64,000 bases of DNA from Arenibacter echinorum. Lineage in GTDB: Bacteria > Bacteroidota > Bacteroidia > Flavobacteriales > Flavobacteriaceae. The stretch spans positions 310,001-374,000 of the forward strand of contig NZ_QLLN01000005.1 in assembly GCF_003259375.1 (NCBI RefSeq), written 5' to 3'. A program made the position numbers and the translations under genes. Position 1 is the stretch's first letter; each line of letters starts with the position of its first letter. Below, one piece after another: positions 1-64,000 of the stretch. The notes under the pieces are model-generated. The model was given only the letters and a program-made list of their open reading frames with translations, was not told the origin of the DNA and searched no databases.

Positions 1-1169
1 CCGTCCAAACCAGGAGTTTCCTGTATCCCCGCAATTTCTGCCAAAGTGGGAAAGACATCCCAAAATGCCGAAACATGGCCTGTAACGCTTCCCTGCTTAA
101 TCTTATTGGGCCATTTAACCATCATAGGTACACGAATTCCCCCTTCGTACAAATCCCTTTTATAACCCTTTAAAAAACCATTGCTATCAAAATAATCGGG
201 ATCTGCCCCACCCTCTAGATGTGGACCATTGTCGGATGTAAAAATTATAATTGTATTATCCGCTATTCCCAAATCGTTAACCTTCCTAACAATTTCACCC
301 ACCTGTTCATCCAAGATACTCACCATAGCCGCAAAGGCCGCATGGCTTTCTGTTTGGGAGCCGCATCCTCCTATTTTATACTTAGGGCCATCATCTACAC
401 CCTTATATACTTTTTCTGGCATATATTTTCCTCTAAATCTATTATGCACCTCCTCTGGGGCAACCAACTCTGCATGTGGAATTATAGACGGCACATAGGC
501 AAAAAAGGGCCTGTCCCTATTCTCTTCAATAAACTGTAAGGTCTTTTCATGAATAAGATTCGGGGCATAAATACCTTTTTTAGTGCCCGAATTCTCCGGC
601 AGCACTATAGAGTCTTTATTGGACCACAAATGATAGGGATAATAATTATGCCCCATCGTCTGACAATTATACCCATAAAAAGTATCAAATCCTTGGTTAT
701 TGGGATCCCCTTCCGACCCTGGATATCCCAACCCCCATTTACCAAAAGCACCGGTGCTATAGCCAGCCTTCTTTAAGACTTCCGCAACGGTAAGGGTACT
801 ATCGGGAATAGGAAATTGACCTTCCGGTTTAATTCCATAATTACCCCTAACCACAGTATGACCTGTATGCATACCGGTCATAAGTGCCGATCTAGAGGGG
901 GCACAAACAGTACTTCCGGAATAATGCTGGGTAAAAAGCATACCTTCGGCCGCCAACTTATCTATATTGGGAGTTTTAATCTTATTTTGCCCATACACAC
1001 CTAGATCCCCATACCCCAAATCATCGGCAAGGATATAAATAATATTTGGCGGGGCAATTGTTTTTGATACTTCCGCCAAACCTAAATCGGAGGATTTCTT
1101 TTCCATTTTACATGAAGTGAACCCAATGGCAGTAATAATCATTAACCCAAAAACGACTTTAAAATCCAT
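1..1169 (-). CDS. Sulfatase (formylglycine-dependent), 3' end cut by window edge
   Basis: Hydrolyses sulfate esters, probably on an algal glycan, in the periplasm or at the cell surface. The ATG at 1169-1167 opens a frame that stays open to base 1. The N-terminus has a signal peptide with lipobox-like F-T-S-C (Cys20), then the sulfatase start P-N-I-I-Y-I-L-A-D-D (metal Asp pair near residues 49-50). The nucleophile motif C-A-P-S-R begins at Cys89 and fits the C-x-P-x-R rule for formylglycine conversion; T-S-D-N-G-P-H and a late lysine region follow. About 390 residues are visible and the C-terminal subdomain is missing. It is transcribed leftwards and does not share an operon with the genes to its right. 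The class (type I sulfatase, S1) is certain; the S1 subfamily is not assigned. Confidence 0.93.
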   Translation of the reverse strand, partial: MDFKVVFGLMIITAIGFTSCKMEKKSSDLGLAEVSKTIAPPNIIYILADDLGYGDLGVYGQNKIKTPNIDKLAAEGMLFTQHYSGSTVCAPSRSALMTGMHTGHTVVRGNYGIKPEGQFPIPDSTLTVAEVLKKAGYSTGAFGKWGLGYPGSEGDPNNQGFDTFYGYNCQTMGHNYYPYHLWSNKDSIVLPENSGTKKGIYAPNLIHEKTLQFIEENRDRPFFAYVPSIIPHAELVAPEEVHNRFRGKYMPEKVYKGVDDGPKYKIGGCGSQTESHAAFAAMVSILDEQVGEIVRKVNDLGIADNTIIIFTSDNGPHLEGGADPDYFDSNGFLKGYKRDLYEGGIRVPMMVKWPNKIKQGSVTGHVSAFWDVFPTLAEIAGIQETPGLD

Positions 1170-1266
1170 GACCTTATCTATTTATTTCAAACATACGGAG
1201 AATTATAAAAAAATCGCGGGTTGAAGATGTGAAAACCCACCGATGAAATCTCCCATGATATTCGCT

Positions 1267-1944
1267 TTAAAATGCTGTTGGTAGTTCTGCCTCAAACGGA
1301 TCGGTAAATTTAAGATCGTGAAACCAATAAACTGAGCTAATCACCTCTATACCCATTAATTTATCGCTTATCGTCTCACTGTTGTACTGCCAAATTATAT
1401 CCTTGGCATCCGGAAAATCCTGCCCTTCCAATTGTTCTGAAAACAACCTATTCAACAAAGTATTCTTAGGCATCCCAGCTGCCAATAATCTGATGAGAGA
1501 TGCTTCAAAATTGGACTTAAACACAGACATATCTTCCTTTTTAGCATCTTCTATCTCAACCTTAAACCTTAGTGCTTCGGGCTGGGGAAACTTGCCATTA
1601 AAGGCCTGAAACAATAATTGTCCAGCATTAAAAAATTGTTCGTGCAATGATAAATCCGCATACTCCTCCCACATTTTTTCATGGAGCATTTCATGTGATA
1701 AATTGGCAATCTGACTGCTACTCAAAACCTCTTTGAACAAATAGCCCAAAACTATTTCTGCTGCCTCTGGGGGCTCAAAATCTGTTAAGGACAACATACA
1801 CATTTCCTTCAATTCTGAATTCGGAATATTGGCAGTATCCCCAAATTCCATAATACCCAACAGTTCCATATAATTTTCACTTCCCCAAGCATTGGGCAAT
1901 TCACGTATGGTTTCAAACTTTTTAAGATTAATTTTATATTTCAT
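1267..1944 (-). CDS. Hypothetical cytoplasmic protein, 225 aa
   Basis: I do not recognise the family. The protein is acidic, with no signal peptide and no membrane segment. It looks mostly helical, with repeated short amphipathic stretches such as L-S-H-E-M-L-H-E-K-M-W-E-E-Y and S-L-H-E-Q-F-F-N-A-G-Q-L-L-F, so an all-alpha scaffold is plausible. The frame is long, has good Bacteroidota-like codon use, and starts at an ATG just after an AT-rich leader. It lies about 100 bp upstream of the left-edge sulfatase on the same strand, so the two could be co-transcribed, but nothing in the protein links it to sulfate ester breakdown. The function is unknown. Confidence 0.75.
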   Translation of the reverse strand: MKYKINLKKFETIRELPNAWGSENYMELLGIMEFGDTANIPNSELKEMCMLSLTDFEPPEAAEIVLGYLFKEVLSSSQIANLSHEMLHEKMWEEYADLSLHEQFFNAGQLLFQAFNGKFPQPEALRFKVEIEDAKKEDMSVFKSNFEASLIRLLAAGMPKNTLLNRLFSEQLEGQDFPDAKDIIWQYNSETISDKLMGIEVISSVYWFHDLKFTDPFEAELPTAF

Positions 1945-2127
1945 AATTATGTCTTTTCCTATGGTCAGGGCATCCTAAGTTACGGAAACGAGGGTTATGT
2001 CAATACATTTTAATCATTCTAATTGCCGTCTTTAAATTAATTCCAATTGAATTTAATAATCCTTAAAATTAAAAGTAAATTTATCCACATTACATGCCTT
2101 AGTAAAAACCAATAAATAGTCGTCATC

Positions 2128-3360
2128 TTGAAACTTTATATCCTCATTTTAATCAGTTTTATTAGTTATTCTAACCTCTTCGGGCAGAAGCTAAATACCA
2201 AAATAGTGTTTGTTATTGTTGATGGTATTTCTGCTGACGTATTGGATAAAATAGAAACACCAAACCTCGATGCCATTGCCAAGAAAGGTGGCTATACACG
2301 TGCCTATGTAGGAGGTGCAAAAGATGGTTATTCAGAAACTCCGACTATTTCCGCCGTAGGATACAACAGCCTTTTGACCGGCACCTGGGCAAATAAACAC
2401 AATGTATGGGGCAACAGCATTAAAGATCCCAATTACAACTACTGGACAGTTTTTAGATATGCCAAAGAGAATAGGCCGGAATTGAAAACAGCTATTTTCT
2501 CAACCTGGTTGGACAATAGGACAAAATTAATTGGGGAGGGCCTTCCCCAAACCAATTACCTAAAGTTAAATCATCATTTTGATGGTTTTGAATTGGATAC
2601 CTTAAATTTTCCACATGACGAAGACCGACTTTATATTCATAAAATAGATGAAATGGTAACAGATGAAGCTGCCAGGTATATAAAGGATGAAAGTCCAGAT
2701 CTTTCATGGGTGTATCTTGAATATACAGATGATATGGGGCACCGATATGGAGATAGCGAGCAATTTCACTATGCCATTGCCATAATGGATAATCAAATAG
2801 GACGCATATACAAAGCAATAGATTTTAGAAGAAAGGAATTTGGCGAGGATTGGCAGATATTTATCACTACTGATCACGGTAGGGACAAGGAAACCGGTAA
2901 AGGACATGGAGGGCAATCTGATCGGGAACGCCTTACCTGGATCGTAACCGATGCCGATGGCATAAATGACTATTTTAAGAACGGAACCCCAGGTATTGTG
3001 GACATCTTGCCAGCGATGCTCAGAAGCTTGGAAATTGGCCCTGAGCGCAGCAGGGAATTTGAAATTGATGGGGTTTCCATCACGGGTCCACTTTCCGTGA
3101 GCGATTTAAAGGCGAGCATTCAAGGCACGGATTTAACCCTTAACTGGAAGAGCTACAATAGGGACAAAAAGCTCAAAGTTTACCTAAGTACGGAAAATGG
3201 ATTTAAAAATGGCATATACGACCACTACAAATTGGTTAAAAAAGTGAAGGGGAATAGTAATAGCACTAAAATTGATTTAAGTAAATATCCCTCCAGCTTT
3301 TATAAAATTGTGATAGAAGGAAAGCATAATTCTACCAATGCTTGGGTAATATCCAAATAA
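2128..3360 (+). CDS. Secreted type I phosphodiesterase / alkaline phosphatase superfamily protein
   Basis: Probably an exported metal-dependent hydrolase of phosphomono- or diesters (nucleotide pyrophosphatase/phosphodiesterase branch of the alkaline phosphatase superfamily). The TTG start is chosen because an in-frame stop lies at 2113 and no ATG lies between; it gives a clean signal peptide ending near F-G-Q. Metal-binding signatures run in the expected order: V-I-V-D-G near residue 30, E-T-P-T-I-S-A-V-G-Y-N-S carrying the likely Thr/Ser nucleophile near residue 74, T-D-D-M-G-H near 197, T-T-D-H-G near 248 and G-H-G-G shortly after. The last 90 residues form a small beta-rich domain. It stands alone between divergent neighbours. 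Substrate unknown. Confidence 0.85.
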   Translation: MKLYILILISFISYSNLFGQKLNTKIVFVIVDGISADVLDKIETPNLDAIAKKGGYTRAYVGGAKDGYSETPTISAVGYNSLLTGTWANKHNVWGNSIKDPNYNYWTVFRYAKENRPELKTAIFSTWLDNRTKLIGEGLPQTNYLKLNHHFDGFELDTLNFPHDEDRLYIHKIDEMVTDEAARYIKDESPDLSWVYLEYTDDMGHRYGDSEQFHYAIAIMDNQIGRIYKAIDFRRKEFGEDWQIFITTDHGRDKETGKGHGGQSDRERLTWIVTDADGINDYFKNGTPGIVDILPAMLRSLEIGPERSREFEIDGVSITGPLSVSDLKASIQGTDLTLNWKSYNRDKKLKVYLSTENGFKNGIYDHYKLVKKVKGNSNSTKIDLSKYPSSFYKIVIEGKHNSTNAWVISK

Positions 3361-3389
3361 ATTTGTCAATTTTTCCTTACTCAATGGCC

Positions 3390-3408
3390 CACCATCAGAA
3401 GGATGGTG
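3390..3408 (+). terminator. Short hairpin downstream of the phosphodiesterase gene
   Basis: A perfect 7-bp stem (CACCATC / GATGGTG) encloses a 5-nt loop, 30 bp after the stop codon. There is no U-tract, so it may be a processing or weak termination element and not a classical intrinsic terminator. Confidence 0.3.
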
Positions 3409-3613
3409 TTAACTGTAGAACCGCCCAATTCAATCAAACCAATTGTGCAGAAAATCCTACCATTTATACATTTTGATATTATACCCTTGTTTATACTCCC
3501 TATCTTCATTGAAAATTAAAATGAAATGATAGCCAAAGCCTCAAATTAGACTAATTTTTAAATTAAACTGGATGGGTTTTTCAGTATTCAGGCAGTCTAT
3601 TTTAGAATAATTA

Positions 3614-3647
3614 TATAACCTATTGCAATAATTGTATAACATATTGC
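3614..3647. repeat. Two 13-bp direct repeats 21 bp apart upstream of a small membrane-protein gene
   Basis: The unit TATAAC-N-TATTGC occurs at 3614-3626 and 3635-3647, exactly two helical turns apart, and TATAAC recurs at 3670-3675. Same-face spacing directly before a start codon suggests a binding site for a dimeric activator or repressor. No cognate regulator can be named. Confidence 0.35.
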
Positions 3648-3692
3648 TTCCCCTATTTTCGACATTTGTATAACACCCAAAAATCAATTATC

Positions 3693-3866
3693 ATGTCACA
3701 GATCATAAGCATTATACTCGTATTGAACCTTTGTTTTGCAGGAGGCACCATTTTTGTAATCCTTCATGGAATGTATATTTCAAAAAAAACACGTTCACTG
3801 GATATGGACTCTATTCACAATTTGGAAAAACGAAAAATCGGCGAAGGTACAAAAAGTCAATTTTAA
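3693..3866 (+). CDS. Small single-span membrane protein, 57 aa
   Basis: A tiny protein with one hydrophobic segment (roughly residues 3-29, I-I-S-I-I-L-V-L-N ... I-F-V-I-L-H-G) followed by a charged cytoplasmic-like tail (I-S-K-K-T-R-S-L-D-M-D). The internal ATG at 3693 is preferred over an upstream TTG at 3666, which would place repeat DNA inside the gene. No family is recognised. The direct repeats just upstream and a small GC-rich hairpin just after the stop support a real transcription unit, but the evidence is mostly positional. Confidence 0.45.
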   Translation: MSQIISIILVLNLCFAGGTIFVILHGMYISKKTRSLDMDSIHNLEKRKIGEGTKSQF

Positions 3867-4350
3867 GCTTTAAGGGCCATACGCCCTAAGCCGTTATATG
3901 TTTGGCAAATCTTGGCGTACGCAATAGAAAATCCGTAGTTTAAATTCAAACGTATTTCCATCTTTAACACCTTGGGCGCCCGATATTCCTAAAGGGCCTA
4001 AGAATATCAATTTTGAATGCGGGAAATATTTAATCTTTTTAATTTTAAACAACTTTCATAATTTTACAGTACTTGGCTTATCAAAAACCCAAATGGCTAA
4101 CCAATTAGTTGGCCCATCTTACCAATAGACAACTTTCTTTTCAAAACTCATATTCAAATCATTATATTCAATCAATCGTATTTTCAAAACTTGTACGTAC
4201 AAGTAAAATTCTTATATTTACTAAGTCACTTTTTCAATGACCGTTTTTTGTTTTCTTTCAGGTAATGACATTTAGTTTCCTGAAAAATGCCCGTTTAAAA
4301 GGTATACACAGAGATTCAAAACAGCTAAATTGAAATAAAAAAACACCAAT
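3867..4350. other. Intergenic regulatory region ahead of the sugar-catabolic operon
   Basis: No gene is seen in these 484 bp. It holds a short hairpin right after the small gene (AGGGC at 3873-3877, GCCCT at 3883-3887), an inverted repeat GATATTC (3982-3988) / GAATATC (4002-4008), and the perfect 16-bp palindrome listed separately. The final 140 bp before the first operon gene are AT-rich and probably contain the promoter, but no convincing Bacteroidota -33/-7 pair could be fixed by eye. Confidence 0.5.
4189..4204. promoter_or_regulatory. Perfect 16-bp palindrome, candidate GntR operator
   Basis: ACTTGTACGTACAAGT is fully self-complementary and lies 146 bp before the first gene of the six-gene operon. 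Its TTGT-N4-ACA core recurs at 11460 next to the GntR repressor gene and at 11785 before the heme dehydrogenase. Size and symmetry suit a winged-helix GntR/UTRA dimer. Assignment to this repressor is inference from position and recurrence. Confidence 0.6.
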
Positions 4351-5553
4351 ATGAAAATAGCCATGTTAGGCTCCGGCTTTATTGCCCGGTTTTATGCCGA
4401 ATCACTGCATTCCCAACGACGAAAAGATTATTTGGTCATGGTCTATTCACGTAATGAAAAAAACGCCAAACGGTTTGCAGAGGATTATAACTTGCCGCAT
4501 TACACGACATCTATGGAAGAAGCCATAGCCCATCCTGATGTTGAAGTAGTGCTCATATCCCTACCCAATCACCTACATGAGTCCGCCGTTCGTGAATGTG
4601 CAAAACATAAGAAGCACGTCATCTGCACGAAGCCTCTTGGCCGCACAGCCGAGGAAGCCAAATCCATGTTGGATATGGTTGAAGAGGCCGGAATTTTTGG
4701 AGGTTACCTCGAAGACCTTTGCTACACGCCAAAATTCTTAAAATCCATGGCAAGCATTAAGCGTGGTGAAATTGGCAAAGTACTTTGGGCCAAATCAAGG
4801 GAAACCCACCCTGGTCCACATAGCGATTGGTTTTGGGATAAGGAAAAATCTGGAGGTGGTGCCATCATTGATCTAGGATGCCACTGCGTAGAAATTAGTC
4901 GCAATTTTATTGGTAAAAACATAAAACCAATGGAGGTGATGTGTTGGGCCGATACCCAAGTACATCCCATAGAAGCCGAAGATCATGCCATAGGACTCGT
5001 AAAATATGCCAATGGGGCCATAGGGCAGTTCGAAGTTAGTTGGACCTTTCGTGGAGGAATGGACCTGCGCGACGAGGTGATGGGTACCGAAGGTACTATA
5101 TGGATAAATAGCTTTTTGCGCACAGGATTCGAAATGTTCACTACTGGAAAAGGAGGTGAAGGGTACGTGGCCGAAAAAGCAGAATCTAATACCGGCTGGT
5201 TATTTCCCGTTGGGGACGAGGCCCATGAACTGGGTTATCCCCATATGTTTACAGATATGTTTACGGCCATTGAAGAAAACAGACCACCGCTTGAAACCTT
5301 TTATGACGGCTATGTAGTAAACGCTATCCTCGACGCGGCATTCAAATCTGCTGAAAGCAAATTGTGGGAACCCGTTATTCTGGAAGATTGGCGAGGTGAT
5401 GAGCCTCTTCAACAACAAAAAAGCTGGAATTCCTATGATGAGGACCACTATATCATAAAAAAAGAGGTTCTTCCCAACGGGGACAATAAAGTAATATTAA
5501 AACACAAAAAAACCGGTGCGGTAACTCAAAAAGTAACCCAAGCCAACAAATAA
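4351..5553 (+). CDS. Gfo/Idh/MocA family NAD(P)-dependent oxidoreductase
   Basis: A cytoplasmic sugar or sugar-derivative dehydrogenase, with no signal peptide. The Rossmann nucleotide-binding motif G-S-G-F-I-A sits at residues 7-12 and the family lysine motif at K94-P95 (T-K-P in place of the common E-K-P). G-G-G-A-I-I-D-L-G-C-H-C near residue 170 supplies the usual Asp-x-x-x-His pair. Length (400 aa) is normal; the last 30 residues form a basic tail. It opens a plus-strand operon with an SDR, a ROK kinase, a SIS protein, a FAD oxidoreductase and a lactonase-type hydrolase, which points to stepwise oxidation of a carbohydrate. A candidate operator precedes it. The exact substrate cannot be read from sequence. 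Confidence 0.9.
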   Translation: MKIAMLGSGFIARFYAESLHSQRRKDYLVMVYSRNEKNAKRFAEDYNLPHYTTSMEEAIAHPDVEVVLISLPNHLHESAVRECAKHKKHVICTKPLGRTAEEAKSMLDMVEEAGIFGGYLEDLCYTPKFLKSMASIKRGEIGKVLWAKSRETHPGPHSDWFWDKEKSGGGAIIDLGCHCVEISRNFIGKNIKPMEVMCWADTQVHPIEAEDHAIGLVKYANGAIGQFEVSWTFRGGMDLRDEVMGTEGTIWINSFLRTGFEMFTTGKGGEGYVAEKAESNTGWLFPVGDEAHELGYPHMFTDMFTAIEENRPPLETFYDGYVVNAILDAAFKSAESKLWEPVILEDWRGDEPLQQQKSWNSYDEDHYIIKKEVLPNGDNKVILKHKKTGAVTQKVTQANK

Positions 5554-5730
5554 AGGCCATTCTATATAAACCAATGGGAAAGAACCATGGCAAACAAAAT
5601 ATTTACATAACCTCCAAGGTACTATTTTGGTCCAGGGTACAGCTGCTTGTAGAAAGTATGCCCAAGGGATCAATGGGACTTGCATGTCCATAAACAAGAT
5701 AACTTTCTTTGGACTATTATAAAAAACACA

Positions 5731-6516
5731 ATGGACTTTAAAAACAGTACATATATAATAATGGGCGGAACTACAGGAATGGGTCTTGCCGCAGCTATTG
5801 CTTTAAGGAATAATGGAGCCAACCTTATGGTAGTAGGAAGAAACTTGGATAATTGCGAAAAAGCAAAGGAAATCCTTGGTAAGGGGAGCATTTCCTTGGA
5901 GGGTGATGCCACCGATCCAAAAACCATCAAAACCGCAATTAAAATGACGCATGAAACTTTTGGATCTATCACTGGATTATTTCATGTTGCTGGTGGAAGT
6001 GGCCGAAAATGGGGTGATGGCCCATTGGATAAAATCAGCTTGGAAGGTTGGAACAAGACCTTGGAATTAAACCTGACTTCCTTAATGTTATCCAATCAGG
6101 CCATAATAAATTATTTTTTGGACCATAAAAAATCGGGAACCATCTTGAATATGGGATCGGTTCTGGGCTACTCCCCTTCCCCAAAATATTTTACCACCCA
6201 CGCTTACGCTGCAGCCAAATCGGCCGTAATAGGGTTTTCCAAATCCATTGCAGCCTATTATGCCGGGCACAATATCAGAATAAACGTCATTGCCCCAAGT
6301 CTTTTTATGACCCCCATGTCCCAACGGGCTGTAAATGACGACCAGATTATGGAATTCCTTAAAACAAAACAACCCTTGGATGGTGGGCGTCCGGGGATCT
6401 CCGAAGATATTAATAATGCAGTATTGATGTTCCTTCATCCTGATTCAGGATTTATTACCGGACAAGTTTTGGCGGTAGACGGGGGCTGGACGATTAGCGA
6501 GGGACAATACAAATAA
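5731..6516 (+). CDS. Short-chain dehydrogenase/reductase (SDR)
   Basis: A classical SDR of about 261 residues. The cofactor motif G-G-T-T-G-M-G lies at residues 12-18, the catalytic Ser in N-M-G-S-V near 143, and the Y-x-x-x-K pair at Tyr159/Lys163. The C-terminus V-D-G-G-W is typical of sugar and 3-oxoacyl-type SDRs. The ATG at 5731 is chosen because the family begins a few residues before the first beta strand; a longer upstream frame adds 17 unrelated residues. It follows the Gfo/Idh gene after a 177-bp gap and is 12 bp from the ROK gene. Probably a polyol or sugar dehydrogenase in the same pathway. Confidence 0.9.
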   Translation: MDFKNSTYIIMGGTTGMGLAAAIALRNNGANLMVVGRNLDNCEKAKEILGKGSISLEGDATDPKTIKTAIKMTHETFGSITGLFHVAGGSGRKWGDGPLDKISLEGWNKTLELNLTSLMLSNQAIINYFLDHKKSGTILNMGSVLGYSPSPKYFTTHAYAAAKSAVIGFSKSIAAYYAGHNIRINVIAPSLFMTPMSQRAVNDDQIMEFLKTKQPLDGGRPGISEDINNAVLMFLHPDSGFITGQVLAVDGGWTISEGQYK

Positions 6517-6528
6517 CACCATGTCAAT

Positions 6529-7437
6529 ATGACTAGAAACTATATGGGCATAGACATTGGAGGTACTAAAATAAAGACCGTTATCATCCAAGAAGATGGC
6601 CTAATACTAGAGCAATATGAGCTAATGACCGAAGATGATTACGGTAAGGGTGAAGTGTGGAAGAAAAAAATTGTAACCCAAATTGCCCTTAAAACGCAAC
6701 AGTACGCCAATGGGGATATAAATTTGTTAAAATGCGGAATTTCAGCACCAGGACTAGTGGATCCGAAGAACAAAAAAATCCTTCACATGCCAGAGCGCTT
6801 AAAGGGCATAGAAAATTTCGATTGGACCCTTGAATTGGATAGAGACATCAAGGTATTGAACGATGGACATTCTGCCTGTTTGGCCGAATACGAATCCTTC
6901 CACAGGTCCCAAGGAATTCGCCATATGCTGATGCTTACTCTTGGTACCGGTGTGGGCGGTGGCATAATCATTAATGGGGAACTATACCAAGGGCACCTAC
7001 AAAGGGCCGGGCACTTAGGGCATACGACAGTGGACATGCATGGGCCTCCAACCATGACCAATATGCCTGGTAGTTTGGAATACGCCATTGGTAATTTTTC
7101 GGTGGCGGAAAGAACAGATAATAGATTTAAAAGTACAAGGAAATTAGTGGAAGCCTACCAAAATGGTCAAGAAGAGGCTAGGGTATGGTGGCTGGAATCG
7201 GTAGAGAAATTAGCTGTTGCACTTGCTGCCCTGAACAATATACTTTCCCCAGAAGTTATAGTGTTAGGTGGAGGAATAACAGCCGGAGCCAAAGCATCCT
7301 TAATGCGGCCGCTAAAGGAATACATGGCACAATATGAGTGGCGGCCAGGAGAGCACAAAGTGAGCCTTGTTAGCGCAGGACATGAATCTTATGCAGGCGC
7401 CATAGGCGCTGCATTTTTTGCCAAAAACAATATTTAA
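6529..7437 (+). CDS. ROK family sugar kinase lacking the usual zinc-cysteine motif
   Basis: Probably phosphorylates a sugar or amino sugar using ATP. The phosphate-binding D-I-G-G-T-K motif is at residues 9-14, N-D-G-H with the likely catalytic Asp112 at 111-114, and the glycine-rich L-G-T-G-V-G-G-G at 138-145. In typical ROK enzymes a C-x-C-G-x-x-G-C motif follows the G-H-x-x-x-D element and binds zinc; here residues 171-184 read H-G-P-P-T-M-T-N-M-P-G-S-L-E with no cysteine. It could therefore be a non-zinc ROK kinase, or a ROK protein that no longer acts as a kinase. The neighbouring SIS gene suggests an amino-sugar or sugar-phosphate step. There is no N-terminal helix-turn-helix, so it is not a ROK repressor. 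Confidence 0.88.
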   Translation: MTRNYMGIDIGGTKIKTVIIQEDGLILEQYELMTEDDYGKGEVWKKKIVTQIALKTQQYANGDINLLKCGISAPGLVDPKNKKILHMPERLKGIENFDWTLELDRDIKVLNDGHSACLAEYESFHRSQGIRHMLMLTLGTGVGGGIIINGELYQGHLQRAGHLGHTTVDMHGPPTMTNMPGSLEYAIGNFSVAERTDNRFKSTRKLVEAYQNGQEEARVWWLESVEKLAVALAALNNILSPEVIVLGGGITAGAKASLMRPLKEYMAQYEWRPGEHKVSLVSAGHESYAGAIGAAFFAKNNI

Positions 7438-7448
7438 AGAAACAAACA

Positions 7449-8243
7449 ATGAGTGTAACAAAACTGTATCTAGAAAAAGGAAAAGAAATAATCTCTGTTA
7501 TTGGGGAACAAGAATCAAAGATTCAGGAAGTGGCCCAGCTTTTTGCCCAATCCATTTTGAACGGACGTATGGTTCACCTTTTTGGATCTGGACATAGTCG
7601 TATGATGGTAGAAGAAATGTGGCCAAGATACGGATCCTTCCCTGGGTTCAACCCCATTGTGGAACTTTCACTATCCTTCCACAATTTGGTGGTCGGAGCC
7701 AACGGGCAGCGCCAAGCCATGTTTCTAGAAAATGTATCTGGATTGGCCGCACGAATCCTCCGCAATTTTGATACTAGTCCGCAGGACAGTGCCCTTGTTA
7801 TTTCTTCAAGTGGCTGTAATGTAGTGCCTATAGAAATGGCGGAAGAATTTAGAAAAAGAAATATAAAAGTGGTTGCCTTGGTGAGCAAGCTTCACTTGGA
7901 AGGCAGTACCTCTAAAAAGTCGGACGGCAAAAAATTGACCGATTTTGCCGATTATGTATTGGATACCGGAGCACCTTTGGGCGATGCCATGATATACCTG
8001 GATGGTTTGGATTCTCCAGTTGCACCCGGCTCTACATTAGGCGGAGTTATGCTCATAAACTGTATAAAGGCCGAGGTAGCCAAAATATTGCACGAGAATG
8101 GCAAATCCCCCAAAGTATTGAGCAGTGGCAAAATCGTTGGAGAAAAACGGGCGGTAGATCTTTTCGAATCTGCATATGATGAACATGCCCACTTAATGGC
8201 AAAATTATATCAAAATGTGGGAAATAATTCAGGTGAAAATTAA
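7449..8243 (+). CDS. SIS-domain protein (UPF0309-like sugar-phosphate binding protein)
   Basis: SIS domains bind phosphorylated sugars and act as isomerases, deaminases or lyases. The protein has the first SIS motif L-F-G-S-G-H-S-R near residues 43-50 and the second I-S-S-S-G-C-N-V-V-P near 117-126. Length 264 aa and the single SIS domain resemble the UPF0309 group and are far from the MurQ etherase length and motifs. It starts 11 bp after the ROK kinase stop, so the two are surely co-translated, and it probably uses that kinase's product. No membrane segment or signal. The specific reaction is unknown. Confidence 0.85.
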   Translation: MSVTKLYLEKGKEIISVIGEQESKIQEVAQLFAQSILNGRMVHLFGSGHSRMMVEEMWPRYGSFPGFNPIVELSLSFHNLVVGANGQRQAMFLENVSGLAARILRNFDTSPQDSALVISSSGCNVVPIEMAEEFRKRNIKVVALVSKLHLEGSTSKKSDGKKLTDFADYVLDTGAPLGDAMIYLDGLDSPVAPGSTLGGVMLINCIKAEVAKILHENGKSPKVLSSGKIVGEKRAVDLFESAYDEHAHLMAKLYQNVGNNSGEN

Positions 8244-8311
8244 TGGCACGGCAACGTTTTACCATGCTTTATCCTGCAATTCCCAATATTGGCATTTAAC
8301 TAATTTTAAAC

Positions 8312-9670
8312 ATGAACTTTTCAACTGTAATTTCTAAATCGTTTCGCACAGACATCCTCATTATTGGAAGTGGCAGCGCCGGTGCTACCGCTGCTATTGC
8401 TGCATCAAATGGGAGGTATAAAGTAACCCTTGTGGAACGTTATGGTTTTCCGGGTGGCACCTCAACCCAAATGCTGGACACTTTTTACGGTTTTTTCACT
8501 CCATCGGAATCGCCTAGAAAAATTGTAGGGGGAATTCCTGATAAAATCGTGAATGAATTGGATAGATCGGGCAATATTTTTTTACGTCCCAATACCTACG
8601 GAGCGGGTACTGGAGTAAATTATAACCCTGAAAAACTAAAACTGGTTTGGGAACAACTTTTGATAAAAAGTGGTATTCAATTATTATATCACTCCACCCT
8701 AGTGGGAGTGGAAAGTACAGGAGAAACATCGACCTGCATATTCTTCAATAAGGGCACGGGCTTTTTTTCCATTACTGCAAACCGGGTAATAGATGCTTCT
8801 GGCGATGCTGATTATTGCCATTTGGCAGATATACCCTTTGAACGTGCCGGGGAGAAGGAATCCGCCCAAAGTATGACCACCACCTTCCGTATGGCCAATG
8901 TGGAACAACAAGAGTATGAGTCGGCAGGAGGAAAAAGAATGTTAAAAGAAAAGATGGCAGAAGCTTATGAAAAAGGAACTTATGCCCTTCCGCGCAAAGA
9001 GGGATCCGCACATGAAATGTGCCAGCCCAAATGCATTTCTACAGTGGCGGTAAAAGTAGTGGACCTGGATCCGCTGGACGTAGAAGGTATTACAAAGGCG
9101 GAAATTGAAGGGCGCCGGCAAGCCTTTATTTTTGAAGATTTTTTCAGGGCAGAGATAGCTGGATATAAAAATTCAAAGATTATTGGGCTCTCCCATCAAA
9201 TTGGTGTCCGGGAAACTCGAAGGGTTTTTGGGGAATACCGTCTTACAAAAGAGGATTGTATAAGTGCCAAAACCTTCGAAGACCAAATTTTTCTTTGTGG
9301 CGCACCCATTGAAGATCATCGAAAATCAGACGAAGGAGAATCCGAAACCTTTTGGCAATATGTTCCCAACGGGGGAGCCTACGGTGTGCCATACGGCACT
9401 ATTGTACCCAAGGAAAGTCTAAACACTTGGGTAGTAGGCCGTTGCTTCTCTGCAACACATGACGCCCATGCCTCCTGCCGCTCTATGGCACAGACAATGA
9501 GTATGGGGCAGGCGGCTGGCCTGGCCGCTATAATCTCTATGGATACCGATCAGAACGCCAAAAACATCGATATTAACAAACTACAGGATTCTTTAATACA
9601 AATTGGGGCCATTTTAAGAATGCCCGAGAAAGTTGCGGATACCTCTAGGTACGGATGGAAAAACAATTAA
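8312..9670 (+). CDS. FAD-dependent oxidoreductase
   Basis: A flavoprotein of 452 aa with the dinucleotide-binding motif G-S-G-S-A-G at residues 19-24, followed by the long helix and E-R-Y-G-F-P-G-G-T, where the acidic residue contacts FAD ribose. Near the C-terminus G-R-C-F-S-A-T-H-D-A-H-A-S-C-R and M-S-M-G-Q-A-A-G-L-A-A form the usual second FAD contact. This is the FAD-dependent group often found in sugar and aromatic catabolic clusters of Bacteroidota and Planctomycetes. There is no signal peptide, so it acts in the cytoplasm. It ends at the codon just before the next gene. Probably oxidises a hydroxyl of the same carbohydrate handled by the neighbours. Confidence 0.88.
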   Translation: MNFSTVISKSFRTDILIIGSGSAGATAAIAASNGRYKVTLVERYGFPGGTSTQMLDTFYGFFTPSESPRKIVGGIPDKIVNELDRSGNIFLRPNTYGAGTGVNYNPEKLKLVWEQLLIKSGIQLLYHSTLVGVESTGETSTCIFFNKGTGFFSITANRVIDASGDADYCHLADIPFERAGEKESAQSMTTTFRMANVEQQEYESAGGKRMLKEKMAEAYEKGTYALPRKEGSAHEMCQPKCISTVAVKVVDLDPLDVEGITKAEIEGRRQAFIFEDFFRAEIAGYKNSKIIGLSHQIGVRETRRVFGEYRLTKEDCISAKTFEDQIFLCGAPIEDHRKSDEGESETFWQYVPNGGAYGVPYGTIVPKESLNTWVVGRCFSATHDAHASCRSMAQTMSMGQAAGLAAIISMDTDQNAKNIDINKLQDSLIQIGAILRMPEKVADTSRYGWKNN

Positions 9671-9675
9671 CAATT

Positions 9676-10635
9676 ATGTCTCAAGAATTTTTTAGAACAG
9701 TTTTGGGCGATAAGCCAACTTCGGAAATGGGACTCACCTATTCCCATGAACATATCATTATAGAGGATAGTTATGTAACAGCTGCCCATCCTGAATTTTT
9801 ACTCAACGATGTACATAAAATTACCGAGGAGCTTAAGAGCTTTTATAGGGCGGGAGGCAGAACAGTAGTAGACACCATGCCGTCCAATTGCGGCCGTAAT
9901 ATTTTAAAATCGGTTGAGGTAAGTCAAAGCAGTGGTGTCAATATAATTGTCCCTACGGGAATCCATTTGGAAATTTATTACCCGGAAAATCACTGGAGAT
10001 ATCAGTATTCCGAAGATCAAATGACCGAACTTTTTATAGACGATATTGAAAAAGGTATTGATCAATTTGATTATTCCGGACCATTTGTAAAAAGGACCCA
10101 ATATAAGGCAGGTCTCATTAAATTGGCTACCGGGGATGGTCCGATAACTCCCCATCAGGAAAAAATTTTCAGGGCTGTGGTGAATGCACATTTGGAAACT
10201 GGAGCTCCAATATTAACACACACCAATTTTGGAAAACAGGCCTTGGAACAAGCGAAACTGTTCAAAAAATTGGGGGCAAATCTACAACATGTGGTGCTTT
10301 CCCATGTGGACCGGGCCAAAGAGCTAAATTATAACATGGCGGTACTTGATATGGGAGTTCGGTTGGAATACGACAGTGCTTTTCGCTGGAAAGAACAAGA
10401 GCCCAATTATACTCTAAATCTTTTGGAAAATCTTCTCCCCAAATACCCAGATCAAATTACCTTGGGAATGGATATGGCAAAAAATGCATATTGGAAAAGT
10501 TATGGAGGTAGTCCTGGATTAAATTATCTTATAGAAACCATTCCCCAATTCTTAAAATCAAAAGGGCTGGAAGAGCATTATAAAAAAGTGTTTTTTGACA
10601 ATCCGAAAAGATTATATGCCTTTTCCAAATCTTAA
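9676..10635 (+). CDS. Phosphotriesterase-family amidohydrolase, likely sugar lactonase
   Basis: A TIM-barrel metalloenzyme of the phosphotriesterase homology group; several characterised relatives are sugar or phospho-sugar lactonases. Y-S-H-E-H near residue 24 gives the first H-x-H metal pair; F-V-K-R-T-Q-Y-K-A-G-L-I-K-L-A contains the bridging-lysine region; L-T-H-T-N-F-G, L-S-H-V-D-R and L-G-M-D-M-A give the remaining His, His and Asp ligands. The second ATG at 9676 is preferred because the family starts with F-x-R-T-V-L-G-D; the ATG at 9655 would overlap the FAD gene by 16 bp and is also possible. It is the last gene of the operon and fits a lactone formed by an upstream dehydrogenase. 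Confidence 0.88.
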   Translation: MSQEFFRTVLGDKPTSEMGLTYSHEHIIIEDSYVTAAHPEFLLNDVHKITEELKSFYRAGGRTVVDTMPSNCGRNILKSVEVSQSSGVNIIVPTGIHLEIYYPENHWRYQYSEDQMTELFIDDIEKGIDQFDYSGPFVKRTQYKAGLIKLATGDGPITPHQEKIFRAVVNAHLETGAPILTHTNFGKQALEQAKLFKKLGANLQHVVLSHVDRAKELNYNMAVLDMGVRLEYDSAFRWKEQEPNYTLNLLENLLPKYPDQITLGMDMAKNAYWKSYGGSPGLNYLIETIPQFLKSKGLEEHYKKVFFDNPKRLYAFSKS

Positions 10636-10656
10636 GCCAAACTAACAATGGCCAAA

Positions 10657-11367
10657 CTACAAAAAGTAACTATTTCGAATAGGATACTCAGTAGTATTAC
10701 AATACAAATCACCATATAAATTAAGGTTGGGCCTACTGGTTCTGAACCTAATTGATATATGTAAAATAGGAGCTCCAACTGCAATTCCCAATTTTTCGGC
10801 GTTATCGCCGCTGGCCGGTACTGACCTTAACTCCTGCTCCGCTCCCATAATCTCTATTAAATATTCCTGGCTAAGGGTTTTAAAAAAAGATCCCTCAACA
10901 AATTCCTCAGACCTTATAGGCTCCAAAGCGTTCAAGGCATACCAATTATTCTCCAAAACTACAGGTTTGTTGTCTATATAACGAACTCTTTGAAAATAGA
11001 CGCATTTAGAACTCTTTTCATCCTCGGATAACGGAAAACCAATTACCGGGTCCCATTCCACAATTTTAGGCTCCTCTGTCACCTTGGTCAATACCTTATA
11101 ATCCGTTGATCCGGAAAAGCCTTTGATAGACAAAAGTCCCAAATACTTTCCCCTCTCCAAGACCTTACTGCCCTTACCGTGTTCCTTGGCTATAAACCCT
11201 TCTTTCAATAGCTCGTCCAAGGCTTTTCTAACCGTAGTTCTAGTGGTACCAAATTGTACACAGAATTCATTTTCTGAAGGCAAATAACTATCGGGAGGAT
11301 ACTTTTGTGTCTGAATCCTTTTTTTTATATAGTCTTGAATCTGATGGTATTTCTTAATCTTTTTCAC
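10657..11367 (-). CDS. GntR family transcriptional regulator with UTRA domain
   Basis: A cytoplasmic DNA-binding repressor. Residues 7-70 form a GntR winged helix (L-P-S-E-N-E-F ... T-T-R-T-T-V-R-K-A-L-D-E-L near 25-50, then the wing G-K-G-S-K-V). Residues from about 90 to 236 fit a UTRA ligand-binding domain of the HutC subfamily, which senses small sugars or sugar phosphates. The gene is convergent with the six-gene operon and divergent from the heme dehydrogenase. A TTGT-N4-ACAA palindrome 93 bp upstream of its start suggests autoregulation. The ligand is probably an intermediate of the operon. Confidence 0.93.
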   Translation of the reverse strand: MKKIKKYHQIQDYIKKRIQTQKYPPDSYLPSENEFCVQFGTTRTTVRKALDELLKEGFIAKEHGKGSKVLERGKYLGLLSIKGFSGSTDYKVLTKVTEEPKIVEWDPVIGFPLSEDEKSSKCVYFQRVRYIDNKPVVLENNWYALNALEPIRSEEFVEGSFFKTLSQEYLIEIMGAEQELRSVPASGDNAEKLGIAVGAPILHISIRFRTSRPNLNLYGDLYCNTTEYPIRNSYFL

Positions 11368-11459
11368 CTACAAAATTTAAGTATCTAGGTCTAATTTACA
11401 TTATCTTATAATCAATATCCAAGATTATTAAATGAATTTACTTTTAAATAAACCCTCAC

Positions 11460-11475
11460 TATTGTCTATACAAGT
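11460..11475. promoter_or_regulatory. Candidate GntR operator between gntR-type gene and heme dehydrogenase
   Basis: TATTGTCTATACAAGT matches the perfect palindrome at 4189 in 11 of 16 positions and keeps TTGT-N4-ACAA symmetry. It lies in the divergent promoter region, about 90 bp before the repressor gene. Weaker than the other two sites. Confidence 0.4.
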
Positions 11476-11784
11476 TAATTTTGTCGTTTAATTTACCGCC
11501 CTAGGTAAGAATTAAGAACAGACAATTGCAGCAACTTTTTTAAACAATACTTTATAACAAAACATCATCTTACATTAAACTTTTTTCACTATCTGGTAAA
11601 CCTGCACACATATTATTGATTAGTAGATTTTTACCCTATTAAATATTAGGTTTACACAGTAGAATCGACTTCATTTTACGACCTTCCACCGGCTTATTCC
11701 AGATACACAAATCCGCCACAAGTGGGGTTCACATTCCAACTCCCAATTTTTGAAAGAAAACAGTCATTTATATAAAATTAAATT

Positions 11785-11806
11785 TTAACTTGTATGCACA
11801 TGTTAA
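11785..11806. promoter_or_regulatory. Candidate GntR operator just upstream of the heme dehydrogenase
   Basis: An imperfect palindrome with 5-bp outer arms TTAAC / GTTAA and core ACTTGTATGCACATGT at 11788-11803, matching the 4189 palindrome in 13 of 16 positions. It ends 19 bp before the ATG at 11826, a natural repressor position, and argues against a start at 11790, which would fall inside it. Confidence 0.5.
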
Positions 11807-11825
11807 GGATAATAATTTAATAAGT

Positions 11826-14741
11826 ATGGTGTTTATTAAAAAAATTGGAAGGAAGTTGACAAGTATAGGAGTTGTTGCCATGGCCTGCTCATTTATTTGT
11901 TGTGAGGACTCCAGAAGGGCGGAATATGAAACCCCTAAACTCAATTTCCAAACCACCATGTCAAATGACTTTAATGTCCCGGAAGGATGGGAAGTAAACC
12001 TATGGGCAGAATCTCCTGCCTTATTCAACCCAACAAATATGGATGTGGACTCAAAGGGAAGGATTTGGGTTACCGAAGCTGTCAACTACAGGGATTTCAA
12101 CAACGATCCCAAACATCATCTAAATTTCGATAAAGGGGACCGAGTAGTGATACTGGAGGATACTGATGGAGACGGAATTAGCGACACCTCCAAAGTATTT
12201 ATCCAGGATAAAGATCTGGTTGCACCCTTGGGCATTGCAGTAGTGGGGAACAAGGTTTTTGTATCCTGCGCGCCCACCTTGTTTGTCTATACTGATGAAG
12301 ATGGCGATGACGTACCCGACAAAAAGGAAGCTTTTCTTACAGGGTTTGGAGGCTTTGATCACGACCACAGCCTACATTCGCTAGTAGTAGGCCCTGATGG
12401 AAAATGGTATTTCAATACGGGGAATGCCGGACCGCACCGTGTAACTGACAAAGCTGGTTGGCAGCTCCGCTCAGGAAGCGTTTACACGGGTGGAACCCCA
12501 TACAACGATAAAAATGAACCGGCACAAGTTAGTGACGACGGGCGTATTTGGGTCGGTGGCCTGGCCCTAAGAATGAACAATGACGGCACTGGCCTTGAGG
12601 TGGTAGGTCACAATTTTCGAAACTCCTACGAGGTTGCACTGGACTCATATGGAAATATGTGGCAAAACGACAACGATGATCAAGTGGTAACCTGTAGGGT
12701 AAGTTGGCTTATGGAAGGTGGCAACGCGGGATATTTCAATGCCAACGGCAAACGTACATGGCAGGCCGATCGTAAACCTGGGCAGGATATTTTCACAGCC
12801 CATTGGCACCAGGACGACCCAGGGGTTATGCCGGCTGGAGACAACACTGGAGCAGGATCACCTACAGGTGTGGTCGTTTACGAAGGGGACGCCTTTGGCC
12901 CGGAATATCGTGGAATGCTCCTAAGTGCCGATGCCGGACGCAACGTAATATTTGCCTACCAGCCATCTCCGAATGGAGCGGGATTTGATTTAAAAAGGCG
13001 GGATTTGATTACCTCAACCCAAGAATCCACAGAAGGATATATATGGAACGATATCGATGAGGATAAACGCAAATGGTTTAGGCCAAGCGATGTTACCGTT
13101 GGAACCGATGGTGCTATTTACATATCCGATTGGTATGATCCAGTAGTAGGGGGCCACCAGATGATGGACACCTTAGGCTATGGAAGAATCTATAGAATTA
13201 GCCCTAAAGGAAAAAATCTTACCATCCCAAAAATAGACCTAAGCACCATAGAAGGCCAAGTTGCAGCTCTTCTTAATCCAGCTATAAATGTTCGAAATCA
13301 GGGATTTGAAAAATTACTTGAGCAAGGTGAACAGGTTTTTGAGGAGGTCAAGAAAATATTGGATTCAGACAATCCCTATCATCAATCACGAGCCATCTGG
13401 TTGTTGTCCAAACTTGGCAACGAAGGAAAAGCCATTGTAAAAAACGTATTAAAAAGCGAGCCGGACCCCCGATTAAGGATTGTGGCTTACAGAGCACTGA
13501 AAGATGATGCTGAATCCTTTTTAAAATATGCCACTATTGCGGTTAATGACCCTTCGCCCCAAGTGAGAAGAGAGGTGGCCATTTCCCTTCGAGACACACC
13601 TTGGGAAGAAAGCAGTGCACTTATCAAGGAATTATTTAAAGAATATAACGACCATGATCCCTGGTTTTTGGAAGCCTTTGGAATGGCTATGGACGGCAAG
13701 GAAGAATTGGCCTATGCCGAATTGCTTTCCAATCAGCACGAGGATCCTTCAAATTGGTCAGATTCTTTTGCCTCCTTAGTATGGCGAATACATCCCAAAT
13801 CTGCCATCAAAGCATTAAAAGAAAGGGCGCTAACAGAAAGTTTATCCCCAAATCTTAAAAAACAAGCGGTAGATGCCCTGGCATTTATTAATGAAACAGA
13901 GGCGGTCAAGGCTATGCTGGCCATAAAAAAATCCAGTACGGACAAATCGGTAAAGGAAACATGCCAATGGTGGCTGGACTTCAGAAAAAGTAACGACTGG
14001 TATGCCCTGTGGGATTGGGAAGCAGAAAACGGGGAAGAATTCAGTGTTCCTGACAATATTGCCAAACTCAATGAAACACTTTTAAACCAGGACACCTCTA
14101 CAAAAAAAAGGATCGAGGTAGGGAAAGAAATGGCAGGAAGCTTGATAGGTGGACGCCTCTTAATTAGTTTAGCCGCCAACGATCAGCTTTCCAATGAAGT
14201 TATTAGCGGAATATCCGAGGTTATTTTTAACAATCCCGAATTGGAAATCCGGACCTTAGCCAGTGAACATTTTAAAAAATCCGGGGAAAAGCAAATGGCT
14301 ATTCCCTCCATCTTAAAATTGACAGGGGAAAGCAGTAAAGGTGAAAGTGTATTTCTATCAAAATGTACTACTTGTCATAAAAACGGAACTATGGGCAACG
14401 ATATAGGTCCAGACCTATCCTCGATCGGGGAGAAATTCGATAAGACTGCCATTTTGGATGCCATTATTCATCCGAATGCGTCCATTGTATTTGGATATGA
14501 ACCGGTTATGATAAAAACTAAAAGTGGTCAGGCCTTTTTCGGTTTTCTTCTATCCGAGGGCGAAACCACAGTGTTGAAGGACATGACCGGAAAACAGATT
14601 GTGATTGCACCAGATGAAATAGATAGCAAGGAAAAAATGAAAACGGGCATTATGCCCAATGCAACATCCCTAGGTCTTACGGAACAAGACCTGGCCAATC
14701 TATCTTCCTACCTGTTAACGCTAAAAAATAGTACGCTTTAA
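11826..14741 (+). CDS. PVC-type heme-binding dehydrogenase with HEAT-like repeats, 971 aa
   Basis: A large exported redox protein. An N-terminal signal segment contains cysteines (A-M-A-C-S-F-I-C-C), so a lipoprotein is likely. Residues ~40-450 form a beta-propeller dehydrogenase domain with repeated W-V-T-E and L-E-D-T-D-G-D-G type Ca-loop motifs, as in the membrane-bound dehydrogenases common in Planctomycetes and Verrucomicrobia. About 460-800 hold helical HEAT-like repeats. The C-terminus is a cytochrome-c-like domain with C-T-T-C-H at about residue 847, and Met in the G-I-M-P-N loop is a possible sixth ligand. The upstream operator links it to the GntR regulon. It may oxidise a sugar in the periplasm; substrate and electron acceptor are not evident. 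A TIM-barrel gene follows after 28 bp. Confidence 0.88.
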   Translation: MVFIKKIGRKLTSIGVVAMACSFICCEDSRRAEYETPKLNFQTTMSNDFNVPEGWEVNLWAESPALFNPTNMDVDSKGRIWVTEAVNYRDFNNDPKHHLNFDKGDRVVILEDTDGDGISDTSKVFIQDKDLVAPLGIAVVGNKVFVSCAPTLFVYTDEDGDDVPDKKEAFLTGFGGFDHDHSLHSLVVGPDGKWYFNTGNAGPHRVTDKAGWQLRSGSVYTGGTPYNDKNEPAQVSDDGRIWVGGLALRMNNDGTGLEVVGHNFRNSYEVALDSYGNMWQNDNDDQVVTCRVSWLMEGGNAGYFNANGKRTWQADRKPGQDIFTAHWHQDDPGVMPAGDNTGAGSPTGVVVYEGDAFGPEYRGMLLSADAGRNVIFAYQPSPNGAGFDLKRRDLITSTQESTEGYIWNDIDEDKRKWFRPSDVTVGTDGAIYISDWYDPVVGGHQMMDTLGYGRIYRISPKGKNLTIPKIDLSTIEGQVAALLNPAINVRNQGFEKLLEQGEQVFEEVKKILDSDNPYHQSRAIWLLSKLGNEGKAIVKNVLKSEPDPRLRIVAYRALKDDAESFLKYATIAVNDPSPQVRREVAISLRDTPWEESSALIKELFKEYNDHDPWFLEAFGMAMDGKEELAYAELLSNQHEDPSNWSDSFASLVWRIHPKSAIKALKERALTESLSPNLKKQAVDALAFINETEAVKAMLAIKKSSTDKSVKETCQWWLDFRKSNDWYALWDWEAENGEEFSVPDNIAKLNETLLNQDTSTKKRIEVGKEMAGSLIGGRLLISLAANDQLSNEVISGISEVIFNNPELEIRTLASEHFKKSGEKQMAIPSILKLTGESSKGESVFLSKCTTCHKNGTMGNDIGPDLSSIGEKFDKTAILDAIIHPNASIVFGYEPVMIKTKSGQAFFGFLLSEGETTVLKDMTGKQIVIAPDEIDSKEKMKTGIMPNATSLGLTEQDLANLSSYLLTLKNSTL

Positions 14742-14769
14742 ATTCTACAACCCATTAAAAATTGACATT

Positions 14770-15642
14770 ATGAGTGCTTCAATAACAAGAAGGGAAGTGT
14801 TAAAATCCTCCGCCGGCCTACTCGGTTTAAGTTTTTTGGGGGCTTACGAGGCTTTTGCCATGGACAAAAGTCTTGGATTTAAAATTGGCGCTTGCGATTG
14901 GTCTATCCAGAAAATGTCAGAAATTGATGCTATAAAAGTTGGTAAGAAAATTGGATTGGATGGGGTGCAGATTAGTTTGGGCACATTGGCCAACAATATG
15001 CACCTAAGGCAAACAAGCATTCAACAACAATACAAAAATGCCTGTTCGGAGTATGGTATGAGCATAGGAGGCATCGCCATTGGCGAAATGAACAACATTC
15101 CCTATAAATCGGACCCACGTGCCGAAATTTGGGTATCCGACAGTATAGATGTGGCCAAAAAAATGAATGTCAATGTTGTTCTATTGGCTTTCTTCCATAA
15201 TGGAGACCTTAAAAATGACATGGAAGGCACCCAGGCAACGATTCGAAGGCTAAAAAAAGTATCAAAAAAGGCAGAGGACAATGGTATCATCCTGGGTATA
15301 GAATCTTGGCTAAGTGCCGAAGAACATATGGAAATCATCAACGCCGTAGATTCGCCTAATATCCAAGTTTATTATGACGTAGCCAATTCAAACAAAATGG
15401 GGTACAATATTTACGACGAAATACGATGGCTGGGCAAAAAGCACATCTGTGAATTTCACGCCAAAGAGAACGGTTATTTATTAGGACAGGGCAGAATAGA
15501 TTTTGAAAAAGTAAAAAAAGCGATAGATGATATCGACTATGAAGGTTGGATACAGATAGAGGGTGCGGTTCCCGAAAACGCAGATATGTTTGATAGTTAT
15601 GTTTTGAACAATAAATACCTTAGGTCGGTTTTAAAAAGTTGA
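14770..15642 (+). CDS. Sugar phosphate isomerase/epimerase-like TIM barrel with Tat signal
   Basis: Xylose-isomerase-like TIM barrel of the AP endonuclease 2 fold. The N-terminus has a twin-arginine motif T-R-R-E-V-L-K (Arg7-Arg8) and a hydrophobic stretch ending A-F-A, so it is folded in the cytoplasm and exported. Metal-binding residues are visible in I-L-G-I-E-S-W (Glu), Y-Y-D-V-A-N-S (Asp), C-E-F-H-A-K-E (His) and I-Q-I-E-G (Glu). It is translationally linked to the heme dehydrogenase upstream. Exported members of this fold accompany Gfo/Idh-type enzymes in 3-keto-glycoside metabolism, which would fit a periplasmic oxidation followed by isomerisation or cleavage. That role is inference. 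Confidence 0.85.
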   Translation: MSASITRREVLKSSAGLLGLSFLGAYEAFAMDKSLGFKIGACDWSIQKMSEIDAIKVGKKIGLDGVQISLGTLANNMHLRQTSIQQQYKNACSEYGMSIGGIAIGEMNNIPYKSDPRAEIWVSDSIDVAKKMNVNVVLLAFFHNGDLKNDMEGTQATIRRLKKVSKKAEDNGIILGIESWLSAEEHMEIINAVDSPNIQVYYDVANSNKMGYNIYDEIRWLGKKHICEFHAKENGYLLGQGRIDFEKVKKAIDDIDYEGWIQIEGAVPENADMFDSYVLNNKYLRSVLKS

Positions 15643-15751
15643 ATCACGAGGACCTAGATCAAGGTATTAGGCAACTTACGAGCGACCATTAATCTAAAAT
15701 AAATCCCGTAGCTAGCATTACATGAAGCAATTGTTATACCCATCTTAACCC

Positions 15752-15779
15752 AAAAAAGGCCTCCAATCTCTTGAAAGCC
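15752..15779 (-). terminator. Intrinsic terminator of the former tRNA-Arg gene
   Basis: Read on the minus strand, a 7-bp stem with three G-U pairs (GGCTTTC / GGAGGCC) and an 8-nt loop is followed by six T. It starts 11 bp past the CCA end of the tRNA fragment, so it is the original host tRNA terminator left in place. This marks the left flank as host DNA. Confidence 0.65.
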
Positions 15780-15789
15780 CTGTGTTTAT

Positions 15790-15834
15790 TGGTGATGGCA
15801 CTAGGATTCGAACCTAGGACCGCCTGCTTAGAAG
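15790..15834 (-). other. tRNA-Arg(UCU) 3' fragment, probable attachment site of an integrative element
   Basis: On the minus strand this is an exact tRNA 3' part: anticodon loop CTTCTAA (anticodon TCT), 3' anticodon stem GCAGG, T arm CCTAG-GTTCGAAT-CCTAG, acceptor TGCCATC, discriminator A and encoded CCA. The 5' half is missing: the bases before the loop (GAGT) cannot pair with GCAGG and no D arm follows. The break falls at the anticodon loop, a usual crossover point for tyrosine recombinases. An integrase gene begins 170 bp away. An intact tRNA-Arg should lie at the other end of the element and is not in this window. Confidence 0.8.
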
Positions 15835-15923
15835 ACTCATATTCCATCCTACAAATGAATACAAAATACATCATATTATATTGATTTACAGCTATTTAAT
15901 TCAATTTCGATAAAATTGGATGT

Positions 15924-15972
15924 CATTTGATATCAAATGATATCAAAAAATAGTGAGCCTAAAGTGAGCCTT
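15924..15972. promoter_or_regulatory. Palindrome and direct repeats between att site and integrase
   Basis: Contains a perfect 16-bp palindrome CATTTGATATCAAATG (15924-15939), GATATCAAA repeated 10 bp apart (15929 and 15939), and AGTGAGCC repeated 11 bp apart (15952 and 15963). Such clusters between att core and integrase gene are typical of recombinase arm-binding or integrase control sites. Their role here is inferred from position. Confidence 0.45.
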
Positions 15973-16006
15973 GTTTTTTACTAACTTTAAGTAAAAGAAC
16001 AAGATT

Positions 16007-17263
16007 ATGGCCAAGGTAAGATTGATATTGGACACCAGAAAATCGGCAAAAAGTGCAGCCAACGGATTGTATCCCGTTGCCCTAAGATTGTTTCACCGTA
16101 AAACGAGGATCATACGCCTTCCCTATTTCAGCTCCCCCGCTGGATGGGACGACAAATATATGCGGATGAAAAAGTCGGCCTTTAAAAACAACCATATTGA
16201 TTGTGACAGGGCCAATGAAAAAATTTATGACAAACTACATACCGCCCATATGCTGATAGTAGAACTTGGGGACAGCATCAACTCGGTAGATGCGGATACG
16301 CTGGTAGGATATATACGCAAAGCATGGGACAAAAAAATGGACACCAAGATAAGGGACGAAGTGGACAACGGACTTACCCTGTCGCAATGGGGCAAAGTTA
16401 TCATCGATAGAAAATTAAAATCCAACAAACCCGGAACTGCGTCCTGGTATGCAGGGGCCATCAGATCCATTACCAAACTCAACGGGGGAAGGGACCTGCG
16501 GTTGAACGAGATTACCCTTACCCTACTGACCAATTTCCAGATCGAACACAAGGCCAAGAGCAGTTCAAAAAATGGCATTAGCTCCTATTTGAGGGCAGTT
16601 AGGGCCATTTATTACAGTGCCATCAAGGAGGATCAATTTTATCCCAAAAAAAACCCCTTCCTACACTTTAAAATTCCCACTTCCAGACGTACCAAAAAAA
16701 AGGCCATATCTAAAATGGACTTCATAAAGATCAGGGACGTTCACTACAAAGAAGGATCTCCAGTCTGGCATGCAAAGAATTATGCATTAGTGATGTTTAA
16801 CTGTAGGGGAATGAATTTCATAGATCTGGTAAAGCTTCAGATCAAGGACATAGTCAATGACCGCATATTCTACGGCCGTAGCAAGACAGGAGATCAGCTC
16901 TCCGTCCGAATTACGGAGGAACTACGGGAAATTTTGAATTTTTATATTGAAGGAAAATCAAAGGTTGATTATCTATTTCCTGCAAACTATGACGGCAGCA
17001 CAAGGCACTTTGAAAAATATAAAACCCAAAGAAGAAGGATGAACAGCCGTCTTAAGATCATTGCCAAGGATGCAGGTATCGAAGAACATTTTACCACTTA
17101 TACCATCCGTCATTCCTGGGCTACGATCGCCAAGTTTATGGGGATTTCGACAGAGGTTATCAGCGAAGGATTGGGCCACAACTCCTTAAAAACAACTCAG
17201 ATCTACCTAAAGAGTTTTACCAACCATGTTTTGGATGAGGCGAATGAGATGGTTGTTTCTTAG
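16007..17263 (+). CDS. Site-specific tyrosine recombinase (integrase)
   Basis: Catalyses integration and excision at the neighbouring tRNA-Arg site. The N-terminal ~100 residues form the Bacteroidota arm-binding domain (L-Y-P-V-A-L-R-L-F-H), 120-220 the SAM-like core-binding domain, and 235-418 the catalytic domain. Active-site residues appear as Arg267 (N-C-R-G-M-N-F), Lys293 (S-K-T-G), Arg368 (T-I-R-H-S-W-A-T), His391 (G-H-N-S-L) and Tyr400 (T-Q-I-Y-L). The usual His three residues before the second Arg is Tyr365, a common change in this group. Full length, no disruption, so it may be active. The gene faces into the presumed element. Confidence 0.95.
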   Translation: MAKVRLILDTRKSAKSAANGLYPVALRLFHRKTRIIRLPYFSSPAGWDDKYMRMKKSAFKNNHIDCDRANEKIYDKLHTAHMLIVELGDSINSVDADTLVGYIRKAWDKKMDTKIRDEVDNGLTLSQWGKVIIDRKLKSNKPGTASWYAGAIRSITKLNGGRDLRLNEITLTLLTNFQIEHKAKSSSKNGISSYLRAVRAIYYSAIKEDQFYPKKNPFLHFKIPTSRRTKKKAISKMDFIKIRDVHYKEGSPVWHAKNYALVMFNCRGMNFIDLVKLQIKDIVNDRIFYGRSKTGDQLSVRITEELREILNFYIEGKSKVDYLFPANYDGSTRHFEKYKTQRRRMNSRLKIIAKDAGIEEHFTTYTIRHSWATIAKFMGISTEVISEGLGHNSLKTTQIYLKSFTNHVLDEANEMVVS

Positions 17264-17646
17264 AGTGTTATTCGATCAAAAATTGGACTGCCAATGGTGA
17301 CCAATAAACCCCCGATTGATCCCTGATTTTTTTATACAGAGGCCAAGAAATACATAAATACTACAACCAACGATTAAAATAACTATTAGTAAAATTATTC
17401 ACCAATTCTTTCATTTTACCTAAACCCAGAACAAGCGCTTACAACCTTTCCCTAACCTACAATCATTCGAGTTCCATTTACTATCATATTAACCTTCGAC
17501 ACCCTAACCTGTAACTTGTAACATGTACGTAAATATCTTTTATTACTCAATTTATTAATGAAATTATCTAAGGCAAAACGTCTAAGGACTATTCGCTTTG
17601 GTTCTTGAATGTATTACCGCAATCGGTATTAATACAAAATTATAAT
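17264..17646. other. Intergenic region between convergent integrase and sulfatase genes
   Basis: No gene is seen in these 383 bp. A small 5-bp stem (17615-17628) lies 19 bp past the sulfatase stop and could help termination, but lacks a U-tract. The rest is AT-rich and featureless to the eye. Confidence 0.5.
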
Positions 17647-19422
17647 TTATATCGGTTTGGGGATTGTATTGGTTCTTTTAGCCCAATCATGCCATTTTTT
17701 CGATAACTCCTTGACAATTTCTGGGTATTGCTTTGCTAAGTCATGATTTTCCGTTCTGTCATTTTCCATGTCATATAATTCCCATTGATCAATGGGAAGT
17801 TCATTTACTCTTATATAATGCCCAGAGTGGTTATTGGCTTTGGATATCAATTTCCATTTTTGCTGCCTAATTGCTCTATTACCTTCATGTTCAAAATAAA
17901 TTGCCTCCCTTTCCAAAATTTGATTATTCAATAAAACCGGGGTCAAACTCTTGCCCTCAATTGGTGATATTACATTTCCATCATAAACCTGAGGATATGA
18001 GGCTTCTGCGACATCAACACATGTCGCCATTATATCTATTAAATGTGAAGGTTGATGTGATATTTCTCCTTTAGACTTAATTTGAGATGGCCAATATGCA
18101 ATAAGTGGAGAAGAAATTCCTCCCTCGTTTACCCAATGCTTGTACTTTTTAAAGGGGGTGTTCGAAACATTTGCCCAAGTAGGGCCGTATGCATTGTACG
18201 TCTGATCTGATCCAGCCAATACCTTAATGCTTTGCATAACTACCGGGTAACCATCTCTTGTTATTTTTGGTACCATTTCCGTTTGAAGTTCATTTTTTAA
18301 CATAGGTTCGGTTGTGGGCTTGTCCGAAAGAATGTCTCGGTCTCCCCTTCCACTTACCCATTCCAATTCTTCAGCACAAGCACCATTGTCTTGAAGGAAC
18401 AGAATTAGGGTGTTTTCAATTTCACCAGTCTTTTCCAGTTCACTTATAATATTACCAATACCCTTGTCCATTCGCGTAACCATTGCTGCATAAACCTCCA
18501 TATTCCGGGCATGCCATGGCTTGTTTTGCACCGTGTCCCAATTGGCAATGGGTTTTGTTATATCCCAGTTATCTTTTAGGAGGCCCAATTGTTTTAATTT
18601 TTCAAATCGCTTAAGCCTAACAGAATCGAAACCTTTGTCGTATTTACCTTTGTACTGCTCAATCTCCTCTTCAGGAGCATGTAAGGGCCAATGAGCTGCC
18701 GTATATGCCACATACATAAAAAAAGGATCCTTAATGTCTTCAGTCTTATAGTCTTGAATATATTTTACAGCATTATCACTAATGGCATCTGTATAATAGA
18801 ATTGTTTGGGCTGGTAAATTGAATCATTTTCCGGGGTTATCAAAGAATTATTACGTGCTAGAGTATAAGGGTCCCAGAAACTTCCTGCGCCAAATATGGT
18901 GCCATAAAATTTATCAAAACCGCGTTGGCGAGGCCAATTGTACTTAAGTGAATCCACATCTTTCAAGTGTTTCGTCACGTGCCATTTCCCAGACATGTAG
19001 GTTTGGTAACCTGCAGACTTTAAAACTTCTGCAATGGTAACACTTTGATTATTCAAATCCCCTATATAACCTGGTTTACCTTCATCATCTGTCATCATCC
19101 CTATCCCAGTTTGTGCAGGATAAAGCCCAGTTAACAAAGATGCGCGTGTTGGACAACAACGGGAGGTGTTATAGAATTGGGAAAAACGTAGACCATTGGC
19201 TGCCAAATTATCAAGGTTAGGCGTTTTTATTTCTCCGCCATAGCAGCCAATATCTGAATACCCCATATCGTCTGCCATAATCAAAATGATATTGGGGCGA
19301 TTTTGCTCTTTCAACATACTAATGGTCTCTACTTTTTTAGACCATATAGTGTCACGAAGTCCAAATCCCAAGGCGAAAATGGCAATACTAGAAATTGCTA
19401 AAATTTTTATTTTATTTTTCAT
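17647..19422 (-). CDS. Arylsulfatase, S1_4-like, secreted
   Basis: An exported sulfatase of 591 aa. N-terminal signal anchor at residues 5-23, metal site M-A-D-D-M-G-Y-S-D near 49-57, and nucleophile motif C-C-P-T-R with Cys89 as the residue converted to formylglycine. The context N-T-S-R-C-C-P-T-R-A-S-L-L-T-G-L-Y-P and the length match arylsulfatase A-like family S1_4. F-L-Q-D-N-G-A-C and K-Y-K-H-W-V-N-E-G-G provide later active-site elements. It is the last of three leftward sulfatase genes. The subfamily call is from motif memory, so the substrate (aryl-type or glycan sulfate) is open. Confidence 0.92.
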   Translation of the reverse strand: MKNKIKILAISSIAIFALGFGLRDTIWSKKVETISMLKEQNRPNIILIMADDMGYSDIGCYGGEIKTPNLDNLAANGLRFSQFYNTSRCCPTRASLLTGLYPAQTGIGMMTDDEGKPGYIGDLNNQSVTIAEVLKSAGYQTYMSGKWHVTKHLKDVDSLKYNWPRQRGFDKFYGTIFGAGSFWDPYTLARNNSLITPENDSIYQPKQFYYTDAISDNAVKYIQDYKTEDIKDPFFMYVAYTAAHWPLHAPEEEIEQYKGKYDKGFDSVRLKRFEKLKQLGLLKDNWDITKPIANWDTVQNKPWHARNMEVYAAMVTRMDKGIGNIISELEKTGEIENTLILFLQDNGACAEELEWVSGRGDRDILSDKPTTEPMLKNELQTEMVPKITRDGYPVVMQSIKVLAGSDQTYNAYGPTWANVSNTPFKKYKHWVNEGGISSPLIAYWPSQIKSKGEISHQPSHLIDIMATCVDVAEASYPQVYDGNVISPIEGKSLTPVLLNNQILEREAIYFEHEGNRAIRQQKWKLISKANNHSGHYIRVNELPIDQWELYDMENDRTENHDLAKQYPEIVKELSKKWHDWAKRTNTIPKPI

Positions 19423-19583
19423 AAAACGTTAATTATTAAGGTAAACCCTTTTTATAGAAATTTGCAGACATTTAATTGGCTGTCCACAATGTTATATTCA
19501 ATATTTTGTAAACGAAAACCGGATAGTTCAATCTAACCTTAAATAAACTTAGAGATTAAATCAATTTAATAGACCACCAAGAT

Positions 19584-19739
19584 TCATGTCTTCACTATCT
19601 TTTCATAGGCTATCTGATACAAATCTCTTAAATCGCTAGTAGGGTTCTTAATCCGCATGATTTCCAAAAAAGCTAGTAGTTCTTCTCGTTTGTTGTGGTT
19701 GTGGGCATCGTATAAAATGTCTTCAATGGTATTACTCAT
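19584..19739 (-). CDS. Small conserved-looking protein, 51 aa
   Basis: The internal ATG at 19739 gives a compact acidic/helical protein M-S-N-T-I-E-D-I-L-Y-D-A-H-N-H-N-K-R-E ... Y-Q-I-A-Y-E-K-I-V-K-T. The N-terminal phrase T-I-E-D-I-L-x-x-A-H resembles small unannotated Flavobacteriia proteins I recall, but I cannot name a family. It lies between two sulfatase genes on the same strand and may be read with them. A longer start at 19784 adds 15 residues of poor coding character. The function is unknown. Confidence 0.5.
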   Translation of the reverse strand: MSNTIEDILYDAHNHNKREELLAFLEIMRIKNPTSDLRDLYQIAYEKIVKT

Positions 19740-19846
19740 AATCAAATTTTCTATTACTGGTTTCATTTTTAAATACATTAACATGGATAGGTCTTGCTGA
19801 AATACTGCCTATTCCTTTATGTATCAAAAATTTTGACATACGTTTT

Positions 19847-21489
19847 TCAATTTGGGATAAAGGAAACTTGAGCACTTGGTTGGTATCCAATCCTATGCGC
19901 AACGGATATGACACGCTCTCCCTGATTTATTGAAAAAGGTTTAGTATAAACCTCCCAAGAATTCAGTAAATTCTGATTCTCCTTTAAAATTTGATAACCA
20001 ATCGATGCTCCATCCGTATCACAACTAATTACGATCTTATCATTTATTTTTTCCATAACAGGTTCTTTCGTTATAGGCTGGATCCCCTCCGGCCATATAG
20101 AATCAACATATACATTTTCAGACATTAATCCCTTGTCGTCTATATCTGACATCCAGCGTTCACATTCCTCCCTTAACTCCTCCAGCTTGTTTTTATATTC
20201 AGGATTGTCGGCCAAATTATTTAATTCGTACGGATCATTCCACGTGTCAAATAATTCTTCAGGTGCTTTTTTATTCCTAAACCATAAAGCTTGGTTTCCA
20301 TCTAGCTCTCCATTATTCCGCATAAGCAGTAATTCTTGCATAATAGGCATTTGTTCTCGATAGGCTACGGGTAAGTAATAGCCTTGATCAATTCTGAAAT
20401 TTCTCAAATATTTATATCGATTGTCTCGAACTGCTCGGATCATATCATATCGCTCATCAAAACGATCTGCCGCACCATGCACATATTTTCTCATGTCCAT
20501 AGATTCAAATTCACCAGCAAAGGCTCTTCCATCCATATTCATAGGTGGATGTATTCCTGCCAAGGACATTAAAGTTGGCTTAAAATCAACAAAGCTTATC
20601 AAGCGATTATCTATCGTACCGCTATTCTTTTTGCCGGGATATCTTATAACTAAAGGCAATCTCATGCCGGAATCATACAAAAGTCGCTTTTGTCGAGGCA
20701 AGGGTCCGCCGTGGTCAGAAAACCAGAATATTATTGTATTTTCCAATAAACCGTCCTCTTCCAACTGGGCCAATATTTCACCAACCTGATGGTCCATTTC
20801 CTTTATATTGGAATACATCCGTCTGATATCGGTTCGGCCCACTTCATTATCTGGTAAATAAGGGGGGACAGGCACATCTAAATCTTCCTCGACCCAAAGT
20901 GAATCTTTGGCTTTAGCCCATATTTGTGATTCATGTGTAACCATTAGGTTGAATATCGAGAAGAATGGTTGGTTAGGTCCGCGGTTTCTCCAATGGGCCT
21001 TTTTACTACTTTCATCCCAGGCCGTTACAGGTGCTGTAAACTGATAATCCTCTTTACTGTTATTGGAACAATAATATCCTTCCAGTCTTAAATGTTCACT
21101 ATACATTTTAATATTGGGGGAGGCATTGCTTCATAGGGTTGAATTCCTTCTGGAAAGTATTTGCCATTTCCACTGTTTCTCATATGATGCGCACCGATAT
21201 GATTCTGGTACATTCCTGTGGCAATTGCCGCTCTACTGGGCGCACAAACACCTGATGGCGAATACACATTCGTATATCTGATACCTTCCGCAGCCAATCG
21301 GCTAATATTTGGCGTGACAACTGTTGAATCTCCAAATGAAGGAATTACCGGACTCAAATCTTCAGCCACTATCCAAAGTATATTGGGCCGCTTAGCAACT
21401 GTAAAGTTTTTTTCGCTATTTTCCTTTTTATGGGAATTACAACCAAATAAGCACAACAGCAATAATAAAGGGATGAGATGTTTTTTCAT
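19847..21489 (-). pseudogene. Sulfatase gene split by a single-base frameshift
   Basis: Two overlapping frames together encode one lipoprotein sulfatase of about 540 aa. The first (21489-21088, 133 aa) has lipobox L-F-G-C (Cys17), the metal site V-A-E-D-L near 41-45 and nucleophile motif C-A-P-S-R at Cys82, then ends after P-P-P-I-L-K-C-I-V-N-I. The second (21106-19847, 419 aa) starts M-Y-S-E-H-L-R-L-E-G-Y-Y-C-S-N-N-S-K and carries F-S-D-H-G-G-P-L-P-R-Q-K-R plus the C-terminal subdomain. Adding one C to the C5 run at 21116-21120 restores P-P-P-N-I-K-M-Y-S-E-H-L-R. Either a real inactivating mutation, a sequencing or assembly homopolymer error, or two separately translated pieces. Confidence 0.85.
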
Positions 21490-21501
21490 ATTAATCTTTA
21501 G

Positions 21502-21521
21502 AGGTAGTCTTAAAGCTACCT
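21502..21521 (-). promoter_or_regulatory. Hairpin in the leader of the split sulfatase
   Basis: AGGTAG (21502-21507) pairs with CTACCT (21516-21521), with extra CTT/AAG pairing inside. It lies 12 bp before the ATG on the minus strand, where it could limit translation or end transcripts from the sulfatase upstream. No U-tract follows. Confidence 0.3.
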
Positions 21522-21730
21522 ATTGTATTTATGTTTTTAATAGCCAGTAATACATCTTGGAAATTAAAATTCTGATCTATTTTTATTCCCTCAACTTTAC
21601 TATACCTATACTTCATTAATTTTTTTGTAGTATGGTCCCACAAATCCTTAGTTTCACTTCCTTATCACCATAGTTTTACTTCTTATTATAAAAAATTCAA
21701 AAACTGGCTAATATTATCCAATGGTATTTG

Positions 21731-23200
21731 TTATTCTGAAACTTTTGCTTGGTTTTTATGTAATAATACGGCCATTAAATTTCGAATACTTTTATATTCG
21801 GGCTTGTGGACTAAATTTTGAAATTCGTTTGGATCGTTATCATAATCATATAATTCCATCCCTGCATCCCCACCGTTCCACTCAGTATAGCGCCATTGTC
21901 TATATCGGACACTTCGTCCATCAATAGTTTCTGTAACCTCAGAAGAAGACATTGCACTGGGCCTTCGAAATACTTGTGTGTAAGCACAAGTATCCCAATC
22001 CAAGCTTGGTTCTTCTAGTATTTTCCGAAGACTTTTACCTTCAATATCTGAGGATACAGGGATTCCTGCCAAATCTGCAATGGTAGGATAAATGTCCAAC
22101 AACTCTACAATACTCTCTGTTATTCTATCTTGTTGCATACCAGGAGAAGAAATAATCAAAGGGGTTCTGGCTGCGTGCTCAAAGAGACTTTGTTTCATCC
22201 ACTGACCATGTTGGCCAACATTATACCCATGATCACTCCAAAAAACAATTATAGTGTTTTCACTTAGGCCGGTTTCATCTAAAGCATCCAAAAGTTTACC
22301 CACCTGTGCATCCATAAAGGATATTGAGGCATAGTAAGCCCTTAGTACTTCTTTGCGTTGCTGTACACTTAATCCAAAATGCATTTTTGCATTCCATTTT
22401 GCAGCTTCTGGTTTGTTGTCCCAGTCATCATCACGTTCCTCAGGCAGTCGTATTTTGTCAAGTGGGTAAAGATCAAAATATTTTTTAGGTGCTACATAAG
22501 GGGTATGTGGCCTAAAAAATCCAACAGCTAAAAAGAAGGGGTCATCTTTATGTTTTTTTATAATCTTAACTGCTTCATTAGCAACTTTCCCATCGGTTTG
22601 ATCATCATCCGAACCATTTGCCATCCAATAAGAAAGTGCGCTTCCCAAACCTCGATCAGGAGTATAATTAATAATATTATGTTCTTCTGTTTTATCTATA
22701 CCTATCGGGTTCACCCTATAGTTCCAGGAAACCGGATCATCTTGTCCATCCGTACCTATGTCATTCGGTACTCCATAATGAAATATTTTTCCTACTCTTG
22801 CCGAGAAATATCCATTATTTTTAAATAACTGAGGTAACGTTACCGCATCCGGCAGGTGTTTTCGAAACTCCGTTTTCAAATCTGTAACTTTTGTTTGATC
22901 TGGTCTTCGTCCCGTAAGTACAGAAGCCCTACTAGGTGAACACCATGGATATTGGTTGTAAGCCCTATCAAAACGAACTCCCCTATTTAACAATCTATTT
23001 AGGTTGGGAGTCTGAATAAAAGGAGAATCAAAAACTTCCATATCGTTGTTTAAGTCATCCGAAGCAATAAACAAAACATTCAATTTTTTTACTTCTTGGG
23101 CTTCTAATATTGTGAAACATCCAGCTAAGAATGTAATATAAATCACAAAGTATCTACCTAAAAAGCACTTGTTTGATTTTTTCAATTTTAAACTCTTCAT
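21731..23200 (-). CDS. Sulfatase, S1_7 / iduronate-2-sulfatase-like, secreted
   Basis: A 489-aa exported sulfatase. After a hydrophobic signal (residues ~16-34) comes L-F-I-A-S-D-D-L-N-N-D near 43-53, then nucleophile motif C-S-P-S-R at Cys87 in the context S-R-A-S-V-L-T-G-R-R-P-D, which is characteristic of the iduronate-2-sulfatase branch (S1_7). F-F-R-P-H-T-P-Y and F-W-S-D-H-G-Y-N-V-G-Q-H provide later active-site residues. It begins a leftward group of three sulfatases and would act on an exo or internal 2-O-sulfated uronic acid or similar sugar. Family placement is good; substrate is inferred. Confidence 0.93.
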   Translation of the reverse strand: MKSLKLKKSNKCFLGRYFVIYITFLAGCFTILEAQEVKKLNVLFIASDDLNNDMEVFDSPFIQTPNLNRLLNRGVRFDRAYNQYPWCSPSRASVLTGRRPDQTKVTDLKTEFRKHLPDAVTLPQLFKNNGYFSARVGKIFHYGVPNDIGTDGQDDPVSWNYRVNPIGIDKTEEHNIINYTPDRGLGSALSYWMANGSDDDQTDGKVANEAVKIIKKHKDDPFFLAVGFFRPHTPYVAPKKYFDLYPLDKIRLPEERDDDWDNKPEAAKWNAKMHFGLSVQQRKEVLRAYYASISFMDAQVGKLLDALDETGLSENTIIVFWSDHGYNVGQHGQWMKQSLFEHAARTPLIISSPGMQQDRITESIVELLDIYPTIADLAGIPVSSDIEGKSLRKILEEPSLDWDTCAYTQVFRRPSAMSSSEVTETIDGRSVRYRQWRYTEWNGGDAGMELYDYDNDPNEFQNLVHKPEYKSIRNLMAVLLHKNQAKVSE

Positions 23201-24019
23201 AATATTAATTGGTTTTCATTAAATCAAATTAACCTATTTTAAAGGTTATTAATTCACTCATTGGAATTTCATTATTTCTACATTATCGCAACAACATTTA
23301 TTTTTACTTTCTAGAATCAAAAAAATAATTGTCGCCCATTATTAGCTCAAATGAATGAACTTTTACAGCATTAAAAATTGTGTTAGGAATTAATACCAGG
23401 TCATTTTGTAAAATTATAAATCACAACACTACTTACAGGGATAAATGGGTGTAAGATAAGGTGATATGGATAAACTACAGAAAAAGCAAGAAACGCCCAA
23501 GACGACTTTCTTAAAGTGAATTATACCTCTTTATTCTTGGATACAGACTCAAAACTTACCAAAAACACTAAATTTTCCTGTGGCTCAATAAAGCCTTAAC
23601 TACCTCCATGTTACCAAACTCTAGGCTGCCTTTTTTATACTCAACAATGAGATATCTGTTTTATGCTCAAAAGAATTTAAATATACCTCCTAATTCTTCC
23701 TAAAGTAGTCAAAGTGCAAATAATACATTAAATCCAAATCTCCCTAACTAAGAACCATTCATCCCTAAGCTTTAGCTCCTAGGTTCATAACATTGTAGAT
23801 AGAAAATATTGAACTTTTAAAAGGCAAGAAGCCTGTATGGACAAATTCTCATTTATCGATTTAGTCGTCTTCCTTTTTATTTCTATGATTTGGGAGTAAC
23901 AACAATTACACCATTGAAATAGTGTGAGCTTATCTCGAAAAATGACTTTGCAAAAAAGAATCAGTTTATCACTTGGAAAATCTTGAAGATAATAAAGTAA
24001 CAACTAATTCAGCTTCATT
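23201..24019. other. Intergenic region between divergent sulfatase and sigma factor genes
   Basis: An 819-bp AT-rich stretch with no supported gene. Short frames on the minus strand lack any recognisable domain. It must carry the promoters for the leftward three-sulfatase group and the rightward sigma factor. No clear operator, hairpin or transposase remnant could be defined by eye. Confidence 0.45.
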
Positions 24020-24661
24020 ATGGATTTAAATCAAACGTCTCAGCAATACCAAACTCAGAGGGTCATGTGTAAACCCACTGCAATTGTAACTGACAAAAGC
24101 ATCCTATCTACTGACCTTGAACTTTGGAAAAATTTTCAAGGCGGTTGCGATTTAGCTTATGAAACCATCTACAGAAACTATTCAGTTTTATTATATGGTT
24201 TTGGGTTGAAATTAACAAATGACCATGAGTTAGTCAAAGATTGCATACACGATCTTTTTATAGGAATACGGAAGTCAAGGCAAAAGTTAGGGTCAGTAAA
24301 ATCTATAAAGGCATACCTTTTCACATCAATTAGAAGAATGTTGATTGCCGAATTGGTTAAAAAAAGAAAACATTATACAACCAATGCCGTTCCATTTACT
24401 CTAAAGCATTTACAAATTTCTTCCGTCGAAGAAAAATGGATTAAGAACGAAAATATTGTGGAACAGCAACGAAATCTAAAAACTGCCTTGAATAAGCTTT
24501 CCGATTGCCAGAAAGAAATAGTCTACTTAAAGTTCTACTCGCTATTGAGCTATCAAGAAATTTCTGAAGTTTTAGGTTTAAGTACGAAAGGAGCTTATAA
24601 GCTTATGGAGCGAACTATGTTTCAACTTAGGAAAAATATGAATTTTCATATAATAGCCTAA
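24020..24661 (+). CDS. Orphan ECF-type RNA polymerase sigma factor
   Basis: Directs RNA polymerase to a set of promoters. Region 2 spans residues ~45-115 (A-Y-E-T-I-Y-R-N-Y ... V-K-D-C-I-H-D-L-F ... I-K-A-Y-L-F-T-S-I-R-R), and region 4 about 150-205 (L-S-D-C-Q-K-E-I-V-Y-L-K-F ... S-Y-Q-E-I-S-E-V-L-G-L-S). No region 3 or 1.1, so the ECF subfamily is clear. In Bacteroidota such genes normally precede a FecR anti-sigma and a SusC with STN domain; here it stands alone on the opposite strand to the sulfatases, and the only anti-sigma-like protein is 9.8 kb away before SusC. It may still control locus A. Confidence 0.92.
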   Translation: MDLNQTSQQYQTQRVMCKPTAIVTDKSILSTDLELWKNFQGGCDLAYETIYRNYSVLLYGFGLKLTNDHELVKDCIHDLFIGIRKSRQKLGSVKSIKAYLFTSIRRMLIAELVKKRKHYTTNAVPFTLKHLQISSVEEKWIKNENIVEQQRNLKTALNKLSDCQKEIVYLKFYSLLSYQEISEVLGLSTKGAYKLMERTMFQLRKNMNFHIIA

Positions 24662-24670
24662 ATAACAAAC

Positions 24671-24781
24671 ATAGTGTAATACTTTACTTTAGGAAAACGG
24701 CTTTTAAAGGATATGCCTTACCCAAACTTTTTACGTCTAATAGCTTTAAACTAAAAAATTGAACGAAAGTTATTACACTAT
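24671..24781. repeat. Widely spaced 11-bp inverted repeat between convergent genes
   Basis: ATAGTGTAATA (24671-24681) is the exact reverse complement of TATTACACTAT (24771-24781), 89 bp apart, filling the space between the sigma factor and sulfatase stops. It may be a shared termination structure. The arms are AT-rich, so chance is not excluded. Confidence 0.3.
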
Positions 24782-24791
24782 CTATGTTCAC

Positions 24792-26222
24792 TTATTTATT
24801 TCGTGACTCCAATATTGAGAAATTCTTAAGTAATCTTGGCGGTCCACTAAGTGATTGGTCGTCTCCGACTTTCTTCATGCGTTTTAATACCATTTTGCGT
24901 AATCTGCCCAGTTCTTTCGCATATTCCGGCAAATCTGCGAGGTTATTTTTCTCGAAGGGATCCTCGTCAATGTTATAGAGTTCTTCAGAAGGATTGCTAT
25001 GATAATCCCGTAAGAAAGCAGCTGCTGCCGGGTCAGTTTTGGCCGCTTGAATATAAGAATCCCAATGATGTCCTGCGTGCTTCCAATGTTCTTCTAATCT
25101 AGGAGTTTCTGTTGCCCAAACATCGGTATGGGTAGTGTAGGCAAATTCCGGATGTAAGTTGCGAATGTATTTCCAATTACCAACCCTCACGGAACGAATT
25201 GGATAAACGTTCTTATCATTATCGCCTTTATGAGTAGCAAAAATAACTTTTCGGTGATTGCTCGTTTTTCCAAAAAGGACATCGCCAAAGGATTTACCGT
25301 CAATCCCTCTGGGTGACTTTCCGCCTGCCAGATCTATTAATGTTGGTATGAAGTCTATCCAACTAACCATTGCATTGGTAACGGAATTTGGTTTTATTTT
25401 ACCAGGCCAAGAAACGATCAATGGCGTACGGATGCCGGTTTCGTAAAGTGACCATTTGGCAAAAGGCCATGGCATACCATGATCTGATGTGTAGGCTAGT
25501 AACGTATTATCTGGGTCAAGATATTGATTTACAAGTTGCATTGTCTTGCCAAGACGTACATCAATGTTCTCCGCTCCTTCAATGTAACGCGTCATTTCTA
25601 CCCTTGCTTCAGGAGTATCGAAGATACGTGGGGGAATAACGACATCTTCAGGGGAGATCCGAGCGGCCTCTTTAGCTGGCCATGCGGTATGAGTATCAGT
25701 CCATCCAATAAAAATAGCAAGTGGTGGCGCGTTTTTAGGGCGATTTCGTAAAAAGGTTTCAACTTCGGTGAGAGTCATCGTTTCTTGAAGACCTCCGCCA
25801 CCAAGTATTTTAACCTCGTCTGGCACATAGGCTCCATAATGTTTTCTTCCACTGTGGCCCACTTTACCGTGAAAAACAACTTCGTAACCTTGTTCAAGAA
25901 GGCTAGGAATGAGGGAGACTACACCGGGCTTTAATCCTATTTCATGATTACCCACAATTCCATTATTATAAGGCATCATACCCGTGAAAAGTGCAGCTCG
26001 GCTGGGGGCACAGGCTGGTGAGGCAACATAGGCGTTGTCAAATCGAATACCTTCATCAGCAAGTTTTTGTAGATTCGGCGTCCTTATTTCGGTCGCTCCA
26101 TAGGGTGAAGAATGATAAACTCCATGATCATCTGCAATAGTGATGACAAAGTTAGGTTTTTGTGCTGTTACGTTTGTCATTATAACGGTAACAAACATGA
26201 AAAAGATAAGTTTTTTGAGCAT
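24792..26222 (-). CDS. Sulfatase, sulfamidase (S1_8)-like, secreted
   Basis: A 476-aa exported sulfatase with cleavable signal ending T-A-Q. T-I-A-D-D-H-G near 28-34 binds metal; the nucleophile motif C-A-P-S-R starts at Cys71. The segment S-D-H-G-M-P-W-P-F-A-K-W-S-L-Y-E-T-G-I-R resembles heparan N-sulfatase-type enzymes and recurs in the sulfatase at 39.5 kb. It is the last gene of the minus-strand SusC-SusD-sulfatase operon, 68 bp after its neighbour. It probably removes sulfate from an oligosaccharide in the periplasm. The S1_8 label rests on motif similarity only. Confidence 0.9.
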   Translation of the reverse strand: MLKKLIFFMFVTVIMTNVTAQKPNFVITIADDHGVYHSSPYGATEIRTPNLQKLADEGIRFDNAYVASPACAPSRAALFTGMMPYNNGIVGNHEIGLKPGVVSLIPSLLEQGYEVVFHGKVGHSGRKHYGAYVPDEVKILGGGGLQETMTLTEVETFLRNRPKNAPPLAIFIGWTDTHTAWPAKEAARISPEDVVIPPRIFDTPEARVEMTRYIEGAENIDVRLGKTMQLVNQYLDPDNTLLAYTSDHGMPWPFAKWSLYETGIRTPLIVSWPGKIKPNSVTNAMVSWIDFIPTLIDLAGGKSPRGIDGKSFGDVLFGKTSNHRKVIFATHKGDNDKNVYPIRSVRVGNWKYIRNLHPEFAYTTHTDVWATETPRLEEHWKHAGHHWDSYIQAAKTDPAAAAFLRDYHSNPSEELYNIDEDPFEKNNLADLPEYAKELGRLRKMVLKRMKKVGDDQSLSGPPRLLKNFSILESRNK

Positions 26223-26290
26223 TGGTTTTTTAATATTTAAGTTTCTCGAAGTTTGATTAAACTCTCCTCCTCACAGAGATGTATTAATAA

Positions 26291-27826
26291 TTAATCTTTT
26301 TTAGGTTTTAGAAAATAGTTTTCTGGAAAATTGGCCGATTTGGCTTTTTCAGGATGTCGAAGCGGATAATAATTGCCACGATCTTCAAGTAAAGGCATGG
26401 ACTCTCCTCCTGTTTCTTTTAGTAATTCAAAAAGTCTTTGACGATAATATTTTATCATATCTTCATGTTCTGCTGAATTGATAAGGTTCTTCATTTCTTT
26501 AGGATCCAATTCCAAATCGTAAAATTCATCCAAATCCCAAATCCCTTGATATCGAATAAACTTGTAACGTTCAGTTAGTAATGCATTTGTAGTTGGGGTA
26601 AACGGGTAGTTCCGTTCCCAATAGTACTCGTACAATAGTTCATTGCGCCAATCAGGAATGTTCTTATCTTCCATCAAAGGCTTCATACTACGACCATCCA
26701 TACTTTCCGGAACAGGTAATCCTGCCATATCCAAAAAAGTAGGAGCGATGTCGATATTGGCAACCATCTCGTTTATGACTCTTCCCTTAGAAGTTTTAGA
26801 ATCATACATTAACAATGGCACCCTAACTGATGTTTCATAAGCGGTTCTTTTATCGATAAGTCCGTGCTCACCGAAATGGAAACCGTTATCACCCATATAA
26901 ACAACTATAGTCTTTCTTGCTTCTTTCTTATCATCATCATCTACCCATTCCAAAATGCGACCTAAATTTTCGTCTACTGCAAGTATCGTTTCACAATACC
27001 GTCGGTAGTATTCGTTGATATCAAAATCAGGCAAGTTATAGGCAAAATCAGCGCCGTGCCTGCTATTACGTTGGTTAATAACCCACATCGGTGTATTTTC
27101 ACCTACTTTAAATTGGGTGGAATCAGGTACAACCATATTCTTATAGCTTCCCAAGTGCCTGTCCGCGGCAACAAAATCAGCGTGTATGGCTTTATGGGAC
27201 AAGTACATCATAAAAGGCTTGTCAGCAGTACGCTTCTCCAACCAATTCATAGCGTAATCGGTGAGCTCATCAGTAATATATCCCTTTTGAGGCACTCTTT
27301 TACCATTTATATTGAAGCCATCCGAGTTGTTCTGTGGCACTTCTCTACTTGTGCCGTGTCCATCGGCCCAGTAGGTGCCTTGTCCTTTGAAGCTTAGCCA
27401 GTAGTCAAATCCTTCTCGCGGAGAGTCATCCTCGCCCCCCATATGCCACTTGCCTATAAATGCAGTTTCATATCCATTGTCTTTTAAATAGCTGGGAAAG
27501 AACTTCAAGTTTTCATCAACTGAATGGTAATTATCCACTACCCCGTGGTTGTGGGCATAAAGCCCCGAAAGTATAGAAGCACGACTAGGAGAACAGAGCG
27601 AAGTGGTGACATAAGCATTTTTGAAGACGAGGCCCTGACCTGCCATACGATTCATGTTAGGTGTTTTTAAAAATGGATGCCCCATAAACTCCATGGCATC
27701 GTACCGATGGTCATCGGCTAGCACGAATATGATGTTCGGTCTTTCATCTTTGTCTGTTTTTTCGGCACAAGATAAAAACATAAAACAAATTACCCCGAAA
27801 AACGGAATGGTATAACGCATATACAA
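26291..27826 (-). CDS. Sulfatase, N-acetylglucosamine-6-sulfatase (S1_11)-like lipoprotein
   Basis: A 511-aa sulfatase with lipobox F-L-S-C (Cys20). Metal site L-A-D-D-H near residues 36-40; nucleophile motif C-S-P-S-R at Cys78 in the context T-T-S-L-C-S-P-S-R-A-S-I-L-S-G, followed by Y-A-H-N-H-G-V-V-D-N, which is typical of the GlcNAc-6-sulfatase branch (S1_11). Y-M-G-D-N-G-F-H-F-G-E-H-G and a C-terminal subdomain with Y-D-L-E-L-D-P-K-E follow. It is the middle of three sulfatases after SusD. A second in-frame ATG at 27820 is equally possible. Members also act on other 6-O-sulfated sugars, so the substrate is open. Confidence 0.92.
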   Translation of the reverse strand: MYMRYTIPFFGVICFMFLSCAEKTDKDERPNIIFVLADDHRYDAMEFMGHPFLKTPNMNRMAGQGLVFKNAYVTTSLCSPSRASILSGLYAHNHGVVDNYHSVDENLKFFPSYLKDNGYETAFIGKWHMGGEDDSPREGFDYWLSFKGQGTYWADGHGTSREVPQNNSDGFNINGKRVPQKGYITDELTDYAMNWLEKRTADKPFMMYLSHKAIHADFVAADRHLGSYKNMVVPDSTQFKVGENTPMWVINQRNSRHGADFAYNLPDFDINEYYRRYCETILAVDENLGRILEWVDDDDKKEARKTIVVYMGDNGFHFGEHGLIDKRTAYETSVRVPLLMYDSKTSKGRVINEMVANIDIAPTFLDMAGLPVPESMDGRSMKPLMEDKNIPDWRNELLYEYYWERNYPFTPTTNALLTERYKFIRYQGIWDLDEFYDLELDPKEMKNLINSAEHEDMIKYYRQRLFELLKETGGESMPLLEDRGNYYPLRHPEKAKSANFPENYFLKPKKD

Positions 27827-27890
27827 TAATTTAATAAGGCATAGTAATTACTAAAAACCTCTTAGGATTTATAATCGTTTTCAAATAAAA

Positions 27891-29384
27891 TCAATTTTCT
27901 TTATCAGGATTATATCTCCAATCAATGCCTTGTTTCTCCAATACGGATTGAATCATCATTCTACTACTGATACTAAATCGCACGTCTTTTTCCAATTGAA
28001 CAGGGTCGAAACGGTCTAGAATAAGCTGTCTAAAGTCATGTTCCAAACCTGCATGTTCTCGCTGACCGTTTAAGTTGTTCCACTCACCAGGATCGGCCTT
28101 TAAATTTATCAATTGTGCCCCATATCCTCTAAACCAATTGTATTTATACCCGCTTTTTACAACACTGAAACAGGTGGTGTAAACCCCTTCTGAATGATTT
28201 TCTATTAGGGCGAATCTGTTGTCATCGAGTTTGCCGTCCATTAACGGAACTAAGCTTGATCCATCATAATCAAGTCGGTGTTCTTTCGGAATGCCTGCCC
28301 AATCCAGCATGGTGGGCATGATATCTACCAACGACACGGGAGTGGCTTGTTGTGTACCTGCAAAACTCTTGTCGGGATACTTCACAATAAGCGGCACGCG
28401 AGCAGACCATTCGTTGAAACTGCGCTTTTGCACCATCCCTTTTTCCCCAATCATGTCACCATGATCGCTGGTAAAGACAACGATGGTGTTCTTGTCGAGC
28501 CCTTTATCTTTCAAGGCAGATAATAACTCGCCTACTTTGTCATCGATATACGAGTATAGTGCGTAATAGGCTCGTCTCACTTCCCTAATACTTTCTGGAA
28601 CTGTTACATCGACCTCATCGGTACCCGAATGACGTCTTAGCCATTTTTCCATTATGCTGAGTTTGTCTTTCCAATTTTCGGGAAACTCTGGCATTTGAAT
28701 TTCGGCATCTTTGTACATGTCCCAATGCTTTTGTGAAGGCCAGAATGGATCATGCGGAAAATTATAGGAAACAAAAAGGAAGAATGGTTGTGTTCCATCT
28801 TTTTCACGTAGATACTCGATAGCTTTGCCATGTGCTAGTTCATCTAAGTCTGAACTATGATTTCTTTTGCCAATTTTCACTCCACTGGCGATATAATTTT
28901 TGTAATGGTCTCTAGGAATCTTTTCCTCCCTTGATTTAACCCATTCATAGTCGGCTGGGTAGTTGCTTTTTATAAGTCGTTTTTGAAACCCGTGTAGTTG
29001 GTCCGGTCCTACAAAATGTACCTTGCCACTTAATACGGTCTCGTATCCATGATTGACCAGATAGTGATTAATGGTAGGAATATCCGAGGCAAGCGGCGCA
29101 GCGTTGTCGTATACCCCGATGTTTGAGGAATACATTCCGGTAAGCATTACCGCCCTAGCTGGTGCGCAAAGTGGATTATTGGCATAGGCGGCATCAAATC
29201 GCACACCTTGTTTTGCCAACTGATCCAGATGGGGCGTTTTTACTACGGGATGACCGTAAGCACCTAAAAGCATAGGAACCATCTCGTCTGCCGAAATAAT
29301 TAATATATTGGGTTTGGATTCCTGAGCGTATAGATTTGAACCAAGAATAATCAACACGATTAATCGGAGGTGTTTGATTTTCAT
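27891..29384 (-). CDS. Sulfatase with C-A-P-A-R nucleophile motif, secreted
   Basis: A 497-aa exported sulfatase, signal peptide ending L-Y-A. I-S-A-D-E-M replaces the more common A-D-D metal motif near 31-34, so Glu supplies one ligand. The nucleophile region reads P-L-C-A-P-A-R with Cys73; it keeps C-x-P-x-R but has Ala in place of Ser/Thr, as in part of the choline-sulfatase-like group. S-Y-N-F-P-H-D-P and F-T-S-D-H-G-D-M-I-G-E follow. It is the first enzyme gene after SusD, separated from it by a strong stem-loop. Family S1 is certain; the subfamily is not assigned. Confidence 0.9.
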   Translation of the reverse strand: MKIKHLRLIVLIILGSNLYAQESKPNILIISADEMVPMLLGAYGHPVVKTPHLDQLAKQGVRFDAAYANNPLCAPARAVMLTGMYSSNIGVYDNAAPLASDIPTINHYLVNHGYETVLSGKVHFVGPDQLHGFQKRLIKSNYPADYEWVKSREEKIPRDHYKNYIASGVKIGKRNHSSDLDELAHGKAIEYLREKDGTQPFFLFVSYNFPHDPFWPSQKHWDMYKDAEIQMPEFPENWKDKLSIMEKWLRRHSGTDEVDVTVPESIREVRRAYYALYSYIDDKVGELLSALKDKGLDKNTIVVFTSDHGDMIGEKGMVQKRSFNEWSARVPLIVKYPDKSFAGTQQATPVSLVDIMPTMLDWAGIPKEHRLDYDGSSLVPLMDGKLDDNRFALIENHSEGVYTTCFSVVKSGYKYNWFRGYGAQLINLKADPGEWNNLNGQREHAGLEHDFRQLILDRFDPVQLEKDVRFSISSRMMIQSVLEKQGIDWRYNPDKEN

Positions 29385-29436
29385 AAGTTTATCTTGTTAT
29401 TATAATTTGAATAGGTTTTAATCATTGTTTTAAATC

Positions 29437-29466
29437 AAATCTGTGGGGCTTTCACCCCACAGATTT
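29437..29466 (-). terminator. 12-bp stem-loop between SusD and the first sulfatase
   Basis: A perfect 12-bp stem (AAATCTGTGGGG / CCCCACAGATTT) with a 6-nt loop starts 8 bp after the SusD stop on the minus strand and is followed by a broken U-rich run (TTTGATTT). Probably a partial terminator or RNA-stabilising element that gives SusC/SusD more transcript than the sulfatases downstream. Confidence 0.7.
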
Positions 29467-29474
29467 TTGTTTCT

Positions 29475-31028
29475 CTACGGTTTTTTATCCCACCAAACTC
29501 TCGTTTCAAGGTTATCCGGTCCCTGTCGGCTTATGGCCTGATCTAAATTGGCTGCATTTACAGTTCTTTCACTATCAGGGTAGGTCAACCTTCGAATAAA
29601 CGGTTCGGTCTTAAGTTCACTACCGGGATACGGGTTTGGTGCTACATTGGGAAAACCACTTCTTCTAAAATTAGCCCAACTTTCCGAACCATTTAAGAAA
29701 GAAGACACCCAATATTGGTTATTAATCTGTTCCAATTCCATGCCAGGCGTCAAGGAATGTGTCGATAGATATGTATTGATATCAGATTCAGGTATGGTAG
29801 TATTACCTGGCCAAGCCGAAAATTGCTCCATATTAGCGCGGATTGCATTCTGATATACTGCGTTGGCATCACCTGTAGCCCAACCTTTAACGATGGCCTC
29901 GGCATACAATAATAGCGTTTCAGAATATGTAACATAAAAAGTGGGGGCTTCTGGCGATCCTAGCCTGGTTCTATCCAATTGGCTGTAATCGTATAAACTT
30001 GCCAAACCATCTTCCGCAACTTGTGGAGCTATCGTAGTATTATCAAATCCTTGTGGCATTCCAATCTGTACACTGGGGTCACGATCGGCGTTTTCTGGTT
30101 TTTGCCCTCCTTGCGAATCAGAACCTACATACCGAACTGCAATGGTCGACAGTCTTGGGTCGTCATTGTCCCGTAAAAAATCAACAAATTCCTTGTCTAG
30201 ATAGAATACTCCAGAAACCCCACCGTTCAAACTCTCACCCAGTCCATTTCGAAAACTTGCATCGTGCCGAACCATTGCATTATCCGCATTGGAGGTCATA
30301 ATACCGCCTGCGATCGCTTTGGCCGCAAATTCTTGGGCTTTTGCCGCGTCAACTTTGACCAATCGCATTGCGGCCCTTAATAATAATGAATACCCCATTC
30401 TTTTCCAAGCCTGTATATTATCATCAATACCGGCACCTGCGTACATCAACTCTTGTTCAACTGCATCTTTTGACGGGTCAAGGGCGGCCGAGGCTGATTC
30501 AAGTTCGCTAAGCAAATCATCGTAAATTTGTTCTTGAGGAGTATACACTGGCAGTGAAATCTGTTCCAAGAACCCTTTCCCCCCTTCTAAGTAAGGAATG
30601 TCGCCATAGGTGTCGGTCAAAATCATAAATTCATGTGCGCGCCAAATACGGAGCATGGACAATAAATTAGTTTTCTCGGGATCATCCTCAATAGCTGCAA
30701 TACCATCTACCAAATTTTTGATGGTCGTAAGATAGCCTTGTGCCCATAAGAACCTGGTCTGTGCACGGTTATCCTGATTCAGATTGGCTCCTGTACTAAA
30801 ACCAGTGAAGGGGGAGGCCATTTGCCTTACAATGGAAACTTGATAAGGCAGGTTGTTATTGAAATCTGGAGCACCTTGTATAATTGCTGTGTTCAACTGA
30901 TAGGTTGGGTCTATGGAGACCAAACGCACTTTGTCGGTGTTCAGGTCATCAAAACCGTCATCACAAGAGACAAGTAATGTCAAAACCAAAAACGCACTAA
31001 ATATATATTTTGTTATATTTTTCATCAT
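29475..31028 (-). CDS. SusD/RagB-family outer-membrane glycan-binding lipoprotein (SusD-like_2 type)
   Basis: A surface lipoprotein that caps its SusC partner and captures glycan. Lipobox L-V-S-C at Cys22, followed by D-D-G-F-D-D-L-N-T-D-K, the signature of the SusD-like group that starts with N-T-D-P-type sequence. TPR-like helices and the C-terminal region S-W-A-N-F-R-R-S-G-F-P-N agree with the family. Length 517 aa is normal. It lies 7 bp after SusC and precedes three sulfatases, so its ligand is probably a sulfated glycan. No carbohydrate-binding residues can be confirmed by eye. Confidence 0.93.
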   Translation of the reverse strand: MMKNITKYIFSAFLVLTLLVSCDDGFDDLNTDKVRLVSIDPTYQLNTAIIQGAPDFNNNLPYQVSIVRQMASPFTGFSTGANLNQDNRAQTRFLWAQGYLTTIKNLVDGIAAIEDDPEKTNLLSMLRIWRAHEFMILTDTYGDIPYLEGGKGFLEQISLPVYTPQEQIYDDLLSELESASAALDPSKDAVEQELMYAGAGIDDNIQAWKRMGYSLLLRAAMRLVKVDAAKAQEFAAKAIAGGIMTSNADNAMVRHDASFRNGLGESLNGGVSGVFYLDKEFVDFLRDNDDPRLSTIAVRYVGSDSQGGQKPENADRDPSVQIGMPQGFDNTTIAPQVAEDGLASLYDYSQLDRTRLGSPEAPTFYVTYSETLLLYAEAIVKGWATGDANAVYQNAIRANMEQFSAWPGNTTIPESDINTYLSTHSLTPGMELEQINNQYWVSSFLNGSESWANFRRSGFPNVAPNPYPGSELKTEPFIRRLTYPDSERTVNAANLDQAISRQGPDNLETRVWWDKKP

Positions 31029-31035
31029 CTTAGTA

Positions 31036-34000
31036 TTAAAATTTAATATTCATATTAAACCCGATATCTCTGGTAATCGGCAGACCTGTGGCTTCTAGGC
31101 CTACAAATTGATCACCTATGATTCCGTTTTGATCAGGATGGATATGGGGAACCCATTTTTTGAGTACGGCCACATTGTTCGCCACGATATCGAATTTTAG
31201 CCCCTTGACAAAGTTTATCTTTTTCAAATGTTTGGTAAAATCATATCCTAAGGATACCTGCCTAAGCTGCCAAGACCCCGCATTGAACAAAGATTCCTCC
31301 GAACCTCTATGAGAACGTATAGTCTCATAATAAGGCTGAATTGCTGCACGAGTTGTATTCACACTGCCGTCGAGGTTTACACCTTCACCTATAACGTAGC
31401 CGACATCCCTACCTACAAGGGTCGCCTTATCAAGCCCGTGCCTGTATGCATTGACATGTGTACCTGAAATCATTTTATGACCTAATTTGTAATCAACCAA
31501 GAAGGAGAGTGTCAAATTTTTGTATTTAAAACTATTAGTAAACCCCCCAACCCAGACAGGTAATGCGGTTCCAAACTCGATTTGCTCTTTGGACCTCAAA
31601 GGAAGTCCGTTATTTGCATCGAAAATCTGGTTACCTTGATCATCTCTTAGATATCCCCATCCATAGAGTTGTGCCATGGGCTTACCTACCACTTGACGGA
31701 GTTCCCCGTGAAACTGGGAATTTCCAACAGTAATAAAGCTATCATCGACATTTTCACCAAGGCTCAACACCTCAGAAGTATTATAAGATAAGTTGGAAGA
31801 TGTATTCCATGAAAAATTATCGGTCTGTATGGGAGTAGCGGAAATAAACACTTCAACACCTTCATTTCTACTCTTGCCAACATTTATTAAGCGGGTGGAG
31901 TACCCCGAAGCATCCGAAGTTTGTGCCTGAAGAATTTGATCTGACGAAAGTTTGTTATAATAAGAAGCCTCAAAACGCAGATTATTAAACAAGGTCAGTT
32001 CAAGACCTACTTCCCTTTCCGTCACCTGCATTGGTTTTAGGTTGGGATTAGGAATCGTACTCGTGTTAATACCACCAACAGGTTGATTTAAAAGTTGTAA
32101 TGGATTGACCGTATAAAATAAATTGTCCGAATAGGGAGCCACATCTGTATCACTTCCGACTTGTGCATATGCAACTCTTATTTTACCAAACGAAAGCCAT
32201 TGTGGCCTATTCTTCATGGCCTGGCTAAAAACGAAACTTCCAGTAACAGAAGGATATAGGATGCTTCTATTTGCAGGCGATAAGGTTGAGAACCAATCAT
32301 TTCTCATGGTACCATTCAAATAAAGATAACCACCGTAGGAAAGTTCAGCGGCGGCATAAAGCGAATTGACCTGTCTTTCTGAACGACTGTAATTTGGTGA
32401 TACTGTACTGGCATTACCGATGGTATACAAATCTCGAGTATAAAAGTTTCGTCCCAAAATGGTGTTAATATCAGATCGCTGGTACATTTGATTACCTCCA
32501 AAATTTAGCATTGTTCCAAACTCTCCAAAATTCTTGTTCGCCGAAATCAAGAAATCGGCATTGACTTCCCGGAACCTCCGTTGGTCCTGAATATACTCCC
32601 CGTTTACGAAACCAGGAGGTGCAGCCGCCTGTCTTTGAGAACCTGTGGGTAGATTATAATCGACATCTCGCATATAATAATCCTGTCCTATCCTTGCTTG
32701 GGCGGACAACCAGTCCGTAAAATTATATGTTGTGGTAATATTTCCAAAAACTCTGTCACGACGGTTATTTTCAAAGCGTTTTAAAGCAAAATACGGATTT
32801 GTTCTATTGGTGAATCTAGAATAAGAAATCTCATCGCCATTATTATCACAGCAGTTCTCTTTTAGCAAATCCATAGGCATGGTCGAGGCCAGGGTGTAGA
32901 TAACCACTGGACTAAAATCCTGTTCAGCGATATTCGGTGGGTTAATACGTTCCTCATTAGAGTAATTGATATTTCCAGAGATTGTAAATTTTTTGAGTTT
33001 CTGGGTAAATCCCAGATTAATGGTCCTTCTTGAATACTTAGATCCAGGTAGAATAGAGGTAGCATCCATATTCGCCGCAGAAAAGTTTATTCCCCCATTT
33101 TCCCCACCCGAGGCAACGGAAATAGTATTCATAAGGGTAGAACTATTCCTGTAATATTCTCTTATCTTGTTACGTTGGGGCTCATAAGGCACTACCAGAC
33201 CATCAAAGAGTATTTGGGTACCTCCTACCGGCTCGCCAAAACTCCAGACACCCGAGTTAGGAAAAGGCGCATTAGGTCGTACACCCCCTTCTCCTTGACC
33301 GTATTCGTATTGATAGTCCGTAAAATCAAGAGGGGTACCATTGGTATAATTCGTGTTAAAGGTGACCTCTACCCCTCCTTCTTCCGACCTATTTTTGGTC
33401 GTGATCATAATCACACCATCCTTTGCCCTAGATCCGTACAATGCTGAGGCCGCCGCACCTTTGAGGATGGTCATAGACTCCACATCGTCAGGATTTATAC
33501 TGCTCAGACCATCACCACTATCGGAATTTCGGTTACTACCAACTTCCCCAGCTCCACTTTCTACTCCAAACGAAGTATTGTTAATGGGAACACCATTTAC
33601 CACAATCAAAGGAGAGTTATTATTACCGAAGGAAGATATACCCCTTATACGAATCTTACTACTTCCCTGTGGACCCGAACCAAGAGCTGAAATATTAACT
33701 CCGGCAACTTTTCCTTGCAAGGCGTCCATAAAGTTCGGTGTTCTGTTTACACTAAATTCTTCTGAATCTACCTTTGAGGTAGCATACCCTAAAGTTTTTC
33801 TATCCCTTTCGATGCCAAGGGCCGTTACCACTACTTCGTCCAAGGCTTGGTTACTTTCCTCTAAAGATACATTTATTGAAGACTGCCCTTTTACGGTAAC
33901 CTCTTTAGAGGTAAAACCAATGTAACTAAAAACCAGAACTGAAGCATTCCCTGAAACAGTAATGGAATAATTGCCATCAAAATCTGAAGTGGTGCCGTTA

Positions 34001-34248
34001 TTGGTTCCTTTTACTAAAATACTTGCTCCTGGCAAAGGTGCCCCATTGGCATCGGACACCGTTCCAGTAATTTCAAGATCCTGAGGGGCAAGGACCTCTG
34101 TGCTGTTTACATTTATTTCCCCACTCCCCGAGATAGCCTGCATGTGGAAGAATGCCATCAATAAAAATAGGCATGAAAAAAGCTGTTTTAAGCCAATTTC
34201 AGGTGGAGACGCGATTGTCCGCGGTAATTTTGTTGTTACTTGTTTCAT
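31036..34248 (-). CDS. SusC/RagA-family TonB-dependent outer-membrane transporter
   Basis: Imports oligosaccharides across the outer membrane using TonB energy. A hydrophobic signal lies near residues 22-40. A carboxypeptidase-D-regulatory-like domain spans about 57-130 (G-T-V-S-D-A-N-G-A-P-L-P-G-A-S-I-L-V-K-G-T), then the TonB-box-like L-D-E-V-V-V-T-A-L-G, a plug with R-I-R-G-I-S-S-F-G and a barrel ending in F-N-M-N-I-K-F. 1070 aa is usual. There is no STN domain at the N-terminus, so it should not be a sigma/anti-sigma signalling receptor despite the FecR-like gene just upstream. It forms an operon with SusD. Confidence 0.95.
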   Translation of the reverse strand: MKQVTTKLPRTIASPPEIGLKQLFSCLFLLMAFFHMQAISGSGEINVNSTEVLAPQDLEITGTVSDANGAPLPGASILVKGTNNGTTSDFDGNYSITVSGNASVLVFSYIGFTSKEVTVKGQSSINVSLEESNQALDEVVVTALGIERDRKTLGYATSKVDSEEFSVNRTPNFMDALQGKVAGVNISALGSGPQGSSKIRIRGISSFGNNNSPLIVVNGVPINNTSFGVESGAGEVGSNRNSDSGDGLSSINPDDVESMTILKGAAASALYGSRAKDGVIMITTKNRSEEGGVEVTFNTNYTNGTPLDFTDYQYEYGQGEGGVRPNAPFPNSGVWSFGEPVGGTQILFDGLVVPYEPQRNKIREYYRNSSTLMNTISVASGGENGGINFSAANMDATSILPGSKYSRRTINLGFTQKLKKFTISGNINYSNEERINPPNIAEQDFSPVVIYTLASTMPMDLLKENCCDNNGDEISYSRFTNRTNPYFALKRFENNRRDRVFGNITTTYNFTDWLSAQARIGQDYYMRDVDYNLPTGSQRQAAAPPGFVNGEYIQDQRRFREVNADFLISANKNFGEFGTMLNFGGNQMYQRSDINTILGRNFYTRDLYTIGNASTVSPNYSRSERQVNSLYAAAELSYGGYLYLNGTMRNDWFSTLSPANRSILYPSVTGSFVFSQAMKNRPQWLSFGKIRVAYAQVGSDTDVAPYSDNLFYTVNPLQLLNQPVGGINTSTIPNPNLKPMQVTEREVGLELTLFNNLRFEASYYNKLSSDQILQAQTSDASGYSTRLINVGKSRNEGVEVFISATPIQTDNFSWNTSSNLSYNTSEVLSLGENVDDSFITVGNSQFHGELRQVVGKPMAQLYGWGYLRDDQGNQIFDANNGLPLRSKEQIEFGTALPVWVGGFTNSFKYKNLTLSFLVDYKLGHKMISGTHVNAYRHGLDKATLVGRDVGYVIGEGVNLDGSVNTTRAAIQPYYETIRSHRGSEESLFNAGSWQLRQVSLGYDFTKHLKKINFVKGLKFDIVANNVAVLKKWVPHIHPDQNGIIGDQFVGLEATGLPITRDIGFNMNIKF

Positions 34249-34415
34249 AATTTTGGTTTAATTGGTTAACTATTAATTTTTCATTTTTTACTACAGGTCC
34301 GTTGTAAGACATAAACTATTAATATCCAAACTGGACTAATTCAGCTGTTCTTTGAATACTTGTTATTTATTTCATGAGTTATACTTTATTTAATTTAACT
34401 TTTGGTTTAAAACAT

Positions 34416-34670
34416 CTATTTCGAGTTTGTTATTTCTTGTAAAATCCTCCTCCACTGGGTATCAACATCAAACTGTTGGGCATGATAAGTATTTTCATTA
34501 AGGCTAAGTCGGATCAGATTGGCGGCACATTGTACCTCATCATCTTTCTCAGGGTGATCCTTTATCCATTTTTGCCAAAAATCAACAGCATCTTCATCTT
34601 GCTGGACAACCCATTTTCCAAAATATTCATTGCTTATAAAATCTTCGACCGAATATGCGATGTACTCCAT
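34416..34670 (-). CDS. Free-standing FecR-like anti-sigma N-terminal domain, 84 aa
   Basis: Sequence Y-S-V-E-D-F-I-S-N-E-Y-F-G-K-W-V and F-W-Q-K-W-I-K-D-H-P-E-K match the cytoplasmic N-terminal domain of Bacteroidota FecR anti-sigma factors, which bind an ECF sigma factor. A normal FecR runs over 300 aa, with a basic linker, one membrane span and a periplasmic receptor-binding domain; here the frame stops at 84 aa, and the 167 bp before SusC encode none of the rest. It is either a deletion remnant or a short soluble sigma inhibitor. The nearest sigma factor is the orphan at 24.0 kb. It lies directly upstream of SusC on the same strand. Confidence 0.75.
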   Translation of the reverse strand: MEYIAYSVEDFISNEYFGKWVVQQDEDAVDFWQKWIKDHPEKDDEVQCAANLIRLSLNENTYHAQQFDVDTQWRRILQEITNSK

Positions 34671-34705
34671 AATTTGAGTTATTCAGTTAAAAAAACTCTT
34701 ACTTA

Positions 34706-34765
34706 CTAATAGAGAGAGAATTTTATTTTTTCCCCATTGAAAAGGAAACTTTTTAGCAAAACCCC
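34706..34765 (-). promoter_or_regulatory. ECF-type promoter-like box, copy 1
   Basis: On the minus strand it contains CTTTTCAATGGGGAAAA, then an A-rich run ATAAAATTC and TCTCTCTAT, ending about 35 bp before the FecR-like ATG. A near-copy lies 181 bp upstream. Conservation next to an anti-sigma gene suggests a promoter read by an ECF sigma factor, possibly the orphan at 24.0 kb. This is inference. Confidence 0.35.
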
Positions 34766-34886
34766 AAAAAAAAATTGTAATTAACGTTGTTCAGAAAAAA
34801 AAGAACACGTTCCTTGGAATTGATTTCAACTAAATCCATTCAATTTTTATTATCATCTTAAATGGATGATAAAGATTTGTACTATC

Positions 34887-34946
34887 TATAAAGAGGCCGA
34901 ATTTTTATTTTTCCCCATGAAAAAGTGATTTTTCTAAAAAAAACTA
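34887..34946 (-). promoter_or_regulatory. ECF-type promoter-like box, copy 2
   Basis: On the minus strand it reads CTTTTTCATGGGGAAAAA, ATAAAAATTC, then CGGCCTCTTTATAGA; aligned with copy 1 the core differs mainly by one-base gaps and a CGGC insertion. No gene starts within 200 bp downstream of it other than the FecR-like frame, so a short gene may have been lost between the copies. Confidence 0.35.
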
Positions 34947-36140
34947 TCAACAGTATGATATTGTGGTAACATTATTTATTAGATGCACCTATAGCTTCGA
35001 CATTATTCAATACTGTTTGCAATTGATAATTAACAAAAACTTTGATTTTACTTATTGTGCTACTTTGAATGGAATTGGGCACCGGTCGGCGCTCCTTCGA
35101 TTTTGAATCTGTCTCTATCCCGTAGTCAACTTAAGGTTAGACTGTTAAGTTTGGAGACATAAGGATGTTCTCTCTAAAGGTTATACTATCAGTGCAATAG
35201 AAAACCCGAGTCAAACCAATTTTGTGTCCAATGCTTAATGGCTTACTCCATTTTTCTAATTATATCAAAACAGTTTAGGTTCAGATATGCGATTTAAGAA
35301 TTCAATTGTGTAGTAGCCGGACTTGTCTTCACCTTTTTATAGCTTCTATTGACTAATAGCTAATTTTCATTTTATGGTTTGTCACATAAAAACCTTCAAT
35401 AGATCGTATTAAATACAATTACACTTAATGTATTACAGGAGTGTCAATAAGAATACTGGATTTACTTAAGAATATCACATTTACCGTGATTATCAATTTG
35501 GTTAATTATAAAGTGGGACTAGTCTACGAACTACATGAGCAACCATTACATAGAATACAATATCGCATTGAATTATTAAACTTGCGGCAATAATCCATTA
35601 CTCCTTTTTGCAAACTAGATTAACCCATTTCATTAAAATTATTGGTGCCATGCTTAATCTATAAATAATCCTTTGATTCACTTCATCAGATGTTAAGCAT
35701 AATTTATTCCAAACTAGCAATTGAAGTATTCTGAAAACTTTCGTTCAATATCGTGAGTTTTTTCATGAAAATCATATCACCTCATTTAATAATCATACGC
35801 CCCTATACCATTACTAGAATGTCCATAGCATTGTATTTCAGGAAAATAAAAACATTTTTAAAGGAGTGTAATGATCACATCTCGCTTGTAAAGAAATCTT
35901 TAACCAGTATTTAAGGAATTGATCCTTTTGGCTTTATAAATAATGATAGTAATTACTGAACATAAAGGATAATAATGGGGCAATATAACTATCGATTTAA
36001 AAATTAAAAAATGGGAATCAGAACCTTATATAACAAAAAGGAAATAAAATTTTTGAAGTACGTGAGACTTAGATTTTGGTCATATAAGTGTAAATCACCT
36101 GTGATAAACTCGGAATTAACAAATAGATTATGATATTAAT

Positions 36141-39100
36141 ATGAATTTTACAGCCGTATTCTTTCAACTCAAATTGATTTTCTTATTCATTTTTTTTATC
36201 TGTACCAAACCTATTATGGCACAACCCGTGCCTCAAACAGTGGGCAGTTGGGATTTCACCTATAAGGTTCAAGAATTTGATATAGAATATAAGGGTGTAT
36301 TGGTCATAACTAAAGAGGACGGAGATTTCATCGGGATTATAACCTTTAAGAATGTTAGAAATACAACCCTAACATATAAATTGGATAAGGTTGAGTCCAA
36401 TAATCATAACCTGCATATTTATTTGAACAAGGGACCATTAGCACCAATGACTGCTGATTTAAATTTTTTGGAAGATAGATGGGAGGGTAAGGTAACTTCA
36501 CAGATTCCAGGTAAAAAGAACAAATTAGGTTTAGGGAAAATGATGGTTGTCCCTCAAACTTCTGGGACGATAATCGACCATGCTTCGGCTATAAAAAATC
36601 TCACTGACAAGACCTTAGAAATAGGAAAAGAGTATTACAATCAGGTTTGTGCAGCTTGTCATGGCACAGATGGAAATTCACCACTTGCAGCAGCACGCTC
36701 TTTTAGTTCGGATGAGTTCAAATTTGGTTCCGACCCTTATAGCATGTGGAAAACCATCACTAATGGTGCTGGGCAAATGGGGGCGCAGCGTTGGTTATCA
36801 TCCGGGGACACATATTCGGTAATTCAATATATTCGTGAAAATCTTATAAAAGATAAGAATCCTCAATCCTATTTTAAGATAACTAATGAATACTTGGCAG
36901 GACTGCCCAAGCCTACGTTTTCTCCTGAGCAGCTACAAAATACTATAAAGGAAGAGGCCCTTTCTGGTTCCCAAGTGTATGGGCAATTGTATTTTGAAGA
37001 CCATTTAGGTGATTATGGACCAGCACTTTACACCCAGATCAAAGATTATCCAGGTAGTTCGCTTGTTATTAATTTGGACAATGACATTTACACAAGTTAC
37101 AATGTGCAACGAATGTCAAATTCAGTAACATGGAAAAGCGCCTTGGATTTAAGTAAAACCAAATACAAACTTTATCGCGGGGATGGGGCGCCTGTACTAA
37201 ACGGTGAGGTTCTTAAGGGGTTTAGCGGACTGAGATGGAGTTTTAAAGATCGGTACTATCAATTGGAAAACTTGGTTTCCGATCGCACCCCCTACCCGCC
37301 CAAATGGATGAATTATAATGGTCACTACCAGTATGGTGATAAAACCATCCTTTCTTACTCCATTGTAGGTAGGGAGATTCTTGAAATGCCTTCGGCAATA
37401 GATTATAAGGATAAATCTATAATTCAAAATACCTATACTATTGCTTCTGGAGATTCTTGGCGAAAGTTGGTCCTGGATTATACTGAATACGATAAGATAC
37501 AAACAATTAAGAATGGAGTATTTGACTTAAATAATGTAGGAGCAACAAAAAGTCTTCCTGAAGATAAATGGACACAACCCCAAAACAGCATAATAGTTTC
37601 GGCATTCAAAGACAACGGCTCCCAAACATTTTTTGCCACTGGGGTTCAAGGGGACACGGATGGCATGAAATGGGTTTTAGACCATGACCAAAATATGGCA
37701 CTTTATATTCCTCCAACTAAAGAGAAACGCGTGATAAGGCTGCATCGTTTTATAGGTGATAATGTTAGTGAGCTCGAAGATTTTGCCGAATATCTTTTAA
37801 AAGAACAAAAAAAGTCAATTCCCGACCTTACCGATTACACCAAAGGAGGTGATCCGTTATGGAAAAAAAACATTACAATCAAAGGAACACTGGACGTAGG
37901 TGTTCCACGCTATGACCCACAAAATTATGAAAAGGAAAATAAAACATCAAATGAAAACTTGGTGGAAATTCCTGAAAATTACCCATATGTTGTTGATAGA
38001 ATCCCTTTGCCTTTTAACAATCCATGGAATAGTTGGATCCGGCCCTCAGGATTTGATTTCTTTCCGGATGGGCGCCTAGTAATGAGTACTTATATGGGAG
38101 ATATTTGGATTGCCAATGGAATCGACGATACACTGAGCGATGTAAAATGGCAACGCATTGCGACCGGGCTTTACGACCCCTTTGGAGTAAAGGTGGTTAA
38201 AGGAGAGGTCTATGTTACTTGTCGTGACCGAATAGTACTGCTCAAAGATATTAATGGGGATGGGGAGACAGATTTTTACCATAGCTTTTTTGCCGATAGC
38301 GATGTTTCAAACGTTCCGGTCCAAGCTTTTAATTACAGTTTACAAACAGATAGTAAAGGTAACTTTATTTATTCCAAAGGAGGTGAATTTACACATGATG
38401 ATGAGCCTGGTCACATAATCCAAGTTTCCCCAGACGGTAAGAAACAAATATCCTTAGCCATTGGGTTTCGTACACCCAATGGCGTTACCCTCGGCCCTAA
38501 GGATGATATTTACGTTAGTGATAATCAAGGTAGATGGATGCCTGCTAACAAAATTAATCTTATTAGGAAAGGTGGGTTTTATGGTTACATCCCCTCTGTA
38601 AAAAGAGGAAATACCAGTCCAGGGAGAAGTGAATACAGCTTGAGAGCTCCATTAGCTTCTGCAAACTACCCGGAGGATATATTACCAGAAACCTTTGACA
38701 AACCTATTATTTGGTTGCCTCAGGAATTTGACAACTCCCCAGGAAATGGTGCCTGGACGCCCAAAAATTGGGGACCATTAGGCAACCGGCTTTTACATAC
38801 CAGTTTTGGAAAAGGTTGGGTATACCAAGTGATGACGCAGGAGATAGATGGAACAACCCAAGCGACGGTATCCGCCCTACCCTTTCAATTTTCGGCAGGC
38901 ACACAAAGGGCACGTATCAACCCGGTCGATGGACAGCTCTATGTGGCAGGTATCACTGGCTGGGACGATTCTTTTGCCACAAAGTATGGAAGTCTAGATC
39001 GCATAAGGTATACTGGGGGTGAAGGTTTTTTTATAGATGCTGTTAATGTTAGATCAAACGGGATTGAGCTCACATTTAACCAAGAATTAGATCCCGATAG

Positions 39101-39494
39101 TGCAAAGCAATTGGATAATTACAAGATAGCACAATGGAACTATCGTTGGACCGATAATTATGGATCAGAGGATTGGTCGGTAAAAAACCCTGAAAATCTT
39201 GGACGAGATACCATTGCAGTACAAGGAATTGAAATTTCCAAAGATGGAAAAAAAGTGCTTTTAAAATTATCAAGTGAGGACCTCAAACCAGTTGATCAAA
39301 TGCGCATTATATTTTCTTTGAATTCGAAGAAAGGGCAGCGGTATCAAGATTCTATTTATAATACGATTCATAAAGTACCAGATGACGATAATATCTACAG
39401 TGGATTTAACTACGTGCTATTTTTAAAAATCATTTTAGCGGGAATTATAACTGTAATTGGTTGGTTAATCTATCGGAAAAAGTTTGTACGTTAA
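36141..39494 (+). CDS. Cytochrome c / beta-propeller fusion protein with C-terminal membrane anchor, 1117 aa
   Basis: An exported multi-domain redox protein. Order: signal peptide (to about I-M-A-Q, residue 28); a beta-rich domain of ~110 residues (V-G-S-W-D-F ... W-E-G-K-V); a cytochrome c domain with C-A-A-C-H at 170-174 and M-G-A-Q-R as a possible Met ligand; a long uncharacterised domain (~270-590); a six-bladed-type propeller from about 610 (P-S-G-F-D-F-F-P-D-G-R-L ... N-G-D-G-E-T-D-F); a beta domain near 960-1080; then one membrane helix near 1090-1112 and a basic tail. It probably passes electrons from a sugar-oxidising centre to the respiratory chain. The following sulfatase suggests a role with the sulfated glycan. 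Substrate unknown. Confidence 0.85.
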   Translation: MNFTAVFFQLKLIFLFIFFICTKPIMAQPVPQTVGSWDFTYKVQEFDIEYKGVLVITKEDGDFIGIITFKNVRNTTLTYKLDKVESNNHNLHIYLNKGPLAPMTADLNFLEDRWEGKVTSQIPGKKNKLGLGKMMVVPQTSGTIIDHASAIKNLTDKTLEIGKEYYNQVCAACHGTDGNSPLAAARSFSSDEFKFGSDPYSMWKTITNGAGQMGAQRWLSSGDTYSVIQYIRENLIKDKNPQSYFKITNEYLAGLPKPTFSPEQLQNTIKEEALSGSQVYGQLYFEDHLGDYGPALYTQIKDYPGSSLVINLDNDIYTSYNVQRMSNSVTWKSALDLSKTKYKLYRGDGAPVLNGEVLKGFSGLRWSFKDRYYQLENLVSDRTPYPPKWMNYNGHYQYGDKTILSYSIVGREILEMPSAIDYKDKSIIQNTYTIASGDSWRKLVLDYTEYDKIQTIKNGVFDLNNVGATKSLPEDKWTQPQNSIIVSAFKDNGSQTFFATGVQGDTDGMKWVLDHDQNMALYIPPTKEKRVIRLHRFIGDNVSELEDFAEYLLKEQKKSIPDLTDYTKGGDPLWKKNITIKGTLDVGVPRYDPQNYEKENKTSNENLVEIPENYPYVVDRIPLPFNNPWNSWIRPSGFDFFPDGRLVMSTYMGDIWIANGIDDTLSDVKWQRIATGLYDPFGVKVVKGEVYVTCRDRIVLLKDINGDGETDFYHSFFADSDVSNVPVQAFNYSLQTDSKGNFIYSKGGEFTHDDEPGHIIQVSPDGKKQISLAIGFRTPNGVTLGPKDDIYVSDNQGRWMPANKINLIRKGGFYGYIPSVKRGNTSPGRSEYSLRAPLASANYPEDILPETFDKPIIWLPQEFDNSPGNGAWTPKNWGPLGNRLLHTSFGKGWVYQVMTQEIDGTTQATVSALPFQFSAGTQRARINPVDGQLYVAGITGWDDSFATKYGSLDRIRYTGGEGFFIDAVNVRSNGIELTFNQELDPDSAKQLDNYKIAQWNYRWTDNYGSEDWSVKNPENLGRDTIAVQGIEISKDGKKVLLKLSSEDLKPVDQMRIIFSLNSKKGQRYQDSIYNTIHKVPDDDNIYSGFNYVLFLKIILAGIITVIGWLIYRKKFVR

Positions 39495-39535
39495 GAATGA
39501 AATTTAATTTTATCAACTTAACAACATTTGCTAAT

Positions 39536-41188
39536 ATGAAATTTATCTTCAATTTATTGTCCTCAATGTTGTTGGCATTTTGTTCCTACGCCCAACAGAA
39601 GCCCAATATAGTATTCATGCTGGCTGACGACTGCACTTCTTGGGATATAGGTGTTTATGGAAATAAAGATTCAAAAACGCCAACAATAGACCGATTGGCG
39701 GCAGAGGGTATGATGTTTACCAAGTGTTATCAATCTGCACCGATGTGTTCACCAACTAGGCAGAATATTTTAACTGGTTTGTATCCGGTCAGATCTGGTG
39801 CATATCCTAATCATACTAGTGTAAAAGAAAATGTAAAAAGTATTGAACATTATCTAAAAACCTTAGGTTACAAAGTGGCTTTGAGCGGAAAAAAACACTA
39901 CGGTCCTGCCGAAAACTTTCCATTGGAATATCTTGGGAAGGCTGAAGGCAAAGATTCTGATCCGAATTTTTATAACATCGATTCCTTTTTAGGTGAAACA
40001 AGCTCGCAGGAACAGCCCTTCTGTTTATTTATCAGTTCAAATCAACCGCACACTCCATGGAACAAGGGGGATACTACCTTGTTCGATAAAACAAAATTAA
40101 AATTACCTCCTTTTTATCCTGACTTACCGAAAACAAGAAGTGCATACAGGGATTATTTGGCTGAAATTAATTATCTGGACGGACAAGTACAAACAGCTTT
40201 AAATCTGCTGGAAAAACACAAACTCGAGAACAATACTATTTTTATTTTTGCCAGCGAACAGGGAAATGCCCTGCCGTTTGCTAAATGGACATGTTATAAT
40301 GCGGGTTTAAAATCGGCATTAATAGTAAAATGGCCTGGAATGGTAAAACCTGGTTCTGTATCTGATGCCTTGGTAGACTATAGCGATATTGTCCCAACCA
40401 TGATAGATCTTGCTGGAGGGAAACCTATAAGTGAATTGGATGGGAAGAGCATAGTACCAGTTTTGACACAAGAAAAAAAGAAGCATAATAAATATACTTA
40501 CGGTCAAATGACTACGAGGGGCATTATTAATGGCTCCGATTATTATCCTATCCGTTCTATTAGTAATGGTAGATATAGATATATTTCTAACCTCGCATCA
40601 GAGGTTCCTTTTAAAAACTGGGTGTTTTCCCAACCTTTTTTTACCGAATGGGAGGAAGATGCTAAGTCCAACCCACAAACAAAAAAACTGGTACAAAAAT
40701 ATAGATTTAGGCCAGCGGAGGAATTATATGATGATGACAAAGATCCATACAATCAACACAATCTTGCTAGCGACCCCATTTATAAAAAGATCAAGAAAGA
40801 ACTAAAAGGACAATTACAGAAATGGATGTCACAAGTGGGGGATGAAGGAATTATAACAGAATTATTGGCTATTGAACATATGCCGGCAGTAAAATCGGGA
40901 TTTCCGGTGGCAATAGATACGTCTTTGCATGAACCTAAAATCATTAAGTCTGCCAGGCATATTGAAGTTCCCGTAGATGGATATTATACTTTTTACATTA
41001 GCGGGGAAGGTAAACTCGAGGTAGATAATCAAGAGGTAGTTCCTTTTAATACTCGAGCCACTAAAACTTCGAAAAGATACGGGGTAATAGGGTTAAAAAA
41101 AGGTGTTCACAGTATTTTTATAGGTAATTCTCTGCCGGGATCAGTTAGTTGGAGTGGTCCTGAGACCATTCTCACCAACTTGGAATAA
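39536..41188 (+). CDS. Sulfatase with extra C-terminal beta domain, secreted
   Basis: A 550-aa exported sulfatase; the ATG at 39536 is chosen because it gives a signal peptide ending S-Y-A-Q, while upstream starts add unrelated residues that overlap the previous gene. Metal site L-A-D-D-C near 29-33; nucleophile motif C-S-P-T-R at Cys71. The sequence N-A-L-P-F-A-K-W-T-C-Y-N-A-G resembles the sulfamidase-like enzyme at 24.8 kb. Residues ~460-550 form an added beta-sandwich (D-G-Y-Y-T-F-Y-I-S-G-E-G-K-L-E-V-D) that may bind glycan. It lies 42 bp after the cytochrome fusion gene and is the only plus-strand sulfatase in the island. Confidence 0.92.
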   Translation: MKFIFNLLSSMLLAFCSYAQQKPNIVFMLADDCTSWDIGVYGNKDSKTPTIDRLAAEGMMFTKCYQSAPMCSPTRQNILTGLYPVRSGAYPNHTSVKENVKSIEHYLKTLGYKVALSGKKHYGPAENFPLEYLGKAEGKDSDPNFYNIDSFLGETSSQEQPFCLFISSNQPHTPWNKGDTTLFDKTKLKLPPFYPDLPKTRSAYRDYLAEINYLDGQVQTALNLLEKHKLENNTIFIFASEQGNALPFAKWTCYNAGLKSALIVKWPGMVKPGSVSDALVDYSDIVPTMIDLAGGKPISELDGKSIVPVLTQEKKKHNKYTYGQMTTRGIINGSDYYPIRSISNGRYRYISNLASEVPFKNWVFSQPFFTEWEEDAKSNPQTKKLVQKYRFRPAEELYDDDKDPYNQHNLASDPIYKKIKKELKGQLQKWMSQVGDEGIITELLAIEHMPAVKSGFPVAIDTSLHEPKIIKSARHIEVPVDGYYTFYISGEGKLEVDNQEVVPFNTRATKTSKRYGVIGLKKGVHSIFIGNSLPGSVSWSGPETILTNLE

Positions 41189-41898
41189 AAGTGGGTAGCA
41201 TAAAATAGTGGAATAGAGCAGACGTATAATTCGTGTATTACGATGTATTAATTTTATTATTGCAGGATAGAGTCCTGGTAACTGCACTTGTCACAGATTT
41301 TCGTGTATCTTATCCAATCTTACATAATATATGATGTAAACCTGCAATATAAGTTTGATAAAAAGAAGGCTCACTTTTTCTAAAGGTTGAATCAATAACA
41401 AACTTTATTTTTAAATAAGGTTTGAAGAAATGTGTAACCGAATTTATATGTCTGATGGTTTGCGTGCTTAGAGATTATATTAAAACCTATTAGCTGGAAT
41501 GCATAAACTATGCTCAATATTAAAAACTTCATTTATAAGTAGTTAGTGCTCTACAGTTCAATTCAATCTAGAAAAATATTTATTAGATTGGTTCATGTGT
41601 CCCTTGAAAATATTTATCCTTTAATTTTCATTATCTCTACAAAATTACCCTTATAAACTTTTATATCTTGTTATACTAGGATATCTTTTAATAAAGCCTA
41701 GGCCCTACCCCGATCCTCTTAAAATTCTCTTTTAACTATCTTTCATTGTCAAGATTGTAGCTGTTGACAAAATAATAAATTAATAGCAATTGCCCGGTTT
41801 AATCAAATAACTTAATTTTTATTAAACTATGTGACTGTTTAGTCTATAATATCTAAGGTTAGTGATATTAATTAAGATTTATAATGATATCAATTCGT
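41189..41898. other. Intergenic region between convergent sulfatase and GntP permease genes
   Basis: 710 bp without a supported gene. It contains AAGGCTCACTTT (41366-41377), the exact reverse complement of the repeat beside the integrase, and an inverted repeat TTGTCAA (41746-41752) / TTGACAA (41764-41770). No U-tract follows in either direction. The rest is AT-rich with no recognisable coding remnant. Confidence 0.45.
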
Positions 41899-43212
41899 TT
41901 AAACTATTAAGTCTAACAATAAAACCATTAGAATACCAACCACGCCAACAATGGTTTCCATAACTGTCCATGATTTAAAAGTGTCTTTAAGGCTTAGATT
42001 AAAATATTCCTTATACATCCAAAAACCCGAATCATTAACATGAGAAAACATTAAACTTCCTGCACCAATGGCAAGTACCATTAGGTTTGGATTAACACCT
42101 GTCACGGCTATTAACGGTGCTATAATACCTGCCGTAGTTAAACCTGCAACTGTAGCAGAACCTAAACAGATTCTAATTATAGTAGCCATTAAGAATCCTA
42201 AAATAAGAGGATTAACGTCCCATCCTCCAAGTAAATTGGCAATGTCAGTACTTACTCCACTATCTATAAATATTTGTTTAAGTGCACCTGCACCTGCAAC
42301 AATTAAAAGAATCATGGCTATATCTTTTACAGAATCAGCATAACCATCCATAATGTTTTTCATCTTCAAATTTTGTTTAATCCCAAGTGTATATGTTGCA
42401 ATAATTAAGGAAATTAGCATAACAGTAATAGGGTCCGCTAAAAATGAAAAAATATCCTCAAGTGTTTTATTACCTGAAGAAAGATAAGGCAACACCGCAG
42501 ACCCTGCCAATAAAAATACAGGTAACAAAGCCGTTATAAAGCAATTAATTCCGCTAGGTAATTCTCGATCTGAAGTCTCTTTGGGTATAAATAAATCCAA
42601 AGGTTTTGATTGCACATTTTTTAATGTTATTGCAAAAATAGGTCCAGCGATAATCATACTTGGTACCGCAACTATAAACCCATAAATTAAGGTTGTACTC
42701 AAGTTGGCCTCAAAAAGATCAGCCAATGCGGTAGGTGATGGGTGTGGTGGTAAAAAACCATGAGTTACGGATAAGGCAGCTAACATGGGGATGCCTATGT
42801 ATAAGGCCGGTAATTTATACTGATAGACAACCGAAAAAATCAAGGGCACCAAAAGCACAAAACCTACATTGTAAAAAAGAGGAATACCGACTATGAAGCC
42901 TGTAATCATTAAGGCCCATTGAATATATTTTTCACCAAAACCCTTCATCAAAACTTCTGTGATTTTTTTGGCCGCACCACTATCCGCAATAATTTTACCA
43001 AACATGGCACCCAAACAGATTATTATAGCCAAGGAGCCTAACATATCGCCAATACCTACTTTTAGGGATTTAGAAATATCTCCTAGTGGAATACCCAATA
43101 AGACCCCTGCCATAATGGACACAATAAGAAAGGCTAAAAATGGATTTATTTTACCCCAAGTAATTATTAGAATAAGAACAATTACACAGAAAACTACTGT
43201 TAGTATAGTCAT
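41899..43212 (-). CDS. GntP-family gluconate/sugar-acid:H+ symporter
   Basis: An inner-membrane permease of about 12 spans and 437 aa. Typical GntP sequence appears throughout: G-D-M-L-G-S-L-A-I-I-I-C-L-G-A-M-F-G-K near residue 60, F-Y-N-V-G-F-V-L-L-V-P-L, P-P-H-P-S-P-T-A-L-A-D and S-H-V-N-D-S-G-F-W near the C-terminus. It imports aldonic or uronic-type acids in known relatives. It follows the SusC/SusD operon on the same strand but lies beyond a strong terminator, so it has its own control. It may bring in sugar acids made outside the cytoplasm, for example by the heme dehydrogenases. Confidence 0.93.
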   Translation of the reverse strand: MTILTVVFCVIVLILIITWGKINPFLAFLIVSIMAGVLLGIPLGDISKSLKVGIGDMLGSLAIIICLGAMFGKIIADSGAAKKITEVLMKGFGEKYIQWALMITGFIVGIPLFYNVGFVLLVPLIFSVVYQYKLPALYIGIPMLAALSVTHGFLPPHPSPTALADLFEANLSTTLIYGFIVAVPSMIIAGPIFAITLKNVQSKPLDLFIPKETSDRELPSGINCFITALLPVFLLAGSAVLPYLSSGNKTLEDIFSFLADPITVMLISLIIATYTLGIKQNLKMKNIMDGYADSVKDIAMILLIVAGAGALKQIFIDSGVSTDIANLLGGWDVNPLILGFLMATIIRICLGSATVAGLTTAGIIAPLIAVTGVNPNLMVLAIGAGSLMFSHVNDSGFWMYKEYFNLSLKDTFKSWTVMETIVGVVGILMVLLLDLIV

Positions 43213-43680
43213 GGTTTCGTTATTATTTAGTTTTAAAATTCATATATATAAAGTTGCTTTATGTCTTGACCTCCTATATTACAAATCGCCTTAAACTGGA
43301 GAATCAAGGAAGGGATACAATAATTTTTCGTGCTCTTCTTTATCAATGATATTACCGATGGTTCCTGTCTAAATAGTTTGGACACCATAGAAAATATCTC
43401 TGCTTTGTACTTTAGCTATTTGTTTTAAAAGCTTTAAATAATGTAACTACCTTATTTTCTCATTTGTGTCATCCTAAGAAAATATCGCATGCTGGAGGCA
43501 AAAGTAGCTTCTCCAAAAACAACGATTTATACTATCAATAGGCCAACAATTGTTGTTACGTAAAGTGAGTAACAACAGGGTTTAAAAAAAGATTACTTGG
43601 ACAAAAGTCCAAGCAACCTTTTAGCAATCCAAACCAATTCCATTAAGAAATGTTAAAAGTATTCTATTTTCCTTTTAAGA
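43213..43680. other. Intergenic region between GntP and SusD genes
   Basis: 468 bp without a gene. Near its right end lie two stem-loops: a 9-bp stem at 43552-43578 (TGTTGTTAC / GTAACAACA) and the terminator listed separately. The left 300 bp probably hold the GntP promoter; no clear element could be fixed. Confidence 0.5.
43584..43613 (-). terminator. Intrinsic terminator after the SusC/SusD operon
   Basis: On the minus strand a perfect 7-bp stem (CTTGGAC / GTCCAAG) with a 4-nt loop is followed after five bases by seven T. It begins 67 bp past the SusD stop. A second 9-bp hairpin follows within 10 bp. Confidence 0.85.
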
Positions 43681-45198
43681 TTATTGAACAACAAAACCTT
43701 CAGGGTTCTGTACAAGATTTGTTCCTTCTAAAGCTTTTAATGGTAGCGGTGCCATATAATGGTTTTTATTGGGAGTACCTACCAATACCACTTTTTCATT
43801 GGGATCTCTTAATAAGGTGATTTCCTCTACCTTTTCCGTTCTAGTTAGATCAAACCATCGTTTGAATTCCCCAGCAAGTTCCCAACCACTTTCTTCCACG
43901 ATTTCGTCGGGTGAGGCGGAGGCTAGATCTACGGAAGAATCTGGAGTTAAGTATGGCAGCCCCATGGCCCTTCTTCGTACTTGGTTCAAGGCGTCCAATG
44001 AGGCGGTGGTCGCTCCAATTCTGGCCTGTGCCTCTGCGTAAATCAATAATACTTCGGCGTAACGGAAAATTTCAATAGGACGATAGCTCACCAATTTAGG
44101 AACCCCTTCACCCGTTGCAGACGTTAAAAATTTCTGATAGGTAGGATTGAATCGCTGTGTAGTCTCGGAATCCGTCCAAGGGACCGTTTCCAAAGGAACC
44201 AAAGTTCCGTTGGCCCGAATGATAATCTCTTCCGTAAAGGTCTCCTTTTTTCTAGGGCCTTCAGGGAACCTGTTATAGAAGCCCAATTCGGCAAAAACAT
44301 CAGACCAGCCACCAGCTTTGTGGTACGCAAAGCCCCGTGGCATTTCCTGTGGTTTCAAATCACTTGTGGAATATTGTATCGAAAATATTGATTCCCTACT
44401 ATTACCGTTTTCCAATTTCCAAAGCTCGGTAATATCCAAAAGTTCAAAGTAACCAAGGTCAATTACCTCTTTTGAATATTTAGCTGCCAATGTATACTTT
44501 GACGAATCTTTAACTGGCCATCCGCCCCATGTCAAATATAAGCTTGACAGGGCCGTTTTGGCGGCTGCGCTGGAAGGCATTCCTATGCTGGATACTGCTC
44601 CCGGTTCTGGCAAGTTTGCAGCGGCAAAAAGAAGGTCTGCCTCTATTGCTGTATACATCTGAAGAACGGTGGCCCTATTCTCGTCTCCCGTGGCATTCGT
44701 ATCCAATATCAAGGGTACGCCCCCATAAATCCTTACCAAATTATAATAGGCCAGTGCCCTGGTAAACATTGCCGTAGCCTTTGCCACAGTAACCACTTCT
44801 GGCTTTCCTTCCGAAATATCGGCCCCTTCGATCACTGTATTGGAAGCATAGATAATGTCCCAATAGGGATCCCAGGACTTATCGACCAACCAAGTAGCCT
44901 CTTCTCCCTCACCATTACCATAACCAAAGCCGTCGTACAAACGGAAAGGGGCTTTATTTCCACCGTTCCATGTAGTGACATCATCAGCTCCCATACCTGT
45001 AATGTTAACGTGAGGTTCTTTAAATAACAAAGCCATTCGTGCGAATATAGGCGACAGTGCCGCATTAAAATCGGACTCGGTGGTTAACCCTGCGGTGTTC
45101 AAAAGTGCACTGGTGTCCTCTTCAAGATCGGCACATGAAAATAACCAAGTGCAAGCCACGAGTACTGAAAGTCTTAAAAAATTTTTCTTTATGTACAT
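43681..45198 (-). CDS. SusD/RagB-family outer-membrane glycan-binding lipoprotein
   Basis: A surface glycan-binding partner of the upstream SusC. Lipobox L-F-S-C at Cys22, then a classic RagB/SusD N-terminal region with Y-W-D-I-I-Y-A-S-N-T-V-I-E and T-R-A-L-A-Y-Y-N-L-V-R-I-Y-G-G-V-P-L-I (residues ~110-160), the TPR motif of the family. The C-terminus has E-V-L-L-I-Y-A-E-A-Q-A-R and W-E-L-A-G-E-F-K-R-W-F-D-L-T-R. 505 aa is usual. It belongs to the PF07980-type group, unlike the other SusD in this window, so the two pairs are not recent duplicates. Confidence 0.95.
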   Translation of the reverse strand: MYIKKNFLRLSVLVACTWLFSCADLEEDTSALLNTAGLTTESDFNAALSPIFARMALLFKEPHVNITGMGADDVTTWNGGNKAPFRLYDGFGYGNGEGEEATWLVDKSWDPYWDIIYASNTVIEGADISEGKPEVVTVAKATAMFTRALAYYNLVRIYGGVPLILDTNATGDENRATVLQMYTAIEADLLFAAANLPEPGAVSSIGMPSSAAAKTALSSLYLTWGGWPVKDSSKYTLAAKYSKEVIDLGYFELLDITELWKLENGNSRESIFSIQYSTSDLKPQEMPRGFAYHKAGGWSDVFAELGFYNRFPEGPRKKETFTEEIIIRANGTLVPLETVPWTDSETTQRFNPTYQKFLTSATGEGVPKLVSYRPIEIFRYAEVLLIYAEAQARIGATTASLDALNQVRRRAMGLPYLTPDSSVDLASASPDEIVEESGWELAGEFKRWFDLTRTEKVEEITLLRDPNEKVVLVGTPNKNHYMAPLPLKALEGTNLVQNPEGFVVQ

Positions 45199-45221
45199 GA
45201 TAAATTAATTTTATGGGTTTT

Positions 45222-48200
45222 CTAAAAAGATAAGTTCACACCAAACGAAAAGATTTTGGCCAACGGATAGGCATCTTGATCAATGCCCAAATCTACATCT
45301 GAGGATCCGCTACTCGATATTTCGGGATCATAACCGGAATAATCGGTAATAGTAATAAGGTTCTCCGCCGTAACATACAAACGTAAGGATTGTAGTTTGA
45401 TGCTTTCCAACAGTTCACTTGAAAAATTATAGCCAAGGCTAATGTTCTTAAATCGTATAAAGGAAGCGTCTTCCAAAAATTGGGTAGACAATATTTGATG
45501 GGAAGAAGCTGTTTTATCGAATGCAGGAATATTACTGGCATTACTGGGCGTCCAACTGTTCAACAGATCTTTATGTACACCATTAAAGGTAGAAGTCCCT
45601 AAACCATTTTGCCTTGCCCTGACGAAATTATAGACATCATTGCCTTCGGAACCTTGTACCAAAACGTTCAGGTCAAAATTTTTATAGGACATAAAGCTAT
45701 TTAACCCCCAAGTGTAGTCAGCTGCACCATTTCCGATGTTGACAACATCCACGGCGGTAATTGCCCCATCACCATCAATGTCCTTATATTTAGGATCTCC
45801 GGCCTTCCTGCCTTCAATAGTTGTTTCGCCAGTCTGATATACGCCTTCATATACATATCCCCTAAAAGTACTCAATGGCTGGCCTACCTCAACACGTGTG
45901 GGAGGAATGTTATTGACTCCCTGTCCCAAATAATTATTTCTACCTGCATTGATAAAATCGATACCATCGATCAAGGAAAGTACTTTATTTCTATTTCTAG
46001 AAAAATTGAAATCCGCGTTCCAACTAAAATCATCTCCTTCAATGATTTTAGCTCCCAAGTTAATTTCGAAACCTTTATTTTCAATTTCCCCGACATTTCT
46101 GGTAATTATATTGGCCCCTACAAATTCGGGCAACACCACATCAAGCAAAAGATCGGTGGTATTCTTTTGATACCAGTCAAGGGAAAGGGTCAAACGAGAG
46201 GCCCACAGGCCAATATCAATACCGGCATTTATCTGCTTAGTTTTTTCCCAGGTCAGATCGGGGTTTTCAATACGGTTCGAAGGCGCTATACCTGTAATCC
46301 CGGCTCCGCCGTCAAATGGATAATTATAATCCTCACCAGTAATCGAACGTGCTCTTGTAGCTAATGCATCTATAGCCTGACTACCTGTAACACCATAACT
46401 TATACGTGGTTTTAGTGAAGTGAAGGCAGAACCCAGCATAAAATCTTCTTCGGTAATTTTCCACGCTAAGGATGCTGAAGGAAAGTAACCCCAGCGATTC
46501 TCTTTTCTAAATTTACTGGATCCATCTGCCCTTAGACTGGCTGTTAATAGATATCTATTTTTCAGGACATAGTTTATACGGCCAAGAAATGATTGGAGGC
46601 TCTGATCGGAAGGAAGCATATTATTTAACTCATTCGAGGTACGCTGAATCTTGCCCAGTTCGAGCCCTTGAAAGCCCGTTAGGTCCGTTGCAAAATTTTC
46701 TGATTCCGCTACAAGGTAGTCCCATTTGTTATGTTGTTGTTCATGTACCAGATCTATTTGAAGGCCGTGGTCATCGCCAAATTCCTTGCTATAATTTAGC
46801 ACGTTGGTATTCTGTAAATTTACCCTATTGATATCGGTAATAGTGGCGTTACCGGTCTGATTCACAATTATGGGGATGTACAGCTTATCCTTACTGTTAG
46901 AAAATTCGGAGCCAAAGGTCGTGCGAAAGGTCAAGGAGTTAGTAAGTTTATAACCAAGGCTCAAGTTTGCAATAACCCGATTATCAAAGTCTTTTCTTCT
47001 GTTTTCAAAGGCATACAAAAGGGGATTAGTCCCACTTGTACCCACACTGTTCACACTTGAAAAGTTATAGTCCCCGTTTTCATCATAGACCGGTGTGGTC
47101 GGATCGAAGGTAACCGCATTGTTGATGTTGGTAGCAACTCCCCGACGTTCTTCCCTGCTTCCGTATATATTGAACCCTAGACTTAGGTTTTCATTTAGTT
47201 TAGCATTAATGTTCGACCGTAAAGAATAGCGTCTGTAATTTTGGCTTTGAACAATTCCTTCTTGGCCTACATGGTTGGCTGATAAATAATAGTCAATATC
47301 TTCATTGCCCCCACTTACCCCCATCTGTAAATTAGACATGGGTGCCGTTTTAAAAATTTCGTCCTGCCAATCGGTGCCGCCACTACTTCTGAAGGCCGCG
47401 ATCTCGGCTTCGGAAAACGAAGCGCCCGCATCTGCTAGGTTTACGGTCTCCGCGAATTCTGCGGCGTTCATAATATCAAGTCGCTTGGAGACCTGTTGCA
47501 TACCGGTAGACATGTTCAATTCTATCCGTGCCTTGCCCTGTCTTCCTTTTTTAGTGGTCACAAGTACGACTCCATTCGCCCCCCTTGATCCATAAATGGC
47601 AGTTGCCGAAGCATCTTTTAAAATCTCCATAGACTTGATATCATTCACATTTATGGCATTGATATCGGAAACAGCGATGCCATCGATTACGTACAAGGGT
47701 TCGTTGCTGCCGTTTATCGAATTCGTACCTCTTATACGTATTTTGAAACCTGCTCCCGGTGCTCCACTAACTTGGTTTACCTGAACACCTGCAGATCTTC
47801 CCTGCAAGGCCTGGTCTATTCGAGTAACCGGTTGCTTCTCATAATCTTTGGAAGAAACTGAAGTCAAGGCCCCAGTAAGGTCCGATTTTTTTTGCGTACC
47901 ATAACCGACCACAACGACCTCATCCAGCTGTTGTGAGTCTTCTTTCATAATTAAATCGATAACTGTTTGATTAGCTACATTAACCTCAATTGTGGTAAAT
48001 CCAATATAGCTAAAAATCATTGTAGCATCGGCTGCTACTTCGTTTAAGGAATATACTCCGTCGAAGTCAGTCTGTGTACCATTTGTCGTGCCTTTTACGA
48101 CCACGCTAGCACCCGGTAAAGGGGTTCCCGTATTATCGGAGACTGTTCCTTTTATGGTTTGCTGTGCTTTCATTCCCTGTAGCCCCATAATCAGTATACA

Positions 48201-48257
48201 GAATCCAATAAGTGGATAATTGTAAAATAATTTCATCGTTGGTTTTTTCATAATCAT
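45222..48257 (-). CDS. SusC/RagA-family TonB-dependent outer-membrane transporter
   Basis: TonB-dependent importer of 1011 aa. Signal peptide within residues 8-31 (the start may be Met1, Met3 or Met8), carboxypeptidase-D-regulatory-like domain about 34-110, TonB-box-like L-D-E-V-V-V-V-G-Y-G-T-Q-K-K, plug with I-R-I-R-G-T-N-S-I-N-G-S-N-E-P-L-Y, and a barrel ending F-G-V-N-L-S-F. No STN domain, so control is likely through the HTCS and not a sigma factor. It is separated from the MFS gene by 288 bp and from SusD by 23 bp. Import of an oligosaccharide feeding the oxidative module encoded upstream is likely. Confidence 0.96.
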   Translation of the reverse strand: MIMKKPTMKLFYNYPLIGFCILIMGLQGMKAQQTIKGTVSDNTGTPLPGASVVVKGTTNGTQTDFDGVYSLNEVAADATMIFSYIGFTTIEVNVANQTVIDLIMKEDSQQLDEVVVVGYGTQKKSDLTGALTSVSSKDYEKQPVTRIDQALQGRSAGVQVNQVSGAPGAGFKIRIRGTNSINGSNEPLYVIDGIAVSDINAINVNDIKSMEILKDASATAIYGSRGANGVVLVTTKKGRQGKARIELNMSTGMQQVSKRLDIMNAAEFAETVNLADAGASFSEAEIAAFRSSGGTDWQDEIFKTAPMSNLQMGVSGGNEDIDYYLSANHVGQEGIVQSQNYRRYSLRSNINAKLNENLSLGFNIYGSREERRGVATNINNAVTFDPTTPVYDENGDYNFSSVNSVGTSGTNPLLYAFENRRKDFDNRVIANLSLGYKLTNSLTFRTTFGSEFSNSKDKLYIPIIVNQTGNATITDINRVNLQNTNVLNYSKEFGDDHGLQIDLVHEQQHNKWDYLVAESENFATDLTGFQGLELGKIQRTSNELNNMLPSDQSLQSFLGRINYVLKNRYLLTASLRADGSSKFRKENRWGYFPSASLAWKITEEDFMLGSAFTSLKPRISYGVTGSQAIDALATRARSITGEDYNYPFDGGAGITGIAPSNRIENPDLTWEKTKQINAGIDIGLWASRLTLSLDWYQKNTTDLLLDVVLPEFVGANIITRNVGEIENKGFEINLGAKIIEGDDFSWNADFNFSRNRNKVLSLIDGIDFINAGRNNYLGQGVNNIPPTRVEVGQPLSTFRGYVYEGVYQTGETTIEGRKAGDPKYKDIDGDGAITAVDVVNIGNGAADYTWGLNSFMSYKNFDLNVLVQGSEGNDVYNFVRARQNGLGTSTFNGVHKDLLNSWTPSNASNIPAFDKTASSHQILSTQFLEDASFIRFKNISLGYNFSSELLESIKLQSLRLYVTAENLITITDYSGYDPEISSSGSSDVDLGIDQDAYPLAKIFSFGVNLSF

Positions 48258-48545
48258 TTAGTTGAATTCAAAATTTAGTTAGATAATAAGTGGTCTGTTT
48301 TCTTGGTTTTATACATTTCCCATTCTATTTAATTATCCTCAAATGAAGGCCAGTTCTTTTTATAGTAGGTTCCTTTCATTTTGAATATACCCTCAATTCA
48401 GTTAATATGATGTGGATAGAATGGGTTGCTAGAAGAGCTTTTATTTTAAATTCCTGGGTTTTTTCTTGGTTACTATTACAGTTAATAACCTAAGATTATA
48501 GTTTTCCATATTTAATTAAAATGATTATAATCTCAATAGGCTACT

Positions 48546-49970
48546 TCACTTGTTATTATCCCAAATTTCTTCCATTTCTTCTAAGGATTTACCTTTTGTC
48601 TCTGGTACATATTTCCAAACGAAATACATTGCCAATAGAGACATTAATCCGTAGATCCAATAGGAGAAACCATGGTGGAATTTTTCTAATAAATAGGTAT
48701 TTTTGTCCATCATGGGAAATGTCCATGAAACTATGTAATTGGAAATCCATTGAGCTGCAACTGCAATTGCCATAACTTTTCCTCTAATTTTATTTGGGAA
48801 TATTTCAGATAAAAGCACCCATACTACAGGGCCCCAACTAATCCCAAAACATGCTATATAAATTAGCATAAATACAACTGCGGTAAGTCCTGACACCTCT
48901 AGGTAAAAGGTAGTGCCCAGTGCAAACATTGAAATAGCCATTCCCAGCGCACCATAAACCATTAAGGGTTTTCTTCCTAATTTATCAATGGTCAAAATTG
49001 TCAATACGGTAAATATTAAGAGAACAGCTCCTACAGCTATGGTTTGCAGAAGGGACACATTGGTTCCTGACCCCATACTTTTAAAAATTTCTGGAGCATA
49101 ATACAACACCCCATTAATGCCTACAAATTGTTGAAAAACGGATAGTAATATTCCTATAATAATTATTTTAGGACCGAATGAAAAAAGCTTCCCTGAACGG
49201 CTTATGACCGAACCTTGAATTTCCGCCAATATCTTTTTTCCTTCCTCTATTCCGTTTACTTTATTTAAAACAGCCAAGGCTTTTTCTGGCTTGGCTTTTA
49301 AAACCAACGATCTAGGTGTATCTGGAACAAAAAACAGCATAATTAGAAATAAGGCAGCTAGTATCGTTTCTGAAGCAAACATCCAGCGCCATCCCACAGT
49401 ATTGAGCCAAGAATCGTCTCCTTGTCTGGCAATGAAATAATTAACAAAATAAACAGCTAAAAGACCAAAAACAATAGCGAATTGATTCATAGATACCAAT
49501 TTACCTCTTATTCTTGCCGGCGCTATTTCAGCAATATATAGTGGCGAAAGCATGGATGCTAAACCAACACCTAGGCCTCCTATTATTCTATAAAGAATAA
49601 ATATATAGATAAAGGTGTGGTCGCCTTTACCTATAGGTCTAATGAACATTTCGGGCATAGCTGAACCAAGAGCTGAAATTATGAATAATATGGCAGCAAG
49701 GATAAGTCCATTTTTACGCCCCATCTTCTTACTGATAATACCTCCGGAAAACCCTCCTATAACGCATCCAATTAATGCACTGGAGACAACTAATCCCAAT
49801 CGTGAATTAGCTCCCATTTCATCCAAACCAAAAGGAATAACGAAGAAATTTTCCAAAGACCCCACAGTCCCTGATATTACGGCTGTATCATAACCAAACA
49901 ACATACCACCTATTGCGGCAATCATTGTCAATTTTATAAGATACCTAGAGTTATTTACTGATGTTCCCAT
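48546..49970 (-). CDS. MFS sugar porter (XylE/GalP-type sugar:H+ symporter)
   Basis: An inner-membrane transporter of 12 spans, 474 aa. Sugar-porter signatures are present: G-Y-D-T-A-V-I-S-G in helix 1, K-K-M-G-R-K-N in loop 2-3, R-I-I-G-G-L-G-V-G-L-A-S and Y-I-A-E-I-A-P-A-R-I-R-G in helices 4-5, Q-Q-F-V-G-I-N-G in helix 7, D-K-L-G-R-K-P in loop 8-9, and P-E-T-K-G-K-S-L-E near the end. It moves a neutral monosaccharide into the cytoplasm. Placed between the sugar-acid dehydratase and SusC, it probably imports the monosaccharide that the SDR oxidises. Confidence 0.94.
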   Translation of the reverse strand: MGTSVNNSRYLIKLTMIAAIGGMLFGYDTAVISGTVGSLENFFVIPFGLDEMGANSRLGLVVSSALIGCVIGGFSGGIISKKMGRKNGLILAAILFIISALGSAMPEMFIRPIGKGDHTFIYIFILYRIIGGLGVGLASMLSPLYIAEIAPARIRGKLVSMNQFAIVFGLLAVYFVNYFIARQGDDSWLNTVGWRWMFASETILAALFLIMLFFVPDTPRSLVLKAKPEKALAVLNKVNGIEEGKKILAEIQGSVISRSGKLFSFGPKIIIIGILLSVFQQFVGINGVLYYAPEIFKSMGSGTNVSLLQTIAVGAVLLIFTVLTILTIDKLGRKPLMVYGALGMAISMFALGTTFYLEVSGLTAVVFMLIYIACFGISWGPVVWVLLSEIFPNKIRGKVMAIAVAAQWISNYIVSWTFPMMDKNTYLLEKFHHGFSYWIYGLMSLLAMYFVWKYVPETKGKSLEEMEEIWDNNK

Positions 49971-50300
49971 GTTAATCTATATCGGTTTTATATTCATACT
50001 TGACCAAACTACAATGCAGGACAAGATTAGGTGTAAATACGTATTTGTATCTGACTTCCTACCCTGCATCTCTAGTTAGACATTTATTCCTAGTACAAAT
50101 TTTGAATTTGGTTTGTTTTGTAATTATTACTAAGTTGTAATTCATCTATAATTTTCGCTATAGTAACAACTGACTGATCCTCCTGGCTTACTGAACATAC
50201 TAGATCTCCTGGTTAACTTACCACTATAGCCAGGCTTTTTTACCACCTCTGCCATTGGTGGCCTATTTACCCTTAAAAGTGAATATGCTTATTATTATTT
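49971..50300. other. Intergenic region between dehydratase and sugar porter genes
   Basis: 330 bp without a gene. A short stem CCACC / GGTGG with a 9-nt loop lies at 50243-50261 but has no U-tract on either strand. A separate promoter for the transporter and SusC/SusD may lie here. Confidence 0.45.
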
Positions 50301-52028
50301 TCAATGGGAATCCCTCGGAATATCACTTCCTGAATTTCCGTTTAAAAAATCCAAATCCGCGCCTAAATGAGCCTGCTGCACATGGTCCGTGTACATTTTC
50401 ACGTACCCTCTTTTCATAACTGGTTCCTTTGGAATCCATGCTGCTTTTCTCTTTTTAAGCTCTTCATCAGAAATATCTAGATGCAATCTACGCTCTGGCA
50501 CATTCAATTCAATCATATCCCCAGTTTGTACCACGGCTAAAGTGCCACCCACCGCAGATTCAGGTGAAACATGAAGTATTACGGTTCCAAAAGCGGTACC
50601 ACTCATCCTTCCGTCGGATATACGCACCATATCTTTAATTCCCTTCTTTAATATTTTTTCGGGCAAATCTACATTAGCTACTTCAGGCATTCCAGGGTAC
50701 CCTACCGGACCAGCACCTTTAAGCACTATAACACTGTTTTCATCAATGTCAAGGTTCGGGTCATCTACCTGTTTATGATAATCTTCTACAGTCTCAAAAA
50801 CAATTGCCTTACCACGATGAACCATCAATCTAGGACTTGCGGCCGAAGGCTTAATTATTGCACCGTTTTCACATAAATTTCCATAAAGTACTGCTATACC
50901 AGAAGTTTCTTGAAATGGCTTTTTTAGCTTAGCTATCACTTCATCATTGTAACAAGCAGCGTCCACGTTGTTTTTACCGATTGAATTACCATTAACAGTT
51001 ATTGCGTCGTTATGAAGATGTTCTTTCATCGCCTTAATAACTACAGGAAGTCCACCCGCATCAAAAAAATCTTCCATCAGAAATTTACCAGAAGGCATTA
51101 AGTTGACTAGAAGTGGAATTTTACTGCCCAGGCTATCGAACTCTTTAAGGTCAAGGTCTACCCCTATTCTTCCTGCTATAGCTTTTAAATGCACAATGGC
51201 ATTGGTAGAACCTCCGATTGCCGCATTTACTTTAATAGCATTTTCAAATGCCTCCTTAGTAAGAATTTTGGATATTTTTAAATCTTCCTTTACCATGTCC
51301 ACAATACGTCTTCCCGACAGTCTAGCCAATAACCTTTTACGAGAGTCTACTGCAGGTATAGCTGCGGCTCCAGGTAACGTAAGCCCCATTGTTTCGACCA
51401 TACAAGCCATTGTTGAGGCAGTACCCATAGTCATACAGCTTCCCGCACTTCTAGCCGAACAAACCTCGGCCTCCATTAGATCTTTTTTAGTATAGCCTTC
51501 AGTGCTTACCTTATCTTTAATATTCCACAAAAAAGTACCTGAACCTATGCGATTGCCTTTGTACTTTCCGTTAAGCATGGGGCCTCCAGGGACCACGATA
51601 GTCGGTAAATCAACACTGGATGCCCCCATAACTGTGGCAGGTGTAGTTTTATCACATCCTGTCAATAAAACGACCCCGTCCAATGGATTTGCACGTATAC
51701 TTTCTTCTGTATCCATACTCGATAAATTACGGAACAACATTGCCGTAGGTCTCATTAACGGTTCTCCCATACTCATCACAGGAAATTCGAGTGGGAAGCC
51801 CCCTGCCTCAAGTACACCCTTTTTTACCTCTTCTGCAAAATCACGAAGATGTGCATTACATGGTGTTAATTCTGACCAAGTGTTACATATACCTATAACC
51901 GGTCTTCCGTCAAATTGATCATCGGGATATCCTTGGTTACGCAACCATGAGCGGTGAATAAATGCAGTTTTATCATCGGCTGCATCAAACCATTCTTGGC
52001 TTCTATACCTCTTTTTATTTTCCTTCAT
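50301..52028 (-). CDS. IlvD/Edd-family sugar-acid dehydratase
   Basis: Dehydrates an aldonate to a 2-keto-3-deoxy acid in the cytoplasm using an iron-sulfur cluster. Three cysteines with the spacing of the [2Fe-2S] L-arabinonate/D-xylonate dehydratase group are visible: Cys57 (T-P-C-N-A-H), Cys125 (T-G-C-D-K-T-T-P) and Cys198 (A-G-S-C-M-T-M-G-T-A-S-T-M). 575 aa fits sugar-acid dehydratases, and its neighbours (lactonase, SDR, sugar porter) rule for this and against a branched-chain amino acid role. Known members act on L-arabinonate, D-xylonate, L-fuconate and similar acids, and the exact sugar cannot be told. No aldolase for the keto-deoxy product is seen nearby. Confidence 0.92.
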   Translation of the reverse strand: MKENKKRYRSQEWFDAADDKTAFIHRSWLRNQGYPDDQFDGRPVIGICNTWSELTPCNAHLRDFAEEVKKGVLEAGGFPLEFPVMSMGEPLMRPTAMLFRNLSSMDTEESIRANPLDGVVLLTGCDKTTPATVMGASSVDLPTIVVPGGPMLNGKYKGNRIGSGTFLWNIKDKVSTEGYTKKDLMEAEVCSARSAGSCMTMGTASTMACMVETMGLTLPGAAAIPAVDSRKRLLARLSGRRIVDMVKEDLKISKILTKEAFENAIKVNAAIGGSTNAIVHLKAIAGRIGVDLDLKEFDSLGSKIPLLVNLMPSGKFLMEDFFDAGGLPVVIKAMKEHLHNDAITVNGNSIGKNNVDAACYNDEVIAKLKKPFQETSGIAVLYGNLCENGAIIKPSAASPRLMVHRGKAIVFETVEDYHKQVDDPNLDIDENSVIVLKGAGPVGYPGMPEVANVDLPEKILKKGIKDMVRISDGRMSGTAFGTVILHVSPESAVGGTLAVVQTGDMIELNVPERRLHLDISDEELKKRKAAWIPKEPVMKRGYVKMYTDHVQQAHLGADLDFLNGNSGSDIPRDSH

Positions 52029-52070
52029 TTGTACAAATTATATTCTTTATTAAAATCATCTAGTTCTCAT

Positions 52071-52883
52071 TTATTTTGACCCTGCATTGACAGTAGTTTC
52101 ACCCAATCCTTCTGGCCCTAAAGCAAGGTAACCCCCATCTACGTCCAAAGTGGTTCCTGTAATAAAAGATGCATCGTCACTTAACATAAAGAGTGTGGGC
52201 CGTGCAATTTCAAAAGGCTGAGCCATACGGTTTAACATTTGATATTTCCCCCATATAGGGCCCCATTTCTCACGGCCGCCACCATCCAAATCTGCAGCCT
52301 TATCAGTCTCATTGGACCATGTCCAACCCGGCGCAATTTCATTAACACGAATATTAAAGGGTGCTAAATCCAACGCTTGACATTTCGTCAATTGGTGTAC
52401 TGCTCCCTTTGCGGCATTATATGTCCAGCGATCTATTTGTGCTATATATGCAGAAATACTGGAAATATTGACTACTGCGCCACCACCGTTTGCTTTCATA
52501 TGAGGAACAGTGAACTGAACCATCCTGGCAAAAGCAACTGGACCTGTATTTAAACTACGCATCCAATCTTCTTTCGTCGCATCAATTCCCTCTGCTGTAA
52601 AGGAGAAAGCGTTATTTACTAAACAATCTATTTTACCGTAAGTTTCTATGGTCCTCGAAACGGTTTCTTCACATACTTCTTCCAGTCCCATATCACCTTG
52701 AAGAAACGTTACATCGTACCCTTCTTTTCTAAAGTTTTTCTCAACCCTTATACCTCTTTCACTTATACCAGTAAAAAGCACTTTACCTCCTTCTTTACAA
52801 AATTCTTCCACTATAGCGTGTCCCAATCCCGAAGATCCACCTGTAACTATGGCAACTTTGTTTTTAAATCTATTTAAATTCAT
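52071..52883 (-). CDS. SDR family sugar dehydrogenase
   Basis: A classical SDR of 270 aa. Cofactor motif T-G-G-S-S-G-L-G at residues 14-21, N-N-A-F near 90-93, catalytic Ser near 142 in N-I-S-S-I-S, and Y-N-A-A-K at Tyr155-Lys159; V-D-G-G-Y near the end. It follows the lactonase gene after only 3 bp and precedes the dehydratase, the order expected for sugar to lactone to aldonate to 2-keto-3-deoxyaldonate. Likely an aldose 1-dehydrogenase (for example for L-fucose, L-rhamnose or a pentose), though it could also act on the later keto-deoxy acid. Confidence 0.92.
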   Translation of the reverse strand: MNLNRFKNKVAIVTGGSSGLGHAIVEEFCKEGGKVLFTGISERGIRVEKNFRKEGYDVTFLQGDMGLEEVCEETVSRTIETYGKIDCLVNNAFSFTAEGIDATKEDWMRSLNTGPVAFARMVQFTVPHMKANGGGAVVNISSISAYIAQIDRWTYNAAKGAVHQLTKCQALDLAPFNIRVNEIAPGWTWSNETDKAADLDGGGREKWGPIWGKYQMLNRMAQPFEIARPTLFMLSDDASFITGTTLDVDGGYLALGPEGLGETTVNAGSK

Positions 52884-52886
52884 TCT

Positions 52887-53753
52887 TTATTTTTTTGATT
52901 GGTTTAACCTATAAAACTGAATGGCATTTTCCTTAAAAACAAGTTTTCTTTCTTGTTCACTTAACCCTTTTGTTAATTCATCTGAAACTTGTAACCAAGT
53001 TTTCCATGAAGCAGCACGCAATAATGGTGGCCAATCGCTGCCCCAGATTAAGCGATCAGGCCCAAAACTTTCAATAACCACTTCAGAAAAAGGTTTTAAG
53101 TCATCCATTTTCCAGTTTTCTAAATTGGCATTGCCTAAAAAGTTTGAAAATTTACAATAGTGCGATCCTGAATCTGCAAAGTTTTTGATAAGTCCTTTCC
53201 ATGGTTTCAGCTGTTGTTTATCAATATTTGGATTACCAATATGATCCAGAATAAAACGTGTATCTGGACATTTTTCCATGAGATTCATTACCGCTAAAAA
53301 ATGGGAAGGGTCAATGGTTATTTCAAAATGCAGTCCATATTCTCCTAGTAATTGCACACCTCGAATAAAATCAGGCTTTAAGCAAAAATTTGGGTCATCT
53401 TCAAATTGTATAATTTGACGCACTCCTTTAATTCTCGAATCCTTTTTGAAAACTTGTAATATAGGTTCGACTGCACTCCCGGTGTGCAATGGCGCCCAAG
53501 GAATGATACCTTTCAAACGCATATCTGCGTCTGCTATATTTTGAACCCAATGCAGTTCCTCCAAAAATTGCTCAGGTTTACACTCACATTGTACAAAAAC
53601 CATAGCCTCTACCTCTTGATTTCCTATAGCCTTATCATAATCTGGCATTAAATAGGTTTGATTTACAATAGGTTGCATTTTTTCCAGCCAAGGGTAAGTC
53701 AGTTCTTTTATGTCCCAAATATGAATATGTGTATCTACTAAAGCTAAATCCAT
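52887..53753 (-). CDS. Amidohydrolase-family sugar lactonase (L-fuconolactonase / L-rhamnonolactonase-like)
   Basis: A cytoplasmic TIM-barrel hydrolase of 288 aa (amidohydrolase 2 family). The start V-D-T-H-I-H-I-W-D (His9, His11) followed by Y-P-W-L is typical of the L-fuconolactonase/L-rhamnono-lactonase group. F-I-L-D-H-I-G-N-P near residue 170 and L-I-W-G-S-D-W-P-P near 240 supply further metal or catalytic residues. It is the first gene of the catabolic operon that leads on to SDR, dehydratase, sugar porter and SusC/SusD. Opens the lactone made by the SDR. A 6-deoxyhexose substrate is the best guess. Confidence 0.9.
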   Translation of the reverse strand: MDLALVDTHIHIWDIKELTYPWLEKMQPIVNQTYLMPDYDKAIGNQEVEAMVFVQCECKPEQFLEELHWVQNIADADMRLKGIIPWAPLHTGSAVEPILQVFKKDSRIKGVRQIIQFEDDPNFCLKPDFIRGVQLLGEYGLHFEITIDPSHFLAVMNLMEKCPDTRFILDHIGNPNIDKQQLKPWKGLIKNFADSGSHYCKFSNFLGNANLENWKMDDLKPFSEVVIESFGPDRLIWGSDWPPLLRAASWKTWLQVSDELTKGLSEQERKLVFKENAIQFYRLNQSKK

Positions 53754-54565
53754 CTACACTATGTTTTTTATTATCGAACAAATCAAAGAGAGTATCATAT
53801 ATGCCAATACACTATTCATATGTCTGAAGTGATTCTTTTATCAATTTTCTTAAATCCCATATTTCTTCAACTCTAACCAACCGATTTTCGTTTCGACTTC
53901 AAGAGTGCGAACAATAATTCGTAGCCAACATTAAAATTTCGAATGGTACAGCAATGTTAATAAGAGGTGGAAGTTGTTAAAGGGAATTATGGTTTAATAT
54001 TCGGGTGAAATGGTTATAAGGCATTACTACCCAATTATATGAATTTTAATAACCCATATGGAAGTACTATAATCGTATTTAAGTATGGAATAATAGTAGG
54101 GAACACTGGACTGTCTGCAAAATTTGCTAACATTACCGATTTTCATAAAATTATTCCTAAACTAGGCTTTAGCTCTGAAGGTCTTGATGTAGTTGCCTGG
54201 AGTTTTTCCAAATTGTTTTTTAAAGCAGGTTCTGAAATATTTTAAATCTGAAAAACCCACCATAAAAACTACTTCCGTAATAGAATATCCGCCGGATTTT
54301 ATAAGATTTGAAGCTCTTTTTATTCTTATGGTCCTAATGAATTCAGAGGTCGATTGGCGTATAAACGAATTCTACCAAATATGAAACAATTATTTTTGGC
54401 ATTTAAAACTAATGAAATGTGACATTATCCAATACATAATCCAAATCCTTTTAAATAGCATTCAATTCTACAACGAAATAGAGCATAATGCCTAATACTT
54501 AGAACCCAATTAAATATAAAACTATAACTAAGGTTGAGGAATGTCTGTATATAATAGGTATGCCT
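53754..54565. other. Intergenic region holding only the HTCS remnant
   Basis: 812 bp between the lactonase start and the SnoaL-like gene stop. Apart from the regulator fragment no gene is seen. Short plus-strand frames here run antisense to the remnant and are not genes. The 350 bp next to the lactonase should carry the promoter of the catabolic and SusC/SusD operon. Confidence 0.55.
54162..54356 (-). pseudogene. Truncated duplicate of the HTCS AraC domain
   Basis: On the minus strand a 64-residue open remnant reads Q-S-T-S-E-F-I-R-T-I-R-I-K-R-A-S ... F-G-K-T-P-G-N-Y-I-K-T-F-R-A-K-A and stop. It is nearly identical to the last 64 residues of the HTCS gene ending at 63007 (differences include M to I, E to G and P to L), and similarity continues about 50 bp past the stop codon. 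Homology ends abruptly at the Gln codon; upstream bases are unrelated and no start codon is in place. It is therefore a 3' fragment left by recombination or decay of a second regulator gene. It lies 400 bp upstream of the lactonase operon, the place where a cognate regulator would be expected. Confidence 0.85.
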
Positions 54566-55045
54566 TTAGAAAATAGTTGTAATGTCCCCCGCAAAAGTGT
54601 GTAGTTTTATTTTCCCATCGTAAACAACCAGGGTATCACTACCTAAAGATATTTCTACAGTTCGGGATTTCGCATACCACACGATATAAGCCAACTCATT
54701 TTCAATAACTTTTCGATTCATTTCAAATTGAGTGTCATTACTTGGCAATTTAGCAAAAAGTGTAACATAAAATGCTTCTATCTGGTCAAGCCCCTTAAAA
54801 GTAGCATTAGGAGTTACAACTATGGATTCATCTGTGTAATCGGACATTATAGATACCAAATTATTTTCTCCAAATGCGGTAAGATGGTGTATTAAAACTT
54901 TACTTGTTTCTTCTGTACTTACCATTTTCCTACTCAATGATAAAACACTATTATCAATATTTGAACCCTTCGGTACATTTGTACTTGAGCACCCAAGGTT
55001 AGAAATATAAAATCCAATAATTATAATTTTAAATATTTTTTTCAT
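54566..55045 (-). CDS. SnoaL/NTF2-like lipoprotein, 159 aa
   Basis: A small exported protein with lipobox N-L-G-C (Cys19). Residues ~45-155 fit the cone-shaped NTF2/SnoaL fold: I-H-H-L-T-A-F-G-E-N-N-L-V-S-I-M-S-D-Y-T-D-E-S-I-V-V-T-P, then F-K-G-L-D-Q-I-E-A-F-Y, then paired beta strands. The fold serves as enzyme or binding module and does not predict a substrate. It is the last gene of the leftward group with the decarboxylase-like and glucuronidase-like genes but is separated from them by 475 bp. Confidence 0.75.
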   Translation of the reverse strand: MKKIFKIIIIGFYISNLGCSSTNVPKGSNIDNSVLSLSRKMVSTEETSKVLIHHLTAFGENNLVSIMSDYTDESIVVTPNATFKGLDQIEAFYVTLFAKLPSNDTQFEMNRKVIENELAYIVWYAKSRTVEISLGSDTLVVYDGKIKLHTFAGDITTIF

Positions 55046-55520
55046 TTTTTTAATATGATGTTAATTAAGTCTAAAATAAATTCACTTTTAAGGATAATTA
55101 AAAGCTAATTGTCCATTTTTGATTAAAATGGGATTGGAAGAAATCTTTATCCCATAAACATTACACCTAGGCTACACTTTATCATGTATGTCAATTTTCA
55201 TGAAATTATTAATGCTTTATCTTACTAGTTCTGTTGGATAACTCTTAATCTTCTGTCTATATGAAAAACTACATCGCTTACACAAAATAACTTCCTCCCT
55301 CGAACACTCTTATCTACATAAATAGTGAAATTTATAACTGCAATATGAATTGGGAATACCTGGCCACCAAGAGCACACCAACACTTCTAAAATTTACCTA
55401 TATTTCCTCTTATTTATTCCGCAGAAAATACACTATTATCACAAAAGATTGTACACAATAAGAATCTAAGCCCCAACAATCATTACACAATTTTTATCCT
55501 TACAGAACATGCTGTCCTAT
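55046..55520. other. Intergenic region upstream of the SnoaL-like gene
   Basis: 475 bp with no supported gene and no clear terminator after the decarboxylase-like gene. AT-rich; probably contains the promoter of the SnoaL-like gene. Confidence 0.45.
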
Positions 55521-56327
55521 TTATTTCTTCCTATACTGGAATTCCGTTTCAAATCCAACATTTCTAAAGGCATCTGTGTCTGGTAAAACGAATTTGTACT
55601 CATGCATTTCATCCATTGAAACTTCCAGCGTTTCTGCTTCAAATTCCATAACATGGCCGCCAAATTTAAGATCATCCGAAATGAAATGGAAGTGAAAACC
55701 ACCAACATTAATATTTCCAATAAATTCCGGGCAATAAAAGCCTACAATAGTACCCTCGAAATTATCACGTGTGAACACTGGGCGATTAGGAATCAATACA
55801 TCCAATCCATCTGTGAAGGGTGGTTCCTGCTTATGTAAACCTCCACATTTCATCCAATTAAATTTGCCATGAATTTTGAATGAATAGAACATATTTTTTG
55901 AAGGTAAGTTTTCATTGATTCTTCTCCTTAATTCATCAAAACCTAAGGTATCATCGATATTGAAGCTATGATCTTCTCGGAAAAAACCAGCATTGGCATA
56001 AACAATTTTCGCGTTATCCGATGGCACATATACGGTCCCGTCCTCCTTAATCTGATATGGTATACCATCTAACATTACCAATTCACCGTCTAACATGGTA
56101 TAGGACCCAAGACCTATATTCCCCTTCCTTTTTAATTCTTTAACCGTAAGGTCACCTTCAAAAACCTTGTTAACAAAGGCATACCAAATAGAATATTGAT
56201 AAAATTCCTCCAGCACCTCGATTTCTGAAACGTCATTCCCGCTTATCTTTTTGGTAATATTGTCATTACAACTGGTCAAACTGCTGATTAGAAATAAAAT
56301 AAAGATTGAGATTGAAATGGTTTTCAT
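55521..56327 (-). CDS. Alpha-acetolactate decarboxylase-like lipoprotein
   Basis: Fold of acetolactate decarboxylase (PF03306), but exported: lipobox L-T-S-C at Cys20. Family marks are clear: G-L-G-S-Y-T-M-L-D-G-E-L-V-M-L-D-G near 72-88, G-T-I-V-G-F-Y-C-P-E at 192-201, and H-F-H ... G-G-H giving His212, His214 and His225, the zinc triad with correct spacing. The conserved Arg of the usual R-S-V-P-x-Q segment appears lost: residues 160-167 read K-C-G-G-L-H-K-Q. In known enzymes that Arg and a Glu act in decarboxylation. A periplasmic position in a sulfatase locus and the missing Arg suggest a different substrate, perhaps a keto sugar acid. The structural call is firm, the reaction is not. Confidence 0.85.
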   Translation of the reverse strand: MKTISISIFILFLISSLTSCNDNITKKISGNDVSEIEVLEEFYQYSIWYAFVNKVFEGDLTVKELKRKGNIGLGSYTMLDGELVMLDGIPYQIKEDGTVYVPSDNAKIVYANAGFFREDHSFNIDDTLGFDELRRRINENLPSKNMFYSFKIHGKFNWMKCGGLHKQEPPFTDGLDVLIPNRPVFTRDNFEGTIVGFYCPEFIGNINVGGFHFHFISDDLKFGGHVMEFEAETLEVSMDEMHEYKFVLPDTDAFRNVGFETEFQYRKK

Positions 56328-56422
56328 GATATAAAAATTGTGATTTATTTTGTTCGTTTATTCTGATATAATAATTTACTTATCCACAAATGGTATTCAA
56401 ATACTTTATTTTTTTTAGCATA

Positions 56423-58624
56423 TTATGCCTTTTTGGCCAAATCTATATCAGCCTTAACTTCCTTCTCTAGTTTGTCCCAGTCAAAAACACCCTGCATCGA
56501 TATATTCATTTTTATATATTGTTCGGTTAAAATTTTGCTGTATAATTTCCAGAATTTTAATGATTCTTCCAATTGGCCGATTGCAATGGTTTTGTATTTT
56601 TCATTATTTGATACTAGATACAATTTAAGGTTCGTCGCTCCACGAATTTTTGCGCTATAATAATTACCCAAATGAGCCATCGCTTTAATATCGCCAATCG
56701 TTTCGGCCAACTCATTGTTATCATAAGAATTCATTTTTTCGGTAAGGGATAATGCTTCTTTCCCATACAATTCAAGCATGTCAGCCACTTGTAAAGGAGT
56801 TGTTCCTGAAATTTTACTTTGATCTATAATAGCTCTGACATAATTTTTAATTGTTATTAGATTACTATCATCCATTACTGGAGCATTGATAAAATCATAA
56901 ATATTATGATATCCATCAATGGCATTGGCTACCCCTGAACCAATACACGCTTCTGGCCACCAAAGATAATCCCAACTAAACCAATGAAACTTATTGATTA
57001 ATGGAATAACCTTAGAAGATTCTTGCCAGGCCGTATAGAGATCATTGCTATCCACAGACGGAAATCGATTGCCAATCAAACCCTTCAATAGTTCGGGAGA
57101 GGTTTCTGGATCATAACCCATTCGCCCCCAAAGCAAAAAACTAAACCAATGCTTTTCGTTCTCTAAAATGCGTGGTGAAGTTGGATTTTTACTGATACTT
57201 TCGCGCGCCCATACAAAACGATCTGACCCCATATAGTACCCGGCTGTTCTTTCGCCTTTTGGAAGGTTTAGAATATATTTTCGAACATATTCCGCATCAC
57301 CCCACCGTAAATTATAGATATCATCATTTCTTAAATTCCACCATGTTGAAACCCCTTTTGGTATATTAGGAAAAAATTCTTTTTCAGCAAATTGGGGATT
57401 ATACGCTGAATAGATTCTTGCTCTGCCATATTTAAAGCTCATATCATAACCATCTTTAAGCTGTTTAAATCGACTATTGATTTTATTAAAATCGGTCCAC
57501 CAATAGCGGTGAATAAATCTAATCTTCCTGTCCGGCTGTTCGTTTTGAACATCCTGTATACCCTTCCCATATGTTTCCCATAACCATTCTTCCTTTTCAT
57601 CAGAATTTACACCGTGCATGTTTTCGCCAGCAGTAGTACCAATCCCGGCAAGTTTAGGGTAAGTAGAAAGAAGTTTTGATACCGACTTTCTTTGGTAATC
57701 TTTTGTAATTTCATTTTCCTTACTTTGGGTTATGCCATATTTACCCAATGCACCGTTCATATGAATATTCCAAGTAATAATGTAAAATTCAATACCACGA
57801 TGATCGGCATAGTCCATGACTTTTTGCCATAGTACTATTTTCTCATCTATTGTCATGGTTTTAATCTTACCTGTATCATCATAAATATCATTTAAGGCCA
57901 CATCGGGATATTCCTCCAATTTTATCATCGAAGGAAAGGGGTGTTTGCTCCAAAGTGAAATTACGTTAAAGCGCTGTCTCGCCAATTCATCCAAATATGT
58001 TGTCCAAAAATTAAAATCCCACATATTAATAATATTGGATTGTGCAGAAGTTCCTCGATCATCGTGGCTAGGCGTTCTTGAATCTAATGGAATGTTAAAC
58101 TTCAATCCTCTTTTAGCAATATAAGGTGAGAAATCTTTATCTATCATTGAATCTAGCCCAGATGACATTACAATTTCACCGAGGTGAATACCCCCATACA
58201 TAGCGCCGATTCTATCTCCGCCAATTACCCAGTATGTTTTATTTTTCCCTTGGCCTGTAACTCTTAATGCATAATCCTGAGCTTTCATTTCTTTGATTAC
58301 TTTGCCGTTGGCCTCTGTCATAGCTCCAATCACTTCAGATTTATTATCCGCTATCACTATTTGCACACTATTAGGGTTATTAGAAAATTCCATAAGAGGT
58401 AGAAGTGATACTGACATGTTCTTCTCTGACAATATTCTTTTAAGATCTTCGGCGGCAAAGGCTATGGATGGTTCGGAACTTTCGTAATAAATATTGTATT
58501 GACCAGACATCAAATTGTTTTGCTCCAATTTATTATAAGGAGAAAACAAGCAGGCTGCTTTCATTCCGAAAATTATGCAAAATTGACATAAGGCTATTAC
58601 TAATTTTAATCGTCTAAATTTCAT
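56423..58624 (-). CDS. Alpha-glucuronidase-like (GH67/GH115-related) secreted protein, 733 aa
   Basis: Probably a glycoside hydrolase acting on an acidic oligosaccharide in the periplasm. Signal peptide in residues 8-24. Residues ~40-155 form the alpha/beta domain that precedes the barrel in GH67, GH84 and GH115 enzymes (W-V-I-G-G-D-R-I-G-A-M-Y-G-G-I-H-L-G-E). A TIM barrel follows (~170-500), with G-I-G-T-T-A-G-E-N-M-H-G placing Glu334 as a candidate catalytic acid and R-F-I-H-R-Y-W-W as a later strand. A helical C-terminal domain ends in K-A. Similarity to named families is distant by eye. It pairs with a related, larger protein at 59.9 kb. Confidence 0.75.
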   Translation of the reverse strand: MKFRRLKLVIALCQFCIIFGMKAACLFSPYNKLEQNNLMSGQYNIYYESSEPSIAFAAEDLKRILSEKNMSVSLLPLMEFSNNPNSVQIVIADNKSEVIGAMTEANGKVIKEMKAQDYALRVTGQGKNKTYWVIGGDRIGAMYGGIHLGEIVMSSGLDSMIDKDFSPYIAKRGLKFNIPLDSRTPSHDDRGTSAQSNIINMWDFNFWTTYLDELARQRFNVISLWSKHPFPSMIKLEEYPDVALNDIYDDTGKIKTMTIDEKIVLWQKVMDYADHRGIEFYIITWNIHMNGALGKYGITQSKENEITKDYQRKSVSKLLSTYPKLAGIGTTAGENMHGVNSDEKEEWLWETYGKGIQDVQNEQPDRKIRFIHRYWWTDFNKINSRFKQLKDGYDMSFKYGRARIYSAYNPQFAEKEFFPNIPKGVSTWWNLRNDDIYNLRWGDAEYVRKYILNLPKGERTAGYYMGSDRFVWARESISKNPTSPRILENEKHWFSFLLWGRMGYDPETSPELLKGLIGNRFPSVDSNDLYTAWQESSKVIPLINKFHWFSWDYLWWPEACIGSGVANAIDGYHNIYDFINAPVMDDSNLITIKNYVRAIIDQSKISGTTPLQVADMLELYGKEALSLTEKMNSYDNNELAETIGDIKAMAHLGNYYSAKIRGATNLKLYLVSNNEKYKTIAIGQLEESLKFWKLYSKILTEQYIKMNISMQGVFDWDKLEKEVKADIDLAKKA

Positions 58625-58857
58625 AGTTGATCTACTTGTTATTATGATGAAAGTGAAGTAATGTTTAGAACAAAAGGAGACAGGCTTCTTGTTCCATTTG
58701 ATTTCTCATTATTTTATTAATAATTGAATAATACACAGATTTGAAATTACTACCCTTTCCCAAGCAACAAAACGGGCTCTACCCTGTGCTATCCAATAGA
58801 TCCAATTTTGGTGGTCATCGGGGAAAATTATGGATGAACTTTATATTAATCAAACCT

Positions 58858-59685
58858 TTAATCATCCAAATTTTCTAGATATATCAAACTTTGAGGAATT
58901 TGTTCAACGGCCCTCGAAGACTCGTCCTCGATAAATAAATATTCCAATCCCATTTTTTTTGCTTCTGCTACCACTGCCGCAATATCTATTTGCCCTGTGC
59001 CTAATACCACATTGGTCTCCACATCAGATTTTCCAATTTTATTTCCTTCCACACCCTTTTTACAATCCTTTAGGTGCATTAATTTAAATTCTTCAGGATA
59101 GCGATGTAACCATTCTATAGGGTCTTCCCCGGGATGAGCAAACCAATAGACATCCATTTCAAAATCAAAGTGTTCCGAGTTTTTAATCATGTGGTCCATT
59201 AAAGTGGCACCTCGGTAAGGACCAAATTCGTACCCATGCGGATGGTAAGCTAGTGTTACACCCTCTCTCTCGAATATCTCACCTGCTTTGTTAAAAACAA
59301 CAAGTGCTTTTTGGGTATCTTCTAGGGTTAAAATAGCCCCGTTGTGGGGAATCCAAAAACAAACTACATATTTGGCCCCATAATCCTTAGCCCTTTGCAA
59401 CACGGTTTTAGGTGTCTTTTGCAATTCGCTAAACGGTGCGCTTACACTAACCATATCTAAATTATTTTTGGCCAATAATGCTTTATATTCTTGGAAGGTG
59501 TACCCCTGGGTCCCGTCGTTACCGTCCTCGATATTGGTAATTCCCCATTCCTTTATTTTAGCAAAAGTTCCTGGTACGTCTTTTTTAAATTCATTTCTAA
59601 GACTATACAACTGCAAGCCTATTTCTTGTGCTGATAAGGGGATTGCAAAAAGACCAATACCCATAATTAAAAATATTTTTTTCAT
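58858..59685 (-). CDS. Secreted sugar phosphate isomerase/epimerase-like TIM barrel
   Basis: Xylose-isomerase-like barrel of 275 aa with a cleavable Sec signal ending L-S-A-Q, so it works in the periplasm. Metal-binding residues are suggested by L-A-Y-H-P-H-G-Y-E-F, F-E-M-D-V-Y-W, L-M-H-L-K-D-C-K and F-I-E-D-E-S-S. The start G-L-Q-L-Y-S-L-R-N is typical of the family members next to Gfo/Idh oxidoreductases. It lies between the two glucuronidase-like genes on the same strand. A sugar phosphate is unlikely outside the cytoplasm, so the substrate is probably a free or keto sugar. Confidence 0.87.
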   Translation of the reverse strand: MKKIFLIMGIGLFAIPLSAQEIGLQLYSLRNEFKKDVPGTFAKIKEWGITNIEDGNDGTQGYTFQEYKALLAKNNLDMVSVSAPFSELQKTPKTVLQRAKDYGAKYVVCFWIPHNGAILTLEDTQKALVVFNKAGEIFEREGVTLAYHPHGYEFGPYRGATLMDHMIKNSEHFDFEMDVYWFAHPGEDPIEWLHRYPEEFKLMHLKDCKKGVEGNKIGKSDVETNVVLGTGQIDIAAVVAEAKKMGLEYLFIEDESSRAVEQIPQSLIYLENLDD

Positions 59686-59890
59686 CTGTCTATAATTAAT
59701 TTATGTGCTCTAAAAGAGCAGTTAAAAAAGATGCAAACATCAATAAAATTGAATCTTCATCTTCAAAATCTATGGTTTACTCTTGTATTTTTAGCGTTCA
59801 ACATCATTCAAGTTGTTTCCTGATTTCACCAGATTATTTTTTGAACAAGTACTAATATTTCGCCTTCGACAACACTTAAAATTGATGAAC

Positions 59891-62560
59891 CTACCTTCTA
59901 TCAAATTGTATTGTTATATATGGCGTTTCCAAATCCAAGTCAGGATAGATAAACCCATTGCCTTCATTATCCATTACTTCAAAAAAATACATCAAATCAA
60001 ATCTCTGATCTATTTGACTAGAAGGTACAATTCCAAGGAATTCACCACTTTCACCTCTACGCTCCATATTCAACGTCTTAAAATCCAAATGTTGATTTAC
60101 CGGGCGGTAGCGAAGTCTGGCCCATTTTATACCTGAAGGAGCTTTTATACTAGCCGCTATATTGATATCATGATTTAGAGGGGTATGACTTACCGCATGA
60201 TGTCTAATATCAAAGCTAGGCTTAGAATTTATCTTCGCGTTAACTTGGTACTTTGGTGCACTTCTCGGGCTATCTATCTTGCTATATGTACTTCTCTCTA
60301 TCTGAAGTTGTTGTAACCCTTTTTCGAGATAAGTGAGTTCATCTTTCCAATGTCCTGAAAGGTGGTGGTTAATATCCAAGTATACAGCCTCATCTATTCC
60401 AAACATTAAATCAGAAGTATAAACATCAGCTGCAGCCTCAACGATATTACGCCATGCCTCAATAGCTTGTTTTTCATAATTTATAGCATCATCTAGTGCA
60501 TGTGGGTCGTTAGTACGTTTATAAATACGATAGCTAATGGCAGCTGGAATCCTTATTGAATGATATAGGGCCAAATTAGATAGTATTTTTAAATCTGTAA
60601 TAGTCGAATAAAACTCCTTATTTCCATGGTCAATATATCCTTCGGCTTTGGCAATGAGTTGGTTTATTTCGAGGTTGGTCTGCGCAAACCATCTACTAGT
60701 ATTTGACGGCAACCTCTTAGCAGTTTCGTAGCCTTCTATCAATATTTGGGCTTCCGTATCAAAACTAGCAAATTGTTGAATATCGCTTCCCTCCGCCAAA
60801 GCATACTGTGGCAAATCTCCAAACCTTTGTTTTTCCGGCCAACCACGTGTTGTAGGAAACTTGCCATAAGGTGAACAGGCTGCTATAATTTTGGGCAATA
60901 TCCAACTGGCCTTGTGCAAAGCTTCTTCTACCGCTGCACCCCCATCTTTTCCAAAGCGTTTCTCAAATTCGCGATGCCACGTCTCCGATGGAGTGTTGGG
61001 GTTATAAGCCAAACGGCCAAAAGCCTGAAAAAAATGCCAATAACGCTCAAATTCATAGTCGTAATAGATATATGGTGGGGACAATAAATTTATCGGCTCC
61101 ATATTGTGTGGTTGAGCCTCCATTTTAGTGGCAAGAGGTTCATTTATTTCAAATCCTTCTCCATCATAAAGGTGCGTACTAGCAGCAAATCGCCGAGCAT
61201 ATTCTGGGCTGCCCCAAAGGAGTATTCGTTGAGTACCCCCGGTCCACAAACGCCAATGAATTTTGTAGTTTTTAGGGTAACGCAACATATCTGCATAACT
61301 ATGACGACGATCGAATTGGTTTTCACGATTTATGTGAGTGGGATGAAAGGGAAGCCCCATTTGCTCCATCCAGTACTTTGTAGTTACTCGGAAATTCAAA
61401 TTCAAACTGTTTGCTATTTGAATTATCGATTCAGGCAATTCTTTGGCTCGCAAATCTACTTGAAGGTTTGGGAATTTGGCCTTTATCATTTTAAAAACTT
61501 CAGTCCAAAAAAGTTCCATTTCTTTTCCACTCTTTAAGCCAGATTCAGCATGCATACGAAATTGAATTCCGTCAATATTTGGCACTTCTTGAAGAAACTT
61601 GTCTAAAGCTGCTTTAGTATAATTCGCTAGATTCCTGCCATTAAGCCCTGTGACCAAATAATTTTTATCATCTTCGGACTCCACTTCTCCAGAAAGCCCT
61701 CCCGTTTGAATACCCCCACGAAAGATATGGTCCCATATCCCTACTTTAAATTCTAACCCTCTTTCGTGAGCCATTTCAATCATGCGATTTAGTGCCGCAA
61801 GATTTTTTTGTTGTTCCGAGAAAGTTAAATTACCCATTTTTATATTCGGAAACCCATCTACATCAAAAAAGTATGGATAACATGGAGCAAGAAAACCACC
61901 ATTTTCATATCCAAAAATGACAATAATAGAATTGAACCTATTAATCGCAAGCATATCCATATACTTAGCCCAATAATCTTCATTATAAAACCTACTTTCC
62001 CAATAGGCACGGTTCATAGTATACAAGGATATAGCTCGATTACCTACATGCGGAGATTCGGTGATTGGCTCAACTTCGTTAAATGGGTCATTTTCATCAG
62101 AACTCCAGCTAAGGCGTTCACCAACATCAAGAATTCCATACATCAATCCTTTGCTATCTGAACCCTGAATCACCCAAACTGGTTTTGTCTTATACTCCGT
62201 TCTCCAAACCGATAATGATTCGGGCTGAATTAATAATGGTCTATTAGAGCCAAGAGCAAGTTCGCTCGCCAAACCTTTTCCAACGTTGGTCCCTAGAACC
62301 AAACAAGTTTCGCCAATAGCCTTATCAATGGAATCCACCTTCTCAAAAGTAATTTTTTGCTTTTCTAGTCTTGAAATCAATGACCTCAGCCCATGCTTAG
62401 CAGGCATTTCCATTTCTTGATCAATAACAATTGACAATTGTAAAGTTCTTTCAACTATGCAGGAAGAAAAAGATATGTTTACGAGTAAAAGCAATAAGGG
62501 GATTAGTATATTTGATTTGTTTCTAATCCAAGAATTCATGATTTGATTTATTCCTAACAT
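59891..62560 (-). CDS. Alpha-glucuronidase-like (GH67/GH115-related) lipoprotein, 889 aa
   Basis: A second, larger relative of the 56.4-kb protein. Lipobox S-F-S-S-C at Cys34; Met8 (62539) would give a more usual signal length. Residues ~40-135 form the alpha/beta N-domain (V-W-V-I-Q-G-S-D-S-K-G-L-M-Y-G-I-L-D-V-G-E), then a TIM barrel with M-N-R-A-Y-W-E-S-R-F-Y and I-D-G-I-Q-F-R-M-H-A-E-S-G, where the Glu aligns with the candidate acid of its relative. A helical domain and a beta-sandwich (~790-889) end the protein; the last may bind glycan. It is the first gene of the leftward group downstream of the HTCS. A surface or periplasmic exo-glucuronidase is plausible, not proven. Confidence 0.75.
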   Translation of the reverse strand: MLGINQIMNSWIRNKSNILIPLLLLLVNISFSSCIVERTLQLSIVIDQEMEMPAKHGLRSLISRLEKQKITFEKVDSIDKAIGETCLVLGTNVGKGLASELALGSNRPLLIQPESLSVWRTEYKTKPVWVIQGSDSKGLMYGILDVGERLSWSSDENDPFNEVEPITESPHVGNRAISLYTMNRAYWESRFYNEDYWAKYMDMLAINRFNSIIVIFGYENGGFLAPCYPYFFDVDGFPNIKMGNLTFSEQQKNLAALNRMIEMAHERGLEFKVGIWDHIFRGGIQTGGLSGEVESEDDKNYLVTGLNGRNLANYTKAALDKFLQEVPNIDGIQFRMHAESGLKSGKEMELFWTEVFKMIKAKFPNLQVDLRAKELPESIIQIANSLNLNFRVTTKYWMEQMGLPFHPTHINRENQFDRRHSYADMLRYPKNYKIHWRLWTGGTQRILLWGSPEYARRFAASTHLYDGEGFEINEPLATKMEAQPHNMEPINLLSPPYIYYDYEFERYWHFFQAFGRLAYNPNTPSETWHREFEKRFGKDGGAAVEEALHKASWILPKIIAACSPYGKFPTTRGWPEKQRFGDLPQYALAEGSDIQQFASFDTEAQILIEGYETAKRLPSNTSRWFAQTNLEINQLIAKAEGYIDHGNKEFYSTITDLKILSNLALYHSIRIPAAISYRIYKRTNDPHALDDAINYEKQAIEAWRNIVEAAADVYTSDLMFGIDEAVYLDINHHLSGHWKDELTYLEKGLQQLQIERSTYSKIDSPRSAPKYQVNAKINSKPSFDIRHHAVSHTPLNHDINIAASIKAPSGIKWARLRYRPVNQHLDFKTLNMERRGESGEFLGIVPSSQIDQRFDLMYFFEVMDNEGNGFIYPDLDLETPYITIQFDRR

Positions 62561-63006
62561 AAAAGATTAATTAGGGCATTCATCAAAAATTTGAAAACTA
62601 TTCTCGAATAATCGCTTTCCAAATGGATTAATTTTTTTCATATCTCCGTTGTTTGATTAAGGTTGCAGTAACCGATTTATATAAAGAAGGCATAAAATTC
62701 CTTGAGTCCAATTAAATAAGTTTAAGCCGTAGCGGCCAATTAATTTCTAGTTTTACAACTATTTTGAAATCCTAATAAAACAAAATAATTGCATTCCTCA
62801 ATACTAATAAGAAATTCTGTTGATTTAAAGGATATATGGTTTTATGAAAGGGGGAAATGATTTTTACCCTGGTATTGCGCGATTTTTAGCAAATTTCCTC
62901 TACTAAAATGATTCTACTAGAGAAATGGAGTTGAATCCAAGTAATATATAATTGGAGTTACTACAACATTGTCGGCAAACATTGTCCTTTATAAAACATT
63001 CCTCAG
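62561..63006. other. Intergenic region after the HTCS gene
   Basis: 446 bp without a gene. The part next to the HTCS stop (about 62960-63006) is repeated, in degraded form, next to the regulator remnant at 54.1 kb. The rest should carry the HTCS-controlled promoter of the glucuronidase-like operon. Confidence 0.5.
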
Positions 63007-64000
63007 CTAGGTCTTAGCCCTAAAGGTCTTAATATAGTTCCCAGGAGTTTTTCCAAATTGCTTTTTAAAGCAAGTTCTGAAATATTTTGGATCTGAAAAA
63101 CCCACCATAAAAACTACTTCCGTTATCGAATATTCGCCTGATTTCATAAGATTTGAAGCGCGTTTTATTCTTATGGTTCTAATGAATTCAGAAGTCGATT
63201 GCCCGGTAATCGACTTGATTTTTTTGAAAAGCGCCGAACGGCTCATACCCATTTCTAATGAGAACTTTTCTACCGAATAGTCTGGATTGTCTATATTTTG
63301 CTTTATAATTTTAAGGGACTTCTTTAAAAACTCTTTATCCAGCTTACTGGATAGTTCCTTCCAAGAGGAAGAGGTGGATTTGGTCCTAAACTTTTCAACC
63401 CACTGTTGTTTTGTTTGCAAAATATTATTGACTCTAAGTCTTAAAACTTCTATACTAAAAGGCTTTAACACGAATTCGTCAGCACCTGTTTCCAGTCCTT
63501 CTTTTTCATTTTCCAAACCTGCTTTTGCCGTAAGAATAATCACTGGAATATGGCTTGTGTTCAAATCGTTCTTAATTAATTTGCACATTTCTATACCATT
63601 CATTATGGGCATCATTAAATCCGAGATAATAATATCCGGCCCCATTTCTAAGGCGATTTTCAATCCTTCTTCCCCGTTAGGAGCGCTCAAAACTTTATAA
63701 TAATTTTGGAAATAATTCGATAGATATTCTCGAAGATCTAAATTGTCCTCTACTATTAAAATTGTTGCGGTTTCTTTCGTATGCTCAACCCTGTCCATAG
63801 TATCTGGACGAGGTATAATCGTACTTTTAAAATCTTTAATTTCATTTTTAATGAATTTAAAATTGTATTGTTTAGGCTGACTTTCCAATATTGAATCTAC
63901 CTCATATACGGTTTTCGAAATAGGAATCGAAATACCACAAGTAGTCCCCTTTTCTAATGCACTACTAATACTTATACTGCCTTTATGAATCTCCGTCAAG
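63007..64000 (-). CDS. Hybrid two-component system regulator (HTCS), C-terminal part, cut by window edge
   Basis: Single-protein sensor and regulator that switches on polysaccharide loci when it binds an oligosaccharide in the periplasm. The visible 330 residues begin inside the histidine kinase ATPase domain (G-T-T-C-G-I-S-I-P-I), then a receiver domain (~78-195) with V-E-D-N and phospho-acceptor Asp127 in I-S-D-L-M-M-P and V-L-K-P-F, then an AraC-type HTH (~225-328) ending G-K-T-P-G-N-Y. The frame stays open to base 64000, so the sensor and histidine kinase parts lie to the right. It precedes the glucuronidase-like operon on the same strand, and a 3' copy of it lies before the lactonase operon. 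Confidence 0.95.
   Translation of the reverse strand, partial: LTEIHKGSISISSALEKGTTCGISIPISKTVYEVDSILESQPKQYNFKFIKNEIKDFKSTIIPRPDTMDRVEHTKETATILIVEDNLDLREYLSNYFQNYYKVLSAPNGEEGLKIALEMGPDIIISDLMMPIMNGIEMCKLIKNDLNTSHIPVIILTAKAGLENEKEGLETGADEFVLKPFSIEVLRLRVNNILQTKQQWVEKFRTKSTSSSWKELSSKLDKEFLKKSLKIIKQNIDNPDYSVEKFSLEMGMSRSALFKKIKSITGQSTSEFIRTIRIKRASNLMKSGEYSITEVVFMVGFSDPKYFRTCFKKQFGKTPGNYIKTFRAKT

Follow-up and report, generated by a model that had tools for sequence, protein, structure and literature searches.

Tandem tRNA islands in Arenibacter echinorum: a sulfatase-rich PUL on a candidate island with mixed tRNA-Arg and tRNA-Val ends

Background

Mobile PULs of the Bacteroidota bring SusC/SusD pairs, hydrolases, sulfatases and a regulator together in one cluster. 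The candidate island of Arenibacter echinorum described here, island B, is clustered in the same way. In contrast to those mobile PULs, both B and its tandem neighbour, island C, lack a PF03432 relaxase, the single match in a search of the whole genome lying outside them at C1:606970; as far as this family shows, neither has the relaxase expected of an ICE or IME, and there is no sign of self-transfer of the PF03432 kind.

The Islander paper (PMC4383910) gives 2083 islands and 125 tandem arrays of two or more, treats exchange at the anticodon loop as one class, and states that integrase targets have switched often. Like the islands described there, B and C combine an intact tRNA gene, a 3' fragment, an integrase and a tandem arrangement. 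Unlike them, B has at its outer end a fragment from a tRNA other than its target, and the Islander-style pairing of a tRNA gene with its own fragments would miss this end because the fragment is non-cognate. Plasmids of the archaeal pT26-2 type (PMC8371274) resemble the present case in having related integrases beside different tRNA genes and tandem integration, and anticodon-loop exchange is discussed for them; they differ in being archaeal and in having a split-gene integrase in one class, whereas here the integrase gene is intact and the host belongs to the Flavobacteriaceae. Tycheposons, as cited in PMC10872708, are cargo islands of 4-200 kb, and the comparison with B covers the large cargo, the tyrosine recombinase and the tRNA gene. 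We found no report of such an island in Arenibacter in the literature searched, which included few subscription papers.

Sequences and comparisons

The window is the whole stretch of 64,000 nucleotides that was analysed, C5:310001-374000 of the A. echinorum genome (G000; a 24-contig draft of 5.19-Mb); positions without a contig name are window positions. The congeners named below are A. troitsensis DSM 19835 (G013), A. palladensis DSM 17539 (G014), A. algicola E3M18 (G016), A. hampyeongensis JCM 17788 (G004), Arenibacter sp. F20364 (G017) and A. certesii (G007). The left host flank and the tRNA-Val flank were sought in 17 congeners, and the stretches round the site were compared for 11. Scanning the genome contigs for the integrase family gave 57 loci, or 53 once the partial matches L186, L192, L195 and L197 had been left out; for the integrase tree (50 rows) seven sequences shorter than 380 aa were dropped, and the integrases of the window, of C1 and of G003 and the second one of C5 were added. 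The protein family scan of island B covered the larger ORFs.

The integration site

The outer end of island B and its host flank contain the following features:

1-15636, no strand: host backbone left of the tRNA-Val(UAC) site, from congener matches; about 3992-15300 is missing in some congeners
15637-15727, no strand: about 90 bp from the host edge to the arm-like stub, matching only the window's own copies among the loci compared
15728-15751, minus strand: degenerate type-3 arm repeat (local score 14), the putative stub of a deleted element, N
15752-15780, minus strand: terminator-like hairpin with a T-run, by eye; the same kind adjoins both the Arg and the Val cores
15790-15834, minus strand: 3' half of a tRNA-Arg(UCU) with CCA, a non-cognate core at the outer end of B, from sequence and genome comparison
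15952-15969, plus strand: type-1 arm repeats between the core and int1 (AGTGAGCCTAAAGTGAGC); the same 18 bases lie at C5:394476, at B's inner end
16007-17263, plus strand: int1, a tyrosine integrase of 418 aa (PF00589, E=1.7e-18; PF13102, E=3e-11)

An earlier, sequence-only reading had noticed a tRNA-Arg(UCU) 3' half with CCA and a terminator, cut at the anticodon loop and about 170 bp from an intact tyrosine recombinase, and all of this was borne out. The minus strand of 15790-15834 runs from CTTCTAA (anticodon TCT) through the T-arm to CACCA, so that the half starts at the first base of the anticodon loop and extends to the CCA; 43 bp of it are identical to the 3' half of the intact tRNA-Arg(tct) gene at C1:679260-679334, which has CTT in place of the CCA. 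Its 24-bp centre has one match in the window and none in 100 shuffles. The distance from the half to the start of int1 is 172 bp, and the best solved relative of int1 is the XerC-like 4a8e (E=3.5e-9). Neither ARAGORN nor Rfam at gathering thresholds called an RNA gene in the window, as expected because the tRNA-Arg is a half.

The same reading was right that the terminator side is host DNA, since the host match ends at 15636-15640 in six congeners (G002, G004, G005, G009, G011 and G014). From 3992 onward the window is collinear with the host in G002, G004, G005, G011, G014 and G017, in the last as far as 10781. An extra island at 3992-15636, a stretch that G016 lacks, was considered and rejected, as this stretch is collinear with the host flank in other congeners.

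The reading had placed the integration in tRNA-Arg(UCU) and predicted a second copy of the 45-bp core to the right, and here it failed. There is no second copy on the contig at up to three mismatches, and C5:374001-554000 contains no tRNA-Arg, the single tRNA there being a tRNA-Val(tac) (512287-512362, minus strand). At the same threshold the genome has three copies of the Arg core: that of the window, that of the intact tRNA-Arg at C1:679260-679334, and a fragment at C1:707533-707577 adjoining an integrase 79% identical to int1. The gene at C1:679260, on another contig than the window, is the sole intact tRNA-Arg(UCU) found in the genome.

The site without the element, which the reading had proposed to seek in relatives, does occur in G013, and its tRNA is tRNA-Val, not tRNA-Arg. 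In that genome the homologue of window position 3866 ends at G013:C5:465977 and the homologue of C5:512221 begins at 466075; an intact tRNA-Val(tac) lies at 466141-466216, at most 0.2 kb from the end of the host-flank homologue. The corresponding spacing from host flank to tRNA-Val in A. echinorum is 198 kb, of which 186.5 kb are the two islands. The same host edge is followed in G014:C23 by a tRNA-Val fragment and a related integrase, and in G016:C28 a flank ending at window 3991 is followed by the same two features; G002, G004, G005 and G011 have other DNA after the host edge. Because the site is empty in G013, is followed by a Val fragment and an integrase in G014 and G016, and has a Val fragment at B's inner end, genome comparison indicates that the native integration site of the array is tRNA-Val(UAC).

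Tandem islands B and C

Between C5:313k and 514k the minus strand has three fully paired T-arms, those of the Arg half (325812), of a Val half (394581) and of the intact tRNA-Val (512307), against a mean of 0.35 and at most 1 in 20 mono-nucleotide shuffles. Two plus-strand matches, at 328161 inside a sulfatase ORF and at 489566, have no tRNA context by eye. The order of the array is host flank, B, C, intact tRNA-Val. Island B extends from window position 15835 to about C5:394557 (84557 in window numbering), so that the element does run rightwards and, at 68.7 kb, exceeds the minimum of 48 kb given by the sequence-only reading. Island C continues from about C5:394557 to 512.3k (118 kb). Its outer Val fragment agrees with the intact tRNA-Val in 84 of 86 bases through the terminator, and its integrase (int2, C5:394780-396033) is 60% identical to int1. 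At its inner end B has a tRNA-Val half and type-1 arms, and type-1 arms also lie at the int1 end; B itself thus reads as a tRNA-Val island.

Set beside the features by which Islander islands are recognised, each island contains its own integrase gene, has a length between 2 and 200 kb (68.7 and 118 kb) and occupies a site that is empty in a relative (tRNA-Val of G013). C is bounded by the intact tRNA-Val and cognate Val fragments, and B by half of a tRNA-Val on the inner side and half of a tRNA-Arg on the outer side. Each member of the tandem array has its own integrase and tRNA fragment, int1 with the non-cognate Arg half in B and int2 with Val in C.

Blocks of island C are 92.6-99.5% identical to G004, and C is 99.85% identical to 20 kb of G017:C102; the left host blocks of G004 and G017 are 76-86% identical. 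Since the identity of C is far above that of host DNA, the comparison indicates that island C has moved between species. The start of C (L008, G000:C5:394001-414000) encodes a P-type ATPase with an HMA domain, a multicopper oxidase, a CusB-like fusion protein and DUF3347 proteins.

For B, three blocks amounting to 53 of its 68.7 kb were searched. In 299 sampled genomes of the family (two candidates scored per genome) the sulfatase block gave partial matches alone, the best at 72-79% in other genera, and in the 17 congeners its best matches were 80% over 1.9 kb and 86% over 464 bp; two further blocks, searched at E up to 1e-60, gave at best 66-67%. As the blocks searched have no near copy, the view that B is a single transferable unit is plausible and not more.

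Cargo of island B

Island B carries two SusCD pairs, nine PF00884 sulfatase loci (seven in the window and two beyond), a GH43 and a regulator. Within the window its cargo is arranged as follows:

17647-29384, minus strand: six sulfatase loci (PF00884)
29475-34248, minus strand: SusD/SusC pair 1 (family scan)
36141-41188, plus strand: DUF6797/cytochrome protein and the seventh sulfatase (family scan)
41899-56327, minus strand: GntP permease, SusD/SusC pair 2 (43681-48257), sugar transporter, IlvD/Edd dehydratase, SDR, amidohydrolase, and SnoaL-like and acetolactate-decarboxylase-family proteins (family scan)
56423-64000, minus strand: 6hze-like protein (56423-58624), TIM-barrel protein (58858-59685), 889-aa protein (59891-62560) and the C-terminus of the regulator from 63007 onward (family and structure searches)

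Family scans of B confirm that both SusC/SusD loci and the regulator lie on the element, as the sequence-only reading had it. The reading also assigned seven of eight sulfatases to it; the window has seven, all to the right of the integrase, and a scan of 11 proteins to the left gave no PF00884 match. The sulfatase at 19847-21489 is split by a frame break, its two ORFs covering the two ends of PF00884 but not the central part of the profile, and is either a pseudogene or a sequence error.

The regulator (1419 aa) extends past the end of the window and has response-regulator and AraC-type domains, with a kinase part recognised by eye. With SusC/SusD pairs, carbohydrate-active genes and this regulator, B has the components by which a PUL is defined. 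Genes of a sugar-acid type are the GntP permease, the IlvD/Edd dehydratase, the SDR, the amidohydrolase and the sugar transporter. The product of 56423-58624 has no Pfam match and resembles the GH138 enzyme BPa0997 (6hze, E=3.4e-14). The 889-aa protein matches no Pfam family, and sequence searches gave no relative of solved structure; it could possibly be an unassigned enzyme of the glycan cluster. A repeat of about 214 bp is found inside B at 54142-54356 and 62988-63201 (88% identical).

The integrase family and its arm repeats

In 48 of the 53 family loci the strand opposite the integrase carries a paired T-arm whose T-loop lies 181-212 bp upstream of the ATG (195 bp in the window), and the pairing of the Arg half with int1 is therefore more than chance. 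Of the other five loci, four have a degraded Arg core by eye and L162 has none. The cores beside family integrases belong to Arg(UCU), Val(UAC), Ala(GGC), Asp(GUC) and Met(CAU), with anticodons read by eye, and one is unassigned. When tRNA labels (six, 'none' included) are placed on the integrase tree they change 14 times, against a shuffled mean of 25.1 and with no value as low in 200 shuffles. Close integrases also adjoin different tRNAs, as do the tree sisters L142 (Val) and L143 (Arg). The tree sister of int1 is L141, beside an Arg core. In sequence int1 is nearest to the integrase of G014:C6, which is broken (two pieces, 97% and 89%) and lies in an Arg island. A SusC or sulfatase match was found downstream of the integrase in four of the 48 loci with at least 1.5 kb downstream (eight window proteins as queries, up to 8 kb seen), and thus PUL cargo is not usual near integrases of this family. 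In plasmid and phage records all relatives are under 60% identity.

The 11-bp arm repeats differ from one integrase type to another. Measured from the T-loop, most lie 147-160 bp away towards the integrase and 66-88 bp away in the opposite direction. We have labelled these type 1 (GCTCACTTT), type 2 (TTTGCACTCAA) and type 3 (GGTACAAC/GGTTAAAC). On the flank that lies past the Arg half, type 3 is the sole type to score, in a comparison of flanks that contains no type-3 flank as a positive control. The score of the stub was reached in 0 of 2000 and 0 of 500 shuffles, with the motif chosen after the flank had been seen, and types 1 and 2 did not score above shuffles there; by our own count its distance from the core is shorter by about 11 bases than that of other type-3 arms. 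Four element flanks scored highest for their own type (1, 1, 1 and 2) and two host flanks for none. There were weaker cross-scores for type 2 on the inner flank of island C (5/500) and type 1 on the tRNA-Arg flank (5/500), and weak scores for types 1 (3/500) and 2 (23/500) on the G016 flank. Type-3 arms adjoin Arg cores in G006:C22 and in A. certesii (G007:C58, L170). A distant integrase (32%) at L027 (G000:C4:381918-382832), with type-3 arms and a tRNA-Asp(GUC) 3' half, marks a further tRNA island.

Arg arrays and traffic between loci

The intact tRNA-Arg and its 3' fragment on C1 bound a 28-kb region (C1:679260-707577, L004-L005), which is probably composite because type-2 arms lie beside the tRNA and a type-1 integrase at the other end. 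This region has a SusC-like gene and ORFs resembling aromatic-compound catabolism by eye, and near C1:679.6k there is the relic of a T-arm from another tRNA. Beyond it, an 11.8-kb segment with SusC/SusD-like ORFs, segF (C1:708310-720121, L005-L006), is 92% identical to G004:C22:351438-363250. Because segF adjoins the Arg backbone in A. echinorum and, in G004, the host edge of the Val site, entire segments may pass from one of these loci to the other. Eight further islands could be read at both ends (the C1 region, island C, G014:C6, G011:C22, G004:C12, two in G004:C22 and G005:C12), and in each of them the two ends belong to one tRNA, so that mixed ends, one case in nine, are rare.

The rule of exchange at the anticodon loop was checked on one case. 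The Arg fragment of G014 has the allele and the downstream sequence of the intact tRNA-Arg of G016, and the intact tRNA of G014 has another allele, followed by element arms. Exchange at the tRNA 3' end, with an element-borne Arg core at the outer end, was dropped, as this fragment fits the anticodon-loop model; against dropping it, G002 and G009 have the other allele with the same downstream sequence. A repeat of 100-200 bp directly after tRNA-Arg, with a short copy of the tRNA 3' end at its own end (G016:C11:631880-632640, G014:C6 at 150.7k and G004:C12 at 148.5k), resembles insertions of small elements at the end of the tRNA.

Origin of the mixed ends

We lean, by a modest degree, towards a history in which B is a tRNA-Val(UAC) island in tandem with C and its Arg half was left by a later, mostly deleted element. 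A tyrosine integrase with its exchange point at the anticodon loop would have brought B into tRNA-Val(UAC), and the Val half of the host would at first have stood at the outer end of B, as it still does beside related islands in two congeners. Element N, with an Arg core and type-3 arms, would then have integrated into this displaced Val half, where no live tRNA was at stake, placing the Arg core beside int1. A later deletion reaching the host edge would have removed the Val half and most of N, so that the Arg half and a stub of about 100 bp remain. If so, the Arg half is second-hand and therefore no pointer to B's target. This is the simplest history that keeps the anticodon-loop rule. In its favour are the empty tRNA-Val site of G013, the Val halves with related integrases in G014 and G016, the three minus-strand T-arms, the type-1 arms at the two ends of B, the type-3 score past the Arg half, the type-3 arms beside Arg cores elsewhere and the close integrases that adjoin different tRNAs; counted against it are that N is itself postulated, that the stub is degenerate, that L141 and the G014:C6 integrase lie beside Arg cores, the position of segF and the rarity of mixed ends.

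Those two integrases instead favour the movement of B, or of its integrase end, from a tRNA-Arg array to the Val locus through recombination, homologous or illegitimate, between related islands, in which case the Arg core would come from an old Arg-array junction. The traffic seen in segF (92%, at the Arg locus here and the Val locus in G004) supports such a move, as does a recombination model of target switching for archaea (PMC8371274), and a reciprocal swap between the Arg and Val arrays, suggested by the position of segF, is kept among the rivals. However, since the arms at the two ends of B agree and the inner core is that of tRNA-Val, such a move takes at least two breakpoints; segF, at 92% against 76-84% for host DNA between the species, may have moved alone. 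We regard this translocation as rather unlikely. Gene conversion replacing the Val half with the Arg half is improbable: the core-terminator stretches of Arg and Val do resemble each other (about 75% over 85 bp), but they are short and divergent for homologous exchange, and the arm-like stub beyond the terminator would be left unexplained.

An assembly artefact at the core seems a shade more improbable still. The genome is a draft of 24 contigs with the 45-bp core present twice exactly, yet a swap at this repeat would still put an Arg core beside the Val backbone, and the two integrase regions are just 80% identical. Integration of B in tRNA-Arg(UCU) with an intact tRNA-Arg at its right end would account for the Arg half and the integrase, but given that neither core nor tRNA-Arg lies rightwards on the contig, that tRNA-Val is empty in G013 and that B's inner end has a Val half, it is very improbable.

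A more general idea, put forward tentatively and itself doubtful, is that displaced tRNA fragments at the outer ends of islands are safe landing pads for elements of other tRNAs, since an insertion there would harm no live tRNA, so that targets change stepwise, with B, Val at one end and Arg at the other, a caught intermediate.

Conclusions

The array is of a known kind, tandem tRNA islands; its cargo is unusual near this integrase family, and so are its mixed ends. A whole set for the utilisation of sulfated glycans sits on one island-like unit, beside a 118-kb island that has moved between species. The mixed Arg and Val ends of B serve as a warning that a tRNA fragment beside an integrase does not alone name the integration site. 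They also provide a concrete case for how integrases change targets, and if the idea of landing pads is true, mixed stacking would allow integrases to switch from one tRNA to another step by step.
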